IMG/VR virus record: IMGVR_UViG_3300031521_000049
Location: 1-64,000 of that record
Direction: 5' to 3' (one strand)
DNA length: 64,000 bases
Origin: a virus
Each line of letters begins with the position of its first letter. The first letter of the stretch is position 1. The notes under the pieces were generated by a model. The model had not been told where the DNA came from and did not search any database. It saw only the letters and a program-made list of their open reading frames with translations. Shown piece after piece: positions 1-64,000 of this stretch. The position numbers and the translations under genes are program-made.

Positions 1-85
1 CGTAAAAGGACTTTATGTGTTTGGTGCCAAAGTTGTTCATCCTGAAGCACTCGCAACTTTGTATCTTACTGAAGCTGCGGGCTAA
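1..85 (+). CDS. C-terminal end of probable major capsid protein (partial)
   Basis: Open from the window edge to a TAA at 83-85, encoding about 27 residues that include GAKVVHPEAL. A 'hPEAL' motif close to the C-terminus is common in phage coat proteins. The decoration-like and head-tail connector genes that follow are in the order expected after a capsid gene. The start lies outside the window, so the family cannot be confirmed. Confidence 0.5.
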   Translation, partial: VKGLYVFGAKVVHPEALATLYLTEAAG

Positions 86-105
86 TTAAAAGGAGGTTAA
101 AATAA

Positions 106-498
106 ATGGGACAAAAAACTGTTAATCCGGTTTCGCCTACACTGAGCGGAGCTACTGTTTCAAAGACTGATAGCGTTGGAACGACTTCGAGCGTATTGAT
201 TGCGGCAACCACTGCTCAATCGTCTTTGAATTTCGCTCAGCTTGCAATCATTCTTGAAAATCAATCTTCGACTGCATCCGTTGCTGTTACTTTCACTGCC
301 GGTGATAACTATACAGAAATTGGACAAGGAGCAAAGGTTGTAACTGTTGCGACTGCCGCAACCGTGGTAGTTGGTGGAAAAGATTTTGAATCAGCTCGTT
401 TCGAAGGAAGCGATGCGTACATGGAACTTACTTTTGCGACTGCATCGACTATATACGTCTCTGCAATTATGACGGGTGCTAACGCCTGGAATCCTTAA
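106..498 (+). CDS. Probable head decoration / small capsid-associated protein
   Basis: 130-residue protein rich in Ala, Thr, Ser and Val with alternating hydrophobic strands and no charged helical region, as expected of a small all-beta decoration or stabilisation protein. A clear Shine-Dalgarno (AAGGAGG) precedes the ATG. It sits 20 nt after the capsid-like end and is followed by a hairpin terminator. Together these suggest a highly expressed capsid/decoration pair. The function is inferred from position and composition only; I recognise no specific family. Confidence 0.45.
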   Translation: MGQKTVNPVSPTLSGATVSKTDSVGTTSSVLIAATTAQSSLNFAQLAIILENQSSTASVAVTFTAGDNYTEIGQGAKVVTVATAATVVVGGKDFESARFEGSDAYMELTFATASTIYVSAIMTGANAWNP

Positions 499-509
499 GT
501 AATTAGTTC

Positions 510-576
510 AAGCTGATGGAATACCTTAAATAGTATTTTGGGATCGTTACATTCCATCAGCTTTCTTTGTTTTTTT
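510..576 (+). terminator. Rho-independent-like terminator after the capsid block
   Basis: A perfect 13-bp inverted repeat (510-522 with 551-563) flanks a 28-nt loop and is followed by a T-rich run (TCTTTGTTTTTTT). It lies between the decoration-like gene and the connector genes, so it probably lowers downstream expression relative to the capsid genes. The loop is longer than usual. Confidence 0.7.
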
Positions 577-591
577 AATGAGGTAAATAAA

Positions 592-618
592 ATGGGCTAT
601 TACTACAAGGATAAATAA
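592..618 (+). CDS. Eight-codon mini-ORF in front of the connector gene
   Basis: ATG to TAA encodes MGYYYKDK. The stop directly abuts the next ATG (TAAATG) and is in the same frame. The GAGG sequence upstream is better placed for this mini-ORF than for the following gene, so the connector may be translated by reinitiation. It could be a leader peptide or a chance ORF. Confidence 0.3.
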   Translation: MGYYYKDK

Positions 619-1197
619 ATGGCGATATTAACAGCAACTGAGGTAACAATATTAAGCGATATTGCTTGCACAGCTGGAACAATTATTGCTGGCGGGTTTA
701 TTCCTGAAGTTACAAATGCAATAAATCTTTTAACTAACAATTATTTTACCTCAGATATATATGTTCAAACATCGATGACCTTTGTTCCGTCAACTCGAAC
801 TATAATTTCTAATACAGATTTTGATGATATGGGATTTGTAGATGGAGATGAAATTTTTATTTATGGATCTTATAGGAATGATGGATATAAAATAATTCAA
901 AAAGTTTTTGAAAATACTTTGGTATTAGCAACGAGTGAATCTGTTGTATCAGAACTTTCAGGAAGATCAATAATGATTTCCCTTGTCAGTTTTCCAATTG
1001 GATTAAAAAGAATAGCTGCTCAAATGATTGCGTATAATTATGATAAAAGAAATAAACAATCGAGTGGAATAAAATCTCATTCGCTTGGACCTTTTTCTGA
1101 AACTTTTGCAAATACAGATTCTAATGGAAACGGAAATGGGTATCCATCATCAATTACTGATATGTTAATACCATATAGAATAGCGAGGTTGATTTAA
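619..1197 (+). CDS. Probable head-tail connector (gp15/adaptor position)
   Basis: 192-residue protein immediately before a head-closure-size and an HK97-gp10-like gene, the usual place of the portal-proximal connector/adaptor. The C-terminal half (ISLVSFPIGLKRIAAQMIAY and IPYRIARLI) looks helical, as in many adaptor proteins. It abuts the next gene without a gap. Identity rests on synteny and size; sequence similarity was not tested. Confidence 0.5.
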   Translation: MAILTATEVTILSDIACTAGTIIAGGFIPEVTNAINLLTNNYFTSDIYVQTSMTFVPSTRTIISNTDFDDMGFVDGDEIFIYGSYRNDGYKIIQKVFENTLVLATSESVVSELSGRSIMISLVSFPIGLKRIAAQMIAYNYDKRNKQSSGIKSHSLGPFSETFANTDSNGNGNGYPSSITDMLIPYRIARLI

Positions 1198-1530
1198 ATG
1201 TTATTAGATTTGCTGACCATGAAAGATGTACAAATAATCGGTGCGTCATCTTATATTGAAGATGGAATGGGAGGACAAACTCAGGTCACTTCTATGACAA
1301 CTTTGAAGTCGGCAGTAATTTATCAGAATAACTCTAACAAAAGCTTTTTTAGTGATCGAGTAAATATTAAATCAAGTCACGTTCTTGTAACAGCACCTGG
1401 ATATCATACTTGGACAAGAGACGATCAACAAATAGTAAGAGGTAACGAAGTATTTAATATTGTTGGTGAGCCTGACGATGTTATGGGACAAGGTGAGATA
1501 ATGGTAATAGGACTGGAGAAAGTTATATGA
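1198..1530 (+). CDS. Probable head closure / head-tail joining protein
   Basis: 110 residues, predicted mostly beta, following the connector directly and overlapping the next gene by 4 nt (ATGA). Size and position match SPP1 gp16-type or HK97 head-closure proteins, which plug the connector after DNA packaging. The segment with VTAPGYHTWTRDDQQIVRGN followed by an F-N-I-V-G strand resembles the barrel core of such proteins. The call is mainly by synteny. Confidence 0.5.
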   Translation: MLLDLLTMKDVQIIGASSYIEDGMGGQTQVTSMTTLKSAVIYQNNSNKSFFSDRVNIKSSHVLVTAPGYHTWTRDDQQIVRGNEVFNIVGEPDDVMGQGEIMVIGLEKVI

Positions 1531-1985
1531 TAAAAACTTCAGTCAAATTTAATTGGAAAGGTAATGAAGTAAAGATACAAGGTAAAAAAGTTGTTGGTCA
1601 GACTGCATTTGGAATAGGATTAGTTGTTGAAGGACAAGCAAAATTATTGGCACCAAAAGACACAGGATATCTTGCGGCGTCAATAACAACACAGGCTGGA
1701 ACAGGAGAAGGAACAGAGCCTGGGAACCCTGCATCATATGGATCTGGTCGATCTAGTAATGGAGAAGGATACTCAAGTTCAGAAATGACTATACAAATGC
1801 CTGATGATGAAAACGAAGTATTTGTTGGAACGCCTTTGCCTTATGCGCCACATCAAGAATTTGGAACTGTAAGAACTGATGCTCAAGCTTTTCTTCGTCC
1901 AGCGTTTGATCTTGCAAAAGGAAAAACTTTAACTATTTGCAGAGATAAAGCAGGACTTTATTTTAAGGAGTATATAAAACAATGA
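1527..1985 (+). CDS. HK97 gp10-like tail completion protein
   Basis: 152 residues. The motif LLAPKDTGYLAASI, then VGTPLPYAPHQEFGTVRTDAQ and FLRPAFD, is the typical pattern of the HK97-gp10/minor tail component family ('apvdTG.Lr.si', 'Ya.~vEfGt', 'fLrPA'). Such proteins finish the tail end that joins the head. It overlaps both neighbours by 4 nt, so the connector-tail genes are translationally coupled. Confidence 0.75.
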   Translation: MIKTSVKFNWKGNEVKIQGKKVVGQTAFGIGLVVEGQAKLLAPKDTGYLAASITTQAGTGEGTEPGNPASYGSGRSSNGEGYSSSEMTIQMPDDENEVFVGTPLPYAPHQEFGTVRTDAQAFLRPAFDLAKGKTLTICRDKAGLYFKEYIKQ

Positions 1986-2401
1986 TGAGCCCATTGCAAT
2001 TTGTTGGTTACGCAATGATACAAGCGACAAGTATAACATCATTGGTTCAATCATCTAAAATAACATCAGGAACTGTACCGTCATCAAGTTCAGCTTCTGC
2101 TATGCCGTCAATTAATTATTATAAACTAAGCGGAGATAGATTCGGATTAAAAAGAATTAATGTGTCGATAAATTGCAGAGACACTACACAAGAAAAAGCA
2201 GAAAAAATATCTTCGGAAGTATTGGATTTATTTGTTGGAACACAAGGACTCGGAACATATGCTGATGTAGAATCATCAACTTCTGTTTCAGGGTTTAGTG
2301 CATATAGGATTTCATTAGTTGCAGAACATAATGTTATTCCAGAAACATCGGGAACAGTAACTATATATAATAGTCCTGTTGATATATCTATTATATTTTA
2401 A
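1982..2401 (+). CDS. Probable tail terminator protein
   Basis: 139 residues between the gp10-like and major tail genes, the standard place of the tail terminator (gpU/DUF3168-like). It starts with a helix (FVGYAMIQATSITSLVQSSK), then a YKLSGDR strand and a conserved-looking RINVSINCRD strand, and continues with a helix (AEKISSEVLDLF), giving the alpha/beta layout of that family. The start overlaps the previous stop (ATGATGA). Function by position and predicted layout. Confidence 0.5.
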   Translation: MMSPLQFVGYAMIQATSITSLVQSSKITSGTVPSSSSASAMPSINYYKLSGDRFGLKRINVSINCRDTTQEKAEKISSEVLDLFVGTQGLGTYADVESSTSVSGFSAYRISLVAEHNVIPETSGTVTIYNSPVDISIIF

Positions 2402-2416
2402 TTAAGGAGGAACAAA

Positions 2417-2977
2417 ATGGCTCACTATCAAAATGGAGCGGTAACAGATTCGCGTCTTATCGTAGGTAACTATAAAGTTGAGGTGGCAGCTTATGCCGCT
2501 ACTGCAACTACAGCTTATACTAACGTAGGCGCGGGCAAAGTAAGTAACTGGAAACATAATGTAACGAAAATGAATGTTCAGTCGGGTAATGCTCCTGATC
2601 CTCTTGAAGGAATTTCTGAAGAAACCTTGACGGTAGATATGGAAATGATCGAGTTTGTATCAACTGCAATTTCAACTCTTCAGGGTGGAATATTGATAGC
2701 AACCACAACTTCAGGAGTTACAACTATTAATGCTGGAGGGGGATCAACACAAACTCCATTTAATATGCGCCTTACAAATACTCGCATTATATCTGGAGCG
2801 ACAACGACAACTGTGATTACTTTGTATAAAGTAACTGCTGACGCTGGTCTTTCGTACACCGTAAAAAGTGATAATGATACTGATCCAATTAATGTTCTTT
2901 CAATGCCTGTAACAGCAAAAGTTGATACTTCGCGCACTGCCGGAAGTCAGTTGTATGATATTGTTTTGACAAGATAA
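2417..2977 (+). CDS. Probable major tail (tube) protein
   Basis: 186 residues with a good Shine-Dalgarno (AAGGAGG). It is beta-rich and contains the NVQSGNAPDPLEGISEETLTV region and a C-terminal strand-rich half, matching size and fold expectation for a tail tube subunit. It lies directly upstream of the frameshifting tail chaperone genes, the canonical position of the tube protein in siphophages. Confidence 0.6.
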   Translation: MAHYQNGAVTDSRLIVGNYKVEVAAYAATATTAYTNVGAGKVSNWKHNVTKMNVQSGNAPDPLEGISEETLTVDMEMIEFVSTAISTLQGGILIATTTSGVTTINAGGGSTQTPFNMRLTNTRIISGATTTTVITLYKVTADAGLSYTVKSDNDTDPINVLSMPVTAKVDTSRTAGSQLYDIVLTR

Positions 2978-2995
2978 TAAATAAGGAGTTTTTTG

Positions 2996-3355
2996 ATGAA
3001 CGAGATTATTGACCTTGATATTTTGAAGCCAGCGAAAAAGATTCTCAAATTGAATGGAAAAGAAATTGATGTTTCTTTTATACCAACCGCAATTACTTTT
3101 GATATCGATACAATGCTTAGTGAATTGAGAAACATATCAAAAAAAGAAATTGAGAAAGGTGAAGAGGAATGTAAAAAAGCATTTGATTTGAGTATTAGGA
3201 TTTGTGTATCGTTTGCAGAAAATTCTTATACAGAAATGGATTATGATTGGTTTTCAAAAAACACAACCGCACCACAAATAAATGCATTTATCAAGGCAAT
3301 AGAAGAGGCTCTAGTTGCATCTTACAAAGGAGTTTCTGACTACGGAAAAAAATAG
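2996..3355 (+). CDS. Tail assembly chaperone, short form (gpG-like)
   Basis: 119 residues from the ATG at 2996 (an in-frame TTG lies just before it; AAGGAG is spaced better for the ATG). The protein is acidic and helical. The reading frame ends in GGA AAA AAA TAG, a run of seven A directly before the stop, where a -1 slip joins it to the following frame. Two-frame chaperones of this type (lambda gpG/gpGT) coat the tape measure before tail tube polymerisation. Position between tube and tape measure genes fits exactly. Confidence 0.7.
   Translation: MNEIIDLDILKPAKKILKLNGKEIDVSFIPTAITFDIDTMLSELRNISKKEIEKGEEECKKAFDLSIRICVSFAENSYTEMDYDWFSKNTTAPQINAFIKAIEEALVASYKGVSDYGKK
3346..3353 (+). promoter_or_regulatory. 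Programmed -1 ribosomal frameshift site (A7)
   Basis: The sequence GGAAAAAAATAG places an A-AAA-AAA heptamer immediately before the zero-frame stop. Slipping back by one lets ribosomes read ATA GAT GGA into the extension frame, which stays open for more than 300 nt. The context between tail tube and tape measure genes is where such sites are conserved in siphophages. Confidence 0.7.
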
Positions 3356-3666
3356 ATGGAGGCTCGGGTGATGGTAAAACACATCTTGGCCTCCTGTTCG
3401 TTAAAATGGCTTTAATGTATCCTTGGGCAACAAAAGAATATTTGCTTTGGAAAATGAGTTTAGGTCAGATTATAATGTATCATAATTTAGGATTTGATCA
3501 ACTTAATCCATCAAAAGAAAACGAAAGTTCTTCTTTAGCCAATATGTCTCATGAAGAATTAAAAAAGATTCGTGATGATATGTTAGCACAAGGATTAATT
3601 GAAAAACAAAAAGAAGAAAATTTAAAAAAAGACGGCAGCGTAATAGAAGAGGAACAAAATGAGTAG
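3352..3666 (+). CDS. Tail assembly chaperone extension, read by -1 frameshift (gpT-like)
   Basis: The frame at -1 relative to the gpG-like gene is open from before the slippery site to TAG at 3664-3666, with no stop between 3352 and the first ATG at 3406. That ATG has no Shine-Dalgarno. The fusion from 2996 would be about 223 residues. The extension contains MYPWATKEYLLWKMSLG, a tryptophan-rich helix of the kind seen in chaperone extensions, and ends in a charged tail. It overlaps the tape measure start by 8 nt. Confidence 0.65.
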   Translation: MDGGSGDGKTHLGLLFVKMALMYPWATKEYLLWKMSLGQIIMYHNLGFDQLNPSKENESSSLANMSHEELKKIRDDMLAQGLIEKQKEENLKKDGSVIEEEQNE

Positions 3667-6499
3667 TCCTATTGGAGACATGGTCGTCCGCATCGTCGGA
3701 GATAATAGTGAACTTGATAAAAGTATTGATAGTTCTCAAACTAAATTAAAAAGCTTTAGTGATACTGCTATTAATCTTGGAACAAAATTATCTCTTGGAT
3801 TGACCGCCCCAATAGTTGCTGCTGGAATTGCGTCATTAAAATCTGCTGGACAATTTCAAATGTATCAAGCGTCATTTGAAACAATGCTTGGATCGGCAGA
3901 AAAAGCAAAAGCCACGATTGCAGATATGCAAAAGATGGCAGCAGCAACACCATTTGAATTAGGTGATTTAGCTCAAGCTGGAAAAGTTTTATTGCAATAC
4001 GGAGTTTCAGCAGACACATTAATGAGTAGAATATCTATGCTTGGAGATATTGCTCAGGGTGATGCAAATAAATTAGGTTCTTTGACTTTAGCTTTTGGAC
4101 AAATGAGCTCAACTGGAAAGTTGATGGGACAGGATTTGCTTCAAATGATTAATGCTGGTTTCAATCCATTAAAAGTTATTTCTGATAAAACTGGCGAATC
4201 AATGGCATCTCTTAAAGATAGAATGTCAAAAGGAAAACTTGGTGTTGATGAAGTAACGAACGCTTTTATTTCTGCAACATCAGCTGGTGGTCAATTTTTT
4301 GGAGGAATGGAAAAAGCCTCTAAAACATTACCAGGATTAATCTCAACTCTTCACGACGATGTAAGTACATTAGGTCGATCTTTTGTTGAAGATTTAATGC
4401 CGTCTGTTATGGATACAATTAAAGGGTTAAGCTCGTTCGCTCAAAGTGTAACAGAATTAGATGCACCAACAAAAGCATTTATAGTTACTATGCTTGGATT
4501 TGCTGCTGCTGCTGGCCCAGTATCTTTAGGAATAGGGTTAATTTCAAAAGCAATGATTTTTTTAGCTGCCAATCCAGTAGTTTTAGCTATTGCCGGAATT
4601 GCAGCATTAACCGCTGTTGTAGTTTCTCTTGGTGTTGCTATTGATAAAGCAAATATGGAAAAACTTTCTGCTGAATACGGAAAGGTTTCTGAAGCATCCG
4701 GAATTTCATTAAGAAATATTGAGATGATTGGCGACGCATTAGATAGACAACAAAATTTCGGGCCTCCTGATTTTGAATCTACAAAACAACAAGTAAAAGA
4801 TATTGCAGAATCATTAGGAGTTACGGAAGCGTCAGTAATTTCTATTGGGCTTGCGAATACAAATGTAACTGATGAATATAGAAAACAACTTCAAACTCTT
4901 AAAGATCAAACAATAGTTCTTTCTGCTAATAGAGATACTGGTGGTGATCTTGAACTTAAAATAAAAAGAGCATTAGAGGCATCCGCAAAGGCAGCAGAAG
5001 ATGCAAAAACAAAAGAAAAAGATTTGGCAACTCAAAGAGATACTATTATTGAAGCATATAATGCGAAATTAAAAGAAAACGCTAATCTTGTAAAAGCAGG
5101 ATTAATGACTCAAGAAGACGCATTAAAAAGTAATAATGAAGCATTAACGCAATCAGCAGAAGATATATCTAAACTTGGAATGGTGTCTGCAAAAACAAAT
5201 ATTTTGTTGGCTGGCGCTAAACAAGTAGCATTGGATAATGCAGATGCCATTAAAAAAGAAAACGCTGAAAAAGAATTGCAAATAGAATATGATAAAGAAT
5301 ATTCTGATTTACTTTCCGGAATAGATACGGTTACAGAAGAAAACAATAAAAGAGATATAGAGATTGCCTCTTGGAATGAATATCAAGATAAAAAGATGGT
5401 TGCAAACAAAAAGAAAGCTTTTGAAGATATCTATTCATCAGCTTGGGATATTGCAAATTCATTAGTTGAACTAAATAAAATACAAGCTCAAAAAGAAATA
5501 GATTCTATAAATGAAGTAAGAGACGCAAAAATAGAAGCTCTTAAAAAAGCTCAACAAGTAGAAACAGATACACTTGAAAAAAGTCATACTGCTCAAACCA
5601 ATGCCCTTAAAATATTACTTCAAGCTGAAACAGATGCTTTTAAGAAAAAACAAGATGATGAAACAAAAGCTATCGATAACGCATTACAGCAAGAATTATT
5701 TGATAAAGGGTTGGCAGGAGCAGCAACAGTAGATCAATATAAAAAAGAATTGGATGTTGCAATTTCAACTGGCGACTCTATAAAAATAAAAGAGGCTCAA
5801 GACGCTTATGATAAATCAGTAATAGAAAAAGAATATGCCGATCAGCAAACGGTATTAAAAGCTCAACAAGCTCTTGATGATATAGCGTTGAAGACGAGAC
5901 AAGCTGCCGACGAAGCTGCTTTAAAGCAAAAACAAAAAGATGATGATGTTGCTTTAAAACAAAAACAAACAGATGAACAAGCAGCAATTGAAAAAATAGC
6001 TTCTGATAAAACAAGAAAATTAAATTATGATGCTGCAATGGCTGCATATCAATTAAATATAGCTAGCACAGTTGCGTCTGGTGCAAGAGCAGTAATTGAA
6101 ACATTTGCAGAACTTGGGTTTACTCCTTGGGGAATTGCTGCTGCCGCTTTAATGTCAGCAACAACTATAGCACAGCTAGCAGTTATAGATGCGAATAAAC
6201 CAAAATTAGCAAACGGAGGAATAATATTACCAAGTAATGGAGGAACTGATGTCACTGTTGGAGAGGCAGGTCAAGCAGAAGTTGTAATTCCTCTTGATAA
6301 ATTAGATGCTATGTTAAAAACAGTAGCTCTTAATAATTTAAATAAAGAAAGTTATTCAGATAAAAATAGTAACTCAACAAAAGCACAAGCAAATAATATT
6401 TTTCAAATTGGTTCTGTTATTGCAAATCCTTCAGGTCTTCGAGAGCTTAATAGGTTGTTATCTAAATATTCTAATATTGAAACCAAGAGGGTTGGATAA
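3659..6499 (+). CDS. Tail tape measure protein
   Basis: 946 residues, by far the longest structural gene. The N-terminus (VRIVGDNSELDKSI, then KSFSDTAINLGTKLSLGLTA) matches the start of TP901/phage tail tape measure proteins. A hydrophobic stretch near residues 270-325 is followed by long Lys/Glu/Ala/Gln coiled coils at about 430-790. The C-terminus has an Ala-rich helix and a glycine-rich PKLANGGIILPSNGGTDVTV element common near tape measure C-termini. It sets tail length and helps DNA enter the cell. A tail of roughly 140 nm is implied by the usual 1.5 A per residue (inference). Confidence 0.9.
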   Translation: MSSPIGDMVVRIVGDNSELDKSIDSSQTKLKSFSDTAINLGTKLSLGLTAPIVAAGIASLKSAGQFQMYQASFETMLGSAEKAKATIADMQKMAAATPFELGDLAQAGKVLLQYGVSADTLMSRISMLGDIAQGDANKLGSLTLAFGQMSSTGKLMGQDLLQMINAGFNPLKVISDKTGESMASLKDRMSKGKLGVDEVTNAFISATSAGGQFFGGMEKASKTLPGLISTLHDDVSTLGRSFVEDLMPSVMDTIKGLSSFAQSVTELDAPTKAFIVTMLGFAAAAGPVSLGIGLISKAMIFLAANPVVLAIAGIAALTAVVVSLGVAIDKANMEKLSAEYGKVSEASGISLRNIEMIGDALDRQQNFGPPDFESTKQQVKDIAESLGVTEASVISIGLANTNVTDEYRKQLQTLKDQTIVLSANRDTGGDLELKIKRALEASAKAAEDAKTKEKDLATQRDTIIEAYNAKLKENANLVKAGLMTQEDALKSNNEALTQSAEDISKLGMVSAKTNILLAGAKQVALDNADAIKKENAEKELQIEYDKEYSDLLSGIDTVTEENNKRDIEIASWNEYQDKKMVANKKKAFEDIYSSAWDIANSLVELNKIQAQKEIDSINEVRDAKIEALKKAQQVETDTLEKSHTAQTNALKILLQAETDAFKKKQDDETKAIDNALQQELFDKGLAGAATVDQYKKELDVAISTGDSIKIKEAQDAYDKSVIEKEYADQQTVLKAQQALDDIALKTRQAADEAALKQKQKDDDVALKQKQTDEQAAIEKIASDKTRKLNYDAAMAAYQLNIASTVASGARAVIETFAELGFTPWGIAAAALMSATTIAQLAVIDANKPKLANGGIILPSNGGTDVTVGEAGQAEVVIPLDKLDAMLKTVALNNLNKESYSDKNSNSTKAQANNIFQIGSVIANPSGLRELNRLLSKYSNIETKRVG

Positions 6500-6864
6500 T
6501 GAAAGGTGATATACAAATAAATGATATTCTTTTTACTGCGAACGGATATACAAAATTAACTGAAGGGTTTGTAAGTTTTGAAATAAAAAATAGAACTATA
6601 AATAATACTCTTGTTAGTGATTTTTTGAATATTAAAAAAACATTTGAAATATCATGGGAAAATTGTTCTTTGTCTGGTGATTTATTAGATCAATTTATTG
6701 CTCTATATATAAGCGATTCTGATATTACTTTTATAAAAACTAATTATGATCTAACAGAATCAACTTACATATGTAGATTAAGCATGTCTGAATCTTTTTT
6801 AAGAGATTATGAAAAAGATAATTATTCTTATAATGGCGTTAAGATAAAACTTGAGGAAGTATGA
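6499..6864 (+). CDS. Probable distal tail / baseplate component
   Basis: 121 residues, starting at the last base of the tape measure stop codon and overlapping the next gene by 4 nt. Predicted beta-rich. The first gene after the tape measure commonly encodes a distal-tail or baseplate hub partner. It is shorter than typical Dit proteins (about 250 residues). No family was recognised, so the assignment is positional. Confidence 0.4.
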   Translation: MKGDIQINDILFTANGYTKLTEGFVSFEIKNRTINNTLVSDFLNIKKTFEISWENCSLSGDLLDQFIALYISDSDITFIKTNYDLTESTYICRLSMSESFLRDYEKDNYSYNGVKIKLEEV

Positions 6865-7985
6865 TAACAGTACCAAGTTCATTAAAAACAAAAATACAAA
6901 AACTCAGAGGAAGAAAACTTCAAGCAAGATGTCGTTTCGATTTCTCAGACACATCTATAGATAATACAATAATAGGATATAGCAATAATAAAAATAAAAT
7001 AAGTTATTATTCTCAGCTTTATAATGGAAAAGAAGACGTTTCTCAAAAATGGATGTCTTTAGACGGATCAAGTAAACTAGATGGAACATATCATCTAGCT
7101 CCAGAAACAGAATCAGGTATTGAAAAATATGAAATGGGTTGGTGGAGTGAAGATTTATCAGGAGACAATGGAGATTTTAAAACTCATAAAGCAAAAGCTT
7201 TTAAAAAAAGAAGTTTTGGAAGATATTCATTTGGACTAAATATAAACCCTCCATCTGTTTTTGTTAATTTTACACCAAGACAAGTTCAAGAAATAAATAT
7301 TTCTTTTGATAATGCAAGATTAGAATATGCTGTTGATTTCGACGTAATTTTTTATGATATAAATAATGCAATAATAGATTCTCATTCTGTTGTAGGAAAT
7401 TCTGGATTAAAATATAATACATCTATAACTCCTATATTAGCTATTTGCATAATGGAACTTAAAATAAAAAAATGGAATGAAGTTCATAGAAACGCTAAAG
7501 TGGCAGAAATGTATACCATGATTTCTATGATGATAAGCGGAAGCGACATAATAAGCTTGCAAGTTATAGAGGATAGAGAATTATCTGATAAAAGTTTGCC
7601 AGTTGGTACTACAGCTTCTGGAACTTGTGTTGTAGAGTTTTATAATAGATCTAGACTTTTTGATTGGAATAATAAAGAATCTAGGCTTTATAATTTTGTA
7701 AGAAAAGGTGTTAAAATGTTCCCTGAAATTGGAGACGGCATCAATTGGATTCCAATGGGAACATTTTATGTTGAAGAATGGGACATTCCTGTTCAAGATA
7801 TAGTTGTAACTGCAACAGGATTAGATTTAATGGCGTCATTGGATGATTCTGAATATACAACGAGTGCCGCAATAACCGCTCCTAACGATCAAACATTTTT
7901 AATAGATACAAATGTTGAATGGATATCAGCAACATTAAACGGAACTCAAGCCGTAGGAAATACATTAATGATGAGGTTTACATGA
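6861..7985 (+). CDS. Tail-tip / baseplate protein, N-terminal part
   Basis: 374 residues. The core (ELSDKSLPVGTTASGTCVVE, a DWNNKES stretch, VRKGVKMFPEIGD and WIPMGTFYVEEWDIP) follows the pattern of tail-tip proteins, which in many siphophages are a single protein of 700-800 residues. Here the frame ends (TGA, overlapping the next ATG) within a region that looks like a sugar-binding or sandwich domain, and the rest appears in the next gene. It probably builds the host-recognition tip. Confidence 0.6.
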   Translation: MITVPSSLKTKIQKLRGRKLQARCRFDFSDTSIDNTIIGYSNNKNKISYYSQLYNGKEDVSQKWMSLDGSSKLDGTYHLAPETESGIEKYEMGWWSEDLSGDNGDFKTHKAKAFKKRSFGRYSFGLNINPPSVFVNFTPRQVQEINISFDNARLEYAVDFDVIFYDINNAIIDSHSVVGNSGLKYNTSITPILAICIMELKIKKWNEVHRNAKVAEMYTMISMMISGSDIISLQVIEDRELSDKSLPVGTTASGTCVVEFYNRSRLFDWNNKESRLYNFVRKGVKMFPEIGDGINWIPMGTFYVEEWDIPVQDIVVTATGLDLMASLDDSEYTTSAAITAPNDQTFLIDTNVEWISATLNGTQAVGNTLMMRFT

Positions 7986-9211
7986 GCTCTTTAGGAACGT
8001 GCGCCTTAAACACTTGCGCTTTTAAATCTCAATATTATATAGGTATATGGCAAGATGCTTTACCTTTTACTTATGAGGCTGGAGCAACAGTTTATATAAC
8101 GGCATCTATGGTTGCATCAATACCAATGGGAACAAAAGTTCTTTTGTATTGTAGCGAAGATTCTATAACTTGGACTCAAATTAATTTAAATCAAGTAACT
8201 TATGTTACTTTTACTAGTAGTTTTTCTGGATCGTCTCTGTTATATGTTAAGCTTGAATTATATTCGTATAATTCATTAGCATCTCCAATTATTACTTCTT
8301 TAAATATATTTATCCATCAAGAAACATCTTTATATACTATAGCAATACAGGTTTTATCTGATGGCCTTACAAGTAGAAATGTATCTTGGAATGTTGATAC
8401 TGAGTTGCAAAAATATAAAATACCGTATGCTTGGTTAAAAACAATGACCCATAGAAAAGCATTAGCTCAAATATCAGAAGCTGCTGGAGGAGTCGCATAT
8501 CAAGATAGAAATGGAATTATAAGAATAGAAGCTGGAAATTATATAGAAAGAAAAGAAGGAGGAGTTGCGGTTGATACGATAAATGAAGATAGAATATTTG
8601 AAATGAGCTCTCCTGTTGCAGCAGCAGCAAATAAAGTTCAAATAACAACTCTTCCTTATGTAGCTCAATCTAATCAAGTGATATGGACTTTAAGCGGAAC
8701 AAATACTTTAGTTGCAGGAGAACAAAAAACATATAATGTAAATTATTCGGATTGGGAAGCTGTTATTGATGCAACAGCATCTTTAACTGGAACAGGAGCA
8801 TCAATAATAGCTAGTGTCTATAGATTTGGAGGAGCTGATATTACTATTTCTGCTTCTGTCAATGTAACTATAACATTAAATATTTCTGGCAAACCATTAA
8901 AAATAGTTGGAAGTCAAGTCGTAACAGAAACAGATGGTGATAGTATAAGGAGATATGGAATAAAAATATTATCAATAAATGAAAATAATTTAATTCAATC
9001 AACAGAAATATCCGAAGCAATTGCAGAAGATATAATAAATATAACAAAAAATCCAAACAGAAATATAGAAATTTTATGGAGAGGAGACCCAACAGACGAA
9101 CTTGGAGACATTGTTAAAGTTATTGATAACAACGCAGTAATAGTTTCGCAAGAATTTGAATTGAGTGGAAACGGGTTTAACACAAAAACAAAATTAAGGA
9201 GGCTAGGATAA
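7982..9211 (+). CDS. Tail-tip / baseplate protein, C-terminal part
   Basis: 409 residues from the ATG at 7982 (ATGA overlap with the previous stop). An upstream in-frame ATG at 7919 exists but lacks a ribosome site. Residues around 150-200 (WLKTMTHRKALAQISEAAGG followed by YQDRNGIIRIE) and the C-terminal GDIVKVIDNN region match the C-terminal half of tail-tip proteins. Its N-terminus is a beta-sandwich-like insert. Together with the previous gene it would make the full-length tip protein. Confidence 0.6.
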   Translation: MSSLGTCALNTCAFKSQYYIGIWQDALPFTYEAGATVYITASMVASIPMGTKVLLYCSEDSITWTQINLNQVTYVTFTSSFSGSSLLYVKLELYSYNSLASPIITSLNIFIHQETSLYTIAIQVLSDGLTSRNVSWNVDTELQKYKIPYAWLKTMTHRKALAQISEAAGGVAYQDRNGIIRIEAGNYIERKEGGVAVDTINEDRIFEMSSPVAAAANKVQITTLPYVAQSNQVIWTLSGTNTLVAGEQKTYNVNYSDWEAVIDATASLTGTGASIIASVYRFGGADITISASVNVTITLNISGKPLKIVGSQVVTETDGDSIRRYGIKILSINENNLIQSTEISEAIAEDIINITKNPNRNIEILWRGDPTDELGDIVKVIDNNAVIVSQEFELSGNGFNTKTKLRRLG

Positions 9212-9212
9212 T

Positions 9213-9758
9213 ATGGCTCGAATATGGATAACGCCGGAACTTGGATGGAACGATAAGGACGCGCCTGTAGGTTCTGATTTTGTAAGATTAGAAAGTAATG
9301 ATCTTTGTAATCATGAATTAATATCAGAAGAATCTACAACAAGAGGAAATACAGATACTGCTTTACAGAATAGTATAAATTCGATAAACAACACAACAGG
9401 AAATGGAAGTGGACAGAGACCATTAAGTAATGGTGTTGTAAATACAAATTTTAATGCAGATATGGTTGACGGATATCATGTTGGTCACAATCCTGATCAA
9501 ATTCCAGTTAGTGATGGAAATATTAATGCTAATCTTAGCGCCTCTTATGCTGAAAATGCAAGAATTGCTGTTTTTGCAGATGAATCGGAAACCTCAAGAA
9601 GAACAGACAGAGTGAATATGTGGATATATCCACATATTTTTCCTGGTGGGTATGCTATGGTGTCATATGGATCGGGAGCATTTACTATTTCAGAGCTACC
9701 TTCAGGTCAAGTCCCGGTTGGTTATGTATATATCGCACTTGTTGATATGTTTTCATAA
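9213..9758 (+). CDS. Probable tail fibre / receptor-binding-associated protein
   Basis: 181 residues, one base after the tip gene. The motif NADMVDGYHVGHNPDQIPVS resembles the 'fnA..lgG....yl' repeats of tail fibre shafts, followed by a beta-rich C-terminal end (GQVPVGYVYIALVDMF). Located among tip and fibre genes. Exact role not determinable; low-complexity Ser/Asn-rich linkers support a fibre. Confidence 0.5.
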   Translation: MARIWITPELGWNDKDAPVGSDFVRLESNDLCNHELISEESTTRGNTDTALQNSINSINNTTGNGSGQRPLSNGVVNTNFNADMVDGYHVGHNPDQIPVSDGNINANLSASYAENARIAVFADESETSRRTDRVNMWIYPHIFPGGYAMVSYGSGAFTISELPSGQVPVGYVYIALVDMFS

Positions 9759-9795
9759 TAATTTTATAAATATAAATAATTAAAGGAGAAAACAA

Positions 9796-10755
9796 ATGAG
9801 ATACAATTTTTTAGCGGCTGGTTATTCTATAGTTGATGAATTACTTAATAGAGCAAGTTCTACATCATTAAGAATTGGACACGATTTAATAAAAGCGAGT
9901 GCATTTGAAATATGGACTGGAGTAGGAAAGACTGGAACAAAACTTACACTTACGACAGATTATACTTTAACTGATTTGGATGCAGATGCAACAACAGATG
10001 TAGGAACAAATATTTATACTAAAGTTTCTATTGTAAATGGTGCTTATCTTAACACAAATTTATATCTGACTTATACAACTGTTGGAGATTTAGATAGTAT
10101 TGAAAATATTATGGAAATATCTAATGGCATAACTGTAGTTACTGGCAACTATACTATACTTGGAACAGATAAAAAAATAGTTGTTAATACGGCAAGCGCA
10201 ATTAGTTTGACTATTACGGAAGGTCTTTCTTTGTATAAAGACATAGAAATACAAAGAATAGTAGCATCAACAAATGCCATTACTTTGTTGCGTTCTGGGT
10301 CTGAAACAATTGATGGGGCGACGAGTTTTATAACTCATGGAGCATTAACGGCATCAACACTAAATCCAGAAGTTGTGCGAATAACAAAAACAAGTTCAAC
10401 GACATGGAAATGGGTTGCAGGAGTTGTCATGGCAAATATTGGTACAGGAATAACAAGAAAAAATCCAAGCGGATTTCATGTTGCGTATTATACAGGAACA
10501 ACTCCAGCAACAGCAGGAACAGCTATAAATTTTGATACGGGAATAGCACAAGCAAAAGTGGTAGATATTCAAGGATCATATATAACTGGCCCCGGTGTAT
10601 TGATTCCGTTTTACTATTTGGATGAAGCGTTATCAAGAACATATAAAGTTAATGGTTTCGTAACTAATATTGGATATTATTATTTGTACGCCGACACTTC
10701 TTGTACAGTTGGATTGAGCAGGCCGTTTAAATGTAATATACGATATATAGATTAG
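9796..10755 (+). CDS. Tail fibre or tail-spike-like structural protein
   Basis: 319 residues with good AAGGAG. The N-terminal part has an IWTGVGKTGTKLTLTTDYTL segment, and the middle has VNTASAISLTITEGLSLYKD, a pattern found in phage proteins with repeated beta strands ('..as.itltlp'). The predicted product is all-beta with Thr/Ser-rich strands and no signal peptide. It ends the tail block before the membrane-protein genes. A fibre role is an inference from fold style and place. Confidence 0.45.
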   Translation: MRYNFLAAGYSIVDELLNRASSTSLRIGHDLIKASAFEIWTGVGKTGTKLTLTTDYTLTDLDADATTDVGTNIYTKVSIVNGAYLNTNLYLTYTTVGDLDSIENIMEISNGITVVTGNYTILGTDKKIVVNTASAISLTITEGLSLYKDIEIQRIVASTNAITLLRSGSETIDGATSFITHGALTASTLNPEVVRITKTSSTTWKWVAGVVMANIGTGITRKNPSGFHVAYYTGTTPATAGTAINFDTGIAQAKVVDIQGSYITGPGVLIPFYYLDEALSRTYKVNGFVTNIGYYYLYADTSCTVGLSRPFKCNIRYID

Positions 10756-10764
10756 GAATGATAA

Positions 10765-11109
10765 ATGAAAATATTAGAATTTATTAAAAGCATAAGTCCT
10801 GAAATCGCAACAGCAATTATAATAGCATTTATTTTTTGGTTTTCAAATGAAGTTAAAAAATTCATGAAACTTATTAACACAATTACATCAATGGCGAATG
10901 ACATCAAAGAAATAAGAGGATTGATGCCTCATGTTTTTAAAAGGCTCGATGCTCAAGATTATTCGACAAAAGAATTATTTTCAGCTCTTAAAAACCAAAG
11001 AGTTAATGGAGAAGCGGAAGCTGCTATAAAATTAATGAATGAAGCAAAAAACGAATCTGATTGTTTTATGAGTAATCTTCTTTTTGAAGATAGGAGAAAA
11101 GCAAAATGA
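10765..11109 (+). CDS. Small membrane protein of the lysis region
   Basis: 114 residues with one hydrophobic segment near the N-terminus (ATAIIIAFIFWF) followed by a charged helical domain (NDIKEIRGLMPHVFKRLDAQ). One membrane segment plus a soluble helical tail suits a holin-like or accessory lysis protein. It overlaps the next gene by 4 nt and opens the block 10765-12476, whose other genes are also membrane or wall related. Function not proven. Confidence 0.45.
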   Translation: MKILEFIKSISPEIATAIIIAFIFWFSNEVKKFMKLINTITSMANDIKEIRGLMPHVFKRLDAQDYSTKELFSALKNQRVNGEAEAAIKLMNEAKNESDCFMSNLLFEDRRKAK

Positions 11110-11603
11110 AAATAACATGGAATAGAGACAAAGAAGATTTAGAATTTGGTGGCATTCATTTTAAAGTTTGGTGTCATGTAAGAAATGAAATCGATCCTTT
11201 GTATGTCCGCAAGCTTCATGATCCGAAAGAAGTTGTTTATGCAATAGTAAATAGCATTCAAACCGACAAACCATATATGCCAAGAAAATTTCCAAAAGGA
11301 ACATTTGAAATATATGCTGTTGAAGAAGTTTCTACCGATCCAAAACAAAAAGACTTCTGGCCTATAAAAATAAAAACCAATGCCGATCATGATGTTGAGC
11401 TTTGGGATTTAGATCCAATTACAAAAGGGTACGAAAAAGGAACAGGAATATTCATTAAAGATGGATGCTTATGGATTCATTTTTCTTGGTCAGGAACTAC
11501 ACTTGGGTGTGGTCGAGTAGAGACCGAAAAACAAGTTCGTAAATTAGGAAAAATGATTCAAGACGCTTTGTCTAAAGGAAAGGTATATTTGGAGGTTATA
11601 TGA
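11106..11603 (+). CDS. YkuD / DUF5675-like protein, possible peptidoglycan-active
   Basis: 165 residues without signal peptide. The middle has KFPKGTFEIYAVEE, and the C-terminal part has LWIHFSWSGTTLGCGRVET. The spacing of IH to a Gly-Cys pair resembles the His/Cys active site of L,D-transpeptidase-fold proteins (YkuD, DUF5675), found in phage lysis cassettes. It is flanked on both sides by membrane protein genes with 4-nt overlaps. The usual S.GC motif is only approximate, so catalytic activity is uncertain. Confidence 0.4.
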   Translation: MKITWNRDKEDLEFGGIHFKVWCHVRNEIDPLYVRKLHDPKEVVYAIVNSIQTDKPYMPRKFPKGTFEIYAVEEVSTDPKQKDFWPIKIKTNADHDVELWDLDPITKGYEKGTGIFIKDGCLWIHFSWSGTTLGCGRVETEKQVRKLGKMIQDALSKGKVYLEVI

Positions 11604-11941
11604 AAAAAGCATGGAAAAAGATTTTTGATTTTGCCGATGATGTCTTAGCTTATATTTTAACATTAGTTTGCATAATGTTTTCAAATGTAGTTCCTATGAT
11701 TGGAGGAACTGATCCAATAATTATAGATGTTAGTATTGCAAGAATTGTAGGTTCTGCACTTGTTGCTTTGCTTTTAACTTTATGGCAAGAATATAATCGA
11801 CCTGATGAAACTGGCGATAAAGTAAAATCAAAAGAAGGTAAAAAGAAAAGGTTTTTGCAACGAATGATAAATGCTATGATTTTTGGTCTTGGTGCATCAG
11901 AAATAATGAACAAGATTTTATCAACAGTAACTATAGGATAA
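11600..11941 (+). CDS. Holin-like membrane protein
   Basis: 113 residues with two clear hydrophobic segments (LAYILTLVCIMFSNVVPMIG; IARIVGSALVALLLTLW), a charged Lys/Glu-rich loop and a third amphipathic helix (RMINAMIFGLGASEIMNKIL). Size, topology and position next to spanin-like genes make it the best holin candidate. It overlaps the upstream gene by 4 nt. Holins form the inner-membrane holes that time lysis. Confidence 0.5.
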   Translation: MKKAWKKIFDFADDVLAYILTLVCIMFSNVVPMIGGTDPIIIDVSIARIVGSALVALLLTLWQEYNRPDETGDKVKSKEGKKKRFLQRMINAMIFGLGASEIMNKILSTVTIG

Positions 11942-11947
11942 GGTAAA

Positions 11948-12388
11948 ATGAATGAAACAATTAGAAAGATTATTATTTGTATTGTTGTTTGTATCACTTG
12001 TTTTTCAACAGGGTTTATTTTGTCAAACCGTATCTCCGAAGCAGGATATAATAAATCAATTATCGGATTGTCAAAATCGATTGCTGACAGTAAAGTTATC
12101 AATGACAACCTTACAAGAACAAATAAGGAACTTGGAAAACTTAATATTCAATTTGAAACTAGAATTGGAGAACTCGAACAACGAATCTCAGAAGATAGTA
12201 GCAGATTTACAAAACTCCAACAGCAACTATCAGATTCAAATAAAAGAAATCAAGAACTTATTAATGGAATCTCAATTGCTATTGGAACAATCGAAAACGG
12301 ACTTGGCGAATCAGGAGATATTATCCAAGAAGTTATCGGACGCATTGACAAAATTAAACTCCTCATACAACAGCTTAAAAGTAATTAA
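11948..12388 (+). CDS. i-spanin-like protein (membrane anchor plus coiled coil)
   Basis: 146 residues: N-terminal membrane segment (IIICIVVCITCFSTGFIL) and a long coiled coil (about residues 45-110 with Leu/Ile heptads), the layout of Rz-type inner-membrane spanins. Its start (ATGAATGA) lies only 4 nt before the start of a second, longer gene in the +1 frame, and almost its whole length overlaps that gene. Third codon positions are mostly A or T, as in other genes of the window, so this frame has the more typical codon profile. Both share one weak AAGG ribosome site. Confidence 0.5.
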   Translation: MNETIRKIIICIVVCITCFSTGFILSNRISEAGYNKSIIGLSKSIADSKVINDNLTRTNKELGKLNIQFETRIGELEQRISEDSSRFTKLQQQLSDSNKRNQELINGISIAIGTIENGLGESGDIIQEVIGRIDKIKLLIQQLKSN

Positions 12389-12476
12389 TAAAATTTTGAT
12401 TGTAGTTGGTGGTTGTTTAGGTGGATATATTTTAGTTGATAAAGGAATTATAGAAAATAAATTTGGTTGGTTTTAA
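11952..12476 (+). CDS. Overlapping exported coiled-coil protein (second spanin-like frame)
   Basis: 174 residues in the +1 frame relative to the gene starting at 11948. It has an N-terminal signal-like segment (LLFVLLFVSLVFQQGLFCQ), long coiled coils from about residue 35 to 140, and a C-terminal membrane segment (ILIVVGGCLGGYILV). The last 88 nt are unique to this frame and end exactly where the convergent transglycosylase gene ends. Exported coiled coil plus C-terminal anchor is common in small phage lysis-region proteins. The overlap resembles nested Rz/Rz1 genes but is much longer. Confidence 0.5.
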   Translation: MKQLERLLFVLLFVSLVFQQGLFCQTVSPKQDIINQLSDCQNRLLTVKLSMTTLQEQIRNLENLIFNLKLELENSNNESQKIVADLQNSNSNYQIQIKEIKNLLMESQLLLEQSKTDLANQEILSKKLSDALTKLNSSYNSLKVINKILIVVGGCLGGYILVDKGIIENKFGWF

Positions 12477-13019
12477 TTATTTCATAAGAGTAGAATAATC
12501 AAAAGGTTTGGCGGTTATTCTGCTCAATATGTTTTGGGCGTAAATTCTTGAACTTAATTTTATATCTGAATATTTAGTTGTTCGATCAATATTTCCTGGA
12601 CCCCAATTATAAGCGCAAAATGCCTCTTTCCAGTTTCCGTATTTCTTATGTAAAAACAAAACATAATTAAAACCAACTATACAATTCTTTTCTAAATCAA
12701 ACCTATTATAATTTTTATATCCTCCAGGAAGATATCTATCTGCTAATTCTTTTTCACAAGATTCATTTATTTGTACTATTCCAAAAGAACAAAAATTATC
12801 TGTATTATTTTTACCGACAGCAAACGTATATGCTCTTGATTCTTCCCACGCAATTGATGCGCCCATACCTTTCGGTAAACCCTGCTTTATACCGATTAAA
12901 TCAGCTGTTTTAAGGTTCTCAAGGCGCTCTTTGATAGTTATAGAAGGATACGCGTTGACATTCAATAAAACGACCATAGAGTAAGTAAATATGAGCAAAA
13001 CAGCCTTATTTTTTAACAC
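12477..13019 (-). CDS. Secreted lytic transglycosylase (endolysin candidate)
   Basis: 180 residues with a signal peptide (AVLLIFTYSMVVLLNVNAYP). The SLT/lysozyme-like domain is visible: catalytic Glu in ASIAWEESRAY, then SFGIVQINESC in place of the family's 'G.~Q~', and FCAYNWGPGNI for 'AYNaG.g.v'. It cleaves peptidoglycan glycan strands in the periplasm. Although lytic, it is the last gene of the leftward replication region and meets the spanin-like gene tail to tail with no spacer. It overlaps the NinG-like gene by 14 nt. Confidence 0.75.
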   Translation of the reverse strand: MLKNKAVLLIFTYSMVVLLNVNAYPSITIKERLENLKTADLIGIKQGLPKGMGASIAWEESRAYTFAVGKNNTDNFCSFGIVQINESCEKELADRYLPGGYKNYNRFDLEKNCIVGFNYVLFLHKKYGNWKEAFCAYNWGPGNIDRTTKYSDIKLSSRIYAQNILSRITAKPFDYSTLMK

Positions 13020-13416
13020 TCTTACTCCTTAATTTAGCTAGTTTTAACTCATATTTATGTGTCAATCGAATAATATCATCTCTTGTATATTCGATCTTTG
13101 TATTAGCATCTTTTGATAAATTCCTCATAAATTCTAAACTATGATGCTCAAACATCCATAAAGCATATTCAGGTTCTTTCCCATGATGATGTTTAAAATG
13201 AACTGCATTGCCTTTATGATTTGCCATTGCATGAGCATTTCTTTCATCCCACCTTAAATACGGATTGCCTTTCTTTTCATAATAATGAGAACATTGAAGC
13301 CCGACCGCGTCGCCAGTTAAAATACATTTTTTATCTTTTTCTTTTATATAAGTATTAAATAATTTATCGAGCTTTCCTCTTAGGCTTTTTATACTCGCGG
13401 TCCTTTTCTTTTTCAA
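13006..13416 (-). CDS. NinG/Rap-like recombination endonuclease
   Basis: 136 residues starting at TTG (GAGG nine bases upstream). The central stretch with LQCSHYYEKKGNPYLRWDER, NAHAMANHKGNAVHF and HHHGKEPEYALWM is the hallmark of phage lambda NinG family proteins, which act on recombination intermediates (Holliday-junction-type). Conserved Cys and His suggest a metal-binding HNH-like core. It lies just downstream of recA, consistent with a recombination role. Confidence 0.75.
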   Translation of the reverse strand: MKKKRTASIKSLRGKLDKLFNTYIKEKDKKCILTGDAVGLQCSHYYEKKGNPYLRWDERNAHAMANHKGNAVHFKHHHGKEPEYALWMFEHHSLEFMRNLSKDANTKIEYTRDDIIRLTHKYELKLAKLRSKSVKK

Positions 13417-13597
13417 TTCTTGATTCCTCTCTTAATAACAAAATCTTTTTACATTTTTTAGCACTCTCAAGAAGTTCAATTTGTTCAGGATCTTCTGATC
13501 TTTCAACAACTAATTTTGCAATCAAATCTTCAACTGCTAATATTACTGTATCCCAATCATATAGATCAAGTTTCTTTTTGTCATATTCTCTTTTCAT
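13364..13597 (-). CDS. Small charged helical protein
   Basis: 77 residues, highly charged (Lys/Glu/Asp about half), predicted all-helical with a strongly basic C-terminus (EYKKPKRKAR). It overlaps the NinG-like gene by 53 nt and the upstream gene by 4 nt (ATGA). No family recognised. Position between recA and ninG suggests a recombination accessory or simply a filler gene. Confidence 0.5.
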   Translation of the reverse strand: MKREYDKKKLDLYDWDTVILAVEDLIAKLVVERSEDPEQIELLESAKKCKKILLLREESRIEKEKDREYKKPKRKAR

Positions 13598-13848
13598 TTA
13601 TTGCCTTTTATTATTTCTGTATTAATAAGCTCAAGACTCATTGCAATAAAATAATTAAAAATAGCATCACTATAATTTTTCTTTATAATTTGAATACAAG
13701 AAATCATAGACATATTTTCTTTTTTCATAAAATTATAATCGCACCATACATTATAAATATCTTTTAAATCAATATTAAATTCATTTCTAATACTTACTGA
13801 TATTTTGGTGGCCTGTTGCTTGCTATACTTTTTTCTATCATCTCCCAT
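13594..13848 (-). CDS. Small hypothetical protein downstream of recA
   Basis: 84 residues with alternating charged and hydrophobic helices (DIYNVWCDYNFMKKENMSMI). It starts inside the recA C-terminal coding sequence (55-nt overlap, different frame) and couples to the next gene by a 4-nt overlap. No recognised motif. Confidence 0.45.
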   Translation of the reverse strand: MGDDRKKYSKQQATKISVSIRNEFNIDLKDIYNVWCDYNFMKKENMSMISCIQIIKKNYSDAIFNYFIAMSLELINTEIIKGNK

Positions 13849-15047
13849 TTTTCTACCGTCCTTTGTGTTAATTCTTTTTGTAGGCTGTTAGTTTCTATAT
13901 AAGCAACAAGGTCATCCCTTTTCATCTTACTTGAAAATTGCATATTGAGTTTCTTCAATAATGCTTTTTGTTTATCTTCATTAATCCATTCCATAAACTC
14001 ATCATGCTTTATTTTAGGAAAAACATTCTTTCTATAATATACTTCTTTTTTGTTTTCTTGTAAAAACTCTTTTATATCTGTTATTGAAACATCAGTCGCT
14101 TCACTCCAACAAGCAAGTTTTTCTTTCTGTAATTGTCCTGAAGGTGTTCTAAGATCAAAAAGAAAATCGATGTTCGTAGAAATGTTATCAAGTCCATAAT
14201 CAAAGTAAATAGTCAAATATCCTTCTCGATATGGGCGAGGTGTTTTTGATTTATTGTTCTTTGCTTTTACTGTAACGCCAACAGCTCGATCTTTTCTTTT
14301 TATTTTGTTAATATTAGCAAGCCAAAGTACTGTATGACAATAAAAATCAAGCGCTTTTCCTCCAGCTCTTGTATATTTTTCAAAACTCATTGGATCTATA
14401 TTAGTACGAACCTGTGAAATAATAATAAGTAATCCATTTTTATTTTCAATAACATCTGCAAGTTGAGGAAAGAAAGTATCAGATAAATACTTTGCTTTTC
14501 CCATTTTATAAGAGCCTTTTTCTTTTTCGTCTTTTTTACTTACAAATGTTTTATATTGTTCATCAGCAAGCAACTTCATTTGTTTAGATGACAATCCATC
14601 CATAGAATCGATTACATATATTCCAAATTCATCATCTTCAAGACTTTCAAAGAATTTACGGACATTACAATAAGCAGATTCTACAGTATCGGATTTTACT
14701 CGATCATTTTTATCAATAGGCATAATTTCAAAACCATACAATCTTTTTGTATCGAAAGAAAATCCAGATTCAGAATCATCATAAATCCATTTTAATTTAT
14801 TTTTATATAGTTGTTTTGCCGCTGCTATTACTTCGAGCGCAAGGAATGTCTTGCCTGAACTTTTGTCGCCAACAAAATTAACAATACGGCCAATAGGAAA
14901 ACCTTTTGATTCGCCTCCTCCAACTAATTCATCAAGTAAATCAGATCCAGTTGGAAAACTATTTGGGTTTATCTTTTTCTTTTTTGGGTTTAAGATTGCT
15001 TTTTCTATGTTCTCTAAAGATTTTTTTGATATCTTCTTTCCTTGCAT
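13794..15047 (-). CDS. recA: RecA-family recombinase
   Basis: 417 residues from the ATG at 15047, chosen because GGGAG lies ten bases upstream; a longer reading from 15083 lacks a ribosome site. Walker A GDKSSGKT is at about residues 60-67, after the typical FPTGSDLLDELVGGG and FPIGRIVNFVG lead-in. Walker B-like IYVIDSMDGLSS follows, then the L1-like region and the LLIIISQVRTNID strand. The C-terminal domain (about 310-417) is longer than bacterial RecA and basic. It promotes strand exchange with the SSB and UvsY-like proteins encoded upstream, and overlaps the preceding gene by 89 nt. Confidence 0.85.
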   Translation of the reverse strand: MQGKKISKKSLENIEKAILNPKKKKINPNSFPTGSDLLDELVGGGESKGFPIGRIVNFVGDKSSGKTFLALEVIAAAKQLYKNKLKWIYDDSESGFSFDTKRLYGFEIMPIDKNDRVKSDTVESAYCNVRKFFESLEDDEFGIYVIDSMDGLSSKQMKLLADEQYKTFVSKKDEKEKGSYKMGKAKYLSDTFFPQLADVIENKNGLLIIISQVRTNIDPMSFEKYTRAGGKALDFYCHTVLWLANINKIKRKDRAVGVTVKAKNNKSKTPRPYREGYLTIYFDYGLDNISTNIDFLFDLRTPSGQLQKEKLACWSEATDVSITDIKEFLQENKKEVYYRKNVFPKIKHDEFMEWINEDKQKALLKKLNMQFSSKMKRDDLVAYIETNSLQKELTQRTVEKWEMIEKSIASNRPPKYQ

Positions 15048-15393
15048 ATCGTTTTTTCTCCCTTCCGTAAATTCTGAATTCAATATTGCTGTTATTTAAA
15101 ACCCTATAATATTCACTTTCATTTTTTGCTAGTTTACTCATTGATGAAACTGCAATAAAACCCCAAGGAACTCTTTCTCGACTATCTAATATATGAATTA
15201 ACAAATGCTCTTTATCAATTATAATGTGATTCTTTTGGGTTTTAATTACCCAACCTTCTTTCTTTCCAATATATATTAAACCTTGTTTCGTTATTTTATA
15301 TTTATTTTCATTACAAAAGGCAAGAGCCTCGTTGATAGAGATATATGAATTATCTCCGAGGCTCTTGCCAAAACTATTTTTAAATAATCCCAC
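14959..15393 (-). CDS. Putative DNA-binding protein upstream of recA
   Basis: 144 residues starting with GTG (AAAGGAAAG upstream). The N-terminal half (SINEALAFCNENKYKITKQG followed by LIYIGKKEGW) looks like a helix-turn-helix, and the C-terminus is very basic (KRYARKEDIKKIFREHRKSN). It overlaps the recA start by 89 nt, so the two are coupled. A regulatory or recombination-accessory role is possible; no family recognised. Confidence 0.45.
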   Translation of the reverse strand: MGLFKNSFGKSLGDNSYISINEALAFCNENKYKITKQGLIYIGKKEGWVIKTQKNHIIIDKEHLLIHILDSRERVPWGFIAVSSMSKLAKNESEYYRVLNNSNIEFRIYGREKKRYARKEDIKKIFREHRKSNLKPKKEKDKPK

Positions 15394-15410
15394 TCAACTT
15401 TCCTTTTACT

Positions 15411-15593
15411 TTACGCCTGATGCTTCCGATAGGCTATAGTTGCTTTATCAAGAGCTTGCAATACTTCAGATGGATTTTGTCCTTCTGAAACAGTAGCAAC
15501 AAATTCAATGTCTTCGGTTTCATAATTACCTAAATTGAATTTGCGCCTGAACGTAACTTCTTTAATATGAATTTGCGCCTATTTAATTGCCAT
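15411..15593 (-). pseudogene. Small gene interrupted by an in-frame TAG at codon 5
   Basis: Reading from the ATG at 15593 (TAAATG after the SSB stop) gives MAIK, a TAG at 15581-15579, then AQIHIKEVTFRRKFNLGNYE and a further 36 residues to TAA at 15411. The post-stop part is protein-like. A 13-bp direct repeat (TGAATTTGCGCCT at 15536-15548 and 15568-15580) spans the stop, suggesting a local duplication that introduced it. Without 21 nt the gene would read MAIKEVTFRRK. Options: pseudogene, readthrough, or restart at the ATT at 15566. Confidence 0.4.
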
Positions 15594-16802
15594 TTACTTT
15601 ACGCCTGACGCTTTTTTGGCTGCTTTGCATTCTTTCCAGGCTTTGCAGTCGTCACATTCTTCTTCGTTGTCGAGGTCTTTACCGAACTTGTGTCCGTGAG
15701 GGCATTTGCTTTTGCCGACATTGGCAACTTCTTTTGTTTTGGAAGTTCCTTTTGACTTGGCTTTGCTTTTTGCTGGCGGTTCATCCTCTTCTGATTCTTC
15801 TTCATCATCGTCTGAATCGGAGTCGTCAGAATCGTCATCATCCTCTTCCTCGTCGCTATCATCATCGTCGTCATCGTCATCATCAGACTTATGAGAAGAT
15901 TTAGCAGGCTTTTTAGCGCTCTTGCTCCGAGCCTTTGAAGAAGTATCTTCATCTTCATCTTCATCGTCTGACTCTTCGTCATCTGAATCTTCATCCTCGT
16001 CATCATCTCCTTTGTCATCATCGCCATAAAAAATCTTTTCAATTTCTTCGTTTGATGGGACTTTTACAATTTCGTCAAATGAAACTGCCGCTTCGATTAT
16101 TTCAGAATCAAGTTCTTCGGGACGATCAACAAATTGAAAGCCTTTGAATTCTGTAAACTTTGAAGGCGCTTGACCTTCACCAAATGACTTGCTAACTTTT
16201 TCGGCTCTGAAATTAATTGCTTTTCCGTCTTCAGGATCGGTAAAGTCAATAAAATCATCGCCATCAGCTTGTCCACGTGCCTCTTCGATCAATTCTTTTT
16301 CAAACAGAAAATGAGATACTTCAAAAACCTGAATTCCATTTTCTGGGTGACCATGATCAAAAATATTATATGCTGTTCTTCGGCTAGGCTTCAAAGCATA
16401 AGCTTGATCTTTCTTTCCGGCCTTTTTAAGTTCCTCGGCCTTGTTGCAAATTTCGCAGGGCTTATTAAAAGTATTTTTCATACAAATAATATCAGCCTTA
16501 GTGATCGGACTTGTGTGCTTATAATAATCAAACACATAACTAAGATCACCAATCTTTGCATCACCAGACCGAACCAAAGGATCATTTTTTGTCTTTACTG
16601 TATATGGAACAATACTGACAATATTTTTCCCTTTATTCTTTTGACCATCAGCAAGATTCGGAGAAAAGAATTTAACATCAGGAACTTTCTTGTAATCAAA
16701 AACACCGACTCGATTTCCACCGCCCTTGTCTTTGTTCTTGTAGGAATTATTCAGGCGGTCTTTAAGGCTGTTGCTTTTCTTTCCTTTCTTTTTAATACTC
16801 AT
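15594..16802 (-). CDS. gp32-like single-stranded DNA-binding protein
   Basis: 402 residues. Basic N-terminus (SLKDRLNNSYKNKDKGGGNR), then an OB-fold-like core with a Cys-containing zinc motif (MKNTFNKPCEICNKAEELKK) as in T4 gp32-type phage SSBs. It is followed by a long Asp/Glu/Ser tail (about residues 255-350) typical of SSB interaction tails. Unusually, the acidic tail is followed by a basic segment and a second Cys/His cluster (SKCPHGHKFGKD...CDDCKAWKEC). It coats ssDNA during replication and recombination and is coupled to the upstream coiled-coil gene by ATGA. Confidence 0.75.
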   Translation of the reverse strand: MSIKKKGKKSNSLKDRLNNSYKNKDKGGGNRVGVFDYKKVPDVKFFSPNLADGQKNKGKNIVSIVPYTVKTKNDPLVRSGDAKIGDLSYVFDYYKHTSPITKADIICMKNTFNKPCEICNKAEELKKAGKKDQAYALKPSRRTAYNIFDHGHPENGIQVFEVSHFLFEKELIEEARGQADGDDFIDFTDPEDGKAINFRAEKVSKSFGEGQAPSKFTEFKGFQFVDRPEELDSEIIEAAVSFDEIVKVPSNEEIEKIFYGDDDKGDDDEDEDSDDEESDDEDEDEDTSSKARSKSAKKPAKSSHKSDDDDDDDDDSDEEEDDDDSDDSDSDDDEEESEEDEPPAKSKAKSKGTSKTKEVANVGKSKCPHGHKFGKDLDNEEECDDCKAWKECKAAKKASGVK

Positions 16803-16972
16803 TTTACTCCTTCGACTTCTTTTTCAAGATTTTCTTTTTCAACAACTTCTAAATAATTTTTAAGGCTGTTATTTTCTTTTAGAAGTTGTTGATTTTCTTG
16901 CTCTAACAAAGCAAGCTCTTTTGCTTGATCGATTATTTTTTTTATTAAACGATCAAAATCTTTTGAATTCAT
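16799..16972 (-). CDS. Small coiled-coil protein before SSB
   Basis: 57 residues (ATG 16972 to TGA 16799). Leu/Asn heptads (LALLEQENQQLLKENNSLKN) give a strong leucine-zipper-like coiled coil. The ATG overlaps the stop of the UvsY-like gene (TAATG) and its TGA overlaps the SSB ATG (ATGA), so it is embedded in the recombination operon. Probably a dimerising accessory; function unknown. Confidence 0.6.
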   Translation of the reverse strand: MNSKDFDRLIKKIIDQAKELALLEQENQQLLKENNSLKNYLEVVEKENLEKEVEGVK

Positions 16973-17448
16973 TAATCTTTTTTCTTTTTCTTGTTTAGCT
17001 TTGTTCGTTCTTCACGCTGAGCAGCTTCGTTTGCACCTTCACGCTTTCCGCCATTCGGTGCAGAATAAAAACCACCAATAAGAAGTCCAGTAAGATTTTT
17101 AAGCTCATCACGGCGATGTTCAAAAGCTGATACTGCTGCTGAAAGCGTATTGACTTCACGCTGGTAATCTGCAAGATTTTTCTTTGCCATAAGAACTTGA
17201 TTGTTGCTTTCAACAACTGCCTTGATAGAATTCTCAGTTTGTTTTCCCCAAGATTCATTCCAATTGTTTCTAGTTGAAAGATCACGACCAGAAACAATAA
17301 GTTTCAAAGCATCATCGGCTTCATTAAGAGCTGACTTTGCATCAGCATTTTTTGTTGCCCAATACAAATAAGTGCTTGCTTGTTTTTCACATTCGTCTTC
17401 AAGCTTATACTTATTTATTTTGATTTCTTCTTCAAAACTTCTTTCCAT
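16972..17448 (-). CDS. UvsY-like recombination mediator candidate
   Basis: 158 residues, nearly all helical, starting with EEEIKINKYKLEDECEKQAS and a YLYWATKNADAKSALNEADD helix, a pattern I associate with UvsY-like recombination mediators of many phages. The C-terminus is basic (KLNKKKKKD). UvsY helps load RecA/UvsX onto SSB-coated DNA. Location between the acidic-tail protein, SSB and recA supports that role. Coupled at both ends by TAATG overlaps. Family call from memory of the pattern. Confidence 0.55.
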   Translation of the reverse strand: MERSFEEEIKINKYKLEDECEKQASTYLYWATKNADAKSALNEADDALKLIVSGRDLSTRNNWNESWGKQTENSIKAVVESNNQVLMAKKNLADYQREVNTLSAAVSAFEHRRDELKNLTGLLIGGFYSAPNGGKREGANEAAQREERTKLNKKKKKD

Positions 17449-17918
17449 TACTCATCCTCGTCATCATCGTCGTCATCATCGTCATCGTCATCATCGGAAT
17501 CATCATCGTCATCCGAATCATCTTCCTCTTCCTCGTCCTCTTCGTCATCATCTTCAATGACTTTCTTGGCGGGCTTTTTTGCAGGAGCTTTCTTTGTTGT
17601 TTTCTTTACGGGTTTTTCGTCCTCTTCTTCGTCCTCGTCGTCATCGTCTTCAACAACTTTTTTTGCTGCAACTTTCTTTACTTCTTTCTCGACTTTGGCT
17701 TTCTTGGCAGGAACTTTTTCTTTCTTTGCAGGTGCTTCTTCCTTCTCGATTTTTGCCGGAGCCTTAACACTTACACCAAGAGCCTTCAAAATCTTGTTGG
17801 TCTTTACTTCATTAAAATCGGCGTCCTTCTCGAACGTGATTCCAAGTTCCTTCAGAGCCTTCTTTACTTTTGCTTCAGGCAATTTGCTCTGCTTTACGAT
17901 CTGATTAAAACTGGCCAT
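17448..17918 (-). CDS. Histone-like protein with Lys/Ala linker and extreme acidic tail
   Basis: 156 residues in three zones: an N-terminal 50-residue helical domain (KQSKLPEAKVKKALKELGI), perhaps a small DNA-binding fold; Lys/Ala/Pro-rich repeats (KKEKVPAKKAKVEKEVKK); and Asp/Glu blocks, the last being almost pure Asp. Basic plus polyacidic zones recall nucleoid or DNA-mimic proteins. AAGGAG precedes the start. It opens the recombination gene set and ends in TAATG coupling to the UvsY-like gene. Confidence 0.5.
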   Translation of the reverse strand: MASFNQIVKQSKLPEAKVKKALKELGITFEKDADFNEVKTNKILKALGVSVKAPAKIEKEEAPAKKEKVPAKKAKVEKEVKKVAAKKVVEDDDDEDEEEDEKPVKKTTKKAPAKKPAKKVIEDDDEEDEEEEDDSDDDDDSDDDDDDDDDDDDEDE

Positions 17919-17961
17919 TCTTCATTCTCCTTAAAAATTATATAATAAACCCAATACGGGA

Positions 17962-18231
17962 TTATTCTTTATTATTGTACCACTCCAAAACATCAATGTT
18001 AGTGAATTGAATGTCTGTTGAACAAATTTCTTTCTTGTTATGATAAGTATTTATATAAACAACCAATTCTTCATATATTTCGTTTTCTCTTGTTATTCCA
18101 AGAGACTCGATTATATATGCAGGTGAGTGATGTTCCCAAGAAACAATTTCAATTTCATTCCAAAATTTCCTTACTGCTTTTGCTTTTAAACTTTTTAGAA
18201 GTTTTTGTTTGTCTGTATAAACTCTTTTCAT
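17962..18231 (-). CDS. Small hypothetical protein with its own phage promoter
   Basis: 89 residues: basic N-terminus (KQKLLKSLKAKAVRKFWNEI) and an acidic, Tyr-rich C-terminal half. GAAAGGAG is the ribosome site, and a copy of the recurrent promoter element lies at 18249-18264, so it heads the transcript covering the SSB-RecA genes. Function unknown. Confidence 0.55.
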   Translation of the reverse strand: MKRVYTDKQKLLKSLKAKAVRKFWNEIEIVSWEHHSPAYIIESLGITRENEIYEELVVYINTYHNKKEICSTDIQFTNIDVLEWYNNKE

Positions 18232-18248
18232 TATAAGCTCCTTTCTAA

Positions 18249-18264
18249 TATATTATAGGATATC
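18249..18264 (-). promoter_or_regulatory. Phage promoter element, copy A
   Basis: Exact match to GATATCCTATAATATA on the minus strand. The TATAAT core is followed after about 10 nt by the GAAAGGAG ribosome site of the 89-residue gene, leaving room for a very short leader. No -35 consensus is evident. Confidence 0.7.
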
Positions 18265-18267
18265 GAA

Positions 18268-19200
18268 TCAAGAAATTACGTTAATGCAGGCTAAAGTTAT
18301 TCCAAATTTGCCTGTATTATATGTTGGTTCGGAAAAAGATTCGAGCATCAAAGCAGCTCTTGAACTCATTCTACCGTTCAATAAAACAGCATTTGCATAA
18401 CCTAAAATCATATACCTAATACTTTCGCTGTCATCAAGTTTGTTTGCTTCTTTTAATTTCTTTAATATTTTTGCAATTGTTGACCAGTCGCTTTTATCAT
18501 TAAGAAGTGTTCGGCATAATTCAATAGTATCTGGATCGTCCTCAGATCCTTTTGAATCAAGAATGATTTTGATATCTTTTTTTGTTTCGGCATTTGCAAT
18601 TTGTTCAAGCATAACCAAAGCATTGCGCGAACTTCCTTCTGATCGTTCTGCAATTTCTGTAATAATATCTTTTTCGATATCAAGTTTTTCAAGTTTAATT
18701 ACTCGTTTCAAAACTAAAGATATTTGCTCTTCAGTCAATGGAGTTGTTTTGATTTCCGTACACCGTGACTTGATTGCTTTGATAAGTTTATTCGGCTCGG
18801 TAGTACACAAGAAAAAATAAACGTGTTCAGGAGTATCTTCCAAAACTTTAAGCATAGCATTTTGCCAGTCTGATGTTGCGCGGTGTACCTCATCAATTAT
18901 ATAAACTATTGCCTCTCCATCCATAGCCATCATTTTAGATTGATTAATAATTTCACGAGCAGTATCAATTCCTCGATTACTTGAACTGTTTATTTCTCGT
19001 ATATCTAATTCTGATGCCCCAATCATACTTGCCGCGATTCTTGCAAATGTTGTTTTTCCAGTTCCAGGTGGTCCAGACAAAATATAAGCGTGAGAATGTT
19101 TTTTCTTTGTTAATGATTTTTTGAATGAATTAATTGCCGCTTCATTACCAATCATATCGTCAAAAGAATCTGGTCTGTAACTTTGATAAAATGAACTCAT
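18268..19200 (-). CDS. dnaX: Clamp loader ATPase (DnaX/RFC-like)
   Basis: 310 residues. AAA+ motifs in order: Walker A GPPGTGKT at 43-50, Walker B VYIIDEVHRA near 100, sensor 1 FFLCTTEPNK, arginine-finger SRCTEI, then the lid domain (SEGSSRNALVMLEQIA). The N-terminal YRPDSFDDMIGN is typical of DnaX. The Cys4 zinc site of bacterial tau/gamma is absent and the C-terminal extension is missing, so it resembles a minimal loader. It loads the clamp encoded at 22000-23085. Own promoter copy upstream. Confidence 0.85.
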   Translation of the reverse strand: MSSFYQSYRPDSFDDMIGNEAAINSFKKSLTKKKHSHAYILSGPPGTGKTTFARIAASMIGASELDIREINSSSNRGIDTAREIINQSKMMAMDGEAIVYIIDEVHRATSDWQNAMLKVLEDTPEHVYFFLCTTEPNKLIKAIKSRCTEIKTTPLTEEQISLVLKRVIKLEKLDIEKDIITEIAERSEGSSRNALVMLEQIANAETKKDIKIILDSKGSEDDPDTIELCRTLLNDKSDWSTIAKILKKLKEANKLDDSESIRYMILGYANAVLLNGRMSSRAALMLESFSEPTYNTGKFGITLACINVIS

Positions 19201-19217
19201 TTGTTTCTCCTTACATA

Positions 19218-19233
19218 TATATTATAGGATATC
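19218..19233 (-). promoter_or_regulatory. Phage promoter element, copy B
   Basis: Exact GATATCCTATAATATA on the minus strand between the polymerase stop and the clamp-loader start. TAAGGAG follows the TATAAT by about 9 nt. Confidence 0.7.
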
Positions 19234-19248
19234 TATTGCGTTTTTTGC

Positions 19249-21993
19249 TTAATACCTATAACTATTGTCGATTCTGAACTTAAAATCAAAATACTTTTCT
19301 ATCTTCTTTGACCCTTCAGGAGTTATTTTAATATCTTTTTTTGCTCCTATTTCATCAAGTATATCATCGATTTTATTTCCTTTCTTTTTGATATCTGAAA
19401 AATCATCTTCCTCATCAAAAAAACCAACATTATTTTTCTTTGTATTTTTCTTTCCTGCTATCTCTTTTGCTTTTCCTTCACCTATTCCTTTAATCTCGAT
19501 AAATGGACAATACATAATATTATTTTTTACTATCCATCGAATTGCATCTGACTTTCCAATCTTAGGTGGTCGAACATCAAGATCCATTTTAATAGCATAT
19601 TCGATCAATTCTTTTTTATTATTTTCAGATCCATAAGTTAAAGACGCACAAACAAATTCTTGAGGATAATAATATTTAATAACCATTTGCCAATATGCCA
19701 TTACAGAATAAGCCAAACTGTGGGATTTGTTGAAGGAGTATTTACCGAACGTAGCCAAGTTATCCCATAATTCCAAGGCGTCTTTTTTATTAAGAGTTTT
19801 ATTTTTTACGCAACCTTCAGCAAATATTTCACTGAACTTCATAAACTCCTCTGATCCTTTACTCTTCGCAACAACCTTACGAACCTTATCGGCTATCTTC
19901 CAATCGAGACCAGCCAATTGATTTACTATCTGCATCAACTGTTCTTGATAAATAATAACGCCATTTGTTTCTTTCGTTATTTTATTTATGATTTCATGTT
20001 GTTTCTTTGTTTTCTTTTCTCCGTTTCTAATTGCAACAAAATCATCTTTAATTCCTGATTGCAAAGGACCAGGACGAAATAAAGCATTGGCACTTGATAA
20101 TGCTTCGATAGAATCAATGTTCATTTCTTGACAAAGTTTTTTCATTCCATAAGTACAGAATTGAAAAATGCCAGTTGTATTTCCTTTTGCAAATTCTTTT
20201 AATACTTTTTTATCAGTAAATTCTATATCTTCATATATAATTTCTGTTCCGGTATTTTCTTTTATAAGTTCTCTTGCATCATTCAAAACAGTCAAAGCAT
20301 TAATACCTAATATATCAAGCTTCATTAATCCTTCATATTCAATATCAAATTTATCCCAATTTACAATTACATCTTTTTTAGATTTTCCGCCTAATTGTAA
20401 ATAAACCTTATCACCATTTTTTAGATTATCAGAAGACAAAACAATTGCCGCAGCGTGTTGTCCTTTTCCTCGTACTTGGTTTTCAAGTCGTATTGCAATA
20501 TCGGTAACTTCAGGATACTTCTTTTTGAATTTCTTTCCTTCGTCAAATTCCTTAAATGAACTTGCAATAATAGAACTTGAGTCTTCGTTCTCTTCTATAA
20601 TTTTTGCAGCTTCATCAACATCGTCAAGAGGAACATCGAAAACGCGCGCAACATCTCGAAGAGCGCAACGACCTTTCATAGTCATAAATGTACTGACGGT
20701 TGCAACATGATCTTCACCATATATTTCTTTGAAATGTTCGATAATCATGTAGCGTTTATTATCTTGAAAATCGTTATCAATATCTGGCAAGTCAATACGA
20801 TCAGGTGATATAAAGCGTGAGAACAATAAATTAAACTCAACTGGATCTATTTTCGTTATATTCAATAAATAACAAACTAATGAACCACCAGCAGATCCAC
20901 GTCCAGGTCCAGTCATAATATTATTTTCTTTGCACCATCCAATAATTTCTTCGACGATTAGAAAGTATTCACAAAATCCTTGTCTTTCAATTAATTCAAG
21001 CTCTTCTAATAATCTTTCTTCATATTTCTTTTTATTTGGTTTTCTTTTTTCGTTATGCAATATTTTTTCTTTAAGTCCTTCAAAACATTTTTCAAATAAC
21101 AATTCTTTTGCAGGCAACTTCCTTCTTTTTTGTTCTGGCGTTTTAGGTAATTGCACTTGGCGCTGAGGAATACGAAACTTTTTGCATTTATCAAATACCT
21201 CGTTTGTGTTTTCAAGATATTCTGCAATTTGTTTTTTATTGAATAATCCTTGTTTTTCAAATGCCAATGCCATTTCAGAATATGATTTTGCATAGAGTCC
21301 AGTTACAGAAAACTTCCATCGCTGAGGATCATCCCATTTTTTCTTTGATTGAATAGCAAGCAATACTTCTTGGGATTGGGCATCATCTTTACTTATATAA
21401 TGACAATCATTTGTAGCAATAGTTTTTATATTAAGAAGTTGCGCATATTTTAAAGCAAGCTTATTTGTTTCAATTTGCTCAGGCATTTTAAAAGGCATAA
21501 CTTCTGTATATAAATCATCGCCAATTTCTTCATGCAGATTTTTTAATAATTTGATTCCCCATTTTTCATGTAAGAAAGAAGCAGTACAGGCGGTCGAAAT
21601 AATTAGTCCTTCGCAATAAGACATTAAAGTTTCTGGATCTATTCGAGGGCGATAATATTGACCGTCTATATTCGCTATCGTCAACATCTTAAGCATGTTC
21701 GTCCAGCCGATTTCATTTTTAACAAGAGCAAGTAGGTGACTTCTTTTTTCGCCTTTTGTATGTTCTTTTATATTTTTAACTATATAAAATTCGCATCCGT
21801 GAATAGGAATTAATCCTTGTTTAATAAATTCGTTTTGAAATTTAATATTGCCATCTACATTTCCATGATTAGTAAGCGCCATTCCGGGTTGACCGATTTG
21901 TTTAATTCTTTTTGCATAATTCGCCGATGTTCCAAATCCATCAAGAACAGAGTATTCGTTATGACAATGCAGATGAACAAAATTATTTTCCAT
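19249..21993 (-). CDS. dnaE: DNA polymerase III alpha subunit (DnaE-type)
   Basis: 914 residues, shorter than the roughly 1160 of bacterial DnaE. The PHP domain at the N-terminus has intact metal ligands (HLHCHNEYSVLDG, ALTNHGNVDG, ATNDCHYIS), so an intrinsic exonuclease is possible. The catalytic core shows PGRGSAGGSLVCYL and the Asp pair in LPDIDNDF near residue 400. A helix-hairpin-helix (EIKGIGEGKAKEIAGKK) is near the end. The OB fold and tau-binding C-terminus are missing or replaced. It is the replicative polymerase of the phage, next to its clamp and loader. Confidence 0.9.
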   Translation of the reverse strand: MENNFVHLHCHNEYSVLDGFGTSANYAKRIKQIGQPGMALTNHGNVDGNIKFQNEFIKQGLIPIHGCEFYIVKNIKEHTKGEKRSHLLALVKNEIGWTNMLKMLTIANIDGQYYRPRIDPETLMSYCEGLIISTACTASFLHEKWGIKLLKNLHEEIGDDLYTEVMPFKMPEQIETNKLALKYAQLLNIKTIATNDCHYISKDDAQSQEVLLAIQSKKKWDDPQRWKFSVTGLYAKSYSEMALAFEKQGLFNKKQIAEYLENTNEVFDKCKKFRIPQRQVQLPKTPEQKRRKLPAKELLFEKCFEGLKEKILHNEKRKPNKKKYEERLLEELELIERQGFCEYFLIVEEIIGWCKENNIMTGPGRGSAGGSLVCYLLNITKIDPVEFNLLFSRFISPDRIDLPDIDNDFQDNKRYMIIEHFKEIYGEDHVATVSTFMTMKGRCALRDVARVFDVPLDDVDEAAKIIEENEDSSSIIASSFKEFDEGKKFKKKYPEVTDIAIRLENQVRGKGQHAAAIVLSSDNLKNGDKVYLQLGGKSKKDVIVNWDKFDIEYEGLMKLDILGINALTVLNDARELIKENTGTEIIYEDIEFTDKKVLKEFAKGNTTGIFQFCTYGMKKLCQEMNIDSIEALSSANALFRPGPLQSGIKDDFVAIRNGEKKTKKQHEIINKITKETNGVIIYQEQLMQIVNQLAGLDWKIADKVRKVVAKSKGSEEFMKFSEIFAEGCVKNKTLNKKDALELWDNLATFGKYSFNKSHSLAYSVMAYWQMVIKYYYPQEFVCASLTYGSENNKKELIEYAIKMDLDVRPPKIGKSDAIRWIVKNNIMYCPFIEIKGIGEGKAKEIAGKKNTKKNNVGFFDEEDDFSDIKKKGNKIDDILDEIGAKKDIKITPEGSKKIEKYFDFKFRIDNSYRY

Positions 21994-21999
21994 AAAAGA

Positions 22000-23085
22000 T
22001 TATTCCTGTCCTCCGTCAAAAGTATTAATCAACTGAATACCGTTTTCATGAACAAAAATAATCCTTGTTCCTTTCTTTTCTTTTTGAGTTGTTTCTTTCA
22101 AATAAAAACTCTTGCTATACTTGATTCCGTTTTCTATCATTGCGTAGTCGGCGAAAATAGAAATTGGATCGAATGATTTCTTGAATGGTTTTTCCCACTC
22201 AACATTTTCTGTATATTTTCCGCTTGGTCTCTGAGAAAATACTTCAATGCCTTCCTGAGAAAAAGTCAATTTAATAGTATCGAATGATTCTATATTCTGA
22301 CTCAATGCTGCTGCTCTATTTACTGCATCGATCAAACCGCTCGGAAGCGTATTGCTGATATCACCTTTTTCTTTTGCATGAGATTCTGCAAGTTTTTGAA
22401 TTTTCGCAACTGGATATTTATCTTGCGCGAGTCGTTTACAAGAAAAAATATCTTTATCCTCAGTCAAAAAATGAACCCATGATTTTGAAATAAAATACTT
22501 TTTCGGGTTATTCAGTTTCGATAGTTCTGCCGATGCCGAATCCGATATCCAGAACGATTCCGAAATCTCACCATCCATTTTATATGAGTTAATCCGAATT
22601 TCATCTGTACTGATAATGTTGTTTTTATCAACAAAGATTCCGGCAAGAACAGATTTATTTGAACTGAATCGACAAATTGAAATACCCTCAATAAAACGAT
22701 CTGGCAAACTCATCCATTTTATTTTTGTCGGAAGTAGGTTTTTTACATGATCGATAATTGACGACTCAAGCAAAGTTAATTCTGCTTGTGCGTTCCCAGA
22801 TTTAATTGTCCATTCTGTTGACTTCGGGATAAGTTTGAAATTCTCTCCTTTCAATCTGCTGATAAGATCATAGAAATCTTTTGCCTTCAGTGCGCCGGAC
22901 ATATTTTCTCCGGCCTTGTTTGTAATAGCAAAAGGAACGGAGACGGAAATATTATCATTGTAGGAATGAATATAGCCATCCGCAAATATAAACGTATCTG
23001 CGCCCTCAAGAATTACGTTCCCAGTTTCAACGCCTGGCATTACCCTCTTCAGTGCTTTCAAAAAATCATTTCTTTCAATAGTCAT
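22000..23085 (-). CDS. Sliding clamp (DnaN-like)
   Basis: 361 residues, close to the length of bacterial beta clamps (366). It opens with TIERNDFLKALKRVMPGVE, like the first helix of DnaN, followed by repeated strand-rich segments (ALKAKDFYDLISRLKGENFK) compatible with three clamp domains. It lies between dnaE and the dpdA genes, with ribosome site GGGAG. It tethers the polymerase to DNA. Similarity is distant, so the call depends partly on length and neighbours. Confidence 0.65.
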   Translation of the reverse strand: MTIERNDFLKALKRVMPGVETGNVILEGADTFIFADGYIHSYNDNISVSVPFAITNKAGENMSGALKAKDFYDLISRLKGENFKLIPKSTEWTIKSGNAQAELTLLESSIIDHVKNLLPTKIKWMSLPDRFIEGISICRFSSNKSVLAGIFVDKNNIISTDEIRINSYKMDGEISESFWISDSASAELSKLNNPKKYFISKSWVHFLTEDKDIFSCKRLAQDKYPVAKIQKLAESHAKEKGDISNTLPSGLIDAVNRAAALSQNIESFDTIKLTFSQEGIEVFSQRPSGKYTENVEWEKPFKKSFDPISIFADYAMIENGIKYSKSFYLKETTQKEKKGTRIIFVHENGIQLINTFDGGQE

Positions 23086-23097
23086 TTATTTTCTCCC

Positions 23098-23934
23098 TTA
23101 TAAAAAATAATTAATCTGTGATTTAAAGTAGGTAGGGCATTGCGGTTTTATATGTTTCTCAAAATATATAATAGACGCTTTACACCTTTCTACTTTTCCG
23201 ACCGTATTCTGAAGCATTGTTTTTTCAACATCAACTCCGATATCCTGAAGATATTTTTCTATCTTCTTTTTTTTATGAGGATCGGTCTGCCATAAAATTG
23301 TAGCAGGACCGGTGCTCGGCATGTTGGGGTTCATTCTTATGAGACCCCAAGGAGTATGGATTGATCCGAATCTTGCCGCAATATGAGCTGAGCGGGCGTC
23401 AACAGACTTCCACGGATACGACCTAATCATATTTACGTCATTTACCCCGAATCCATGAAAACCAATTTCTTTTGGATCTGGATATTCCCTAAATACGCTA
23501 TCGACAAAAGGCCTTCTATTTGCAGTACTTAAAAGAGCTATACCGCCGATACCCACATAATTTGTTTTCTTGATATATCTTTTTAAATATTTTGGATCAG
23601 CGCCAATATGGAAAACCGGGATGCAGTTTATTCCCGCGTCATACATTTTCATATAATTAGTAAAAGATAATTCGTCTTTTCCAAACACATCCAAGCCTAC
23701 CATATAATCAAAGTTTATTTTTGTAGATTTTATAAATTTAATATATTCTTCTACCGAAATAACTATCTTTTGTCTGAAGGCAGAAAAGGCTCCCGAGTCA
23801 AGCATTAATAACGAAGCTTTCTTTGGTCGATCAAAAGACTTAGGAAGGGCGTAATAAGCCGCGAGCATTGGAAAGGGCTTTATTTTTATGTTGTCCCATT
23901 TTTCAGATTGAGCGTTGCTGTAATAGATATCCAT
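23098..23934 (-). CDS. dpdA: DpdA-like DNA guanine transglycosylase, paralogue 1
   Basis: 278 residues from the ATG at 23934 (AGAGGA six bases upstream; the frame extends to 23997 without a ribosome site). Motifs shared with the adjacent paralogue: LMLDSGAFSA with a probable catalytic Asp, YMVGLDVFG, IPVFHIGADPKYLKRYI, VGIGG, and EIGFHGFGVND then WKSVDARSA. These match phage DpdA/TGT-type enzymes that exchange guanine in DNA for a 7-deazaguanine. The preQ0 pathway genes are directly upstream in the same operon. It modifies phage DNA, probably against host restriction. Confidence 0.75.
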   Translation of the reverse strand: MDIYYSNAQSEKWDNIKIKPFPMLAAYYALPKSFDRPKKASLLMLDSGAFSAFRQKIVISVEEYIKFIKSTKINFDYMVGLDVFGKDELSFTNYMKMYDAGINCIPVFHIGADPKYLKRYIKKTNYVGIGGIALLSTANRRPFVDSVFREYPDPKEIGFHGFGVNDVNMIRSYPWKSVDARSAHIAARFGSIHTPWGLIRMNPNMPSTGPATILWQTDPHKKKKIEKYLQDIGVDVEKTMLQNTVGKVERCKASIIYFEKHIKPQCPTYFKSQINYFL

Positions 23935-23946
23935 TTTATCCTCTGA

Positions 23947-23957
23947 TATATTATAGG
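23947..23957 (-). promoter_or_regulatory. Partial phage promoter element, copy C
   Basis: CCTATAATATA on the minus strand, lacking the GATAT part (TTCAA there instead). It is placed as in the other copies, about 8 nt before the AGAGGA of the dpdA-like gene and at the end of the second paralogue. Weaker than copies A, B, D. Confidence 0.5.
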
Positions 23958-24769
23958 TTGAAAGTGTTTGTTTTTGATGAATAAAAATCAAGGTCATTAA
24001 TCATCAAGCTTTCCATTCCAAGTATATTGGCCTTGACTCTATACGCAACGCCTTTTTCTGTTTCTTGAGAAATATCTTTCCAGGATATATTTATTGATCT
24101 TAACCACTTTTCAATGGTTTTTATTTTATTGGTTTTATGTTGAAGCTCATTTAATATTTCGTTTATTTTATATGAACCAAAGGGAGTGTAAAAATTTCCA
24201 AATACAGTTCCTTTTGAGGCATTAGTCGAGTCTATGCTTTTCCAGGGAAACAACTTACTCAGAAACAAAGAAGAAACTCCGAATCCATGAAAACCAATTT
24301 CTTTTGGATCTGGAAATAAAGAAAAGACTTTGTTGAAAAAATAAAATCTTTCTTTATTTGAATACCCAACGGTTCCACCTAATCCTATATAGTTGCTAAT
24401 TTTTGCGAGACGATAAAGATGTTTTATGTCCTCTCCGATATGAAAAACAGGTATTGGATAGAGTCCAGATTTTACCATATATTTATAGTTTTTATAAGAC
24501 TCGTCTGGATTCCCGATAACATCAAGACTGGCGTAAACTATTTTATCTGAATTTTCTTTTCTGTCAAAAAGATATTGACAATACTCATCAATAGAAATGG
24601 ACTTGCCGGAATTATTTACCGCAAAAGCCCCTGAGTCTATAAAAAGATTATTATACCATGGACGCCAAACCGTATTTTTTGATTTTGAAAAGGCAATCAA
24701 CGTATTGGCAGAAAAACCTTTAATCAATCTCAAGGTCTTCATCGGATCGCCGCCATGGTATAATATCAT
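23951..24769 (-). CDS. dpdA: DpdA-like DNA guanine transglycosylase, paralogue 2
   Basis: 272 residues. It carries the same ordered motifs as its neighbour: LFIDSGAFAVNN, YASLDVIGNP, PIPVFHIGEDIKHLYRLAK, IGLGGTVGYSN, EIGFHGFGVSSLF, WKSIDSTNAS. Both enzymes keep the Asp in DSGAF and the second Asp in LDV. Its start follows the transporter stop by two bases (TAAAATG). Two diverged copies in tandem suggest different sequence targets or a heterodimer. Confidence 0.75.
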   Translation of the reverse strand: MILYHGGDPMKTLRLIKGFSANTLIAFSKSKNTVWRPWYNNLFIDSGAFAVNNSGKSISIDEYCQYLFDRKENSDKIVYASLDVIGNPDESYKNYKYMVKSGLYPIPVFHIGEDIKHLYRLAKISNYIGLGGTVGYSNKERFYFFNKVFSLFPDPKEIGFHGFGVSSLFLSKLFPWKSIDSTNASKGTVFGNFYTPFGSYKINEILNELQHKTNKIKTIEKWLRSINISWKDISQETEKGVAYRVKANILGMESLMINDLDFYSSKTNTFNL

Positions 24770-24770
24770 T

Positions 24771-25463
24771 TTACGACTTGCTCACTTTAAATGGATTATA
24801 TGTTTCTGTTCCGACGATATCAATTCCTTCTGCTTTCTTCAGAGCTTTACAAATAATCATAGTAATCGGGGTCATAACAAATTCAACAAAACACTTAACT
24901 CCCCACTGAACAAAAACCATTGTCAAAACAACCGACCAAGGAAGGATACCGACAAAAGCCCCTGTTATAAAAATACAAGAATCTGCAAGCTCGCCAGCAA
25001 CGGTCGAGCCAATAGTCCTCAGAAATAAAAACTTATGATTTGGGTCCCACTTAACCATCCACTCTTTCATGCGAGCGAGAACAAAGGCGTTCGTAAACGA
25101 TCCGACCCAATAACCAATTATTGAAACAATTACCATTCTCGGTACCGCACCAAGAACAGAGGCAAATGCTGTCTGACCTTGATAATATCCTGGGAACGGC
25201 AAGGCGACCGCATAAGCAAAAACCGCAATCATTAAAAGATTTGCGGCAAAGCCAATCCAAATGATTCTTCTGCTCTTTGCAAATCCATACACCTCAACCA
25301 AGATGTCTCCGAAAATATAGGTAATAGGAAACAGATACATCGCTGCCGTTCCGTTAATACCCATCCAATTGACCAACTTTGACGCTATGATATTTGACAG
25401 CAAAAGCATTACAACAAATGCCACTGTAAAAATATCAAGAAATTTGTACGTTCTTTCTTGCAT
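24771..25463 (-). CDS. yhhQ: YhhQ-family queuosine precursor transporter
   Basis: 230 residues from the ATG at 25463, five bases before the queC stop (longer readings run into queC). Six hydrophobic segments; the sequence around LLLSNIIASKLVN, FPITYIFGDILVEVYGF and STVAGELADSCIFITGAFVG is characteristic of the YhhQ/DUF165 family, which imports preQ0/preQ1. One 60-nt line within it (24901-24960) has 28 G+C, far above most of the window. It offers a salvage route parallel to the de novo genes upstream. Confidence 0.85.
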   Translation of the reverse strand: MQERTYKFLDIFTVAFVVMLLLSNIIASKLVNWMGINGTAAMYLFPITYIFGDILVEVYGFAKSRRIIWIGFAANLLMIAVFAYAVALPFPGYYQGQTAFASVLGAVPRMVIVSIIGYWVGSFTNAFVLARMKEWMVKWDPNHKFLFLRTIGSTVAGELADSCIFITGAFVGILPWSVVLTMVFVQWGVKCFVEFVMTPITMIICKALKKAEGIDIVGTETYNPFKVSKS

Positions 25464-25467
25464 TAAT

Positions 25468-26112
25468 TTACTCCTCATAAATAGTTTTGTCTTCGACTCC
25501 TGCAACTTCAAACGCTTCTTTTCGTTCGGTACAAGAGCCGCATTTTCCGCAATGCTTTTCTCCTCCTTCATAACAAGTCCAGGTTTCAGCCATAATATCG
25601 TGAATACCAATACTGGCTCCGATTTCAACAAGATCCGCCTTCGTCATTGAATTAAAAGGAGAAACAACTTTTATATTGTTATAAGTTCCTTCCATTGCCG
25701 CTTGCGATATTGCCTTGGTAAACTCAGGTCTGCAATCTGGATATATTGCGTGGTCTCCAGAATGAGAGCCGAGCATAACACAATCCGCTTTTTCACTTTC
25801 AGCAAGTCCAATTGCAAAAGACAACATGATTCCGTTTCTAAAAGGAACTACGGTCGACTTCATGTTCTCGGCCTGATAATGACCATAAGGAATTACCTCT
25901 TGTCCTTCGAGCAACGAACTCTTCAAAAACGACAAATCGATATCGACAAATTTTAGATCAAGAATAAGTTTTTTTGCCCGTTCCCTTTCGACTTTATTAT
26001 GTTTAGACCCATATGAAAAATTAATAGGAATAATTTCATGTCCCAAAGATTTTTCATAATAATACAAAATAGTACTATCCAATCCACCAGAACAAATCAT
26101 TACAATTTTCAT
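25468..26112 (-). CDS. queC: 7-cyano-7-deazaguanine synthase QueC
   Basis: 214 residues. N-terminal PP-loop SGGLDSTILYY binds ATP; the C-terminal zinc site TCYEGGEKHCGKCGSC carries four Cys; GSHSGDHAIYPDCRPEF is the conserved middle motif. It converts 7-carboxy-7-deazaguanine to preQ0 with ammonia and ATP. No glutaminase-like (Gat-QueC) extension is present. Its start lies immediately before the folE stop. Full length for the family. Confidence 0.93.
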   Translation of the reverse strand: MKIVMICSGGLDSTILYYYEKSLGHEIIPINFSYGSKHNKVERERAKKLILDLKFVDIDLSFLKSSLLEGQEVIPYGHYQAENMKSTVVPFRNGIMLSFAIGLAESEKADCVMLGSHSGDHAIYPDCRPEFTKAISQAAMEGTYNNIKVVSPFNSMTKADLVEIGASIGIHDIMAETWTCYEGGEKHCGKCGSCTERKEAFEVAGVEDKTIYEE

Positions 26113-26694
26113 TTAATTCCTTCCTTTTGATAGAGTAAGAAATTCGCTTCTCGCCATTGAGTTTGTTTTAAATACTCCAGTTAATTTACTTGTACTCATT
26201 ATAGAGTTTATCTTTTCAATTCCTCGCGCCTTAATGCAATAATGTTGACCTTCGACAAGAACAGCAACACCAAGAGGTTCAAGAATCCGTTCGATATCAT
26301 TTGCAATATCGGCAGTCATACGTTCTTGAATCTGAAGGCGCCTGGCGTGCATCTCGACAAGCCGCGCAAGTTTTGAAATACCTACAACCTTCTTGTTCGG
26401 GATATATGCAACATGAACCTTCCCCATAAAAGGAAGCATATGATGTTCGCAGGTACTAAAGAAATCAATATCTTTCAAAAGAACCATCTCGTCATAGTCG
26501 CCAAATTCATCAAAAGATGTTCCGAGGATTTGCTCCGCAGTTAGTTTATAACCGCCATACAATTTATCCCAGCTTTTACGAACTCTTTTTGGCGTATCTA
26601 TAAGTCCTTCTCGGTTTGGATCTTCGCCAAGATACGAGAGAATATCTTTTATCGAATATTCAATAGCTTGTGCGTTTGAATCGATAGCGTCCAT
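26113..26694 (-). CDS. folE: GTP cyclohydrolase I (FolE)
   Basis: 193 residues with zinc-site motifs CEHHMLPF and QHYCIKARG and the signature [20 protein letters not shown]. It makes 7,8-dihydroneopterin triphosphate from GTP, the first step of preQ0 synthesis. AAGGAGG lies upstream and it overlaps queE by 46 nt. The operon order is queD-queE-folE-queC. Full length and apparently intact. Confidence 0.93.
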
Positions 26695-27215
26695 CTGTTA
26701 TCCTCCTTAATTTTCTCAATCGTTTTTTGAATATTTATTTCTGTCTGTTCAGGATTGTCTGCAATAAAACACGGTTGCAGATAATAATGATTGAATCTAG
26801 AATCAAAATACTGTTCCAAGTCTTGTCCAATATAAACAACTTTCAATTCATTTCCGTTTTTTTCTTTCCAATGTTCTTTTGGTGAAATCGTCAGCCAATC
26901 AATATTTACATTTACAAGATTAGTTCCGTTGCTTTCTATATGAACAATATAACCAAAATCATGCAACATATTAACCAAATAATGATCGACCTGAAGGCTA
27001 GGTTCTCCTCCTGTCAATACAACTCGCTTGCACGGATATTTTTTCAATTCGTCAAGAATATCGGGAACAATATATTCTTTTCCTTCGTCAAATTTCGTAT
27101 CGCAAAATGAACACTTCAAATTGCATCCACAAAAGCGAATAAAAATAACTGGCGTTCCGACATAATATCCTTCTCCTTGCAACGAATAAAAAATCTCATT
27201 AATCTTGTATTTCAT
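26649..27215 (-). CDS. queE: 7-carboxy-7-deazaguanine synthase QueE
   Basis: 188 residues from the ATG at 27215. Radical SAM cluster motif in [14 protein letters not shown] (CX3CX2C), preceded by the family's [18 protein letters not shown], and [11 protein letters not shown] for SAM binding. It contracts the pterin ring of carboxytetrahydropterin to carboxydeazaguanine. It overlaps queD by 17 nt and folE by 46 nt. Confidence 0.92.
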
Positions 27216-27534
27216 ATGTCGCCTTGTTGTTTTCGGATTCAATTACATCTGCTTTATAACAATGAGGAGTATTCGAGACAATCCAAAAAGCAATGTTTTC
27301 AGCAGTTGGATTAAAATTAAATATTTCGTTTAAATTTTGATGATCGAGTTTATCTGTAATTACTTTCTTGATTTGAGTAAAATCAATTACCATTCCGTTT
27401 TGATTAAGATTTTCTGACTTACAATAAATAGTAATCATCCAATTGTGGCCATGAAAGTTTTTGCATTTACTTTCGTAATTAAGATCAAGTCTATGAGCGC
27501 CCGCAATCTCCAATTTCTTTTCAATATAATACAT
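27199..27534 (-). CDS. queD: 6-carboxytetrahydropterin synthase QueD
   Basis: 111 residues. Zinc ligands in GAHRLDL and CKNFHGHNW, the LDHQNLN motif and NPTAENIAFWI are all present, and the Glu near the C-terminus (ADVIESENNK) is conserved. It converts dihydroneopterin triphosphate to carboxytetrahydropterin. First gene of the deazaguanine operon, directly behind promoter copy D with GGAGG. Confidence 0.92.
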   Translation of the reverse strand: MYYIEKKLEIAGAHRLDLNYESKCKNFHGHNWMITIYCKSENLNQNGMVIDFTQIKKVITDKLDHQNLNEIFNFNPTAENIAFWIVSNTPHCYKADVIESENNKATYEIQD

Positions 27535-27547
27535 TTATTCCTCCATT

Positions 27548-27563
27548 TATATTATAGGATATC
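27548..27563 (-). promoter_or_regulatory. Phage promoter element, copy D
   Basis: Exact GATATCCTATAATATA on the minus strand, overlapping the helicase stop codon. GGAGG of queD follows about 7 nt after TATAAT plus TATAAAT. It would drive the deazaguanine/dpdA operon. Confidence 0.7.
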
Positions 27564-29001
27564 AGTCTCGTTTTTTACGTTCATATCCTTCTTTTTTATC
27601 GTCATCAGCATCTTTTCTTAATACAACTTCATTGCGCAATCTGCTATCAATACACGGTCGCCCAATATCAAGGCATTGCAAAACAACAGCCTGATCATAA
27701 CTTGTTTCACCTTCACGAGTGACAACCTGAGCAACTCGCATTATTCCATTCTTTCGTTCTTCCTTAGTTTGATTCAATGCAAGTCCCGAAGTTATATGTG
27801 ATATTTTTCTGATATCTTCTGACGCTGATCCTTCTGCAATATCTTTTCCAAATGTTCCTTTTTCTGTTTGTGATGCTGACACCAACAATATATTTTTCTC
27901 CATTGCAAGTCGTCTTCCTGCTTTCCATATATTATCGAGTTGGTGCCTATATTCTCCCTTGAATCCTTTTTCTGTAGTCAATAAATCCATATAGTCAACA
28001 ACCACAACTTCTGCCATATAATTTTCATAGTGTTCAAGATTATCTAATTGATTTGCAATATCTGAAACTGATGCAGATCCACTTGGCATAGAAATAATTC
28101 TGATATCGCCTTTTCTGAATCTTCGTCTAAACTTTTTTTGATATTCTTCAACATTAGTTATATCCAAACCTTTTTTATCAACTTCTTCAATCTCAATAGA
28201 AAAAGTGCCGTCTTCATTTTCTTCAAACTTTGGCAGCTTTATTAATTTATCTTTTATAGGTTGTCCAACTAGTGAACGCCAAGCTCTTTTTACGACCGAA
28301 CGCTCAGGCATTTCAAGCGAGAACAAAACAACCTTATGTCCATATATCATTGCGATTTCTGCAACGAACCAGAGCCACCAAGACTTTCCTCTTTTCTGAG
28401 GAGCAAGGAATGAAAGAAAATCACCACGACACATTGGCCCGGCAACTTTACCAAGTGCGCCAGGAAACTGAAATAAAACATCATCTTCATTTGTAAGGAT
28501 ATCAATTATTTTTTCTGTATCATGGAGTAATGATATTCCTTCACCAAATGGTTTTGCAACTCGCTTGAAATTAGATATTACCGCCTCACCTTTTTCTTTA
28601 TCTTTATTTAATATAGCATCTTCAATGGTTTCTTTTGCAACCTCAAGTGCTCGTAACCCTAAATATTCAATACCATTTTTTATTTCATAATCAATATTGT
28701 TTATTGTTAGACTTTCATATTGTTTAGAAATAGACTGGAGGAAGGTTGAAATCTCATCTTGCTCTTCATCGTCATTAATAAATGTTTTTTTATTTCTGTA
28801 AATCGACTTAATATTTTTCTGAGGCGCAACTTTGAATTCTTGAAAATATTCGTCAATCCATCCAGAAACAGTTCGAGCGTAATTTGTTGCCCAATATGAT
28901 GGATTAATAAGAGGCAATATTTCTTTACAGTATTGCGTATCCATAATGAGATTAATAATTATTTTGCGTTCATCATCAAGTTGTATTTTTTGTATCTTCA
29001 T
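27562..29001 (-). CDS. dnaB: Replicative DNA helicase (DnaB-like)
   Basis: 479 residues from the ATG at 29001 (overlapping the upstream TGA; an in-frame TTG at 29034 lacks a ribosome site). An N-terminal helical domain is followed by a RecA-like core: APQKRGKSWWLW as Walker A variant, KVVLFSLEMPERSVVKRAWR, VVVVDYMDLL as Walker B, and SASQTEKGTFGKDIAEGS with the DnaB-type Gln/Arg switch. It unwinds DNA at the fork. C-terminus basic (EGYERKKRD). Confidence 0.85.
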   Translation of the reverse strand: MKIQKIQLDDERKIIINLIMDTQYCKEILPLINPSYWATNYARTVSGWIDEYFQEFKVAPQKNIKSIYRNKKTFINDDEEQDEISTFLQSISKQYESLTINNIDYEIKNGIEYLGLRALEVAKETIEDAILNKDKEKGEAVISNFKRVAKPFGEGISLLHDTEKIIDILTNEDDVLFQFPGALGKVAGPMCRGDFLSFLAPQKRGKSWWLWFVAEIAMIYGHKVVLFSLEMPERSVVKRAWRSLVGQPIKDKLIKLPKFEENEDGTFSIEIEEVDKKGLDITNVEEYQKKFRRRFRKGDIRIISMPSGSASVSDIANQLDNLEHYENYMAEVVVVDYMDLLTTEKGFKGEYRHQLDNIWKAGRRLAMEKNILLVSASQTEKGTFGKDIAEGSASEDIRKISHITSGLALNQTKEERKNGIMRVAQVVTREGETSYDQAVVLQCLDIGRPCIDSRLRNEVVLRKDADDDKKEGYERKKRD

Positions 29002-29414
29002 ATTACTACTATTTTGTTTTTGCAATAAGGACAAATTTTCGGAAATTCATCTTTAGTCGGTTGCTCGTAATAATTTATTTGTTCTCCATTATTACAATGT
29101 GAATGATAAGTTGTAATATAATTACCTTTTCTTTTTATCGACCATTCACAAGTTTTAGTTATGATTGGACCAGTAACGTTATTTTCATTAGGCGGAGTCC
29201 ATCCCAAAGCAATTAAGGCTTTTTTAACAAACTCTTCTTTTGTATTAATTATTTCCTTGTAATGATTAGTTACAATATCGTTAAATATATTTTTACAATC
29301 AAATTCTATAATCCCTTTTTCAAAATCTATATTTGGTTTTATAGTTGTCATAGATATAAATTTGTCTTTAGAATCTTTCAGGATATCTTTAGAACAATCC
29401 AAATCTTCATTCAT
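28998..29414 (-). CDS. Hypothetical protein with C-terminal zinc ribbon half
   Basis: 138 residues. Middle contains a helix and ALIALGWTPPNENN; C-terminus has FPKICPYCKNKIVV, a CxxC knuckle, plus a lone Cys pair earlier (KTCEW, HSHCNNG) that may complete a zinc site. Coupled to the helicase by ATGA. Unknown function; possibly a replication accessory. Confidence 0.5.
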   Translation of the reverse strand: MNEDLDCSKDILKDSKDKFISMTTIKPNIDFEKGIIEFDCKNIFNDIVTNHYKEIINTKEEFVKKALIALGWTPPNENNVTGPIITKTCEWSIKRKGNYITTYHSHCNNGEQINYYEQPTKDEFPKICPYCKNKIVVI

Positions 29415-29617
29415 ATCAATTTTACCTCGCCATTATATATTTGTGCTGGCTTTTGTGCATTCTTTTCATTTTTATATTTATGTGCTTTATCGATATCAAA
29501 AGTCACTCTGATTCCTTCAATTCCTTTTTTATATGAAACAACTCGGGCAAGATATGGAACAAGCTGAATACCTAAATGTGAATTTTGTTTTATTAGAACT
29601 ATATAATTATTTTTCAT
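29411..29617 (-). CDS. Small hypothetical protein
   Basis: 68 residues, mixed alpha/beta with a basic middle (KAHKYKNEKNAQKPAQ). It overlaps neighbours by 4 and 11 nt. No motif recognised. Confidence 0.45.
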   Translation of the reverse strand: MKNNYIVLIKQNSHLGIQLVPYLARVVSYKKGIEGIRVTFDIDKAHKYKNEKNAQKPAQIYNGEVKLI

Positions 29618-29885
29618 TTGATATAAACTTTATTTTCTTTTTACAAGTGAAACACTCTTTAGGTTTTGCTTCATAATTAAAAATAATCATAGATGAATGT
29701 TCCTTGCAACAATCAGATTTATAAAGTTTTCCGTTATCTCTTTCTCCAATAAGTTTCCATTTACAAAACTTATTAGCTAAGTAAAATTTCCTCTCACTAT
29801 GAAAATACCCTAAAAAATATAAACATATTCCAAAAAGAACAAAAATTATAGTAACAAAAATTTCAGATCCAATATTAACAAACAT
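29607..29885 (-). CDS. Membrane-anchored small protein with Cys pairs
   Basis: 92 residues: one N-terminal membrane segment (IFVTIIFVLFGICLYFLGYF), then a soluble tail with Cys pairs (KSDCCKEH and KECFTCKKK) suggesting a zinc ribbon on the cytoplasmic face. AAGGAG and promoter copy E lie directly upstream. Unknown role. Confidence 0.5.
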   Translation of the reverse strand: MFVNIGSEIFVTIIFVLFGICLYFLGYFHSERKFYLANKFCKWKLIGERDNGKLYKSDCCKEHSSMIIFNYEAKPKECFTCKKKIKFISNEK

Positions 29886-29902
29886 ATTAAACTCCTTACA
29901 AA

Positions 29903-29918
29903 TATATTATAGGATAAC
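29903..29918 (-). promoter_or_regulatory. Phage promoter element, copy E
   Basis: GTTATCCTATAATATA on the minus strand, one mismatch to the consensus. It lies between the SNF2 helicase stop and the membrane-protein gene, with TAAGGAG about 10 nt after TATAAT. Confidence 0.65.
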
Positions 29919-29920
29919 GA

Positions 29921-31579
29921 TTACATATTTTTTAGTATTTCGTCATCAAATGTATAATTAAATAACCCCTCGACTTTTTCACCATCAAGAATATTACTAA
30001 ATGATTTATAACTTTGTTCTATTCTATCAGCAATAGTATTTTCTATAGTTCCATCTGCAAATAAATAATAAATAGTTACGGTATCAGATTTTTGACCAAT
30101 TCGATGAATACGATCACATACTTGAATCAACTGCCGAGGCGTATCAGGGCATTCAACAATCAAAATACCATTACTTGCCGTTAATGTTATTCCTTCCCCT
30201 CCAGCTTCTATTTGTAATATTATTATTTTTATAGTAGGATCAGTTTGAAATCTATCTTCTGCAATCTGTCGATTCTTTCCAGTAACACCACCATCTATTT
30301 TTAATGCAACCTTTCCACAATGATCCATTAAATCTTTCATTACTAATTTATGCCAAACTGCAATTACAAGTTTATCCTGGCTTTCTAAATATTCATCTAT
30401 CCAGGCAAATGTTTGTTCTCGCTTTGCTAAGTATGCAAATCTTTTTAATGACGATAACTCATTTTTAATTGCTAAAGTATTTGTCATTTTTTCAATTTCA
30501 TCTTTAGCATCTTTATGAGCCTTTCTATAGTTCTTCATCCCATCGCTTGACGGTTCGACTGGGATTACAGAAAAAGTTCTCGGTGGTAAATCAGTTACAT
30601 CTTTTTTTAATCGGCGTATCATTATTTTTTTTAACAGTTCGTGTAATTGTTCTTCGTTTGAACTTCCAGAAAAATCCCAACCAAATGCTGAACGCTGCGG
30701 ATCACAATATTCCCATTGAAATTTATATTTATTAGGAAATAATTCAGGCGCTATCATATTGAGTATTGGGAACATATCTTTAGTTTTGTTTCGTTTTAAT
30801 GTTCCTGTTAATGGCACAAGTAATTTTGGATTAAGAGCATTTAATAATTTTATAAAACATCTAGTTTGAATGCTATCGGGATTGGAGAGTCGGTGAGCCT
30901 CGTCAACATAGATTCCTATTATCTTTTGTTTTGCAAGTTCATCAATCCATCCTTCTAATTTAACTTCGCCCTTTACAAATCGTTTAGGTTTATATTTTCG
31001 TTTTATAAATGATCGAGCTTTATATATTTTTTTGTTATCAATGCAGAACTGTTTTCTTTTTCGCTCTGACTCAACAAAATATTTTTCATTCTCATTTTGC
31101 TTTTTATTATATGTAGTTTTTTCTTTTTCAATATCTATTTTATATTGTTCCTTTCGTTTCTTTTCAATTTTTCTTTCTTTCTCGTTTTCAGTGCCGAGAA
31201 TATTGTAATTAATTATATAGAATTTCTTTTTTGGTAATTCAGATATTTTTTCTCCGCTTATTACAATAGCTGTTTTTCCAATCCAGTTTTTTATTTCTCG
31301 TTGCCATTTTAATTTCATGGTCGCAGTCGTGATAATTAAAAAAGATCCTTCTGATAAATGTAAATAACTTGAACCAATCGCAACCATTGTTTTTCCCAAG
31401 CCAGGTTCATCTCCACAGATCGCATAACCTTTTTTAGTTCCTACGCCTCTATCTGAGTCTATAAAATAAATAGCGTCTTTTTGATACGGAAATAATTCTT
31501 TATTAAGTCCTGAAAACTCATCAGGTTTTTTCTTTGAGAAATTTATTTTTATTGGTTCACCGATTATTATTTTTTTCAT
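29921..31579 (-). CDS. SNF2-family DNA helicase / translocase
   Basis: 552 residues. Motif I DEPGLGKTMVAIG, motif Ia FLIITTATMKLKW, motif II VDEAHRLSNPDS, motif III LVPLTGTLKRN, motif V GGEGITLTAS and motif VI QVCDRIHRIGQKS are all present. A Lys/Glu-rich insert occupies about 130-200. Such ATPases are frequent in phage replication regions, probably remodelling DNA-protein complexes or origins. It directly follows the stop of the upstream gene (TAAATG), implying reinitiation. Confidence 0.88.
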   Translation of the reverse strand: MKKIIIGEPIKINFSKKKPDEFSGLNKELFPYQKDAIYFIDSDRGVGTKKGYAICGDEPGLGKTMVAIGSSYLHLSEGSFLIITTATMKLKWQREIKNWIGKTAIVISGEKISELPKKKFYIINYNILGTENEKERKIEKKRKEQYKIDIEKEKTTYNKKQNENEKYFVESERKRKQFCIDNKKIYKARSFIKRKYKPKRFVKGEVKLEGWIDELAKQKIIGIYVDEAHRLSNPDSIQTRCFIKLLNALNPKLLVPLTGTLKRNKTKDMFPILNMIAPELFPNKYKFQWEYCDPQRSAFGWDFSGSSNEEQLHELLKKIMIRRLKKDVTDLPPRTFSVIPVEPSSDGMKNYRKAHKDAKDEIEKMTNTLAIKNELSSLKRFAYLAKREQTFAWIDEYLESQDKLVIAVWHKLVMKDLMDHCGKVALKIDGGVTGKNRQIAEDRFQTDPTIKIIILQIEAGGEGITLTASNGILIVECPDTPRQLIQVCDRIHRIGQKSDTVTIYYLFADGTIENTIADRIEQSYKSFSNILDGEKVEGLFNYTFDDEILKNM

Positions 31580-31810
31580 TTATATTATTTTATTATTTCT
31601 TTTGTATAATTTTGTAATTTCCTTTGTTTTATATTCTAAGTTTTCAGAATCATAATAATCAACATCAGCTTCATCGATAGCTTTTTGCATATTTCTTAAT
31701 AATTCTATTTGAGCAAGAAACCTAATTTCTTTAATTGCCTCAACTGAATAATCAAGATTATTTATTCTCATATTTTGCGCAATATTATAATCAGTTTTTC
31801 CTTCAATCAT
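31580..31810 (-). CDS. Small helical hypothetical protein
   Basis: 76 residues, mostly helical and acidic with a basic C-terminus (TKLYKRNNKII). It shares one base with the stop of the upstream gene and abuts the SNF2 gene. No family recognised. Confidence 0.45.
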   Translation of the reverse strand: MIEGKTDYNIAQNMRINNLDYSVEAIKEIRFLAQIELLRNMQKAIDEADVDYYDSENLEYKTKEITKLYKRNNKII

Positions 31811-32106
31811 TATTTAATCTCCTTGATAAAATAAACATAAACCCATTTAGGGAAACCAGGTTCGATGTGATATAATGATACTGTAGTTCTGTCTAAAATA
31901 TTACATTTATAAAAATAAGAAAGCATTTTTCCAATCTCTTTACATGAGTTAGCTCCAAATGGTTGAACAATATGTTTCGGATTGAATTCTTTTATATATG
32001 AATCAACAAAGCGAGAATCAACTATAGAAGTACTTCCTAAATTATTTCTTATGTAGCTTGTTATAAAATCTTGTTTTTTATAAAGTAATTCATTGTATTT
32101 TTTCAT
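31810..32106 (-). CDS. Small hypothetical protein
   Basis: 98 residues, alpha/beta, containing VQPFGANSCKEIGKMLSYFY. It overlaps the primase stop by 4 nt, so its translation follows the primase. No function recognised. Confidence 0.45.
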   Translation of the reverse strand: MKKYNELLYKKQDFITSYIRNNLGSTSIVDSRFVDSYIKEFNPKHIVQPFGANSCKEIGKMLSYFYKCNILDRTTVSLYHIEPGFPKWVYVYFIKEIK

Positions 32107-33005
32107 ATTCCCAAACTCCTTTTCAAAACCTTTATTTCTTTTTCAGTTGCTGCACCAAGATCATGTTTTAATTCAGTATCGATTAATTGAACATCATTAA
32201 CTCCCAATGCCGCCATTTGTTTTGCTAATTTCTTTGCTCGTTCTTGTGCTTCTGCTTCTGGATCAAAAACAATAAGCAATTTAACAAATCTTTTTGCTAA
32301 TAATACACGCTGCTCAGGACTTGTGCTAGTTCCTAATGTCGCGCAACAATCATCTCCCCATCGTATAGCATCAAAAAAACCTTCTGTAACAACTGCAAAA
32401 TCATTTCTGCAATTATCAAGATTATATAAAATATGTTTAGGATTAATTACTGAATATTCAATACCTAAACTTTCATAGCGCAATATATCAAGCTCGTCAC
32501 ATTTTCTTTTTGATAATATAGATCGAGCTTGAAAACTAACTAAACGATTGTTATAAAACAATGGCAAAATTAATCGCCCTGCATATCTCCCAGTAAAAGG
32601 AATCCCAATAACTTTATATTTTTCATATATATAGTCAGGATCGAAATTGCGTTTAATTAAATAGTTCCTGCCTCGCTCATTTAATTCATCACAAGGCAGA
32701 ACTATTTTTTGTGCCGATGCCTTTTTCTTATTCAGCTTATTTCGTACTAAAACATTACCAGTATATTTTTCAAGTATTCCTTCGACCTGATAATATTCAA
32801 CTGACAATAATTCTTTTAATACTTTATAAATAGAATGATTTTCGCACACCCAGCAGTGATAAAATCCTTCAGATAGATTAAATCCTCCTTTATAACCTCG
32901 TGATCCATTATCATGAAAAGGACAATTTACATTTACATAATTATCAGTATTTCTTTTATAGTCAACATGATAATCATTAAATAGGCGAACATAATCTATC
33001 TGCAT
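32103..33005 (-). CDS. dnaG: DnaG-type primase
   Basis: 300 residues, shorter than bacterial DnaG. The N-terminal zinc-binding domain (NCPFHDNGSRGYKGGFNLSE, FYHCWVCENH) matches the CHC2 finger, followed by a linker and TOPRIM motifs AVVTEGFFDAIRWG and LLIVFDPEAEA. It lacks the C-terminal helicase-binding domain. It makes RNA primers, with the DnaB-like helicase encoded in the same region. Confidence 0.85.
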   Translation of the reverse strand: MQIDYVRLFNDYHVDYKRNTDNYVNVNCPFHDNGSRGYKGGFNLSEGFYHCWVCENHSIYKVLKELLSVEYYQVEGILEKYTGNVLVRNKLNKKKASAQKIVLPCDELNERGRNYLIKRNFDPDYIYEKYKVIGIPFTGRYAGRLILPLFYNNRLVSFQARSILSKRKCDELDILRYESLGIEYSVINPKHILYNLDNCRNDFAVVTEGFFDAIRWGDDCCATLGTSTSPEQRVLLAKRFVKLLIVFDPEAEAQERAKKLAKQMAALGVNDVQLIDTELKHDLGAATEKEIKVLKRSLGI

Positions 33006-33014
33006 TTAAACAAC

Positions 33015-33569
33015 CTAACTAAAATCTTTATTGATAAGAATCTTTTTTAATTTTAATGCAAGATTAACCATACTCTCCTCTGAGTCTTCACCTCCATCTT
33101 TATCAAAAAGAAATATAAATGAATCCTTACTTATATTTTTATAAGTAAATGTCCAAAATGGTTTCCTTTCTCTTTTGAAAGAAAGATAGATTGGTCGAGC
33201 ATCTATTCTTTTTTGTTTTATACTTGTTCCTTCAAATTTTTTATTTTGAAGGCTCTTAATTATTTTTTCTACATCTGATTTAGAATATATTTTTTCTTCT
33301 ATCTCACAAACATTTTTTAAGTGAAAAGCCGAATTTGGTTTTGTTTTTGAGTTAAATCTCCTCGACACTACAAATCCTAAATTTTCTTCGCTCATATCGT
33401 CATAATCAATTCCGTTTTTTTCAGCAAAATCGATACAACAATCCAAACAAAAATGAGAATGTCCTTTTATTTTAGTGTGGGATTCTGGAAAAAGATTTAT
33501 GTTTTTTCTTTTGCTACACAATTTGCAAACCCTGTATTCATTGTTATCGAATAAACTTTCCATTTTCAT
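33015..33569 (-). CDS. Zinc-finger hypothetical protein
   Basis: 184 residues. N-terminus has YRVCKLCSKRKNI and SHFCLDCCIDFAEK, a Cys4 finger, the rest alpha/beta with a basic middle. Two possible starts six bases apart: 33569 overlaps the upstream TGA, while 33563 has better spacing from AAGGAG. Possibly DNA-binding; family unknown. Confidence 0.5.
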   Translation of the reverse strand: MKMESLFDNNEYRVCKLCSKRKNINLFPESHTKIKGHSHFCLDCCIDFAEKNGIDYDDMSEENLGFVVSRRFNSKTKPNSAFHLKNVCEIEEKIYSKSDVEKIIKSLQNKKFEGTSIKQKRIDARPIYLSFKRERKPFWTFTYKNISKDSFIFLFDKDGGEDSEESMVNLALKLKKILINKDFS

Positions 33570-33871
33570 TTCTCCTTAATAATAAAATTAAAATATTGAG
33601 TCAAAATTTCTTTTGCTTCATCCAAATTACTGCATCTCAAAACCATCGATTCAAGCCTATGAAGCAAAACATATTGACCTTGCTTCCGTAAAGAACTCCG
33701 CATCTTTTTTAAATAGTGCCAAGGTTCTTTTTCTTTTCCAGTAATAATCAATTTATATTTTTTATCCATTACTGGAATTGAAACAATTGCTTCGGCTTTT
33801 TTCTTTTCTCTTGTTGCTTTAATTTTGTCTTTTTTTTCTTGTGACATTTTCGAGCCTTTTACAATTGGCAT
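33566..33871 (-). CDS. Basic hypothetical protein
   Basis: 101 residues from the ATG at 33871 (GGGAGG ten bases upstream). N-terminus is very basic (SQEKKDKIKATREKKKAEAI), followed by a helical domain with WHYLKKMRSSLRKQGQYV. Likely nucleic-acid binding. Coupled to the zinc-finger gene by ATGA. Confidence 0.5.
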   Translation of the reverse strand: MPIVKGSKMSQEKKDKIKATREKKKAEAIVSIPVMDKKYKLIITGKEKEPWHYLKKMRSSLRKQGQYVLLHRLESMVLRCSNLDEAKEILTQYFNFIIKEK

Positions 33872-33876
33872 ATTAT

Positions 33877-34173
33877 TTAAGCCTCCCAAAATCGATAATC
33901 ATTGTTATTAATACAATATCTTTCATCAAGTTCACTGTATTTTGCGCAATGCATATGACCATCAGATCCGACACCTTCAACACCACGACCACGATTTTTA
34001 CAATTCTCACAAAATTTCTTTGAATCTTTTTTCAATACTAGAGGGTTATTTAATTCATCTTCAATTTCTCGCCTCACTGCATTTTTAAGGGCGGTGATAT
34101 AAATATATGTTTTATCTCTTTCTGTTGATAATTGCAAAATAGCTTCTTCCCAGTGTTTAGTTCCATATAACAT
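33877..34173 (-). CDS. Cys-containing hypothetical protein
   Basis: 98 residues. C-terminal half carries KFCENCKNRGRGVEGVG, MHCAKY and RYCINNN, four Cys and a His likely binding zinc. It follows the sigma-like gene by one base. Unknown function. Confidence 0.5.
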   Translation of the reverse strand: MLYGTKHWEEAILQLSTERDKTYIYITALKNAVRREIEDELNNPLVLKKDSKKFCENCKNRGRGVEGVGSDGHMHCAKYSELDERYCINNNDYRFWEA

Positions 34174-34174
34174 T

Positions 34175-34798
34175 TTAAGCCTCCGCGCAGATATATTTGT
34201 TTTCTGTCCACCAATCTTTTATTTCCATCCAAGCTTTTTTTGTTCTGCTCGGATTCCAATTATTATACACTCGTTTAATTTCTGAATACCTCGGAAGTCT
34301 TTTTGTTTCATCCTCAACATCTTCCCATTCTCGATTCGTTATGTAAGATAAAACGGCTTGGGCGTCATTTGAAAGATTTACTTTGCTTTCGATATATTCG
34401 ATTGCACACTCAAATTTATTATAGGTATTAATCGGAGTTTCTTTGAAGTCTTTACTGTCAATTGAAGGATATTTTTTATTCTGCCTCAATAAACAATAAT
34501 CATTAATCGTCCGAAGCCTATTATAAAGATAAGTTCCGAATTGCGCTTTTGATGGATCATATGTTTCGAGAGCTTCACAAAATATCAAATACGCTTGTGA
34601 GCGTAAATCATACACATCGTGATTAAAAAACCTTGAAGCAATCCATGCTGACTTTTCAATCATTTTTCTGTACTGCTTAAAATAAAGGTCTTTTGAATTT
34701 ACCTTTCTGTTTTTTCGTTGCAACAGAATTCGATCTTTATTTTTTGCGTAGTAATTATGATTGTATAATTTCCTAAGTTCTTTGTTTTTAAGAGGCAT
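34175..34798 (-). CDS. Phage sigma-factor-like protein
   Basis: 207 residues. Residues 48-102 resemble sigma-70 region 2: WIASRFFNHDVYDLRSQAYL then FCEALETYDPSKAQFGTYLY, where 'D..DL.Q.a.l....A...~dP....F.tYl' is the family pattern. The C-terminal 70 residues (AQAVLSYITNREWEDVEDET onwards, then KRLPRYSEIKRVYN) could be a region-4-like helix-turn-helix. It may redirect host RNA polymerase to phage promoters. ATGA overlap with the upstream Cys-rich gene. Confidence 0.6.
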   Translation of the reverse strand: MPLKNKELRKLYNHNYYAKNKDRILLQRKNRKVNSKDLYFKQYRKMIEKSAWIASRFFNHDVYDLRSQAYLIFCEALETYDPSKAQFGTYLYNRLRTINDYCLLRQNKKYPSIDSKDFKETPINTYNKFECAIEYIESKVNLSNDAQAVLSYITNREWEDVEDETKRLPRYSEIKRVYNNWNPSRTKKAWMEIKDWWTENKYICAEA

Positions 34799-34799
34799 T

Positions 34800-34973
34800 T
34801 CATTTTCTCCTTTTAATCTCGATTCGTTCTTTGCGGATTTTAGGTTTATAATCCTTCATTAATTTAAGGCTACGGAAACATTCGGGACGCTCAATAATTT
34901 TGCATTGAGTTCCACAAACATCTCCGTGCCAACATCTTTCTTCCCAAGGACAAGTTGTTTTAATCTTTAGCAT
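34800..34973 (-). CDS. 57-residue Cys-rich protein
   Basis: ATG 34973 to TGA 34800, overlapping the sigma-like ATG. It has six Cys and a His in the first 32 residues (TTCPWEERCWHGDVCGTQC), likely a zinc or iron-sulfur mini-fold, then a basic tail (KPKIRKERIEIKRRK). Coupling to the sigma-like gene hints at a joint role. Confidence 0.5.
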   Translation of the reverse strand: MLKIKTTCPWEERCWHGDVCGTQCKIIERPECFRSLKLMKDYKPKIRKERIEIKRRK

Positions 34974-34976
34974 ATT

Positions 34977-35258
34977 TTATTCTGCCTTAGTCCTTTTGAA
35001 TCCCTGACATTTTCTCTCAAGCCAATCTTTTCTTTTTGCAGAAAGATCATCAATCATCCGTCTCCAGTTATTTCTCATTACATGGTCGGATGCTTTGGCT
35101 TCTGCAAATTCAAGACTACATATTTTTTCAGTATATGTAATAAAATCTTCTGGTTTCTTTTCAAGTTGGTTCAAAAGTACTCGCCTTGTTTTTGGAAGAT
35201 TCTTGAATAGTTTTTCAACTTTGCGACGAGATAAAAAAGATTTAATGTTCATGCTCAT
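34977..35258 (-). CDS. Small basic helical protein
   Basis: 93 residues, helical and Arg/Lys-rich (LSRRKVEKLFKNLPKTRRVL; KDWLERKCQGFKRTKAE). Overlaps the upstream gene by 4 nt. No recognised family. Confidence 0.45.
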   Translation of the reverse strand: MSMNIKSFLSRRKVEKLFKNLPKTRRVLLNQLEKKPEDFITYTEKICSLEFAEAKASDHVMRNNWRRMIDDLSAKRKDWLERKCQGFKRTKAE

Positions 35259-35554
35259 ATCATCTCCTTTTCGATACCAATATCTTTTTCGTTTTTGATT
35301 ACAACTTTCGTATCTGTAACTTTTTTCATTACAGGATTCGGGTTGTATCTTCGAGTTACAATTGGATTACAAAAGTTTCTTGCCCAACCATTGACGATTT
35401 CTTTTGCACGACCATTTCCATAATGCAAGGTTTTAATCATCATTTCGATTGCAACATCTTTAGTTATTTCTTTTGCTTTTAATTTAAGTCGAATGATGCT
35501 GACTTTGTTGCAACGCTTTTCATACTCGTTTTGTGTTAGGATTTGTTTATTCAT
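35255..35554 (-). CDS. Basic hypothetical protein
   Basis: 99 residues from the ATG at 35554, chosen because AGGAG is 7 nt upstream (the frame extends further without a site). Basic, helical, with KAKEITKDVAIEMMIKTLHY. Overlaps the acidic 40-residue gene by 8 nt. Unknown. Confidence 0.45.
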   Translation of the reverse strand: MNKQILTQNEYEKRCNKVSIIRLKLKAKEITKDVAIEMMIKTLHYGNGRAKEIVNGWARNFCNPIVTRRYNPNPVMKKVTDTKVVIKNEKDIGIEKEMI

Positions 35555-35669
35555 CTGCATACTCCTCATAAGAATCTTGAACAAATTCTGGGCGACTTCC
35601 ATCATCTTCCCAATCAGCAAGTTCCATATTTCTTTCGCCTTCAAAATCATCATTATTTAGTTTGTTCAT
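35547..35669 (-). CDS. 40-residue acidic protein
   Basis: ATG 35669 (overlapping the previous TGA as ATGA) to TAA 35547. Very acidic (LADWEDDGSRPEFVQDSYEE). Small acidic phage proteins often act as inhibitors or DNA mimics, but nothing specific is recognised here. Confidence 0.45.
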   Translation of the reverse strand: MNKLNNDDFEGERNMELADWEDDGSRPEFVQDSYEEYADE

Positions 35670-36031
35670 TTTGCTTCTCCTGAAAAATCTTTTCTGAGTT
35701 GAATCAATTCTTTTTCTGCGGCTTCGATATCATCATTTATTTTTTTTATTTTTTCGTCATATTCTTTTTTAGCTTCGTTTAATCTTTCGTCTTTAGAAGT
35801 TATCTTGACGATAAGGTTTGAAATGCGACCATCATAAAAATATTTTGGTTCTGCATAAATTGAATATCCACATCCGCCACCGATTCTTGAGTACTTTGAA
35901 TGAGGTACAGTCACTAAAAGTGTTTTGTATCCTTCATAATCTTTTTGACGAGATTTTACTTCTTCTTTATCTGAAGAATAAACTCCTGTAAATCCATATC
36001 CTCTTGCTTGTGCTTCTTTTTCTGTTGCCAT
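35666..36031 (-). CDS. Hypothetical protein with C-terminal coiled coil
   Basis: 121 residues. N-terminal globular part (RGYGFTGVYSSDKEEVKSRQ and GGGCGYSIYAEPKYFYDGRI) and a coiled coil (KKEYDEKIKKINDDIEAAEK). AAGGAG upstream, with a leader similar to that of the gene at 36390. Unknown function. Confidence 0.5.
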   Translation of the reverse strand: MATEKEAQARGYGFTGVYSSDKEEVKSRQKDYEGYKTLLVTVPHSKYSRIGGGCGYSIYAEPKYFYDGRISNLIVKITSKDERLNEAKKEYDEKIKKINDDIEAAEKELIQLRKDFSGEAK

Positions 36032-36106
36032 TTGATTACTCCTTAAAAATAAGTTTCTTTCCGGTTTTATTTTCCTGATATTGTCGTCAGGCTCGACTTC
36101 GATTAA

Positions 36107-36385
36107 TTATTTCTTTCCAAACAATCGATAATATTCGTCGATTCCGAATTCTGTTATCATGTAAATCGGATCGCCATTTACTTCATCTTCATAAAGTAAG
36201 TTTTTGTTTCGAAGTGATAAGCAAACTCCAGTTGCTTGTTTTTTGGTAATTTTAAGAGACTCTGCAACATTTTGAATTTCGCAGGTTGCAGCGTTATCAG
36301 ATTTTTCATCTTCTGCTGTTTCGTAATTAAAGCTGAATGAAGTTTTGATTGTTTTAAGTTCCATTTCAGTGTAAGTTTGTGTCAT
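36107..36385 (-). CDS. Winged-helix-like small protein
   Basis: 92 residues. CEIQNVAESLKITKKQATGV followed by LSLRNKNLLYEDEVNGDPIY fits a helix-turn-helix plus wing, as in small phage regulators. AAGGAG-type site. Could bind phage operators nearby; speculative. Confidence 0.5.
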   Translation of the reverse strand: MTQTYTEMELKTIKTSFSFNYETAEDEKSDNAATCEIQNVAESLKITKKQATGVCLSLRNKNLLYEDEVNGDPIYMITEFGIDEYYRLFGKK

Positions 36386-36389
36386 CTGA

Positions 36390-36677
36390 TTACTCCTTCC
36401 AAAAATTGATTTCAGCTAAAGTGTTTCCAAGAAGATTAAGGATATCTAATTGACCGCCAAGTTTTTCGTAATTGGAAAAATAAACAATCGCTTCTTTTTC
36501 ATACTGAGTCCCAAGAAGGATTTTAAGATTTTCTTTTGCTGCACAAGTAGCTGATTGATTATTTGATACTTGTCTGACTGCCGCTTGAAGTTGATTAAAA
36601 TAATTAGTTTGTTCAGCTTCAATTTGATTGTATTTGTTAATCAAGTTTTGAAGAGCGTTTCTTTCTTTTGTTGTCAT
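36390..36677 (-). CDS. Small helical hypothetical protein
   Basis: 95 residues from the ATG at 36677 (AAGGAG 9 nt upstream). Two long helices with Gln/Asn-rich middle (YNQIEAEQTNYFNQLQAAVR). Four bases before the winged-helix gene. Unknown. Confidence 0.5.
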   Translation of the reverse strand: MTTKERNALQNLINKYNQIEAEQTNYFNQLQAAVRQVSNNQSATCAAKENLKILLGTQYEKEAIVYFSNYEKLGGQLDILNLLGNTLAEINFWKE

Positions 36678-36739
36678 TTGATTACTCCTTAATAAAGTTA
36701 AGTTTCTTTCCAAAAAGATCGTGATTTTATTTGGACTTT

Positions 36740-36946
36740 CTACGAACTTCGGCTCCTACCTTTCCAGGTTATCAACGCTCTGTTTTCCTTGCCCATCAAA
36801 TCTGGTTGTTTTCTCTCAACCTTTAATTCATTATAAAGGTGGTATCGAATAATGTATATCCCTCGACACTCTGTTTTAAGCATTTTCTTTAAAAAATCGT
36901 CAAAATAAGTAAAAATAATCAAACAATCTGTAAAGGGCTTTTTCAT
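36740..36946 (-). CDS. Possible 68-residue protein
   Basis: Begins MKKPFTDCLIIFTYFDDFLK and ends in a basic, Ser-rich tail. No ribosome site precedes the ATG, but TTATAAT sits 8 nt upstream so a leaderless message is conceivable. It lies downstream of the leftward promoter at about 37126. May be spurious. Confidence 0.3.
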   Translation of the reverse strand: MKKPFTDCLIIFTYFDDFLKKMLKTECRGIYIIRYHLYNELKVERKQPDLMGKENRALITWKGRSRSS

Positions 36947-37005
36947 AATCGATATTATAACTCATATAATATTATAAAAATCGATTTCTGATACGCACGA
37001 GGATT

Positions 37006-37131
37006 GCCGTAAACGAACGCAAATAAATTTCTGGTATAATTACACTAAAAATCAAAACAAATGCGTTTACGGCGTTTTATGCTCAAAATTTGCGTTTTTT
37101 ACGTCTCGACTCACTAAAAGGTCTAATTATA
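37006..37131. promoter_or_regulatory. Face-to-face promoters with three related operator-like repeats
   Basis: Rightward extended -10 TGGTATAAT (TATAAT 37035-37040). Leftward TGGTATAAT (TATAAT 37131-37126) with TTGAAT at a 16-bp spacing. Three related sites: GCCGTAAACGAACGCAAAT (37006-37024), AAATGCGTTTACGGC (37059-37073, inverse of the first core), ATTTGCGTTTTTTACG (37088-37103). The leftward promoter would feed the genes below 36946. The rightward one would run antisense to the gene at 37210. Layout suggests repressor control. Confidence 0.6.
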
Positions 37132-37209
37132 CCAAAAACCATACAAGATTCAAAAACTATATCAAATTCGTTGTTAATTGAGCCTTAAAACGAGGTTTAA
37201 TTGATGCTC

Positions 37210-37563
37210 TTAATCCTCCTTTGCTCTTTTAGATAACCTTGATTTAACAAAGCGATCAGAAACAGCTTTTCGCTGCTCATCAGTCATTATTCGTTTATTA
37301 GGATTAATAATTTTATCTGATACTGGAATTTTATTTAGATACAAATATATTGAGCAATTTTTACTTGTGCAAACTGAAATTGATAATCCGTTTCTACACC
37401 ACCTGCAATAATCCTTAACTGCTTTTGATCGTCCTCTAGCTCCAGGAAGAATCATTTGAAAAAGCTGACATCTTTTATTTTTACATTCAGCAATTCTTTT
37501 TCCTTCGTGACAATCTTGGCAACGAAGTTTAATAGCAAATTTAACTGTTAATAATTTTTTCAT
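37210..37563 (-). CDS. Double zinc-knuckle protein
   Basis: 117 residues from the ATG at 37563 (AAGGAG upstream, ATGA overlap). Two tandem Cys units: LRCQDCHEGKRIAECKNKRC and DYCRWCRNGLSISVCTSKNC, each CxxCx(9)CxxxxC, then a basic tail with MTDEQRKAVSDRFVKSRLSK. Probably nucleic-acid binding; coupled to the initiator-like gene. Confidence 0.55.
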   Translation of the reverse strand: MKKLLTVKFAIKLRCQDCHEGKRIAECKNKRCQLFQMILPGARGRSKAVKDYCRWCRNGLSISVCTSKNCSIYLYLNKIPVSDKIINPNKRIMTDEQRKAVSDRFVKSRLSKRAKED

Positions 37564-38789
37564 TTCAAACTCCTTGGTATTGTGATTCCAATATCGTGTT
37601 CTTTTATTTTTGTTTCGACATACCAATTAAAAGTTTTATTATCAATTCCAAAATTTCCTATCTTCGGATGCTTGCCAATTGTATCTGAAATCCATTCAAG
37701 ATAATTTTCCATAAATCCTGTTCGAGTTGAGAGCCAATATTGACAATTAGAATCTTTTGAACAAAGCCAATTCATATTTTTGTCATACCATTTTACAAGT
37801 TGATTTATTTTTCTATAGAATAAATCTTCATCATAATTTTCTCTTTTTAATATTGGGTTTACTAATGCTGTTATTTTTGACGGAAGATTATTATATATTT
37901 TTTCTGTTGCGACTGTAATATTAGTTGAACATTTTTCTAATAAGCAAACATAAAACATAGATGTCTTGTTAAAATCGCAAAAAATAAATTCATCAATATT
38001 TCTTGGCAAGACCTCTTTGTTATTTTTCTCAGAATCACTGTCAAACCAAGATTGATAATTTTTAATTGAATTCAAAACAACTTTTTCAATATTTGTCCAA
38101 CTTCCCTTACAACTATTTATTTTTGTTTGTATTTCGTTAGTTTTATTTAGATAGTATCCATATTGTTTTTTATACCAATCTTTTAGCGAATCAACTCTAT
38201 TATTAGTTAAAAATCGACCTTCATAAAGAGAAATCATTTGATTTTGGAACTTAGAGAATTTTACTGTATAATGATAGTTGTCTTCTGGAATCTTATGTTT
38301 GAAAATAAAATCACCATCATAATTATTTTTTATAGAAACAATTTTTTCAAATAAAAAAAATACATTTTTATTATAAGGATGTTTCTTTTTGTTTGTGTTT
38401 TTTATTTCTGGTTTAATTTCATTTCCAGTTATAAGACTTTCCATTTTTGTATTCTCCAACTCATCTATAATTCCAGGATAAAATCTAAAATATGTTTTTG
38501 GGCCACCCATTCCATTATCTCTTGATAGTTTCAACTGGAGTATTTTTTTATCGCTATATTCTTTTATTTTTCTTCTAACAGTAAAAATATTTTTGAATAT
38601 AGCAGGAAGATCATCAATAACTTTAGTATATTTTATCCAATAAAATATTTCTCCATCTTCGTCGATTATTTTTCTCATTTTGCTTTCATTGGTAAACGTC
38701 ATAAACCATCTAAGAAAATTAGAGTCATTCCCATCGAGATTATATTTCACTAAAGTATCTTGCCTAAAACCATCAAGTGTAACTTTCAT
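37560..38789 (-). CDS. Putative replication initiator / replisome organiser
   Basis: 409 residues. N-terminal part (FLRWFMTFTNESKMRKIIDE, EIFYWIKYTKVIDDLPAIFK, and KTYFRFYPGIIDELE) resembles the winged-helix N-terminus of phage and plasmid replication initiators, followed by a long helical, Trp/Tyr-rich region (KDWYKKQYGYYL). It lies near the ParB-like gene and the repeat-bearing non-coding region, supporting an origin-binding role. Weak recognition; could also be a regulator. Confidence 0.4.
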   Translation of the reverse strand: MKVTLDGFRQDTLVKYNLDGNDSNFLRWFMTFTNESKMRKIIDEDGEIFYWIKYTKVIDDLPAIFKNIFTVRRKIKEYSDKKILQLKLSRDNGMGGPKTYFRFYPGIIDELENTKMESLITGNEIKPEIKNTNKKKHPYNKNVFFLFEKIVSIKNNYDGDFIFKHKIPEDNYHYTVKFSKFQNQMISLYEGRFLTNNRVDSLKDWYKKQYGYYLNKTNEIQTKINSCKGSWTNIEKVVLNSIKNYQSWFDSDSEKNNKEVLPRNIDEFIFCDFNKTSMFYVCLLEKCSTNITVATEKIYNNLPSKITALVNPILKRENYDEDLFYRKINQLVKWYDKNMNWLCSKDSNCQYWLSTRTGFMENYLEWISDTIGKHPKIGNFGIDNKTFNWYVETKIKEHDIGITIPRSLK

Positions 38790-39321
38790 CCTTTTCCTCT
38801 GTTATTTTTTGCTCTATTCTTTTTGTTTCTGAATTTTTATCTTCAATTGAAATTAATTCTTGAAGCTTATGAAAAGGAAGTAAATATTTCATATGTTCAT
38901 TTCCATTTTCAATTAACAGATTATAAGATTCTACTCTTGTGTTTAATTCTTTTAATTTTCTCTTTATTGTTTCTGTGTATTCTCCTTCATCAAGAAATTT
39001 CCAAAGACCTCTGACAGATCCTTCTTTGCATGAATACCCAAATGGCGTTTTTCTTTCTTCTATTAAAACTTGTTTTATTCCATTTAGATTTCGTTTCCAA
39101 TAATCAAGAGTTGGAATCCAAGCCGAGCCACTATCTTCAACATAATCTGCAAAGCCCATTTTCTTGAAAGTTGATTGCATAGTTTTAACAAGAATATCAA
39201 TATGAGGAAGAGGTAAATAATTTTTATCTTCCATAAGTTCAAGAACATCAGCACCTAATCGACAACGAAAATGTCTGCAAGATTCTCCATTTTTTCTTGC
39301 TCTTGATTTTTTATTCTTCAT
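38773..39321 (-). CDS. Hypothetical protein in initiator gene cluster
   Basis: 182 residues. Basic N-terminus (KNKKSRARKNGESCRHFRCR), then a helical domain with a WIPTLDYWKRNLNGIKQVLI segment. Overlaps neighbours by 17 and 11 nt. Possibly a partner of the initiator-like protein; no family recognised. Confidence 0.45.
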   Translation of the reverse strand: MKNKKSRARKNGESCRHFRCRLGADVLELMEDKNYLPLPHIDILVKTMQSTFKKMGFADYVEDSGSAWIPTLDYWKRNLNGIKQVLIEERKTPFGYSCKEGSVRGLWKFLDEGEYTETIKRKLKELNTRVESYNLLIENGNEHMKYLLPFHKLQELISIEDKNSETKRIEQKITEEKDESYT

Positions 39322-40147
39322 TTGGTTCCTCCATATTGTCCATTAAGGATTTTATTTGATTGTGAAGTCTTTTTACAAATTGCATGGCTTCGGGTGAAAA
39401 CATTCCTTCTTTTGCAAGAATAGTGGCAAGTGATATTTTTTCTTTTGATTCTTTTAGAAAATCCAAATAGTCTTTTACTGCCTTTGGATGTTTGTTTGGG
39501 AGTTTTTTGTTTTCCTTTACTGCTTTTGCTTCTTTTTCTTTTTCTTGTTTTACGAATCTTTTAGCATGAAGATCAACATCAACTTTATTTAATGTTTTCT
39601 TTCCACTGACAATGTCTTGAATTGTTTCTTTTGGGAGTTCATTATTTTCAACAGCAGTTTTTATTTTTTTAGCTCGTTGAACACTTGATGCTGAAACGCC
39701 GAATTGCTTACCGGCTTCTTCAGATGCTGTTCCATGTTTTATTTCTTTATTTTTTTTTTTATTTTCTTTATTAACATTATCTTTAATTAAAGAGGATGTT
39801 AGATCATTTCTTTTTCCTTGTCTTTCTTTTGCTTTCTTTTCAAACTCAGGAAGCATTTCAGTAGCGAGCATTGCGCGTTGACTTTCTGATAAATGTCTTC
39901 GCCTTATGTTTACAGAAATTACATAACCAAGTGGATCAGTTCCAGTATAGGTTTTTGTTTTTGGTTCAACGTCTAATTTCTTGCAGGCTCGATAGCGATT
40001 TATACCGTCAAGTATTTCTCCATCAAAAAGTATAATAGGTTCTTTCTGCCCATTCTTTTTAATGTCATCAACGAAAAGATCAAAGTCAGTTCCTTCAATT
40101 TGAGGAAAGTACTTTGCCAACTTGTGAAACTTCAGCTCCTTAATCAT
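39311..40147 (-). CDS. ParB-domain protein
   Basis: 278 residues from the ATG at 40147 (AAAGGAG 7 nt upstream; a longer reading to 40198 lacks one). ParB/sulfiredoxin-type motif PIILFDGEILDGINRYRACK, then NIRRRHLSESQRAMLATEML and a helix-turn-helix GKQFGVSASSVQRAKKI, followed by charged helices. Phage ParB-like proteins act as DNA-binding regulators or nucleases. First gene of the leftward region, behind a long structured leader and promoter copy F. Confidence 0.75.
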   Translation of the reverse strand: MIKELKFHKLAKYFPQIEGTDFDLFVDDIKKNGQKEPIILFDGEILDGINRYRACKKLDVEPKTKTYTGTDPLGYVISVNIRRRHLSESQRAMLATEMLPEFEKKAKERQGKRNDLTSSLIKDNVNKENKKKNKEIKHGTASEEAGKQFGVSASSVQRAKKIKTAVENNELPKETIQDIVSGKKTLNKVDVDLHAKRFVKQEKEKEAKAVKENKKLPNKHPKAVKDYLDFLKESKEKISLATILAKEGMFSPEAMQFVKRLHNQIKSLMDNMEEPNEE

Positions 40148-40168
40148 AACAAACTCCTTTAGAAAATA

Positions 40169-40258
40169 AAAACCCTTTAGTCGGGATTCTTTGGACATTC
40201 TTTCAAACCCCTCAAGCGGATAAGGTTTAATCGAATAGAATCCCTACTAAAGGGTTTT
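40169..40258 (-). ncRNA. Long stem-loop leader upstream of the ParB-like gene
   Basis: 22-nt arms (40169-40190 and 40237-40258) pair with one mismatch; inside are nested pairs ATTC/GAAT and AAACC/GGTTT around a 14-nt loop. Read leftward, the structure ends in TTTTTATTTT just before the ParB-like Shine-Dalgarno, so it could act as an attenuator or translation control. The element is transcribed from promoter copy F if that is active. Its two-level structure argues against chance. Confidence 0.6.
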
Positions 40259-40327
40259 CTGTTTGTTAAACCGCTCGAATCTATTTGGCGACGATAAACT
40301 GTGCCCAGCAATTTATCACTTCATATG

Positions 40328-40343
40328 TATATTATAGGATATC
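40328..40343 (-). promoter_or_regulatory. Phage promoter element, copy F
   Basis: Exact GATATCCTATAATATA on the minus strand, about 180 nt before the ParB-like gene, giving a long leader that contains the 90-nt stem-loop. Confidence 0.7.
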
Positions 40344-40584
40344 AAAACAAATGTATATATTAAAATTAGAATTATTTTCCAAAATAAATTATTTAAGTAA
40401 ATCTATCAAAAGCACGTAGTGTTATATTATATTTATATAATATATTCTTAATAATGTATTATATATTATATATGTGAGTAAAAATGCTTACTACGTACTA
40501 AGCGAAAATGCTTACTACTTGAGTAAAATATCACTGTTATATAGAAAGAAACTATTTTATAATTAATATATAAAAATCGTCATT
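40344..40584. other. AT-rich repeat region between divergent promoters, candidate origin
   Basis: No gene. A very AT-rich stretch (about 40360-40475, repeated TATATA/ATTATA) is followed by two direct copies of AAAATGCTTACTAC (40481-40494 and 40505-40518) and alternating AGTAA/TTACT arms (AGTAAaaatgcTTACT, TTACTacttgAGTAA). Repeats next to an AT-rich unwinding-like tract between divergent operons, near initiator- and ParB-like genes, are what a phage origin or operator region looks like. Confidence 0.45.
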
Positions 40585-40600
40585 GATATCCTATAATATA
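40585..40600 (+). promoter_or_regulatory. Phage promoter element, copy G
   Basis: Exact GATATCCTATAATATA on the plus strand. No gene follows for about 370 nt; the first product would be an untranslated structured RNA. Confidence 0.65.
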
Positions 40601-40605
40601 TATGT

Positions 40606-40760
40606 CAGGCGAAAAGCCTATCTGATTTTAGTGGATTACATCTAACGTTTCCTGGACTCGATATTTCAGGTGAATAGTAAGGCGTACAAATAAATAGCGC
40701 CGAGGAGGGTTAAACGACTTTCAGTGTCGCGCTCTAATTTATTATTTTTAATATTTGTTG
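40606..40760 (+). ncRNA. Candidate small RNA behind promoter G
   Basis: Not coding. Noticeably richer in G+C than its flanks. It contains an AGGC-GAAAA-GCCT hairpin near the start and, at about 40697-40734, a hairpin formed by AGCG/CGCT outside CGAC/GTCG, followed by CTAATTTATTATTTTTAAT, a T-rich end like a terminator. No tRNA, tmRNA or riboswitch family was recognised. Ends are approximate. Confidence 0.4.
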
Positions 40761-40940
40761 ATGGTTCGCACAAGCGAATATAAAATAATTAAATTAACAA
40801 TATGGAGAAAAGATGCCGCCGCGCTAATTTGTTTGCAGGGACGTATCTGACGAAAAGCCGATAAGAGCAAAAATAATTGCAAGGAATTGATTTCCAAATA
40901 CGGCGATAAAGTTCGATACCAAAACGAAAATAGATAAGTT
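40761..40940 (+). other. Non-coding stretch before the SbcC-like operon
   Basis: No gene longer than a few codons. A four-codon ORF (ATG CCG CCG CGC TAA, 40814-40828) has GGAG in front. A CGAAAAGCC sequence like that in the RNA candidate recurs near 40851. It could be the 3' part of a longer leader RNA from promoter G. Confidence 0.3.
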
Positions 40941-40956
40941 TCTATCCTATAATATA
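40941..40956 (+). promoter_or_regulatory. Phage promoter element, copy H
   Basis: TCTATCCTATAATATA, two mismatches to the consensus. The GGGAG of the SbcC-like gene follows TATAAT by 6-7 nt, so the message would have a leader of only about a dozen bases. Confidence 0.65.
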
Positions 40957-40969
40957 TACGGGAGATATA

Positions 40970-42079
40970 ATGATAAAGTCTGTTGAGTTACAAAACTTTC
41001 GATCCCATAAACTAACGAAGATAAAATTCGACAAAGGGATTAACTCCATAGTTGGATCTTCAGGCCGAGGAAAGACACATATCCTACGAGCATTGTATTG
41101 GGTAAAAGATAACAAACCAGATGGGCTTTCTTATATCTCTCATTTCAATCGTGATAAAAAAGGCTTGCCGATTGAGCCAACAAAAGTAATTATTGAGCTT
41201 GATAATAAAGTTTTTGTAATTCGGGAAAGGAGCAAAGAGTTTAACGGATATCGAATTAAAAATGGAAACGATGTTCAATCATTCGAAGCTATGAACGGTA
41301 AAGTGCCGGAACAAGTTTCCTCATTACTAAATATGGATGATGTAAATGTTCAAAAACAACTCGATGCTCCTTTCCTTCTTTCTACCTCAGCTGGCGAAGT
41401 TGCAAGATTCTTAAATGGAATTATTCGCCTCGATCTTATTGACGAAGTTCTAAGTCGCGCAGATATAAAGCATAGAAAATTAGTTTCAGATAAAAAAGAC
41501 CAAGAAAAAGAATATGAAGAAATAAATAAAAAAGTTGCCGACTTAGGATTTATCGAAGATGCAAAATTGTTACTTGAGAAAATAGAAATTATCTCGAAAG
41601 AAAAAGATGAGTTAGAAAACAAAAAAGAAATATTGATCGACATACAAGCAGAACTGCAAGAAATATATGACATAACAACAGAAGCAAAAGAAATTATAAA
41701 AGCAGAATCTATTGTTGAACAGATTGAAACTATCCTTGAGAATAAAAAATCAAAAGAAAAAAAATATAAATCATTATTGAATATTAAAAATGAATTATCC
41801 AAATTAGAAAAAGATTTGGATATTGGGTACGATATAAAAGAAGTTAAAGAATTAATTGAAAAAATCGAATCTGTATATACTATAATAAAAGAGAACAAAC
41901 AACGAAGAAAAGATTTAAAAGGAATTCAAGAGCAAATAAACACTCTTGATGATTTTATAAGAAAGAACACTAAATATATTTTAGCTCAAGAAAAAGAAAT
42001 TGAGAAAATATTGCCTGATGAGTGTCCTTGGTGTCATAGACCTTTGGATAAGAAACATTTTATGGAGAATCATAAATGA
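40970..42079 (+). CDS. SbcC/Rad50-like ATPase, N-terminal half with zinc hook
   Basis: 369 residues. N-terminal ATP-binding start: SVELQNFRSHKLTKIKF then Walker A GSSGRGKT at 29-36. Q-loop region follows, then a coiled coil from about 165 to 345, ending with the zinc-hook ECPWCHRPL (CxxC at 352-355). The protein stops just after the hook, so the returning coil, signature and Walker B are missing. These are found in the gene at 43511. With the SbcD-like nuclease between them, this forms a gp46/gp47-type end-processing complex. Confidence 0.8.
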   Translation: MIKSVELQNFRSHKLTKIKFDKGINSIVGSSGRGKTHILRALYWVKDNKPDGLSYISHFNRDKKGLPIEPTKVIIELDNKVFVIRERSKEFNGYRIKNGNDVQSFEAMNGKVPEQVSSLLNMDDVNVQKQLDAPFLLSTSAGEVARFLNGIIRLDLIDEVLSRADIKHRKLVSDKKDQEKEYEEINKKVADLGFIEDAKLLLEKIEIISKEKDELENKKEILIDIQAELQEIYDITTEAKEIIKAESIVEQIETILENKKSKEKKYKSLLNIKNELSKLEKDLDIGYDIKEVKELIEKIESVYTIIKENKQRRKDLKGIQEQINTLDDFIRKNTKYILAQEKEIEKILPDECPWCHRPLDKKHFMENHK

Positions 42080-43014
42080 AAGCAGTTGTTTGTAGTGATC
42101 TTCATGTCCGTTCTGATCGTCCTCGTTGCAGAATAGATGGTGGCAAATTAATAGGCGACATAAAAGCAAGCGAAGCATGGCAAACTTTTCAATGGACTTG
42201 CCTTTCGTTTATTGCAAATCAAGCAAACCTAAAAGATGCTCAGTTAATTTGTGTTGGAGATATTTTTAATAAAGTCCACGTTCCTGATGCTGTTGTAAAT
42301 GATGTTGTTACAGAATTTAATCGAGTTATAAAAGTAGTTAGAATACTTTGTGGTAATCACGATCTTCCTGGACATAACTTTAAAAACATAAAAGATTCTT
42401 CGATTGGTATTTTATGGGCAATGACTGAACAGCAAGATTCCAAAATAAAAAAGATTGCAGGAGCGGGATGTTACGCAAATTTTAATGAGAAAACAAAAGA
42501 AAGCAAAACAAATCCAGATATTCTTTTTATTCATAGATTGGTATTTGAAACTAAATCAGAAATGCCACCGAACACTGAAGCGACAACAGCGCAAGAATTA
42601 CTTGATGAATATCCAGATATGAAATGGATCTTTGTTGGCGATATGCATAGGGGCTTTCATTATGTGTCAAAAGGAAGACACGTTGTAAATTGTGGTTGTA
42701 TAAATAAACAATCGGCAGATGAACTTGATTATTCTCCATCCGTTTGGTTCGTAGATACAGATAAAAATATTATTGAAAGAATTAAAATGCCTGATGACTC
42801 TGAATTCGTTGATGATTCATATCTTAAAAACGAAAAAGAACGAAATGAAAAACTAAGTGCATTTGCAGAAGCTATTAAAATAAAAAAGCATTGCAAACAT
42901 ATGGGATTGTCTTTTGATAAAAATATTGAAACTGAATTAGAAAAAAATAAAAAGAGTTTAGGTGAAGCTGTTGTTTCTGAAGTTTTAGAATTAATGGAAG
43001 GAGTTGCAAAATGA
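42076..43014 (+). CDS. SbcD/Mre11-like nuclease (gp47-like)
   Basis: 312 residues. Metallophosphoesterase motifs in order: VVCSDLHVRSD (Asp, His), CVGDIFNKVHVPD, LCGNHDLPGH, then FVGDMHRGFHYV (the family's 'GH.H' is degenerate here). A C-terminal helical domain follows. It resects DNA ends for recombination with the split ATPase. ATGA overlap with the gene before and 4-nt overlap with the gene after. Confidence 0.82.
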   Translation: MKAVVCSDLHVRSDRPRCRIDGGKLIGDIKASEAWQTFQWTCLSFIANQANLKDAQLICVGDIFNKVHVPDAVVNDVVTEFNRVIKVVRILCGNHDLPGHNFKNIKDSSIGILWAMTEQQDSKIKKIAGAGCYANFNEKTKESKTNPDILFIHRLVFETKSEMPPNTEATTAQELLDEYPDMKWIFVGDMHRGFHYVSKGRHVVNCGCINKQSADELDYSPSVWFVDTDKNIIERIKMPDDSEFVDDSYLKNEKERNEKLSAFAEAIKIKKHCKHMGLSFDKNIETELEKNKKSLGEAVVSEVLELMEGVAK

Positions 43015-43265
43015 TTAAGACTAACAAGAAAATGGTTTTTGATTATTTGGATTCTGTAGATCGTAACGTTGTTTTTCACGGAAGAGATTTGAAGGATCAT
43101 ATCTTTTTTGCAACTGGTAAAGATCCATATACCGAAACCGTCCTAAAATATGCAAGAGATTATTGTTGCACTAAAAAAGCAACTTTGGTTTGTCTTAATA
43201 AACAGAAAAGCCTATATAGTTTTTCACCAGAACCCTTATCACATTTTAAATTAGGAGTAAATTAA
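43011..43265 (+). CDS. Small hypothetical protein in the nuclease operon
   Basis: 84 residues. N-terminal VFDYLDSVDRNVVFHGRDLK followed by a Cys pair (YARDYCCTKKATLVC); resembles a small winged-helix by layout. It sits between the nuclease and coiled-coil genes. Unknown. Confidence 0.45.
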   Translation: MIKTNKKMVFDYLDSVDRNVVFHGRDLKDHIFFATGKDPYTETVLKYARDYCCTKKATLVCLNKQKSLYSFSPEPLSHFKLGVN

Positions 43266-43514
43266 ATGGCTGTTACTATTGACGACATTGATTCTATAAA
43301 AGAAAAAATAGCTGATGCAAAAAACAAAAGCGCAAAAGCTGAAGGTGCTAAAGAAAGATTGACTGCTCAGTTGTATGAAGATTTCGATATAGAAAGCGGA
43401 GATGATATCGATTCAAAAATAACTGAGTATGATGATTCAATAGAAAAAGACGAAAAGAAAATTGAAAAGCTTTTAACCAAGCTCGACGAAATGCACGATT
43501 GGGAAGAAGAATGA
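43266..43514 (+). CDS. Small acidic coiled-coil protein
   Basis: 82 residues, acidic, two helical repeats (IDDIDSIKEKIADAKNKSAK; DSIEKDEKKIEKLLTKLDEM). It ends inside the start of the ATPase C-terminal half. It may bridge the two halves of the split SbcC-like protein, or be the remnant of the removed coil. Confidence 0.45.
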   Translation: MAVTIDDIDSIKEKIADAKNKSAKAEGAKERLTAQLYEDFDIESGDDIDSKITEYDDSIEKDEKKIEKLLTKLDEMHDWEEE

Positions 43515-44119
43515 ATTCAATACAGTTTTATTCTGACAAAATAAATAATCTATCCACAAGAAAAACTATTTATGAAGAAAAAATATCTTCAATTAAAAAG
43601 TCAGTAAAAACTATTGATAAAAAAATAGATATACTTGAAAAAGCTCAAGCATTTATACAGAAGGTGGCGCAAGAAACACAGTCACAATTAAAATTTCAAA
43701 TATCAGGTCCAGTCCAACTTGCTCTCGATGCTTGCTGGCCTGATGAAAAAGTATTCAGCCTTGAGTTTGATATAAAAAATAATCGTACAGTTGCACAATT
43801 AAAATTTCTTGATAATGGAAATTTAGTTGACCCGACAGAAGAGGATGGAGGCGGAGTTGTTGATGTTGCAGCTTTTGCTTTACGAATATCGACTTGGTCA
43901 TTAGGAAAATCTGCTCCAGTAATTTTAGTTGATGAACCTTTTAAAATGTTGTCTGTTGATTTGTCAGAAAAGATTGGTGATATTATGAAAGAACTATCAG
44001 AGAAACTTGGAATACAATTTATAATGGTAACTTCCCATGGATTAAATATGAGTGAAATTTCAGATAAAGTTTTTGAAATAACAAAACACAAAAAAATAAG
44101 TGAGGTTAAAGAATTATGA
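43511..44119 (+). CDS. SbcC/Rad50-like ATPase, C-terminal half
   Basis: 202 residues from the ATG at 43511 (ATGA-type overlap; a TTG four codons earlier is unlikely). N-terminal coiled coil (residues 5-60), then SLEFDIKNNRTVAQLKF, an ABC-signature-like segment (EDGGGVVDVAAFALRI), Walker B in PVILVDEPFKMLS and a D/H-loop-like IQFIMVTSHG. Together with the gene at 40970 it would rebuild the Rad50 head. Neither half contains both Walker motifs. Confidence 0.75.
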   Translation: MNSIQFYSDKINNLSTRKTIYEEKISSIKKSVKTIDKKIDILEKAQAFIQKVAQETQSQLKFQISGPVQLALDACWPDEKVFSLEFDIKNNRTVAQLKFLDNGNLVDPTEEDGGGVVDVAAFALRISTWSLGKSAPVILVDEPFKMLSVDLSEKIGDIMKELSEKLGIQFIMVTSHGLNMSEISDKVFEITKHKKISEVKEL

Positions 44120-44352
44120 TTTTTTCATTTGATGGACCCTTCCCAAAAATAAACAATATTGTAAAAAATGGAATCGTTCTTAAAAACAAGGAAGGCAAAA
44201 TAATAATATATGATACTGGTTATGCTTGTTGCTTTGATAACGGAAAATTAGATATGTGGCAAACAGAAATATATATTATACAGAGGTATGTTGACGAAGG
44301 AAAATACGAAATAATGCCAAAAGGATTCAAAATAACAATCGAACAAGATTAA
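44116..44352 (+). CDS. Small hypothetical protein
   Basis: 78 residues, predicted beta-rich (GIVLKNKEGKIIIYDTGYAC). Coupled to the ATPase half by ATGA. Ends the nuclease operon. No family recognised. Confidence 0.45.
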   Translation: MIFSFDGPFPKINNIVKNGIVLKNKEGKIIIYDTGYACCFDNGKLDMWQTEIYIIQRYVDEGKYEIMPKGFKITIEQD

Positions 44353-44354
44353 TA

Positions 44355-44383
44355 TTTATTTTTTCTATAAAATACTATATAAT
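44355..44383 (+). promoter_or_regulatory. Sigma-70-like promoter before the transport cassette
   Basis: TATAAT at 44378-44383 in a T-rich context; no good -35. The transcript would start about 44390 and use the strong AAGGAGG/GGAGG sites following. It differs from the GATATCC promoter family, suggesting separate control of the cassette. Confidence 0.45.
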
Positions 44384-44424
44384 TGTTTTTAAATTAAATT
44401 AAGGAGGATCAAGGAGGTTGTAAA

Positions 44425-44562
44425 TTGCCTAATAAAAATGTCGAGTATGATATTGAAGAAGGCGATGAGGATGACAAAATGTATGATGAAATGGATGATC
44501 TGAATAAAAAAGAAACAGATCAACATGATCCTGATTTTTTTAATGGAGGAGACAAAGAATGA
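44425..44562 (+). CDS. 45-residue acidic protein before the barrel gene
   Basis: TTG start with GGAGG seven bases upstream; TGA at 44560-44562 overlaps the barrel ATG. Acidic throughout (DIEEGDEDDKMYDEMDDLNK). Its translation would couple to the outer-membrane barrel gene. Function unknown. Confidence 0.5.
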   Translation: MPNKNVEYDIEEGDEDDKMYDEMDDLNKKETDQHDPDFFNGGDKE

Positions 44563-45572
44563 AGAAAGTTGTTTTTTTATTGGTTTTGACGCTTTTCGGG
44601 ATTTTATTTTCCCAGGAAGCAAAAAATCCTTTTTCAATCAGCGGCAACGTATATACCGGACTTAGGTCGGATATTACAAAAAGCAGTAATACTATTTATG
44701 CGAACGAAAATTCAAATGGGACGCCGATTTGGGCAAACGTAAGAGCAAGTTATTCTTTTGATGATAATGCTGGAGCGGTTTTGAATTTCAGAGTTAAAGG
44801 GATAGATTCTGTTTTCGCAACATCATCAAGATTTTATCTCTTTCTAAATCGCGGTTATATTTGGTCTAAATTTGCAGGTGGGCAAGTAAAAATTAGAACT
44901 GGATATCTTTGGGATTCTGATTTCGAAACATCTAATAATGGTTGGGATACTGCATCCAATTATGAGTGGGTGACTGAAGCAACTTTTAACCCAGCAAAGA
45001 ATTTGGAAATTGGTGCTACATTGCCAACTCCTTATGACGGAAAAACAAGTCTTGAGGATTCTGCAAAAAACACCACTTATGGGGTTCTTTATTCACCAAC
45101 AAACTTTAGGCTTTCTATTATGGGAGAATATGGAGCAACAGAATCAAATCGAGATGTTAATTTTGGGGTTGATTTTACTGGAATCAAAAACACTCTTTTC
45201 AGGATTGAAGGCGATTTACAACAAATAGGTTTTTCTGACTTGGGTTACAATCAGCTTTTTCAAGAAACATCTTATACCTTTGGTTCTGTAACTTCTGATA
45301 TACAAGTGACAGAGTATTTGTACAAAAACGGAGATTCAAATAAATTCAAGATTTATCCCAATATTCTTTTTGTTAACAACGGTGTTTCTTATTATACAGC
45401 ACTAAATGTTACTTTGATTAAAGGATCAAGTGATATTTATAAACAAATCGAAGTTAGTGCAAAAAAGAACATAAATCCAAAGACAAGTATCAAGGGCGGT
45501 TCTTACTTTACTTTTGATCCGTCCTCAGATTTTATGTTCAGTCCATATCTTGAATTTATTGCAACATTCTAA
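44559..45572 (+). CDS. Outer-membrane beta-barrel protein
   Basis: 337 residues with signal peptide (KKVVFLLVLTLFGILFSQ). Alternating strands throughout (GNVYTGLRSD, WANVRASYSF, FRIEGDLQQIGF, SPYLEFIATF) and a C-terminal Phe, the BAM recognition signature. Style recalls spirochaete porin-like proteins (family not assigned). It precedes a binding protein and two permeases with no strong gap, so it may supply outer-membrane passage for the substrate. Barrel genes of this kind are very unusual in phages. Confidence 0.75.
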   Translation: MKKVVFLLVLTLFGILFSQEAKNPFSISGNVYTGLRSDITKSSNTIYANENSNGTPIWANVRASYSFDDNAGAVLNFRVKGIDSVFATSSRFYLFLNRGYIWSKFAGGQVKIRTGYLWDSDFETSNNGWDTASNYEWVTEATFNPAKNLEIGATLPTPYDGKTSLEDSAKNTTYGVLYSPTNFRLSIMGEYGATESNRDVNFGVDFTGIKNTLFRIEGDLQQIGFSDLGYNQLFQETSYTFGSVTSDIQVTEYLYKNGDSNKFKIYPNILFVNNGVSYYTALNVTLIKGSSDIYKQIEVSAKKNINPKTSIKGGSYFTFDPSSDFMFSPYLEFIATF

Positions 45573-45585
45573 AAGGAGTTAATTG

Positions 45586-46842
45586 ATGAAAAGATTTTTT
45601 GTTTGTATTTTGATTGTTTTGCTTGCCTATTCGGTGTTTGCTGAAAAGAAAATTACTGTACTTCAGATTGGCGATATTAAATTTGCAAACGGCCATACAA
45701 TGTGGGGCGATGCAATTGCAAAACTCAAAGTTGTTTATCCTGATGTAATTGTAGAATTTGTTTCTGTCGATCAGACTGGTGGAACCACGATGACTATGGA
45801 CGCCATGCTTGCCGCAGGAAGTGCACCTAATATTTATTATGATTCACAAGTACGAACAGGAAAATATCTTGTAAAAGAATATGCTTTGCCTTTGAATAAG
45901 CTTGTGTCTGATATTAATAAGTATGATCCTGCCGCTATCGCCCCTTTTACAAAAAAAGGAGACGTTCTTGGCTTGCCAATGCCAGGAAGCTCCCAAGGGA
46001 TGTTTATCAATCTCGATATAATGAAAGAAATAGGATATACCGTTCCCGTAGATTGGACAATTTCAGATTTTCTTAAAATGGCAGAACTTGTAAAGCAGAA
46101 ATACAATGGTAAAAAATACGCTACTGGGTTTTTTGCTGCAAGTCAGTCAGGCGATTATTTGATTAATAACTGGTTTGCATCTTTCGGCGTTCCTTTTTAC
46201 GAGAACGGAAATTATGACAAACCTGTTATGGCAGATAAAGGTGGAGTTAAGGTTTATGAATTTTATCAGTTGCTAATGAAAAACGGATATATTTATAAAG
46301 ACTCTGCAAACATTCAAGATGATGATTTTATTCTTCAGTGGTGCGCTGGTAATATTGCAGCAACAGCATTTTTCCCAGCTTGGATAAAAGCATATCTTGA
46401 CTCTGCTATTGCTCAAGGAACAATTACTAAGTACCCAAATTATACTTTTGTTGCTTTTCCGCGAGCTCCTGGCGTTACAAAAGTTCCGACTTATACAAAT
46501 GGGTGCGGAGTAGTTATCCATAAAACTGGAACTGACCTTGATATTATTTCTGCAAAACTTGTTGAGTTTTTAGGTGATGCAGAATCACAAGGCAATCAAG
46601 CGAAGTATCAGAACAATGCACCGATTCGATCAGATGCAACATATTTTACAACTGACCCTTATCTAAAAATGATTGATGGTATTATTGCAAAGAACGGAGT
46701 TATGGATGTCGGCGTTTCAGATCCTCGCTTTCCTGAGCGTCGAGCAATTCAATATCCTATTTTGCAGAAGCTTTTGGCATTCAAGATCACTCCTGAAGAT
46801 GCTATAAAAGAATACCAGAAAAAGATGAGTGAAGTTAAATAA
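45586..46842 (+). CDS. ABC transporter sugar-binding protein (family 1)
   Basis: 418 residues from the ATG at 45586 (AAGGAG upstream). Signal peptide FFVCILIVLLAYSVFA, no lipobox Cys, so a free periplasmic protein. The fold pattern fits family 1 (MalE/UgpB) binding proteins: MDAMLAAGSAPNIYYDSQVR, LPMPGSSQGMFINLDIMKEI (the 'g.~yN.dl' motif), and GNIAATAFFPAWI. It captures a sugar or similar solute for the permeases downstream. Full-length and seemingly intact. Confidence 0.88.
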   Translation: MKRFFVCILIVLLAYSVFAEKKITVLQIGDIKFANGHTMWGDAIAKLKVVYPDVIVEFVSVDQTGGTTMTMDAMLAAGSAPNIYYDSQVRTGKYLVKEYALPLNKLVSDINKYDPAAIAPFTKKGDVLGLPMPGSSQGMFINLDIMKEIGYTVPVDWTISDFLKMAELVKQKYNGKKYATGFFAASQSGDYLINNWFASFGVPFYENGNYDKPVMADKGGVKVYEFYQLLMKNGYIYKDSANIQDDDFILQWCAGNIAATAFFPAWIKAYLDSAIAQGTITKYPNYTFVAFPRAPGVTKVPTYTNGCGVVIHKTGTDLDIISAKLVEFLGDAESQGNQAKYQNNAPIRSDATYFTTDPYLKMIDGIIAKNGVMDVGVSDPRFPERRAIQYPILQKLLAFKITPEDAIKEYQKKMSEVK

Positions 46843-46845
46843 TTT

Positions 46846-47688
46846 ATGAAAAACAAAATGAAAGTCATATTGATTTTGCCAACTCTTATATTTTTTGCCA
46901 TATTCACAATCTGGCCATTGTGTGAAGTTATATGGCTTTCATTTTTCAAAACAAATTTTATAGTTACTAAATTTGTATTTTTAGATAATTATAAAAATGT
47001 AATTACTAATCCAGATTTTTTACAATCTGTTTATAATTCTTTATTTTATACTATCTTGCTTGCACCAGCTCAAGTATTTTTTGGGTTTGTTGGTGCGTTG
47101 ATTGTTTTTGAGTTAAGTAAAAAATGGCAAGATATATCGAGAATTCTTTTTTATGTTCCTGTATTGTCATCAGGAATAATAATAGCTCAAGTTTGGAAAT
47201 GGGCATTTGGAATGGAAGGTCCATTTAATTGGCTCTTATCTTTTATAAATATTTCTCCGATCGCTTGGTTTGCAAAAGGAGAAACAGGAATTCCAACAGT
47301 TGCTTTTATTGTTTTGTTTTCATCTATTGGTGGAAATATAATAATTATTTTAACTGCATTGCTAGATGTTGATAAATCATTAATTGATTCTGGTAAAATA
47401 GACGGAGCTAATTATTTTCAATGTGTTAAGCATATTTTGACTCCAGCAATAAGCCCTATATTAAAAGTTGTTTTTATTGCATCGATAGTAAATGCTTTTC
47501 AGATATATGAAACTATAATGATGCTTTGCCCATATATTCATACTTCGACAATGACTTATTATATTTATCAAACAGGATTCAAGAATTCAAATTATGGATC
47601 AGCAGCAGTAGAGTCAATTTTGTTAATGATAATTGTTATGAGTCTTTTAGCTATTCAGAAGAAGATTAAAAATGAAAAAAGAGTATAA
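46846..47688 (+). CDS. ABC transporter permease (MalF/UgpA type)
   Basis: 280 residues, six predicted membrane segments, starting with KVILILPTLIFFAIFTIWPL. EAA-type loop: SGKIDGANYFQCVKHILTPA, contacting an ATPase in the cytoplasm. Three bases after the binding protein. Pairs with the permease at 47898. CUT1-type carbohydrate importers have this arrangement. Confidence 0.88.
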   Translation: MKNKMKVILILPTLIFFAIFTIWPLCEVIWLSFFKTNFIVTKFVFLDNYKNVITNPDFLQSVYNSLFYTILLAPAQVFFGFVGALIVFELSKKWQDISRILFYVPVLSSGIIIAQVWKWAFGMEGPFNWLLSFINISPIAWFAKGETGIPTVAFIVLFSSIGGNIIIILTALLDVDKSLIDSGKIDGANYFQCVKHILTPAISPILKVVFIASIVNAFQIYETIMMLCPYIHTSTMTYYIYQTGFKNSNYGSAAVESILLMIIVMSLLAIQKKIKNEKRV

Positions 47689-47911
47689 GGCAGATTTAAT
47701 AGCAAAAGAAAATCCTCGATGGAACAATGTAAAAGATGGTTTGCCAGTTCCATCAAAATTCGTTCGATGGTTAACAGCAGATGGAATTATATTATACAGA
47801 GCATTAGTTTCTATGACAGATAAAGATATGATTGGAAGAAACGCAACAAATAAATATAAATGTTTATATTGGAGAAATCTAAAGATAAAAAAGGTTGATG
47901 ATGAAAAATAA
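47672..47911 (+). CDS. Small soluble protein between the permease genes
   Basis: 79 residues, basic, no membrane segment; contains LPVPSKFVRWLTADGIILYR and KYKCLYWRNLK. It overlaps both permease genes (17 and 14 nt), so it belongs to the operon. Host CUT1 operons do not normally have a gene here. Unknown family. Confidence 0.5.
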   Translation: MKKEYKADLIAKENPRWNNVKDGLPVPSKFVRWLTADGIILYRALVSMTDKDMIGRNATNKYKCLYWRNLKIKKVDDEK

Positions 47912-48731
47912 AAAGATTTTGTTGAAGATACTTTTGGTCGTTTTGTTTGTTGTTATGTTTGTTCCTTTATGGTTTATGTTTGTCGGAAGTATGCAGAATC
48001 TAAATGGCGTTATGAGAATGCCACCTAAACTTTTCCCATATCCTTTCTTTTTGAATAACTATTTATCTTTTTTAGATTATCCTTTAATGACTTGGTTTAA
48101 AAATACAGTTTGGTCTTTATTTGTTATGGTTGTTATTTCTGTTTTTATTTCATCAAGCACTGGATATTTTTTCGCGACAACAAATTTTAAGTTTAAAGAA
48201 GTATTCTTTGCAATACTTTTAATTGGAATGTTGATGCCGAGAATTTCTTTTTTGATTCCTCAATACATAATATTAAAAAAGATTCATTTATCGGGAATGT
48301 TGATCGGCGTTGTTTTATCAAGTGCATATACAAGTTACGGAATATTGCTTGCAAGAAATTATTTTGAATCAATTCCTAAATCGTTATTTGAAGCAGCAGC
48401 AATAGACGGAGCGAACGATTGGGATATTTTGTTTCATATTGTTCTTCCTATAACTCCACCAGCAATCGCAACTCTCGCTTTATCAACTTCTATTTTTTAT
48501 CTATCTGATTTTATATGGCAAATGCTTGTTCTTCAGAATGATAAAAATATGACTTTATTAATCGGAATGATAAAGACAACTATGCAGATTCAATTTAGCG
48601 GGAGCAACGGCATTAATCCTTTAGGGCGAATGATGGCGGTCGGAATTATTCTTTTGATTCCCTTGGTTATAATATTTTTAATTGCTAACAAGTATTTTAC
48701 AAGTTCAAGAGGCGGAGAAATAAAGGAGTAA
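47898..48731 (+). CDS. ABC transporter permease (MalG/UgpE type)
   Basis: About 277 residues (starts at 47898 or 47901). Six predicted membrane segments; a clear EAA loop FEAAAIDGANDWDILFHIVL followed by PITPPAIATL. The N-terminal KILLKILLVVLFVVMFVPLW and PPKLFPYPFFLNNY are typical of this half. No ATPase gene follows; the pair would need a host MsmX-like ATPase. Confidence 0.9.
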   Translation: MMKNKKILLKILLVVLFVVMFVPLWFMFVGSMQNLNGVMRMPPKLFPYPFFLNNYLSFLDYPLMTWFKNTVWSLFVMVVISVFISSSTGYFFATTNFKFKEVFFAILLIGMLMPRISFLIPQYIILKKIHLSGMLIGVVLSSAYTSYGILLARNYFESIPKSLFEAAAIDGANDWDILFHIVLPITPPAIATLALSTSIFYLSDFIWQMLVLQNDKNMTLLIGMIKTTMQIQFSGSNGINPLGRMMAVGIILLIPLVIIFLIANKYFTSSRGGEIKE

Positions 48732-48734
48732 TGA

Positions 48735-49019
48735 ATGATTTCAGAAAACATCTGGATTAGAAAAGAGGCGTTTGCAAGATGGAAAGAAAGGATGACAAGT
48801 TCTGATCTTTTTCAAAAATCAAATAGAAAAGGAATTAATCTTTCATATTGCGCTTTTATGACTGCTTGGAACTTAGCACAATTAACTTTGCTTCGAGCTA
48901 TTATAAATGATACGGAGAATGAAGGAATTGTAAATAATAATATTTATACCAAACTTTACGAAATACAAGAGGAGGTTTTAACATATGAAAAAGTACAAAC
49001 TAACATCCAAAGCAATTGA
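48735..49019 (+). CDS. Small hypothetical protein
   Basis: 94 residues, helical (YCAFMTAWNLAQLTLLRAII). Follows the permease by three bases and overlaps the next gene by 35 nt. No family recognised. Confidence 0.45.
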   Translation: MISENIWIRKEAFARWKERMTSSDLFQKSNRKGINLSYCAFMTAWNLAQLTLLRAIINDTENEGIVNNNIYTKLYEIQEEVLTYEKVQTNIQSN

Positions 49020-49170
49020 TTTATTTAAGAAAGGATTTATAGAAGAAGAAGGTGAATTTTCTTTTTTACGAATAGAATTAGATGATTGTGAATTAGGACA
49101 ACAACATTCTATAATTTCTTTTTTTACAAATGTATTAAACAACAAAAAATATTTTAAAGAGGTAAAGTAA
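48985..49170 (+). CDS. Small hypothetical protein
   Basis: 61 residues, alpha/beta (SKAIDLFKKGFIEEEGEFSF). AGGAGG upstream. Its last base is the first base of the next gene (TAATG). Unknown. Confidence 0.45.
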   Translation: MKKYKLTSKAIDLFKKGFIEEEGEFSFLRIELDDCELGQQHSIISFFTNVLNNKKYFKEVK

Positions 49171-50171
49171 TGAGTGAAAAAGGATTAACAATTGCATTGA
49201 TTACAGCAAGAGGAGGATCAACAAGGATTCCAAGAAAGAACATTAAAATCGTTTGCGAACTTCCAGTTGTCGCGTGGAACATCATTCAAGCAAAGTGTTC
49301 AAAAAATATTGATCGAGTATTTTTGACAACTGACGATGATGAGATTGCAGAGATTGGAGCAAAGTTTGGAGCTGAAATTATTAGGCGCCCAAAATATGAA
49401 AACAGTATTTCTGCAAATGTTCCTTTTGCTCATGCTCTTGATTATATCGAAAACACTTTGAAGATCGATGTAAAAAATATTATTCCTTTGCTTCCAACTT
49501 CACTTCTTAAAAAACCTGAAGACCTTGATAATATGATTTCATATTTTGATGATTTTTATGGAACAGAAATCGATAGCATGATAACTGCCTGCCCAATGAA
49601 AGAATGTTATATTTATAAAAATATTGTTCCTTATCAAAAAAGATATGGAAATAAAGAATGCACGATTCCTGGAGAGGTCGAAACAAAAGAAGGATATGAT
49701 GCTAAATGGGCAATAACTGATTCTCTTTGGAATTATTCAAAGATGATGGGCGGCTGGGCAATTGGAACAAGAGATTTTTATTATAAGGCATGGACAACCT
49801 CTCCCGCTCGTGATATTGATATCGTAACTTTGCCAATGGATACAAAATCTGTATTCACATTATACAAAGTTGAAGAATGGCAATGCTGCGATATCGACTA
49901 TCCTATTGATCTTGAAATGGCAGAGATATTTTTTGAAAAGTTTATTCTGAAAGGAAAAGGCGTTCAGGTTTATTATGATTACTACTTTAAAAACAAGGTA
50001 GTTGAAAAAGCAAGAAACCATTTAGATGAACAACTAAAAAAATATGGTGGAAATTTTCAAGTTGCAAATACAGATGTAAAAGAAAATGATTTTGATATTG
50101 GTGGTTTGTTATTTGAAAAAAAATTAAATAATGATATTGACAAAATAATTTCTGATGAGGAGGAAAAATGA
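49170..50171 (+). CDS. CMP-nonulosonate synthetase-like cytidylyltransferase
   Basis: 333 residues. The N-terminal nucleotide-binding motif ITARGGSTRIPRKNIKIVCE matches the NeuA/PseF family ('ipARggSkripkKNi'), followed by DRVFLTTDDDEIAEIGAKFG and an IIPLLPTSLL strand. Such enzymes activate sialic, pseudaminic or legionaminic acid with CTP. It is about 100 residues longer than usual, the extra part being a helical C-terminus. The adjacent DUF115 gene suggests a glycosylation pair. Confidence 0.72.
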   Translation: MSEKGLTIALITARGGSTRIPRKNIKIVCELPVVAWNIIQAKCSKNIDRVFLTTDDDEIAEIGAKFGAEIIRRPKYENSISANVPFAHALDYIENTLKIDVKNIIPLLPTSLLKKPEDLDNMISYFDDFYGTEIDSMITACPMKECYIYKNIVPYQKRYGNKECTIPGEVETKEGYDAKWAITDSLWNYSKMMGGWAIGTRDFYYKAWTTSPARDIDIVTLPMDTKSVFTLYKVEEWQCCDIDYPIDLEMAEIFFEKFILKGKGVQVYYDYYFKNKVVEKARNHLDEQLKKYGGNFQVANTDVKENDFDIGGLLFEKKLNNDIDKIISDEEEK

Positions 50172-50374
50172 AAGCTTTATTGCTTTGTAGTTATTGTGGA
50201 ACCGATGAGGATGGATGTACAGATGAAAATCCTTGTCATGAGTGCCTACAGATGGATAATGTAGTCGAAATAAATGAGTCTGCAATTATACATAATTATG
50301 GAGGTCTTCGTTACAATAATGAAGTAAATCATTTTATAGACACCAGCATTAAAGACAGATCGGAGGAAAAATGA
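50168..50374 (+). CDS. Small Cys-rich protein
   Basis: 68 residues: LLCSYCGTDEDGCTDENPCH then ECLQMDN, five to six Cys likely binding zinc, resembling short phage zinc proteins. It overlaps both neighbours by 4 nt. Unknown function. Confidence 0.5.
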   Translation: MKALLLCSYCGTDEDGCTDENPCHECLQMDNVVEINESAIIHNYGGLRYNNEVNHFIDTSIKDRSEEK

Positions 50375-51729
50375 GAAGTGAAGAAACAGTAAGAAGCCAA
50401 TCATCAGCGTATAATTCAAGTACTATAAGAATACAATTAATTCACGAAGAAGTAAATTCGATTATGAATTATGCCAATGTAATGAAGATGTATAAAGATG
50501 GTCGAGGTCGAGATATTGGCGATGAACTTAAAAAAAATAAAGATCCTTGCATAATTCTTGGATCTGGTCCATCATTAGATTATTCAATTCAGTTTCTAAA
50601 AGACTGGAAAGGAGGAATAATTTGTACTACATCTCACGCAAGAACATTAATGTATTATGGAATCGAACCAACATATATTTTAGTTCTCGATCCTTTTTGT
50701 TGCTGGGAAGAAATTGAAGGCATAGATTGGAGTCAAACAAAAACAAAACTTATTTCAACCCCCTGTTGTCATCCAAGTCTATTTGAAAAATGGCCTAATG
50801 ATGTTTTGTTTTATATCCAAAATACTGGCGACGACAATTCTTTTTATTCAACTACATTAAAAAGAATGTATTCTCGGCGCGACGACGAACATAAAAGAGA
50901 TTGCACATTCACTTATTATATCAGAACAGAAATTGTTTTGTTTGCTTGTTCTCCACCTATGCAAATATTTGTTGCTCAGATTCTTAATTATGGGAACATT
51001 TTTCTTTGCGGAGTTGATTTTGGGTTCAGTAAAGAGAAAGAAAGATTTACTGAATGGACAAGAAAAGATATTGACTCTGGCAGTTATTCAAACAATGGAT
51101 ATAAAGAAAATAAATCAAATGGTTTGAATAAAGAAGAATGGGAGAAACACGAACATCCATATATTCCAAATGAAAACGATATTGTTTGCAAGAATGGAGT
51201 TTTGACTCAAGATATTCACTTGTATTATAAAAAGAATTTTATTAGTTCTTGGCGTTTATCACACCAGACTATTTATACAACAGATCATGGAATCATATCT
51301 GAGATTCCTTTTGTTGATATTGAAGAGTTGATAAAGAATGAAGGATCAATGGAAGAGCAATCATTTGAATTTATAAATGATATTGCAGATTCATATCTTG
51401 CATCAGTTGGGTGTTTTGTAATCGAAACAGAAACAGCTGGAGTTTCTTTTGTAGAATCAAATAATCCTATTCCTGAATTGACTGAATATATGAGAGGAAT
51501 AAATAATGGATACATTTGTAAACACTGCAAGTCTAAATTCAAATATGTTCCTGACGGAAAGCCAGTTGAAACAAAATGTATCAATTGTGGAAAGGAAGAT
51601 GCTTTAATTCAAGTATGTCGAATTGATATTGATAAAAATATTAATCGAGTAAAAAAATTACTTGAACCATTGAAGAAAAAAGAACGTAACAAGAAAAAGA
51701 ATGAAAAGAAAAAACTTATGAGGAAATAA
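50371..51729 (+). CDS. DUF115 (MAF/MptE-like) protein with zinc ribbon
   Basis: 452 residues. The DUF115 core (PCIILGSGPSLDYSIQFLKD, ICTTSHARTLMYYGIEPTYI, LVLDPFCCWEEI) is present at about 55-130, and a CGVDFGFSKEKERF motif follows. Family members include motility-accessory (Maf) transferases that put nonulosonic acids on flagellin, and the archaeal MptE pyrophosphokinase. The C-terminus adds a zinc ribbon (YICKHCKSKFKY ... CINCGK) and a basic tail. It pairs with the CMP-sugar gene nearby. Enzyme activity not proven. Confidence 0.65.
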   Translation: MRSEETVRSQSSAYNSSTIRIQLIHEEVNSIMNYANVMKMYKDGRGRDIGDELKKNKDPCIILGSGPSLDYSIQFLKDWKGGIICTTSHARTLMYYGIEPTYILVLDPFCCWEEIEGIDWSQTKTKLISTPCCHPSLFEKWPNDVLFYIQNTGDDNSFYSTTLKRMYSRRDDEHKRDCTFTYYIRTEIVLFACSPPMQIFVAQILNYGNIFLCGVDFGFSKEKERFTEWTRKDIDSGSYSNNGYKENKSNGLNKEEWEKHEHPYIPNENDIVCKNGVLTQDIHLYYKKNFISSWRLSHQTIYTTDHGIISEIPFVDIEELIKNEGSMEEQSFEFINDIADSYLASVGCFVIETETAGVSFVESNNPIPELTEYMRGINNGYICKHCKSKFKYVPDGKPVETKCINCGKEDALIQVCRIDIDKNINRVKKLLEPLKKKERNKKKNEKKKLMRK

Positions 51730-52022
51730 TGATAATCCACAAACAATCGAGACATAAAAAAGCTTTTACTGTTTGTGGATTAATTAAAATTAATTTCCCA
51801 AATGCAGTAACAAAGGATTGGGTAAAAGTTACTTGTGAGAATTGCAGGAGGTTAATGGCAAGTAATGAAATGGCTTTTAGTAAGTTCAAATATAAATGTG
51901 AGCATCATGTAAATGACAAGACGATAAACAATGGTCAAATAAAATATTATGATTATTGTACATATAAAGATTTAGGTGTTTGTAATAGACACCAATGCGT
52001 AATATTAAATGGAGAAAAATAA
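51729..52022 (+). CDS. Cys-rich hypothetical protein
   Basis: 97 residues with CENCRRLM, CEHH, YDYCTYKDLGVCNRHQC, eight Cys and several His in all; probable zinc-binding domain. One-base overlaps with both neighbours (TAATG). Unknown. Confidence 0.5.
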   Translation: MIIHKQSRHKKAFTVCGLIKINFPNAVTKDWVKVTCENCRRLMASNEMAFSKFKYKCEHHVNDKTINNGQIKYYDYCTYKDLGVCNRHQCVILNGEK

Positions 52023-52318
52023 TGGCCGAAAATTCAAGAGAAAAACAATTAAGAGAAATGCTTTGCGATGGGATTAAAGCACAATGGGAGCGCCTTGATG
52101 ATCCGAAGAACGCAATCAAAGGAATATTCCCGGAATCAATTGGAGATGTGGTTGATTTTATTGAGGAAGAATATATAGAACTTTTTATTGAAATTGAAAA
52201 AAGTCCTTTTAGATATGAAAGGATACGAGAAGAAGCAGCAGACCTTAAAAATTATCTCGATAATTTAATTCTAATTTGTAATAAAGAAATTGTAAAAAGC
52301 AAAGAAAAATCTGTTTAG
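52022..52318 (+). CDS. MazG-like NTP pyrophosphohydrolase candidate
   Basis: 98 residues from the ATG at 52022 (TAATG). Helical, with EEEYIELFIEIE and, about 20 residues on, EEAADLKNYLDNL, matching the E-E-x-x-E ... E-x-x-D metal motif of the all-alpha NTP-PPase (MazG) superfamily. Could clean non-canonical nucleotides or affect alarmone levels. Short for MazG, but normal for phage members. Confidence 0.5.
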   Translation: MAENSREKQLREMLCDGIKAQWERLDDPKNAIKGIFPESIGDVVDFIEEEYIELFIEIEKSPFRYERIREEAADLKNYLDNLILICNKEIVKSKEKSV

Positions 52319-52333
52319 ATATCCTATAATATA
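52318..52333 (+). promoter_or_regulatory. Phage promoter element, copy I
   Basis: Exact GATATCCTATAATATA on the plus strand, beginning inside the stop codon of the MazG-like gene. TGAGGA of the nuclease gene follows TATAAT by about 5 nt. Confidence 0.7.
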
Positions 52334-52345
52334 TATGAGGATCGA

Positions 52346-53050
52346 ATGAAAATAATAATTGACGGAGATAATTTAATCCACGCTGCTTATTTCGTAACAA
52401 AAGATGTACCTGATGAGTTGCGAGTTAAAAAGACCGTTGGTTTATTTTTTATGATGATGGAAAAATATAAAAGAGATTTCAACGTAAAAAAATTATATAT
52501 TACATGGGATGGCCGAGAAGGAAAATTATGGCGTCAAGCAATACTTCCAGAATACAAATCTAATCGAACACATAATAAAGTTATTTCAAAATGCATTAAA
52601 CGAGCAAGTAAAAGATTTGAAAACGGATATATTCATATTCAAAAGCTCGATTCTGAAGGCGATGATTTAATATATGCTCTTTGTCGATGTTTAAATAATT
52701 CAAAAATAATTGTTTCTGCTGATAAAGATTTTATCCAAGTTGTTCAAGAAGACCTTGCAGAAGCAGTATTTAACCCAATAACAAAAAAATATAGAGACGT
52801 TCCAGAAATTGATTCCGTAATAGAAAAATCTATTGTTGGTGATCCGTCAGATAATTTAAAAGGTATTCTTGGAAAAGGTCCAAAGTCAATTGCAAAATTA
52901 ATAGTTGAAGATTATAAATCATTAACAAAAGAAGAAACTATTGTTTTTAATAAACATTTAATTGTAATAGGATTAAAAAACAATCCAAAGAAAGATGAAT
53001 TGCTTGATTGGGTTGATACATATCTTTATTCTATGGAAAAGGGGTTTTAG
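52346..53050 (+). CDS. 5'-3' exonuclease / flap endonuclease
   Basis: 234 residues. Metal-ligand motifs in order: KIIIDGDNLIHAAY, LDSEGDDLIYALCR, IIVSADKDFIQVV, and SIVGDPSDNLKGILGKGPKS, the helix-hairpin-helix end of T4 RNase H/T5 D15-type enzymes. It removes RNA primers and flaps. Own promoter copy I upstream. Complements the phage replisome on the other strand. Confidence 0.85.
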   Translation: MKIIIDGDNLIHAAYFVTKDVPDELRVKKTVGLFFMMMEKYKRDFNVKKLYITWDGREGKLWRQAILPEYKSNRTHNKVISKCIKRASKRFENGYIHIQKLDSEGDDLIYALCRCLNNSKIIVSADKDFIQVVQEDLAEAVFNPITKKYRDVPEIDSVIEKSIVGDPSDNLKGILGKGPKSIAKLIVEDYKSLTKEETIVFNKHLIVIGLKNNPKKDELLDWVDTYLYSMEKGF

Positions 53051-53051
53051 T

Positions 53052-53273
53052 ATGCCACAATGTGAATATGTCGAATACGAAGGAAAGAATTTTGTTAGAT
53101 GTAATGAGCCGGCATCGATAATAGCAGTTCCGACAAAATTTAAATCAAAAGGAAAACATAATGTTTGTCTATGTCAAAAACATAAAGAATTTGTAATTGA
53201 TGCTCTCGATTATTATTCTGTAGAAAAAACAAAAGCTGAAATTAAAAAAGAAAACAATACATCGTTATTTTGA
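53052..53273 (+). CDS. Small Cys/His protein
   Basis: 73 residues from the ATG at 53052. Cys at ECVEYEG-type positions, FVRCNEPA, NVCLCQKHKEF suggest a zinc site. Directly behind the nuclease. Unknown. Confidence 0.45.
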   Translation: MPQCEYVEYEGKNFVRCNEPASIIAVPTKFKSKGKHNVCLCQKHKEFVIDALDYYSVEKTKAEIKKENNTSLF

Positions 53274-53280
53274 GAAGCAA

Positions 53281-53511
53281 ATGAAAACCCAATACCGAAA
53301 CGAAGCAGAAAAACTACTAAAATCTGAAATTTCCGAGCATTATCTATATCATTATATTGATGAAAAGATTATAATTAGTTCAATATGTTACACAATCATA
53401 GGAATTACGTTTTCTGAGATTGAAGACGCAAGAACGATACAAGTAAAAGAAGCTGGCATTGCCAATAAATCTTTACTTGAATGGAGATTGAAGAAAAGAG
53501 GTATAGAATGA
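53281..53511 (+). CDS. Small hypothetical protein
   Basis: 76 residues, helical and charged; ends ATGA-coupled to the lipoprotein gene. No motif recognised. Confidence 0.45.
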   Translation: MKTQYRNEAEKLLKSEISEHYLYHYIDEKIIISSICYTIIGITFSEIEDARTIQVKEAGIANKSLLEWRLKKRGIE

Positions 53512-53990
53512 AAAGATTTTTGTTTTTGGTTATTCCTTTTATTTTTTTATCGTGCACTCAGCTTGAAATGGATGAGTTTCAAGACAAATCATCAATAACT
53601 CAAATCGATAAAATTGATAATCATTTTAACTCTTTATATGAGGCTCGTCATTGGGTTTATATAAATGTTGATTATAAAGTAAACACTCCGTATCAATGGC
53701 AATCACCAAAACAAACAGAATCAAGAAAAAGTGGAATGTGCGCCGATGCAACTATTTTATTAATGGCATATGCTCTTGATATGGGTTATAAAAATGTATC
53801 AATGCTCGGAATAAGAGAAAATGATGGAGTGCTTCATGCATTATTAAAAGTCGATGGAATAGTATACGAACCTCAAGTAATGATAACAAGAACAAAACCA
53901 TACACACTAATAAAAGAATATTCATATAAAGAAGCAATCGATATAGTTTATTATGATTATAAAAATAGGAGCGTAATCCAATATGAATAA
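53508..53990 (+). CDS. Lipoprotein with transglutaminase-like fold
   Basis: 160 residues from the ATG at 53508. Lipobox FLSCTQ after a hydrophobic leader (RFLFLVIPFIFLSC). The mature part has SGMCADATILLMAYALDMGY (likely nucleophile Cys), VLHALLKVDGIVYEPQ (His and a Gln/Glu), the triad layout of transglutaminase-like cysteine hydrolases. A membrane-anchored phage enzyme could alter cell-surface proteins or exclude superinfection. The predicted triad is intact; activity unproven. Confidence 0.6.
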   Translation: MKRFLFLVIPFIFLSCTQLEMDEFQDKSSITQIDKIDNHFNSLYEARHWVYINVDYKVNTPYQWQSPKQTESRKSGMCADATILLMAYALDMGYKNVSMLGIRENDGVLHALLKVDGIVYEPQVMITRTKPYTLIKEYSYKEAIDIVYYDYKNRSVIQYE

Positions 53991-54066
53991 ATTAATTGAG
54001 TTTTTTAAAATGATTAATGAAAAGATTGATTATTATATTGAAACTTTTTTCGACCTGTTCAAATGA
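53983..54066 (+). CDS. 27-residue amphipathic micropeptide
   Basis: ATG 53983 to TGA 54066, overlapping the lipoprotein end by 8 nt. Aromatic and charged (MINEKIDYYIETFFDLF), helix-like. First of several tiny genes. Real translation unproven. Confidence 0.4.
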   Translation: MNKLIEFFKMINEKIDYYIETFFDLFK

Positions 54067-54131
54067 TAACTATAGGAATGATTATATTTATTTCAACATT
54101 AGCAATAGCAATAATTCTTGTAATTTTATAA
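54063..54131 (+). CDS. 22-residue membrane micropeptide
   Basis: ATGA-coupled to the previous peptide; almost entirely hydrophobic (MIIFISTLAIAIILVIL). One membrane span. Confidence 0.4.
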   Translation: MITIGMIIFISTLAIAIILVIL

Positions 54132-54140
54132 GGAGATATT

Positions 54141-54251
54141 ATGAAAGAAGATAATGACAGAATGGCTTTGGTATTATATATAATTGGAGCAGTGTTGATT
54201 ATGATTATTTGGATTGCGTCAGTAATAATTAATAAAGGAATAAGATTATGA
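54141..54251 (+). CDS. 36-residue membrane protein
   Basis: AAGGAG site; short charged N-terminus, then one membrane span (LYIIGAVLIMIIWIASVIIN). Its TGA overlaps the next ATG. Could be an inner-membrane effector. Confidence 0.5.
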   Translation: MKEDNDRMALVLYIIGAVLIMIIWIASVIINKGIRL

Positions 54252-54436
54252 AAACAATTTATGAAGGAAAAATAAGAATAACTACTGAAGAAGAGTCAGA
54301 AGAATTTGTTGCTATTATAAGTACAGAAACAAATAGAATAATCTCTTCAAAAACAAATAGAGAATATGCAGCAATAGGTGAAGTAATGAATGAATTTAAA
54401 AAAGATATTATAAATAAAGCAAAAGAAATAAAATGA
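54248..54436 (+). CDS. Small hypothetical protein
   Basis: 62 residues, acidic with a basic helix at the end (MNEFKKDIINKAKEIK). 4-nt overlaps on both sides. Unknown. Confidence 0.45.
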   Translation: MKTIYEGKIRITTEEESEEFVAIISTETNRIISSKTNREYAAIGEVMNEFKKDIINKAKEIK

Positions 54437-54600
54437 CCGAAAGAAAAGAATTTTTTGGAATGAAAGAAATATACTGTAAGCGCAATATAAAAGATTGTAG
54501 ATATTGTTTCGACACAAGATGCTTAAATAGAACGGAAAAATATTCATATATAAATACTAAAAAACACAAACAATTTATATCTAAATCAAATAGAGTATGA
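54433..54600 (+). CDS. 55-residue Cys-containing protein
   Basis: ATGA-coupled start. Cys in EIYCKRNIKDCRYCFDTRC, likely a small zinc knuckle, then a basic tail. Unknown. Confidence 0.45.
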   Translation: MTERKEFFGMKEIYCKRNIKDCRYCFDTRCLNRTEKYSYINTKKHKQFISKSNRV

Positions 54601-54601
54601 T

Positions 54602-54766
54602 ATGAAAAAATCAGAAAGAAAAGAATTACTAAATAAAGTAATAGAAAATATAAATAAAGAATTAAGAAAAAACTATGCCGGACCATTAACAGAAAGATAC
54701 ACAAACATAATATTAAATACTAAATTGTCCACTAAAACCAATCAAAATTCACTAAAAGCCACGTAG
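54602..54766 (+). CDS. 54-residue basic protein
   Basis: ATG 54602 to TAG 54766, one base after the previous stop. Lys/Glu-rich helix (RKELLNKVIENINKELRKNY). Last gene before the terminase promoter. Unknown. Confidence 0.4.
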   Translation: MKKSERKELLNKVIENINKELRKNYAGPLTERYTNIILNTKLSTKTNQNSLKAT

Positions 54767-54781
54767 AAAATAATTAAAAAA

Positions 54782-54822
54782 GTTATATTTATTTTATATA
54801 ACAATTATTATATACTGATTAC
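54782..54822 (+). promoter_or_regulatory. Promoter/inverted repeat before the terminase genes
   Basis: GTTATAT (54782-54788) and ATATAAC (54796-54802) form a perfect inverted repeat, followed by TATTATATAC near 54808, 11 nt before the TerS ATG. No Shine-Dalgarno is present, so the message may be nearly leaderless. It would start the late structural operon. Confidence 0.4.
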
Positions 54823-55341
54823 ATGGCAAGAATAACAGGGTACAATAAAGAAGTTCATCCCAAAATAGTAAAACGCTTGATTTCATTAGATTATACAGAT
54901 GAACAAGCAGCTCAACATATGGCGATATCAATTGCTACATTTAATAATTGGAAAAAGAAATACCCTGAATTCTTAAAAGCTATACAACAAGGATCATATG
55001 AACCAATTAAAAAAGTAACAGGAAAGATGTATAGAATAGCTAATGGATATGATTATGAAGAACCTATATACGAAATAATATATCCACCAGAAAACAAAGG
55101 CGCTAAAGGAAAGAATGGTAAACCAATGGGACGTAAAAAGACTCCTGAAAAAAGATTGGTTAGAATAGTAACAAAACATATGCCTCCAAATGTTATTGCA
55201 CAAAAGTTTATATTAACTAATAAAGATAAAACAAAATGGCAAGAATCAAGTAAAATAGAAGTTGGTGGCCAAATGGAATATATAGTAAAAGCACCTATAA
55301 TCCCAGTAATACCTACTATTAAAAAGGAGAAAAAGAAATGA
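54823..55341 (+). CDS. terS: Terminase small subunit
   Basis: 172 residues. N-terminal helix-turn-helix (DEQAAQHMAISIATFNNWKK) and a following FLKAIQQG helix typical of small terminases, then a basic KKTPEKRLVRIVTKHMPPN region and a C-terminal oligomer/TerL-contacting part. It recognises phage DNA for packaging. The next reading frames are a 64-residue gene and TerL. Confidence 0.82.
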   Translation: MARITGYNKEVHPKIVKRLISLDYTDEQAAQHMAISIATFNNWKKKYPEFLKAIQQGSYEPIKKVTGKMYRIANGYDYEEPIYEIIYPPENKGAKGKNGKPMGRKKTPEKRLVRIVTKHMPPNVIAQKFILTNKDKTKWQESSKIEVGGQMEYIVKAPIIPVIPTIKKEKKK

Positions 55342-55532
55342 GTGAAAGATTACCGTGTAAAGATATCAATGTTGAATCATCTATTTGTAAAAGGAATAAT
55401 AGAATTTGTATTAATTGCAATGGATATGAACCTATTGAGCAAATAGAATCTTTTGATGATGGTTTTAATAAAGTTGCATTACCTGAATTGCCAGATAATA
55501 GCAATTATAGAAACAATAAAGGAAAAAGATAA
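55338..55532 (+). CDS. Small Cys-containing protein between terminase genes
   Basis: 64 residues: LPCKDINVESSICKRNNRIC then INCNGYE, probable zinc site. Overlaps terS by 4 nt. Unknown function. Confidence 0.5.
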   Translation: MSERLPCKDINVESSICKRNNRICINCNGYEPIEQIESFDDGFNKVALPELPDNSNYRNNKGKR

Positions 55533-55539
55533 GAAATAA

Positions 55540-56832
55540 ATGTCAGATTCCGATGGCAAGATAAAAATTGATTTAACTCATGCTCTTGAATATATGAATC
55601 CTGCATTCTATGATTTATATCAAGATCAGCATCCTCTTCAAGTTGTTATCGGAGGCGCGAATAGTTCTAAATCATTTACAGTTGCTCAGAAAGTAATATT
55701 AAAAACAATGCTTTCTAAACGATCAAGATGGTTATCAATAAGAAAAGTAAAAAAAGATGTTAAGCATTCTGTATATGATACGCTTCGAGATATTATTTGT
55801 GATACTGATGGATTTAATCTCGAAGCGTTGTTTTCATTTAATAATACAGATTCATCTATTGTATTTAAGCCAAATCGTTCTGATATATTAGGTGTAGGTC
55901 TTGATGATGTTAATAAATTAAAATCAATAAAAGATCCAACAGGGTTTTGGGTTGATGAAGCAGATCAAATATCATATAAAGATTTGCAACAATTACGATT
56001 ACGATTAAGAACTAATAATAAATCAAATGAATTGCTTCAAGGAATATTATCTCTCAATCCAATACATATTCAGCATTGGATTAAAACAGAATTAGTTGAT
56101 AAGAGTCCTGAAGATGTATTTTTTCATCATTCGACATATAAAGATAATTTGTTCCTATCAGATAAAGTACGCGAATATATGGAATCAATTACAGATCCTT
56201 ATTTCAAGAAAGTATATGTACTTGGAGAATGGGGTGTTTATGGAAATACTGTATTTGATAATATTGTAATAGAAGATTTCGATTATACAGAAGACGATCT
56301 TGAAAATGTATTTACTGGAATGGACTTTGGTACTGTTCATGCTTCTGCAATAGAGCGAGGCGGATTCAAAGATGGTGATTTATATTCATTCGACGAGATA
56401 TGGGGAAAGGGTTGGACGAATACAGATTTTATACAAGCTGCTGAAGACTATTGGGAAAATCAAATTGGGCATGATTGGTTAATAACAGCAGATAGCGCAG
56501 AACCTGATCGTATTGAAGAATGGAGAAGAGCTGGGTGGAATATAGAGCCTGCTAAAAAAGGTCCAGGATCATTAGGATATGGAATTGGCTTTCTAAAATC
56601 GAGAACATGGCATATACATAAGACATTTTGTCCGAACCTTGCAAGAGAGGCTCAACAATTTAAAAGGAAAGAAGATAAATCAGGAGAGCCAACAGAAGGA
56701 TTCGTTGAACAGAATGACGATGGAATTGCAGCAATGAGATATGGTACTGAATCTGTTTGGCATCCTGGATATTATATTGGAAATCTCGATGAAGATGATT
56801 ATGGCATATCTGCTGACGATTTAGGTTTATAA
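55540..56832 (+). CDS. terL: Terminase large subunit
   Basis: 430 residues. ATPase: Walker A-like GGANSSKSFTVAQK at 33-46, Walker B GFWVDEADQISYKDLQQLRL at about 135-150, coupling motif SLNPIHIQHW. RNase H-like nuclease: acidic residues in GMDFGTVHASAIERG and TADSAEPDRIEEWR. Matches the PBSX/SPP1-type TerL family. It cuts and translocates DNA into the procapsid. Confidence 0.92.
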   Translation: MSDSDGKIKIDLTHALEYMNPAFYDLYQDQHPLQVVIGGANSSKSFTVAQKVILKTMLSKRSRWLSIRKVKKDVKHSVYDTLRDIICDTDGFNLEALFSFNNTDSSIVFKPNRSDILGVGLDDVNKLKSIKDPTGFWVDEADQISYKDLQQLRLRLRTNNKSNELLQGILSLNPIHIQHWIKTELVDKSPEDVFFHHSTYKDNLFLSDKVREYMESITDPYFKKVYVLGEWGVYGNTVFDNIVIEDFDYTEDDLENVFTGMDFGTVHASAIERGGFKDGDLYSFDEIWGKGWTNTDFIQAAEDYWENQIGHDWLITADSAEPDRIEEWRRAGWNIEPAKKGPGSLGYGIGFLKSRTWHIHKTFCPNLAREAQQFKRKEDKSGEPTEGFVEQNDDGIAAMRYGTESVWHPGYYIGNLDEDDYGISADDLGL

Positions 56833-56848
56833 AAAGGAGAATTGAATT

Positions 56849-57055
56849 ATGGAAGTACTTGGAGAATCATTACCAAAAGAAATGGCACGAGTAAGGGAAT
56901 TAATTATTCAGTATAATGATCCAATGTTAAATGGTTGTGGAAGAATGGCAGCAGCTATGATGGAAAATAGTTTAAGAGAAGCAGATAAGGCAGCAATGAG
57001 TGGTGATCTTGTTGCTATGATAAATGCATATAATGATCTAAAGGATTATAGCTAA
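56849..57055 (+). CDS. Small helical protein after TerL
   Basis: 68 residues, AAGGAG site, helical (CGRMAAAMMENSLREADKAA). Between terL and portal. Unknown structural or packaging accessory. Confidence 0.45.
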   Translation: MEVLGESLPKEMARVRELIIQYNDPMLNGCGRMAAAMMENSLREADKAAMSGDLVAMINAYNDLKDYS

Positions 57056-57172
57056 ATGAAAGGCGCGTGGAGCATTTTGATGTTTAGTTTTATTTGTTTA
57101 CCATTAGCGATATGGAAAATAGTAGATATAATAATATTCATTATTAATCACGTTACTATAGTTTTAAGGTAA
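57056..57172 (+). CDS. 38-residue membrane protein
   Basis: Starts right after the previous TAA (TAAATG). Two hydrophobic stretches (ILMFSFICLPLAIW; IIIFIINHVTIV). Unexpected between terminase and portal. Unknown. Confidence 0.4.
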   Translation: MKGAWSILMFSFICLPLAIWKIVDIIIFIINHVTIVLR

Positions 57173-57259
57173 TTAGTCAATAATGTGTATAGTCATCAAT
57201 AAAATGACAATACAGTAAGTAAATAAGGCGTAAAAAACGATTATAAAGAGGAGTCAGGA

Positions 57260-57409
57260 TTGAAATATTTGATGTTTGATAGCGAAATTACAACAGAATC
57301 AATAGAAACTCTTATTAATAAAATAACTGAAGATGTTATTATAAACACAAAGCAATTAAAAACTTTGGCTATTAATGCTGAACTTATATCTGGAGGAAAA
57401 ATATTATGA
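57260..57409 (+). CDS. 49-residue protein before portal
   Basis: TTG start with AGAGGAG seven bases upstream; TGA overlaps the portal ATG. Helical, mixed charge (TTESIETLINKITEDVIINT). Translation-coupling leader or small packaging factor. Confidence 0.4.
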   Translation: MKYLMFDSEITTESIETLINKITEDVIINTKQLKTLAINAELISGGKIL

Positions 57410-58923
57410 CTATAATGAAGACCGAAAGCGAACAATTAACTACAGAGGAAATTCTTTCATTTATTAATACATATAAAGCAATCGAAGTTCCAAAGCTCGA
57501 TAAGTTATGGGAATATTATCTTGGACATAATACTAAGATATTAAAACGAACAATAGCTCCAAATGTGAACAATCCTGATAATAGAATTCCTGTTCCATAT
57601 GGACGTAAAATTATCACTACTTATTCTGGATATGCTTTTCGCCCAAAATATATTACTTACAAAGAAATTGAAGATGAAACAATTGAAGTTCCTGAAGGTG
57701 AGAAAATAGAAACTCCTTATTACGATCAATTAAATGAAAACTTTAAAATAAATAAGGAATGGATTAAAACAAACAGAGCTGGTCGCAATACTGCAATATT
57801 TGGATTAGCATATGAGCTTGTTTATATTGATACAGAAACAGCATTAAACGAAAAAGGAATGATAACTAATAAAAATTACGCTCGTTGGGTTTCTGTTGAT
57901 CCTCGCGAAATGATATTATTATATGATTTCAGTATTGAACCTAAAAAGAAAATAGCAATTAGGTTTTTTAAGACAGAAGGAAATAATGGCCGAGTCGAAG
58001 TTTATTATGACGACCATTATGAAAAATATATTTGGACAATGAAAGATGACGAAGGTAACGAGGAAAAATTAACTAAAGAAGGCGAAGATTATACAAACTT
58101 CTTTGGACAAATTCCTGTAGTATCATATTATTTCGGTGATGAAATGAATGGATTGATTGAACCTGTTCTTCCATTGCTCGATGCTTATGACACATTAACA
58201 TCTGATTCAATGAATGAATTCGATAGATTTGCTTTTGCTTATTTGATTATGAAAAAGTTTGGATTAACAGATCAAGCAAAAAAGCAAAGTTCTGAGATGG
58301 TAGAATCAGCAGCAAGAACATTAAAAAAGAAAAGAATATTTGAACATTTGCCAGAAGGGGCAGATATATCTTTCCTGACAAAAGATATTCCAGATGGTTT
58401 TATTAAATTTATGACTGATCTATTGAAACAAGAAATACACGCTCAAGCTCATGTTCCTGATTTCACAATGATGACGGGAGCATTAACGGGAGCTGCAATA
58501 GACAGGCTTTTATTTGACTTTGAAAATGTTGTTAGTTCTGCTGAAGCTGATTTTGATGTTGGATTATGCGAACGAATTGATTTGATTTCAATTATATATC
58601 GAACCACAGGAGGAGTCGACGGATCATCAGATCAAATAGTTATTACTCATAAAAGGAATAAACCAAATAATCTTGCTGAGCTTGCACAAACAGCCGTTGC
58701 AATGAAGAATGCAGGATTCAGTCGTTATTTAATTGCTGATATAATGCCTGACGATATTGTTCCTGATGTTGAAAAAGAATTAGAAAGACAAGATCAAGAT
58801 ATGGAAGCGTTAATGCCTGATGTAGAGAATATGGGATTTGGAAACGATACAAATACTAATGATACTACTAATCAAGACAACAATAATGATACACAAAACA
58901 CTGATGAGAATATAACAGAATAA
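57406..58923 (+). CDS. Portal protein (SPP1 gp6-like)
   Basis: 505 residues. N-terminal region with VPYGRKIITTYSGYAFRPKY, WVSVDPREMILLYDFS and YYFGDEMNGLIEPVLPLLDA, then a long helical stem and a C-terminal crown ending in an Asn/Asp-rich tail. This order matches SPP1-type portal proteins. It forms the dodecameric DNA gate at the capsid vertex. Right place after TerL. Confidence 0.88.
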   Translation: MTIMKTESEQLTTEEILSFINTYKAIEVPKLDKLWEYYLGHNTKILKRTIAPNVNNPDNRIPVPYGRKIITTYSGYAFRPKYITYKEIEDETIEVPEGEKIETPYYDQLNENFKINKEWIKTNRAGRNTAIFGLAYELVYIDTETALNEKGMITNKNYARWVSVDPREMILLYDFSIEPKKKIAIRFFKTEGNNGRVEVYYDDHYEKYIWTMKDDEGNEEKLTKEGEDYTNFFGQIPVVSYYFGDEMNGLIEPVLPLLDAYDTLTSDSMNEFDRFAFAYLIMKKFGLTDQAKKQSSEMVESAARTLKKKRIFEHLPEGADISFLTKDIPDGFIKFMTDLLKQEIHAQAHVPDFTMMTGALTGAAIDRLLFDFENVVSSAEADFDVGLCERIDLISIIYRTTGGVDGSSDQIVITHKRNKPNNLAELAQTAVAMKNAGFSRYLIADIMPDDIVPDVEKELERQDQDMEALMPDVENMGFGNDTNTNDTTNQDNNNDTQNTDENITE

Positions 58924-58937
58924 AAAAGGATTACTAA

Positions 58938-59165
58938 ATGCGATTGTTCAACATGATTAGGCTTGAAGATGTAAGTAATAATAGTGGAACTGGAATTGTA
59001 GCTCAAGGATGTGTTTTTGATGATGAGACAGTTACTATGAGGTGGCTGTCAAAGTATAGATCAACAGTTGTTTTTAAATCTTTATGCGATTTGAAAAAGA
59101 TTCATTGTCATAAAGGAAAAACAATTATTGAATATGTAAATGAATCGAATATTAAGGAGGAATGA
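58938..59165 (+). CDS. Small hypothetical protein
   Basis: 75 residues, beta-rich start (IVAQGCVFDDETVTMRWLSK). Lies between portal and minor head genes. Unknown. Confidence 0.45.
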   Translation: MRLFNMIRLEDVSNNSGTGIVAQGCVFDDETVTMRWLSKYRSTVVFKSLCDLKKIHCHKGKTIIEYVNESNIKEE

Positions 59166-59168
59166 ATT

Positions 59169-59333
59169 ATGGGTGGAAAAGGATCAGGGCGAAAAGCAGG
59201 CGGAGCAGGAAATAAAAAAGTAATAACCTCCACAAAACAAAAAACAGTCAAGATAAGCACCAAAAGAAAAATTGGATATAGAATATCTGATGTTGGGCCT
59301 GGCGGAAAAGAATATAACGTAAGAAAAGGTTAA
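59169..59333 (+). CDS. 54-residue glycine-rich basic protein
   Basis: AAGGAGG site. Begins GGKGSGRKAGGAGNKKVITS, very basic; similar Gly/Lys leaders start many phage head proteins near portal. Possibly a DNA- or portal-associated piece. Confidence 0.45.
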   Translation: MGGKGSGRKAGGAGNKKVITSTKQKTVKISTKRKIGYRISDVGPGGKEYNVRKG

Positions 59334-59336
59334 TAA

Positions 59337-60257
59337 ATGCCAACACCAGAACGATTGCAATTTGAAGCAATAAATAAATTAGCTCAAAAAATTAATACTT
59401 ACGAAAAGCAAGTATCTAAATCTTTATACGACGCACTTCAGACGATGCGTTCTGATATGCAAAAGATATATGATAAGTACGCAACGAATGGAGTATTAAG
59501 TAGAGCCGATATGACTCGGTATAATCGCTACGCTTCAATGGAAAAACAAATGCTTTCTGCAATCGATCCGGCGTTAAAAGAAAATTTAAAAACAATATCT
59601 AAACTTATGCCCGATATGTATAATGAATCTTTTTTTAGAGAGGCTTGGCAAATAGATAATGTATCGGGTGTTCGTTTAAACTGGGGAACAATAAATAAAG
59701 ATGTAATAATGGAAGACCTTGCAAATGAACACGATAAAATAGCATATGAAAAATATCCAACTAATGCAAGATTTGAAATTAGAAAAGCTTTGAACAATGG
59801 TTTGACTCTGGGTAAATCGTTAACACAAATGACTCGCGATTTAAAAAAAGCAATGAACATAACCAATATGGCAGCAATGAGAATAATAAGAACTGAAGCA
59901 ATGACTGCTCAAAATGCTGCTGCTAACGATGTATATATTCGGGCATTTGAAAAAGGTATTGAAGGCGACGATATATGGGATGCAACAAAAGATGCAAGAA
60001 CAAGAGCAGATCACGGTTATGCCGATGGACAAATAAAAGATAAGAAGACTGGAATGTTTTCTTTACCCGGAGAAGATCCATTTCCTTATCCTTGCCATGA
60101 AAGTTTGACTGCAAAGAACAGAATCAATTGTCGATGTAATCATAGATTCCAAGTGTCTGGATATTCGCCACAATTAATGCGAACAAGAGAACAAGGAATA
60201 TTACCATATATGAATTATGATGATTGGAAAAAGAAATATCCAATTAAAGTAAAATAA
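59337..60257 (+). CDS. Minor head protein (Mu gpF / SPP1 gp7-like)
   Basis: 306 residues. Helical N-terminal half; at about 195-285 the family signature: IIRTEAMTAQNAAANDVYIR, IWDATKDARTRADHGYADGQ, KNRINCRCNHRF. These proteins are packaged in small numbers and take part in capsid assembly or DNA ejection. Follows the portal in canonical order. Confidence 0.85.
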   Translation: MPTPERLQFEAINKLAQKINTYEKQVSKSLYDALQTMRSDMQKIYDKYATNGVLSRADMTRYNRYASMEKQMLSAIDPALKENLKTISKLMPDMYNESFFREAWQIDNVSGVRLNWGTINKDVIMEDLANEHDKIAYEKYPTNARFEIRKALNNGLTLGKSLTQMTRDLKKAMNITNMAAMRIIRTEAMTAQNAAANDVYIRAFEKGIEGDDIWDATKDARTRADHGYADGQIKDKKTGMFSLPGEDPFPYPCHESLTAKNRINCRCNHRFQVSGYSPQLMRTREQGILPYMNYDDWKKKYPIKVK

Positions 60258-60273
60258 AAGGAGGAATATATAA

Positions 60274-60609
60274 ATGGCAAGAGCTTTATTAGAACAAGTC
60301 GGTGGACCATGCGACATAAGAATAGTTCACGGGAATGATTATATTCCTCAATTCACAGTTCCATTTAATTCATCAGGATATACTTTTATAACAAGCGTAA
60401 CTTTGAATAACACTACAGATGAAATAAATATTCCGACTGTACATACAACAGGATCAGCATCATCAGTTATTCAATGTACTTTTTACGCATCAACAACTAC
60501 TATTTTCGGAACAACTCAACAGGCTTTTTTACATAGCTGGAAAATGGATTATCTTGACGATCAGGGTTTAAAAAGAACATTTATGGCTGGAACGCTGGAG
60601 AGCTTATGA
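60274..60609 (+). CDS. Beta-rich structural protein
   Basis: 111 residues with AAGGAGG site; strands DIRIVHGNDYIPQFTVPF and MDYLDDQGLKRTFMAGTLES suggest a small sandwich, as in baseplate-type upper proteins. Coupled to the fibre-like gene by ATGA. Unknown precise role. Confidence 0.45.
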   Translation: MARALLEQVGGPCDIRIVHGNDYIPQFTVPFNSSGYTFITSVTLNNTTDEINIPTVHTTGSASSVIQCTFYASTTTIFGTTQQAFLHSWKMDYLDDQGLKRTFMAGTLESL

Positions 60610-62351
60610 TTAATATATTAGTTCAACAGCCAGATGTTATAAGCGTAACTGCAATAAATGAAAATGAATTTAATGTAGATATAACAACTCCCGCGCCTAT
60701 AGTTGTTGAAGCATCAGGTCAATCAGGAAAGCAAGGATTACAAGGTGATAACGTTGATTACGCATTGAGTACAGGCGTCACATGGGGTTTAGGTTTACAA
60801 ATACATTCTGGAGATACAAGTAAATTTGATATATTACCAGGTGAAGCAATATTTATTGATAACTTTACAACACCAGGAACCATTGCGAAAACAATATTAA
60901 AACTTCCATCAGGAATAAGTTCAATAACTCCTGTATGGGGAACAGGCGGACGCCATCCAATTTATATTACGCTCGATAAAGACGGAATAGTTCATCAATC
61001 TCTTTTAGCACCAACGCCAGAAGAATACGCTGATATTGCATATGTCGGAGTTATAGCGGTTATTCCAGCTCTTACTACAATTGCGGCAGTATATCAATAT
61101 CAATTCGGAGCAGTGAATTCTATAACGAGATTTGAACAACTTTGTTATGCGCTTGGATCATTTAATATTGTTGGAAATATATATTCTGCAATAAGCGCCA
61201 CTCCAACATTATCTATTAAAAGAAGTTCTGGTAAAATATTTAGACTCGGCAGTAATATGGAGAATAATCCAAAAGCACCTGATATTGTTACAACTACAGA
61301 AGGCAATCCTGAATTATTTTTTAGTTTGTATCATCAAGCAGGTGAATGGTTTTATAACCCAGTTCCTCACAGTAATGTAGATCCAGAATATTATGATAAT
61401 GGCTCATCATTGGTTGCAATGACTCCTGGATATTTTCAAATAAAGACAATGTTCTATAGTCCGAGTATTGTTTTCTTTCAATATGGGCAAAAAGAATACG
61501 CATCTATGAATGAAGCGATAAATGGAGTAAACGACAACATAGATATTTATTCTATTCTTGTTGGTGACTTTGTTTTTAGAGGATGGATTGTAATTCAGCA
61601 AGGTTGCACAGATTTACATAATTTTTCTAAATGTAAATTTATAGCAGCTGGAAAATTTGGATTAGGATCAAGTACATCAGAAGGAGGAAGTGGAAATATA
61701 CCACCAGGAGGATTGCTTCATCAAGTATTAAGAAAAGCGGGCAATGGCGATTATGATATAGAATGGGGAAATAATTATCCTGTTGGATTAAATAAAGAAG
61801 TACAGTTTAACGATAACGGATCTGGAGGATCAGATACAGATTTTACTTTTGATAAAGATACCAAATCATTATCAATTGGAAAATCAGAAACACTTCCAAA
61901 TAATCCTTTAGGCGTTGGCGGTAACGTAGATTCTTATTTACAAACAAATATTAAAAATAAAAGCGATGGAATTTCTGCAAGCTCCGATTATGTTGCAACT
62001 GCTAACGATGGAACTGATGAAATTTATTATGCGAATATGGGAGTTAACGGATCTAATTATGCAAATGAAGATTTTTCTGGAATAAAAGCTCATGATGGAT
62101 ATATGATTGCTAATGGTAGCGATCTTGCATTAGCGTCAAGCGACAATTTAAATTTATTGGCTGGAGGGTTTAAAGAAGAAAACATAATTGGTCAAGTAAA
62201 GACAACAGGAATTGATCTTGTAGAAAATATGCACTATAAAGAAAATGGATTTGATATAATCGATGTAATAAAAGAATGTTCAAGCAAAGTTGAAGAGGAT
62301 GCAGCATTTTTAGCTGGGTCGAAAATCATAATAAGAACTGATTTGATATAA
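60606..62351 (+). CDS. Fibre-like / collagen-type head or tail protein
   Basis: 581 residues. N-terminal strand domain, then GQSGKQGLQGDN, a short collagen-like Gly-x-y run, then long beta-rich regions and a low-complexity linker (GLGSSTSEGGSGNIPPGGLL) leading to repeat-like C-terminal segments. This is typical of fibres or head decorations that bind host surfaces. Located between minor head and (outside the window) capsid genes. Confidence 0.5.
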   Translation: MINILVQQPDVISVTAINENEFNVDITTPAPIVVEASGQSGKQGLQGDNVDYALSTGVTWGLGLQIHSGDTSKFDILPGEAIFIDNFTTPGTIAKTILKLPSGISSITPVWGTGGRHPIYITLDKDGIVHQSLLAPTPEEYADIAYVGVIAVIPALTTIAAVYQYQFGAVNSITRFEQLCYALGSFNIVGNIYSAISATPTLSIKRSSGKIFRLGSNMENNPKAPDIVTTTEGNPELFFSLYHQAGEWFYNPVPHSNVDPEYYDNGSSLVAMTPGYFQIKTMFYSPSIVFFQYGQKEYASMNEAINGVNDNIDIYSILVGDFVFRGWIVIQQGCTDLHNFSKCKFIAAGKFGLGSSTSEGGSGNIPPGGLLHQVLRKAGNGDYDIEWGNNYPVGLNKEVQFNDNGSGGSDTDFTFDKDTKSLSIGKSETLPNNPLGVGGNVDSYLQTNIKNKSDGISASSDYVATANDGTDEIYYANMGVNGSNYANEDFSGIKAHDGYMIANGSDLALASSDNLNLLAGGFKEENIIGQVKTTGIDLVENMHYKENGFDIIDVIKECSSKVEEDAAFLAGSKIIIRTDLI

Positions 62352-62366
62352 ACGGAGGAATAAAAG

Positions 62367-62951
62367 ATGGAAAAAGCAAATGCTGTTATGTTTAGTGATG
62401 CTGAAATTATAAGAGGTAAAGGAATGAATGAAAATTGTAATGCTGAAGGCGTTTATAAAGTTATTTGTGTAAGTAAGGACGGAAACACAAAATGGGAAGA
62501 TACAATTGATAATGTTGTAACTAATGTTGGAAAGAATCTTATGCTTGATTCAGCTCTTGCAACGGCAGTTACAGTAGTTGGTCCTTATATGGGATTGATT
62601 AGTTCTGTTTCGTATTCAACTGTCCCAACTGTACTCGATACAATGGCAAGTCATGCTGGTTGGGTTGAAGCTGGAAGTGCATCTAATTTTCCTTTATATA
62701 CAGCGCCAAGAAAAACTTGTGTATGGTCTGCGGCATCGACTGGATCGAAAGCATTGTCTGCTGCATTGAGCTTTTCAATTATAACAACTGGAGGAACTGT
62801 TAAAGGTTGTTTCATTGTTTTTGGTTCAGGAGCGGTTTCAACTATTGCAGATACTAATGGCGTTTTATATTCGGCTGGATTGTTTACTGGTGGAGATAAA
62901 GTTGTTGGTGTCGGAGATACGCTTCAGGTTTCTTATACTACGTCTTTGTAA
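62367..62951 (+). CDS. Virion structural protein
   Basis: 194 residues, AAGGAG-like GGAGG site, contains EGVYKVICVSKDGNTKWEDT and VTNVGKNLMLDSAL, a pattern seen in phage structural proteins that start with the N-terminal 'N.v.~~G.~~llD' element. Beta-rich. Probable fibre or decoration; family not certain. Confidence 0.5.
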   Translation: MEKANAVMFSDAEIIRGKGMNENCNAEGVYKVICVSKDGNTKWEDTIDNVVTNVGKNLMLDSALATAVTVVGPYMGLISSVSYSTVPTVLDTMASHAGWVEAGSASNFPLYTAPRKTCVWSAASTGSKALSAALSFSIITTGGTVKGCFIVFGSGAVSTIADTNGVLYSAGLFTGGDKVVGVGDTLQVSYTTSL

Positions 62952-62963
62952 TGAGGTGATAAA

Positions 62964-63800
62964 ATGGCAATGGTTAGTTTAGACAATTATATCGCAGCAT
63001 CTAAACAAAGAGTTGGATGGATTAAAACAGGAACAGCAAGAACAACTGTTGCAACTATTCCATTTACATTACACGAGATTTCAGGTAATCCAGGAGCCGG
63101 GACTTTAGCTGGAGCATCAACAGCAACAGCAATACTTCAAACTGATGCAATTGCTGGATATCCTTTAATTGATTTTATAACAGGAACTTCATATTTAACT
63201 AAAGTTGAATTTGGTAACTCTGTTGCGTGTAGAATAAGGTTGGTAGATACAATAACCAAATCTGGACCTTATAGTTATGCTGCCGGAACAACTGCAATAT
63301 CAAGTTCTCCAGATATTACAACAAGATGTCCAGATTATGCCGGAGGTTCATCTTATGGTTCAAGAAACGAAATATGGATACAAATATCGACAGCATTTGT
63401 AACGGGAACGGCATGGCAAGTTCAAGTAACATATACAAATCAGGCCGGAGTTACAGCAAAGACAAGTATTATTTCTGTTGCTCAGGCAGCAGCAGCATTA
63501 ACAATTGGAAAATTATTTCAAATTGGACTGGCTACTGGCGATACTGGTGTTCAAAAAGTTCAAAGCGTTATTGTTACTAATGGTGGTACCGCAATGACGG
63601 CTGGAGCATTTGATGTTCTTGTTGTTAGGAATATTTGGCAAGGAAGAGTTCGTATAAATAATGATGGAGATACGCATGATCTATTAAAAACAGGAGCGCC
63701 AATTATTTATAATGATAGTGCATTATCTTTTTGGGTACAAACAGATTCTACATCTAGTGGGGTTCCAGAAATAATGTTTGAATTGGCGAATAATGGCTAA
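62964..63800 (+). CDS. Virion structural protein
   Basis: 278 residues, beta-rich and Thr/Ala/Gly-rich, with repeated strand motifs (GIAQ-like TGTSYLTKVEFGNSVA; VLVVRNIWQGRVRINNDGDT). Overlaps the next gene by 8 nt. Likely decoration or fibre component; no family recognised. Confidence 0.45.
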   Translation: MAMVSLDNYIAASKQRVGWIKTGTARTTVATIPFTLHEISGNPGAGTLAGASTATAILQTDAIAGYPLIDFITGTSYLTKVEFGNSVACRIRLVDTITKSGPYSYAAGTTAISSSPDITTRCPDYAGGSSYGSRNEIWIQISTAFVTGTAWQVQVTYTNQAGVTAKTSIISVAQAAAALTIGKLFQIGLATGDTGVQKVQSVIVTNGGTAMTAGAFDVLVVRNIWQGRVRINNDGDTHDLLKTGAPIIYNDSALSFWVQTDSTSSGVPEIMFELANNG

Positions 63801-64000
63801 AAGCGAATTTCGACAAATACCATCAGGGAGATTGATAAGTTCAAATCTTGTTCAATTTATCCCTGACGGTGTTTCAAATAAAATTGCCAATGAATTTTGG
63901 GAAGCGGCAACATCAATAACTGCCTCTCAATTAGAATCCTCATCTTTAACAGATTCTTTATCTAATACTTTTATTGGATTGGCGTCTCAATTAGAATCAG
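63793..64000 (+). CDS. Start of a repetitive fibre-like protein (partial)
   Basis: Begins at 63793 and runs off the window. Residues repeat ASQLES with Ser/Leu-rich spacers (SSSLTDSLSNTFIGLASQLE), as in coiled fibre shafts. Completeness and function cannot be judged here. Confidence 0.45.
   Translation, partial: MAKSEFRQIPSGRLISSNLVQFIPDGVSNKIANEFWEAATSITASQLESSSLTDSLSNTFIGLASQLES

Follow-up and report, generated by a model that had tools for sequence, protein, structure and literature searches.

DNA-guanine transglycosylases replace guanine in DNA with a modified base, which is able to block host restriction enzymes. The established pathway to preQ0 needs no more than FolE, QueD, QueE, and QueC. 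The single DpdA of phage CAjan modifies both GA and GGC, and dPreQ0 was measured in CAjan DNA, as cited in PMC8306585, which refers to Hutinet 2019 for the base. The single DpdA of phage 9g works in E. coli even without the host TGT, which was tested since TGTs act as dimers (PMC6884629). The same paper places bacterial DpdA in a restriction-modification cluster and describes DpdA2 as lacking one conserved His. In the eukaryotic tRNA enzyme QTRT1/QTRT2, QTRT2 has lost its catalytic residues (PMC6165067). No account of two dpdA genes in one phage was found in the literature searched, where most subscription papers were out of reach, and none was found of what decides which guanines phage DpdA replaces.

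The window examined here is the whole 64,000-nucleotide stretch of DNA that was analysed, bases 1 to 64,000 of a 66,833-bp IMG/VR virus record. It contains two adjacent dpdA genes, dpdA-B and dpdA-A, both of which appear to encode intact enzymes.

Gene content of the locus

The window comes from a tailed phage, as a terminase, an SPP1-like portal, and a tape measure gene were found. The phage encodes its own primase, helicases, clamp, clamp loader, and PolIII alpha. On the minus strand the order is DnaB-like helicase, queD, queE, folE, queC, yhhQ, dpdA-B, dpdA-A, dnaN clamp, PolIII alpha, and clamp loader (Table 1). A second contig, IMGVR_UViG_3300030339_001104, matches the window at 100% identity across 15,891 bp; thus, the pair is not only an error of a single assembly, with the reservation that both contigs may share reads.

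Table 1. Positions in the window of the dpdA genes and their neighbors, with the evidence for each.
Feature	Position	Strand	Evidence
dpdA-B, transcribed first of the two, 272 aa	23951..24769	-	PHROG 887 E 1.4e-38; all invariant residues present; AF2 pLDDT 90.8; TGT structures Z 18.5
dpdA-A, transcribed second, 278 aa from Met22 (mechanical ORF reaches 23997)	23098..23934	-	PHROG 887 E 6.8e-36; start from Shine-Dalgarno and L019 homologue; AF2 pLDDT 92.6; TGT Z 19.3, DpdA 7ui4 Z 19.1
AGAGGA, Shine-Dalgarno-like, ahead of dpdA-A Met22, inside the 16-nt gap past the dpdA-B stop	23939..23944	-	read from sequence
yhhQ, queuosine precursor transporter (Vut_1), 229 aa from inferred start	24771..25460	-	PF02592 E 1.7e-42; TIGR00697 E 2.9e-27, over cut-off
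queC, preQ0 synthase, without fused amidotransferase domain	25468..26112	-	PF06508 E 2.3e-54; TIGR00364 over cut-off
folE, GTP cyclohydrolase I	26113..26694	-	PF01227 E 3.9e-71; TIGR00063 over cut-off
queE, 7-carboxy-7-deazaguanine synthase (radical SAM)	26649..27242	-	TIGR04508 E 4.7e-43, below its cut-off; PF04055
queD, 6-carboxytetrahydropterin synthase	27199..27534	-	TIGR03367 over cut-off; PF01242 E 1.7e-27
dnaN-like sliding clamp, directly after dpdA-A	22000..23085	-	PHROG 947 E 4.6e-26
DNA polymerase III alpha subunit (context)	19249..21993	-	PF07733 E 9.6e-78
DnaB-like replicative helicase (context)	27562..29034	-	PHROG 19 E 2e-37

The locus holds the complete gene set for preQ0 (folE, queD, queE, and queC) together with the transporter gene yhhQ. 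No QueF-like gene was found in the window by tblastn with the protein of a related virus, L016; a QueF match of FolE reflects the shared T-fold and was discarded. No ArcS or Gat domain was found either. Since none of these was found and QueC is not fused to an amidotransferase, the final base predicted from the gene content is probably dPreQ0.

Outside of this locus, positions 44559-48731 of the window resemble a sugar ABC importer, with a secreted porin-like protein, a solute-binding protein (PF13416), and two permeases (PF00528), and SbcC/SbcD-like genes are nearby. The importer-like run may be cargo, or it may point to the host. At 49170-51729, a cytidylyltransferase (PF02348) lies beside an MptE-like protein (PF01973), an arrangement seen in surface-sugar gene sets.

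The two DpdA proteins

The first-pass annotation described two adjacent DpdA-like paralogues, and this description was confirmed. Both proteins belong to PHROG 887, 'queuine tRNA-ribosyltransferase', and both model as a TGT fold. Neither had a significant match in Pfam or NCBIfam. They are 38% identical over 219 aa (BLASTP, E 2e-47), and tblastn links them to about 200 DpdA phages. A frameshift or split gene was ruled out as the source of the pair, since neither ORF is truncated and each contains its full domain.

The mechanical ORFs on the minus strand are 23098-23997 (299 aa) and 23951-24769 (272 aa). The start of dpdA-A is most likely Met22, which sits behind the AGAGGA just past the TAA of dpdA-B (23953-23951). 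In addition, the MDIYYSN that begins at Met22 aligns with MKIYYSN, the start of the A-like gene in another virus, L019. The Shine-Dalgarno and this start register together give the 278-aa protein of Table 1, and with this start the two genes would not overlap. Thus, of the difference in length that had been reported for the paralogues, 6 aa are real and the 27-aa gap is mostly an artefact of the start assigned to dpdA-A.

The DSGAF, LDV Asp, and HGFGV motifs noticed earlier are present in both proteins, as is the glycine motif G-x-GG, which reads GIGG in dpdA-A and GLGG in dpdA-B. A further Asp (SVDA/SIDS), missing from the earlier list, aligns with the TGT nucleophile region in a 12-sequence alignment. 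The residues that do not vary across a 79-sequence alignment are D46, D82, P106, H109, H160, S177, and D179 (dpdA-A numbering, from Met22). These are three Asp (in DSGAF, LDV, and SxD), two His (in PVFH and HGFG), one Pro, and one Ser, and both paralogues have 7/7. With every invariant residue in place and a TGT/DpdA fold in the models, both paralogues look active, in agreement with the suggestion that both are catalytic. There are some departures from the family. In dpdA-A the near-invariant Glu of 'GED' is Ala (GAD) and Pro104 is Cys, so this protein could be weaker or altered. Similarly, dpdA-B carries S50A at a position conserved at 97%.

The paralogues differ around the GG loop as well as at GED/GAD, and they could therefore insert different bases, such as preQ0 and carboxy or amide precursor forms, instead of reading different motifs. 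More than one 7-deazaguanine can occur in a single phage, as in nt-1 and HVTV-1 (PMC8306585). This division of labor is nevertheless quite doubtful, since QueC should convert the pool to preQ0. To our knowledge, no base-choice residue is known for phage DpdA.

A search of PDB sequences gave nothing significant with single sequences, and a profile gave only 7ui4 (E 1.5), so the fold had to come from models. AF2 models were built on the alignments, with mean pLDDT as in Table 1. Foldseek ranked the TGTs that act on tRNA first for both models. With VIA-align, model A scored Z 19.3 against human TGT 7nq4 and Z 19.1 against DpdA 7ui4, the DNA preQ0 insertase (3.0 A, 252 residues), and model B scored Z 18.5 against TGT 2z1x. 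The TGT zinc motif, CxCxxC..H, is absent from both proteins; their Cys residues are 104, 251, and 266 in dpdA-A and 64 in dpdA-B. The TGT fold, the Foldseek ranking, and the equal VIA-align scores of model A for tRNA enzymes and DpdA would fit a pair in which one paralogue acts on tRNA and the other on DNA. However, sequence searches place both in the DpdA family (PHROG 887) whereas the TGTs of the PDB were not found by sequence, neither has the zinc motif, and DpdA-type genes cluster with replication genes. A split between RNA and DNA is therefore very improbable.

Recurrence of loci with more than one dpdA

Scans with dpdA queries and one scan of cellular genomes gave most of the 354 DpdA loci, which collapse into 246 groups when loci with a protein in common are joined. 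At least two dpdA ORFs were present in 19 of the 246 groups, from clearly separate lineages, in a sample biased by two queries that had themselves been derived from known arrays. Four of the first 81 virus records, which were collected by similarity to dpdA-A or dpdA-B, had more than one dpdA, and this includes the near-copy of the window. Two of the 19 groups are not clean pairs. The first copy of L038 is broken in an error-rich contig and was discounted as a dead enzyme, and the first match of L340 is only a 121-aa fragment at the contig end. L133 and L121 have three copies each. The folE gene was also present in all seven of the other multi-copy records tested (L018, L025, L038, L119, L121, L125, and L133). 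Descent of all the arrays from one pair was ruled out as the prevailing pattern, since tandem copies are scattered over several distinct regions of the tree and the starred branches force at least six label changes.

Cultured phages match in 225 records at 228 places; thus, nearly all of them have one dpdA. The Microbacterium phages Megan and Nicole72 have two each, and the Megan pair is 46% identical. These genes are annotated in GenBank, in Megan both as queuine tRNA-ribosyltransferase. The pair of Nicole72 is not discussed in the paper on that phage (PMC12352058).

The catalytic Asp/His set is present in every full-length array copy but one, the middle copy of L133 (6529-7626). This copy, which lies between two intact ones near queD, queC, folE, and dnaN, has D45T, H110R, GG changed to DP, and D180S, so that the nucleophile and general-base Asp, the His, and the GG are all lost. 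It is the one degenerate pseudo-enzyme of the QTRT2 kind among the full-length copies of the other arrays.

Other features were seen in these records. The DpdA proteins of L133 (5383-6516 and 7623-8678), L158 (5986-7020), and L160 (5893-7047) appear to be circular permutants. Their sequences start with the DSGAF strand and carry the N-terminal strand and helix (IYFAG...LxSYHxx) at the C-terminus, and an N-terminal HMM matches their tails with E from 1e-7 to 6e-3. Tandem dpdA copies would be a natural intermediate for such a permutation. In L179 (6548-7996), a QueF-like protein between folE and dpdA is interrupted by an apparent intein (Cys...HN|C junction). L242 (4839-6472 and 11-3834) has a dpdA pair beside a ParB-like gene, queD, queE, and folE, with sugar/aminotransferase-like genes upstream. 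Doubled dpdA ORFs also occur in actinobacterial or prophage-like contigs, L209/L351 (Streptomyces), L240, L203, and L352 (Actinomadura), some with long N-terminal extensions.

Relatives and origin of the pair

It is precisely this locus that varies among the nearest relatives of the window phage by PolIII alpha and among other relatives found through dpdA. L175 (68% identity) has a single dpdA (45% to dpdA-B) with yhhQ and no que genes at the locus. In L176 (67%), whose record spans 78 kb, dpdA and yhhQ are both missing from the locus, and folE is missing from the whole record. L016 and L017 have yhhQ with one B-like dpdA, followed in L016 by a QueF-like gene. L019 has queD, queE, queC, and folE with one A-like dpdA ahead of dnaN, and no yhhQ was seen. 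Such differences among L175, L016, L019, and L176 indicate a fast turnover of the locus.

On reading, L176 was found to carry DNA methyltransferase-like genes (5256-6029 and 7548-8441) between helicase and clamp, where the window phage has its que and dpdA genes. One DNA-modification module has apparently been exchanged for another, which fits an anti-restriction role.

In the best tree, dpdA-A groups with L019 (97/88) and not with dpdA-B. A tandem duplication in a single event is therefore not the best tree; however, dpdA-A and dpdA-B as nearest relatives gave an AU test p of 0.29 and are not rejected. In addition, yhhQ and dpdA-B have different nearest relatives. The pair could come from either an old duplication or the joining of two dpdA genes from que-linked and yhhQ-linked cassettes. 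Since relatives carry one dpdA with yhhQ, one dpdA with que genes, or methyltransferases, the window locus may be a composite of two cassettes, an origin that the AU result leaves attractive but not proven.

The locus could also hold a redundant or transitional pair, in which the second dpdA arrived with yhhQ or the que genes, does the same job, and has yet to be lost. The different single-dpdA versions, or none, in the closest relatives agree with this. The two proteins also sit in the same part of the tree and have unusual states in common (PWKS, and Ala for the Trp of DSSSW). Redundancy is still rather unlikely, as both have kept every invariant active-site residue despite 38% identity, and doubled dpdA genes with both copies intact occur in clearly separate lineages, beyond what a transient state would lead one to expect.

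Possible roles of two enzymes

The first-pass annotation compared the pair to the eukaryotic heterodimer of a catalytic and a non-catalytic subunit, and this proved to be a poor analogy. One eukaryotic subunit is dead, whereas both proteins here are intact, and the catalytic set is present in all but one of the full-length array copies. The zinc motif of the TGT dimer subdomain is absent from both. Relatives of dpdA-A and of dpdA-B each stand alone in other viruses, the former in L019 with que genes and the latter in L175 and L016 with yhhQ. One DpdA is enough in 9g, where no TGT partner is required (PMC6884629), so the activity does not call for a heterodimer. A heterodimer on DNA, whether obligate or specificity-changing, is thus improbable, even with adjacent genes that are likely co-translated across a 16-nt gap, with TGTs that work as dimers (PMC6165067), and with L133 as an example that a dead copy can arise beside live ones.

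The leading reading, at about even odds, is that each DpdA is active alone on DNA with preQ0 and that the pair is kept for different targets, broadening protection against restriction. FolE, QueD, QueE, and QueC would turn GTP into preQ0, and YhhQ could supplement the pool with preQ0 imported from outside. From this one shared pool, the two separate enzymes would swap guanine in the phage DNA for preQ0. Each would carry out the exchange on a TGT-type barrel, with one Asp as nucleophile and another as general base, and each would modify the DNA independently of the other. The pair would then be retained since the targets differ in sequence context, or possibly in base form, which would give wider protection. 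A divergence in targets is plausible and would be the simplest reason for so many lineages to keep two intact enzymes. The DpdA of CAjan reaches two motifs, however, so a second motif does not require a second enzyme.

More broadly, and as a tentative proposal, arrays that hold two or three catalytic dpdA copies may be a recurrent way to widen the set of guanines that are replaced, each copy with its own sequence context, much as in multi-specific methyltransferases. Some arrays would then yield pseudo-enzyme subunits, as in L133, or circularly permuted enzymes. Pairs that are 38-46% identical in one genome, presumably with one preQ0 pool, provide a natural side-by-side test of specificity. 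Because Megan and Nicole72 are cultured and have such pairs, the question of targets can be taken to the bench now.

Comparison with known systems

The two proteins appear to be phage DpdA and not DpdA2, judging by PHROG 887, the active-site residues, and the modelled barrel. The locus is similar to the phage DpdA type (9g/CAjan/Seuratvirus; PHROG 887) in family, fold, active-site residues, and an operon with queC/D/E, folE, and yhhQ by dnaN and polymerase. It differs in having two dpdA genes in place of one, with proteins about 30-35% identical to the known phage proteins. A similar cluster with a single dpdA is found in Seuratvirus VogelGryff and Streptococcus phage MS1.

The bacterial DpdA of the Dpd system (7ui4) has the same fold as model A, but its sequence match to the window is weak. 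Eukaryotic QTRT1/QTRT2 is also a case of two TGT-fold paralogues in one cell, and model A is close to 7nq4; unlike that pair, the window paralogues both keep their catalytic residues and have no zinc motif. Megan and Nicole72 are alike in having two dpdA genes, adjacent or nearly so, beside queC, queD, and queE, with folE as well in Nicole72. They belong to a distant lineage, however, with an N-terminal amidotransferase-like part on QueC and no yhhQ seen in the stretch. Paired dpdA genes are a recurrent form of the known phage DpdA system, and one that has apparently not been described before.

Follow-up and report, generated by a model that had tools for sequence, protein, structure and literature searches.

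The window analysed here is a stretch of 64,000 nucleotides of the IMG/VR virus record IMGVR_UViG_3300031521_000049, which is linear and 66,833 bases long. Between a SbcC/SbcD/RecN-like block (40970-44119) and a terminase-portal-MuF block (54823-60257) lies a row of genes, all on the plus strand. The first ORF (44425-44562) starts with TTG, has a strong AAGGAGG ribosome site and encodes an acidic peptide of 45 residues. It is followed by an outer-membrane-barrel-like protein of 337 residues (44559-45572), a soluble periplasmic solute-binding protein (SBP) of the CUT1 sugar type (45583-46842) and two ABC permeases (46846-47688 and 47895-48731) with a small ORF interleaved between them (47672-47911). 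A preliminary description had named the barrel, the binding protein and the two permeases in the segment 44425-48731, and all of them are present there, the SBP and the permeases with Pfam support. The row extends past 48731, through two small ORFs (48735-49019 and 48985-49170), into a CTP_transf_3 gene (49170-50171) and an MptE-like/Maf gene (50371-51729). Together these genes make up a module with the order SBP, permease 1, permease 2, CMP-synthetase and Maf-like transferase, of which the predicted importer is the first half. Tight spacing and the common strand suggest that the module genes form a single transcript (operon); a promoter and terminator scan found sites no commoner than in shuffled sequence. 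Terminase, portal, MuF, tape measure and replication genes flank the module on both sides, i.e. the context is genuinely that of a phage.

The SBP scores above the Pfam cut-offs for SBP_bac_8 (E 1.7e-18) and SBP_bac_1 (E 3e-16). Its structure model has an SBP fold, with a Z of about 22 to sugar-binding SBPs and a weak placement of the domains. On these two grounds it is a sugar-type solute-binding protein, as expected for a CUT1 importer. The two permeases with EAA loops that such an importer has are also found: both exceed the BPD_transp_1 cut-off (E 2.5e-8 for permease 1 and 3.7e-14 for permease 2), and their EAA coupling loops are DSGKIDGANYFQCVKHILTP and EAAAIDGANDWDILFHIVLP. The company of these genes suggests that the three proteins form an ABC importer of sialic acid (nonulosonic acid). 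Neither the SBP nor the Maf-like protein has a match in a collection of 50,697 phage records; permease matches in this collection were set aside, as they are below 30% identity and the records are unannotated. No relatives of the SBP were found by a single-sequence search of IMG/VR or by a profile search of GTDB contigs, both of which use short exact patterns that miss divergent members. The permease profile found only three distant loci in GTDB.

The family profile of the synthetase (49170-50171) matches NeuA 9ftb with an E-value of 5e-29, and also 6ifd, 1qwj and 1eyr, with KdsB far behind. In Pfam the protein is above the cut-off for CTP_transf_3 (E 3.1e-14). Its best NCBIfam match is PseF (E 5.6e-21), at 75.2 bits against the cut-off of 205.7 bits for the PseF equivalog TIGR03584. 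Nor does any match reach the PseD equivalog cut-off of NCBIfam. By sequence family we assign the 49170-50171 protein as a CMP-nonulosonate synthetase (NeuA/PseF).

The last gene of the module (50371-51729) is above the Pfam cut-off for MptE-like proteins (E 5.1e-19). Its model (pLDDT 79) matches Maf 5mu5 with a Z of 18.9 and 3.1 A over 235 residues, followed by MptE (Z 13) and the CstI/CstII sialyltransferases (Z about 8-9). The protein thus has the Maf catalytic-domain fold, of GT42 type, and does not have the full-length Maf architecture: its 452 residues match residues 237-514 of a chain of 632-666 residues. We call it Maf-like and not Maf, because the flanking domains of Maf are absent and the C-terminus ends in a CxxC..CxxC of its own. 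With the Maf flagellin transferases (5mu5; PMC13317340) it shares the catalytic fold, the conserved GSGPS motif and a CMP-sugar synthetase as partner, whereas it is shorter, without the flanking domains, has the CxxC..CxxC end and is located away from flagellin genes. No flagellin gene was seen among the ORFs of the window. Two tandem Maf-like genes occur within one phage module in L055 (16233-19194) and in L119 (9851-12332).

The same row is found in G001 (IMGVR_3300044477_000045), a contig from a different metagenome, with SBP, permease 1, small ORF, permease 2, two small ORFs, CMP-synthetase, Maf-like gene, FEN gene and terminase in the order of the window. The SBP and the permeases are 61-66% identical at the protein level, the small ORFs 32% (47672-47911), 44% (48735-49019) and 47% (48985-49170), and the stretch from SBP to terminase is about 70% identical at the nucleotide level. 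Between the two contigs the dN/dS (Nei-Gojobori) is about 0.2 for the SBP (0.275/1.39), permease 1 (0.300/1.44) and permease 2 (0.296/1.60), similar to the phage FEN gene (0.265/1.33), which served as the core gene for comparison. This indicates that the importer has been kept functional in the phage lineage. G007 (67 kb) likewise has its importer between the RecN-like gene and the CMP-synthetase, Maf-like gene and terminase, and the contig breaks inside permease 2. The window comes from a metagenome contig, and the preliminary description had named a chimera at the edges, i.e. host importer genes fused to phage sequence by assembly, as the case that would overturn it, but the syntenic relatives and the purifying selection rule out such a fusion or a host contamination.

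IMG/VR was scanned with profiles of the SBP, permease 2 and the Maf-like protein, and the fetched loci were then searched with profiles. About 19 distinct viral contigs, with near-identical pairs counted once, have the five genes SBP, permease 1, permease 2, CMP-synthetase and Maf-like transferase in one order and on one strand, and terminase, portal or MuF genes are present on most of them. In the scan with permease 2, which is blind to the downstream genes, a synthetase lies downstream in 17 of 19 loci and a Maf-like gene in 14 of 19; of the two loci lacking the synthetase, one is on a contig that stops just past the permease. Three loci (L078, L080, L081) have the importer and the CMP-synthetase and no Maf-like gene detected by profile; nearby ORFs, e.g. 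L080 2848-4263, could encode a different transferase. Next to the cellular importers of spirochaetes (L044, L045), Treponema (L025, L026) and Bacillus (L024), neither a synthetase nor a Maf gene is found in the flanks covered, some of them short.

Over 16 phages, the trees of the SBP, permease 1 and permease 2 are concordant (r 0.84-0.90, with none of 2000 permutations as high). The agreement between the Maf tree and the importer trees is weak (r 0.16-0.37). All five gene trees had been expected to agree fully and they do not, i.e. the importer and transferase halves recombine. That the two halves are reshuffled between phages yet remain adjacent in a constant order suggests that they are linked in function. 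For both the SBP and permease 1, the sampled trees place the phage proteins in a group separate from their cellular counterparts, and permease 2 has no clear grouping. The parts of the module belong to known families, and their combination in viruses appears to be undescribed; no account of it turned up in the open-access literature searched.

No ABC ATPase (PF00005) is found in the entire 66,833-base record, and PF00005 is above cut-off in none of 33 related viral records, including those of 66.8 kb and 67.2 kb. As a control, the same family was found in 14 out of 14 cellular genomes. Sub-threshold hits in G007 and G011 were rejected as a hidden ATPase, being short local matches within a 311-residue frame; the match in G011 falls in a clamp-loader-like ORF. 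The EAA coupling loop is the place where the ATPase docks on an ABC permease. It is intact in all 16 permease-1 proteins checked and in 15 of 16 permease-2 proteins, the pattern having missed G410. The lack of a viral ATPase together with the conservation of the docking loops is what sharing of a host ATPase predicts. The preliminary description had proposed an importer without its own ATPase, and this extends to the related phages. If it works, the phage importer must use a shared host ATPase, i.e. one half of the transporter would be viral and the motor cellular.

Cyanophage PstS is a phage-carried periplasmic ABC binding protein for phosphate that relies on the ABC parts of the host. It is an SBP alone, without permeases, whereas here the SBP is accompanied by permeases and the proposed substrate is a glycosylation precursor. 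All seven CUT1 importers of pneumococcus are without an ATPase of their own (PMC3302838), and so is the sialic-acid importer SatXYZ, which was modelled with MsmK (PMC10955332). An effect of MsmK on the uptake of sialic acid by pneumococcus was not seen in PMC3302838, in conflict with earlier work. The SAT2/SatXYZ importers of Ruminococcus gnavus and Streptococcus, with a shared MsmK (PMC10955332, PMC3302838), resemble the phage importer in gene content, with one SBP, two permeases and no ATPase gene in the operon. They are cellular and catabolic, whereas the phage module is viral and continues into a synthetase and a transferase.

The barrel-like protein (44559-45572) has a signal peptide, no cysteine and a terminal Phe. 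Its beta-type amphipathicity has a z of 4.3 compared with shuffles, and six other proteins of the window range from -2.5 to 0.3. It matches no Pfam family. One of 393 spirochaete genomes contains a relative (28% identical, E 3.8e-8), and in the phage locus L055 a weak homologue is located directly upstream of the SBP (26% over 156 residues, pairwise E 5e-5); G007 and G011 have no barrel in this slot. The outer-membrane channel of the preliminary description is therefore plausible as a function of this protein, but as a part of the module it is optional, being found in two phages, the window and L055.

The phage SBPs carry a signal peptide but no lipobox, which fits a host with two membranes. 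The nearest cellular SBP (E 7e-33), like the barrel relative, is from spirochaetes, the sole phylum searched at such depth, and spirochaete hosts are a plausible lead. The genes next to the nearest cellular importer, that of the spirochaete G259 (L045 2732-8292), encode a DegT aminotransferase, an aldo/keto reductase and a GntR regulator, a gene company that hints at amino-sugar substrates for this cellular importer.

NeuB makes the nonulosonic acid itself, so a phage that has the synthetase and the transferase and lacks NeuB needs the finished sugar acid. In the importer-bearing records searched no NeuB was found. In three transferase-bearing viral records, two of them fragments, the DNA examined contains no importer, and each of these records has NeuB. 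The first, G010 (L013), contains a Maf-like gene, a DegT/LegC-PseC-like aminotransferase, an SDR, NeuB (TIGR03569, E 1e-64) and a cytidylyltransferase. In G420 (L066) a Maf-like gene is found with a PseB-like dehydratase (E 5e-77) and an ORF of the NeuB family with a weak match (35 bits). The third, G432 (78 kb), was first found as a contig end with CMP-synthetase and Maf-like genes, and the NeuB search was afterwards run on it as a test. Besides NeuB (E 1e-48), it encodes two radical-SAM proteins, a SIS isomerase and a class-III aminotransferase. If the contig ends are taken as neighbours, these genes are located between the RecN-like gene and the CMP-synthetase, Maf-like gene and terminase, i.e. 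in the slot that the importer has in the window and in G007. The simplest reading is that an importer of nonulosonic acid fills the gap left by NeuB, a supply that could also come from a host NeuB. Judged from gene content, the best explanation appears to be that these phages obtain a sialic-acid-like sugar either by synthesis or by import, two supplies that would be interchangeable.

We consider it probable that the segment encodes the supply half of a nonulosonate glycosylation pathway of the phage, with import or synthesis of the sugar, activation by CTP and transfer to protein. The sugar acid would cross the outer membrane through the barrel, or through host porins where the barrel is absent, and would be captured in the periplasm by the SBP. 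The two permeases would then import it, driven by a host ATPase of CUT1/MsmX type, the synthetase would use CTP to convert it to a CMP-sugar, and the Maf-like enzyme would transfer the sugar to a protein in the cytoplasm. The sialylation of Haemophilus influenzae by precursor scavenging has the same three steps, with import, CMP activation by NeuA and a sialyltransferase. There the importer is of TRAP type and the product is lipooligosaccharide, whereas the phage would use an ABC importer and a Maf-like enzyme. Prophages of Acinetobacter encode nonulosonate-modifying enzymes that act on the capsule sugars of the host (PMC12053666, PMC6586298); these are also phage genes acting on nonulosonic acids, but without a module of importer and transferase.

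The likeliest acceptor would be a virion protein, with host flagellin as the alternative. A virion protein is favoured because the transferase gene adjoins the terminase, portal and MuF genes, and because Maf enzymes glycosylate proteins before export (PMC13317340). The complete reading, in which the phage imports an extracellular building block for virion glycosylation with a host ATPase, two phages add a channel and relatives swap the importer for synthesis, is a tentative one, somewhat short of an even chance. With the pathway unchanged, the sugar could instead be added to host flagellin or to the host surface, so that a re-glycosylated host has altered receptors and superinfection is blocked. 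True Maf enzymes modify flagellin (PMC13317340), the phage transferase has their fold and a Maf-like match is found in 143 of 393 spirochaete genomes, but the phage protein is without the Maf flanking domains (452 against 632-666 residues), has its own CxxC..CxxC end and is encoded next to virion genes. We regard a host acceptor as rather unlikely, though it is the main alternative. The preliminary description had also suggested a change in the host surface, which is closer to the glycosylation reading favoured here, but the route would be glycosylation fed by the importer.

Its other suggestion, that the importer feeds infected cells, fits the neighbouring genes less well. Here the importer would be a nutritional auxiliary metabolic function bringing in carbohydrate as carbon and energy, and the sugar-activation neighbours would be without meaning. 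CUT1 importers are mostly nutritional. The closest structures to the SBP bind other sugars (oligosaccharides), the model being too coarse for the binding pocket, and the permeases are similar to those of glucose, glycerol-phosphate and maltose systems. However, the importer of the window has no recognisable catabolic enzyme as a neighbour, nearly all importer loci continue into the synthetase and the sialyltransferase-fold enzyme, and NeuB substitutes for the importer in three phages, in G432 within the importer slot itself. Nutrition is for these reasons improbable. More improbable still is that the importer supplies the synthetase not with a nonulosonic acid but with another sugar or small molecule that is modified later, e.g. 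a KDO-like octulosonic acid: the synthetase matches KdsB weakly and G432 also carries a phosphoheptose-isomerase-like ORF, but the NeuA/PseF matches are much stronger and the genes that substitute for the importer are of the NeuB family.

If glycosylation with a supplied nonulosonic acid is correct, a group of uncultured phages carries dedicated transport for a glycan building block and not for food. A sialic-acid-like decoration of phage particles or hosts would then be a selected trait, one that survives recombination and is supplied by two interchangeable routes, make or import.

Other genes of the window and of the related contigs were also observed. Downstream of the module, a transglutaminase-like domain (DUF553, E 6.5e-7) is found in a lipoprotein-like protein encoded at 53481-53990. 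In L103 (IMGVR_3300036766_000548) the terminase ORF (6339-8816) has 825 residues and an apparent intein-like insert. A holin-like ORF of the window is followed by two long open frames of one strand that overlap each other (11948-12388 and 11952-12476) and may encode a nested spanin pair. On the minus strand, 23098-27534 contains ORFs that, judged by eye, resemble a queuosine/7-deazaguanine cluster (QueD-, QueE-, FolE- and QueC-like), together with a YhhQ-like transporter (24771-25631) and two TGT/DpdA-like ORFs, also identified by eye. This cluster suggests 7-deazaguanine modification of DNA in the phage.
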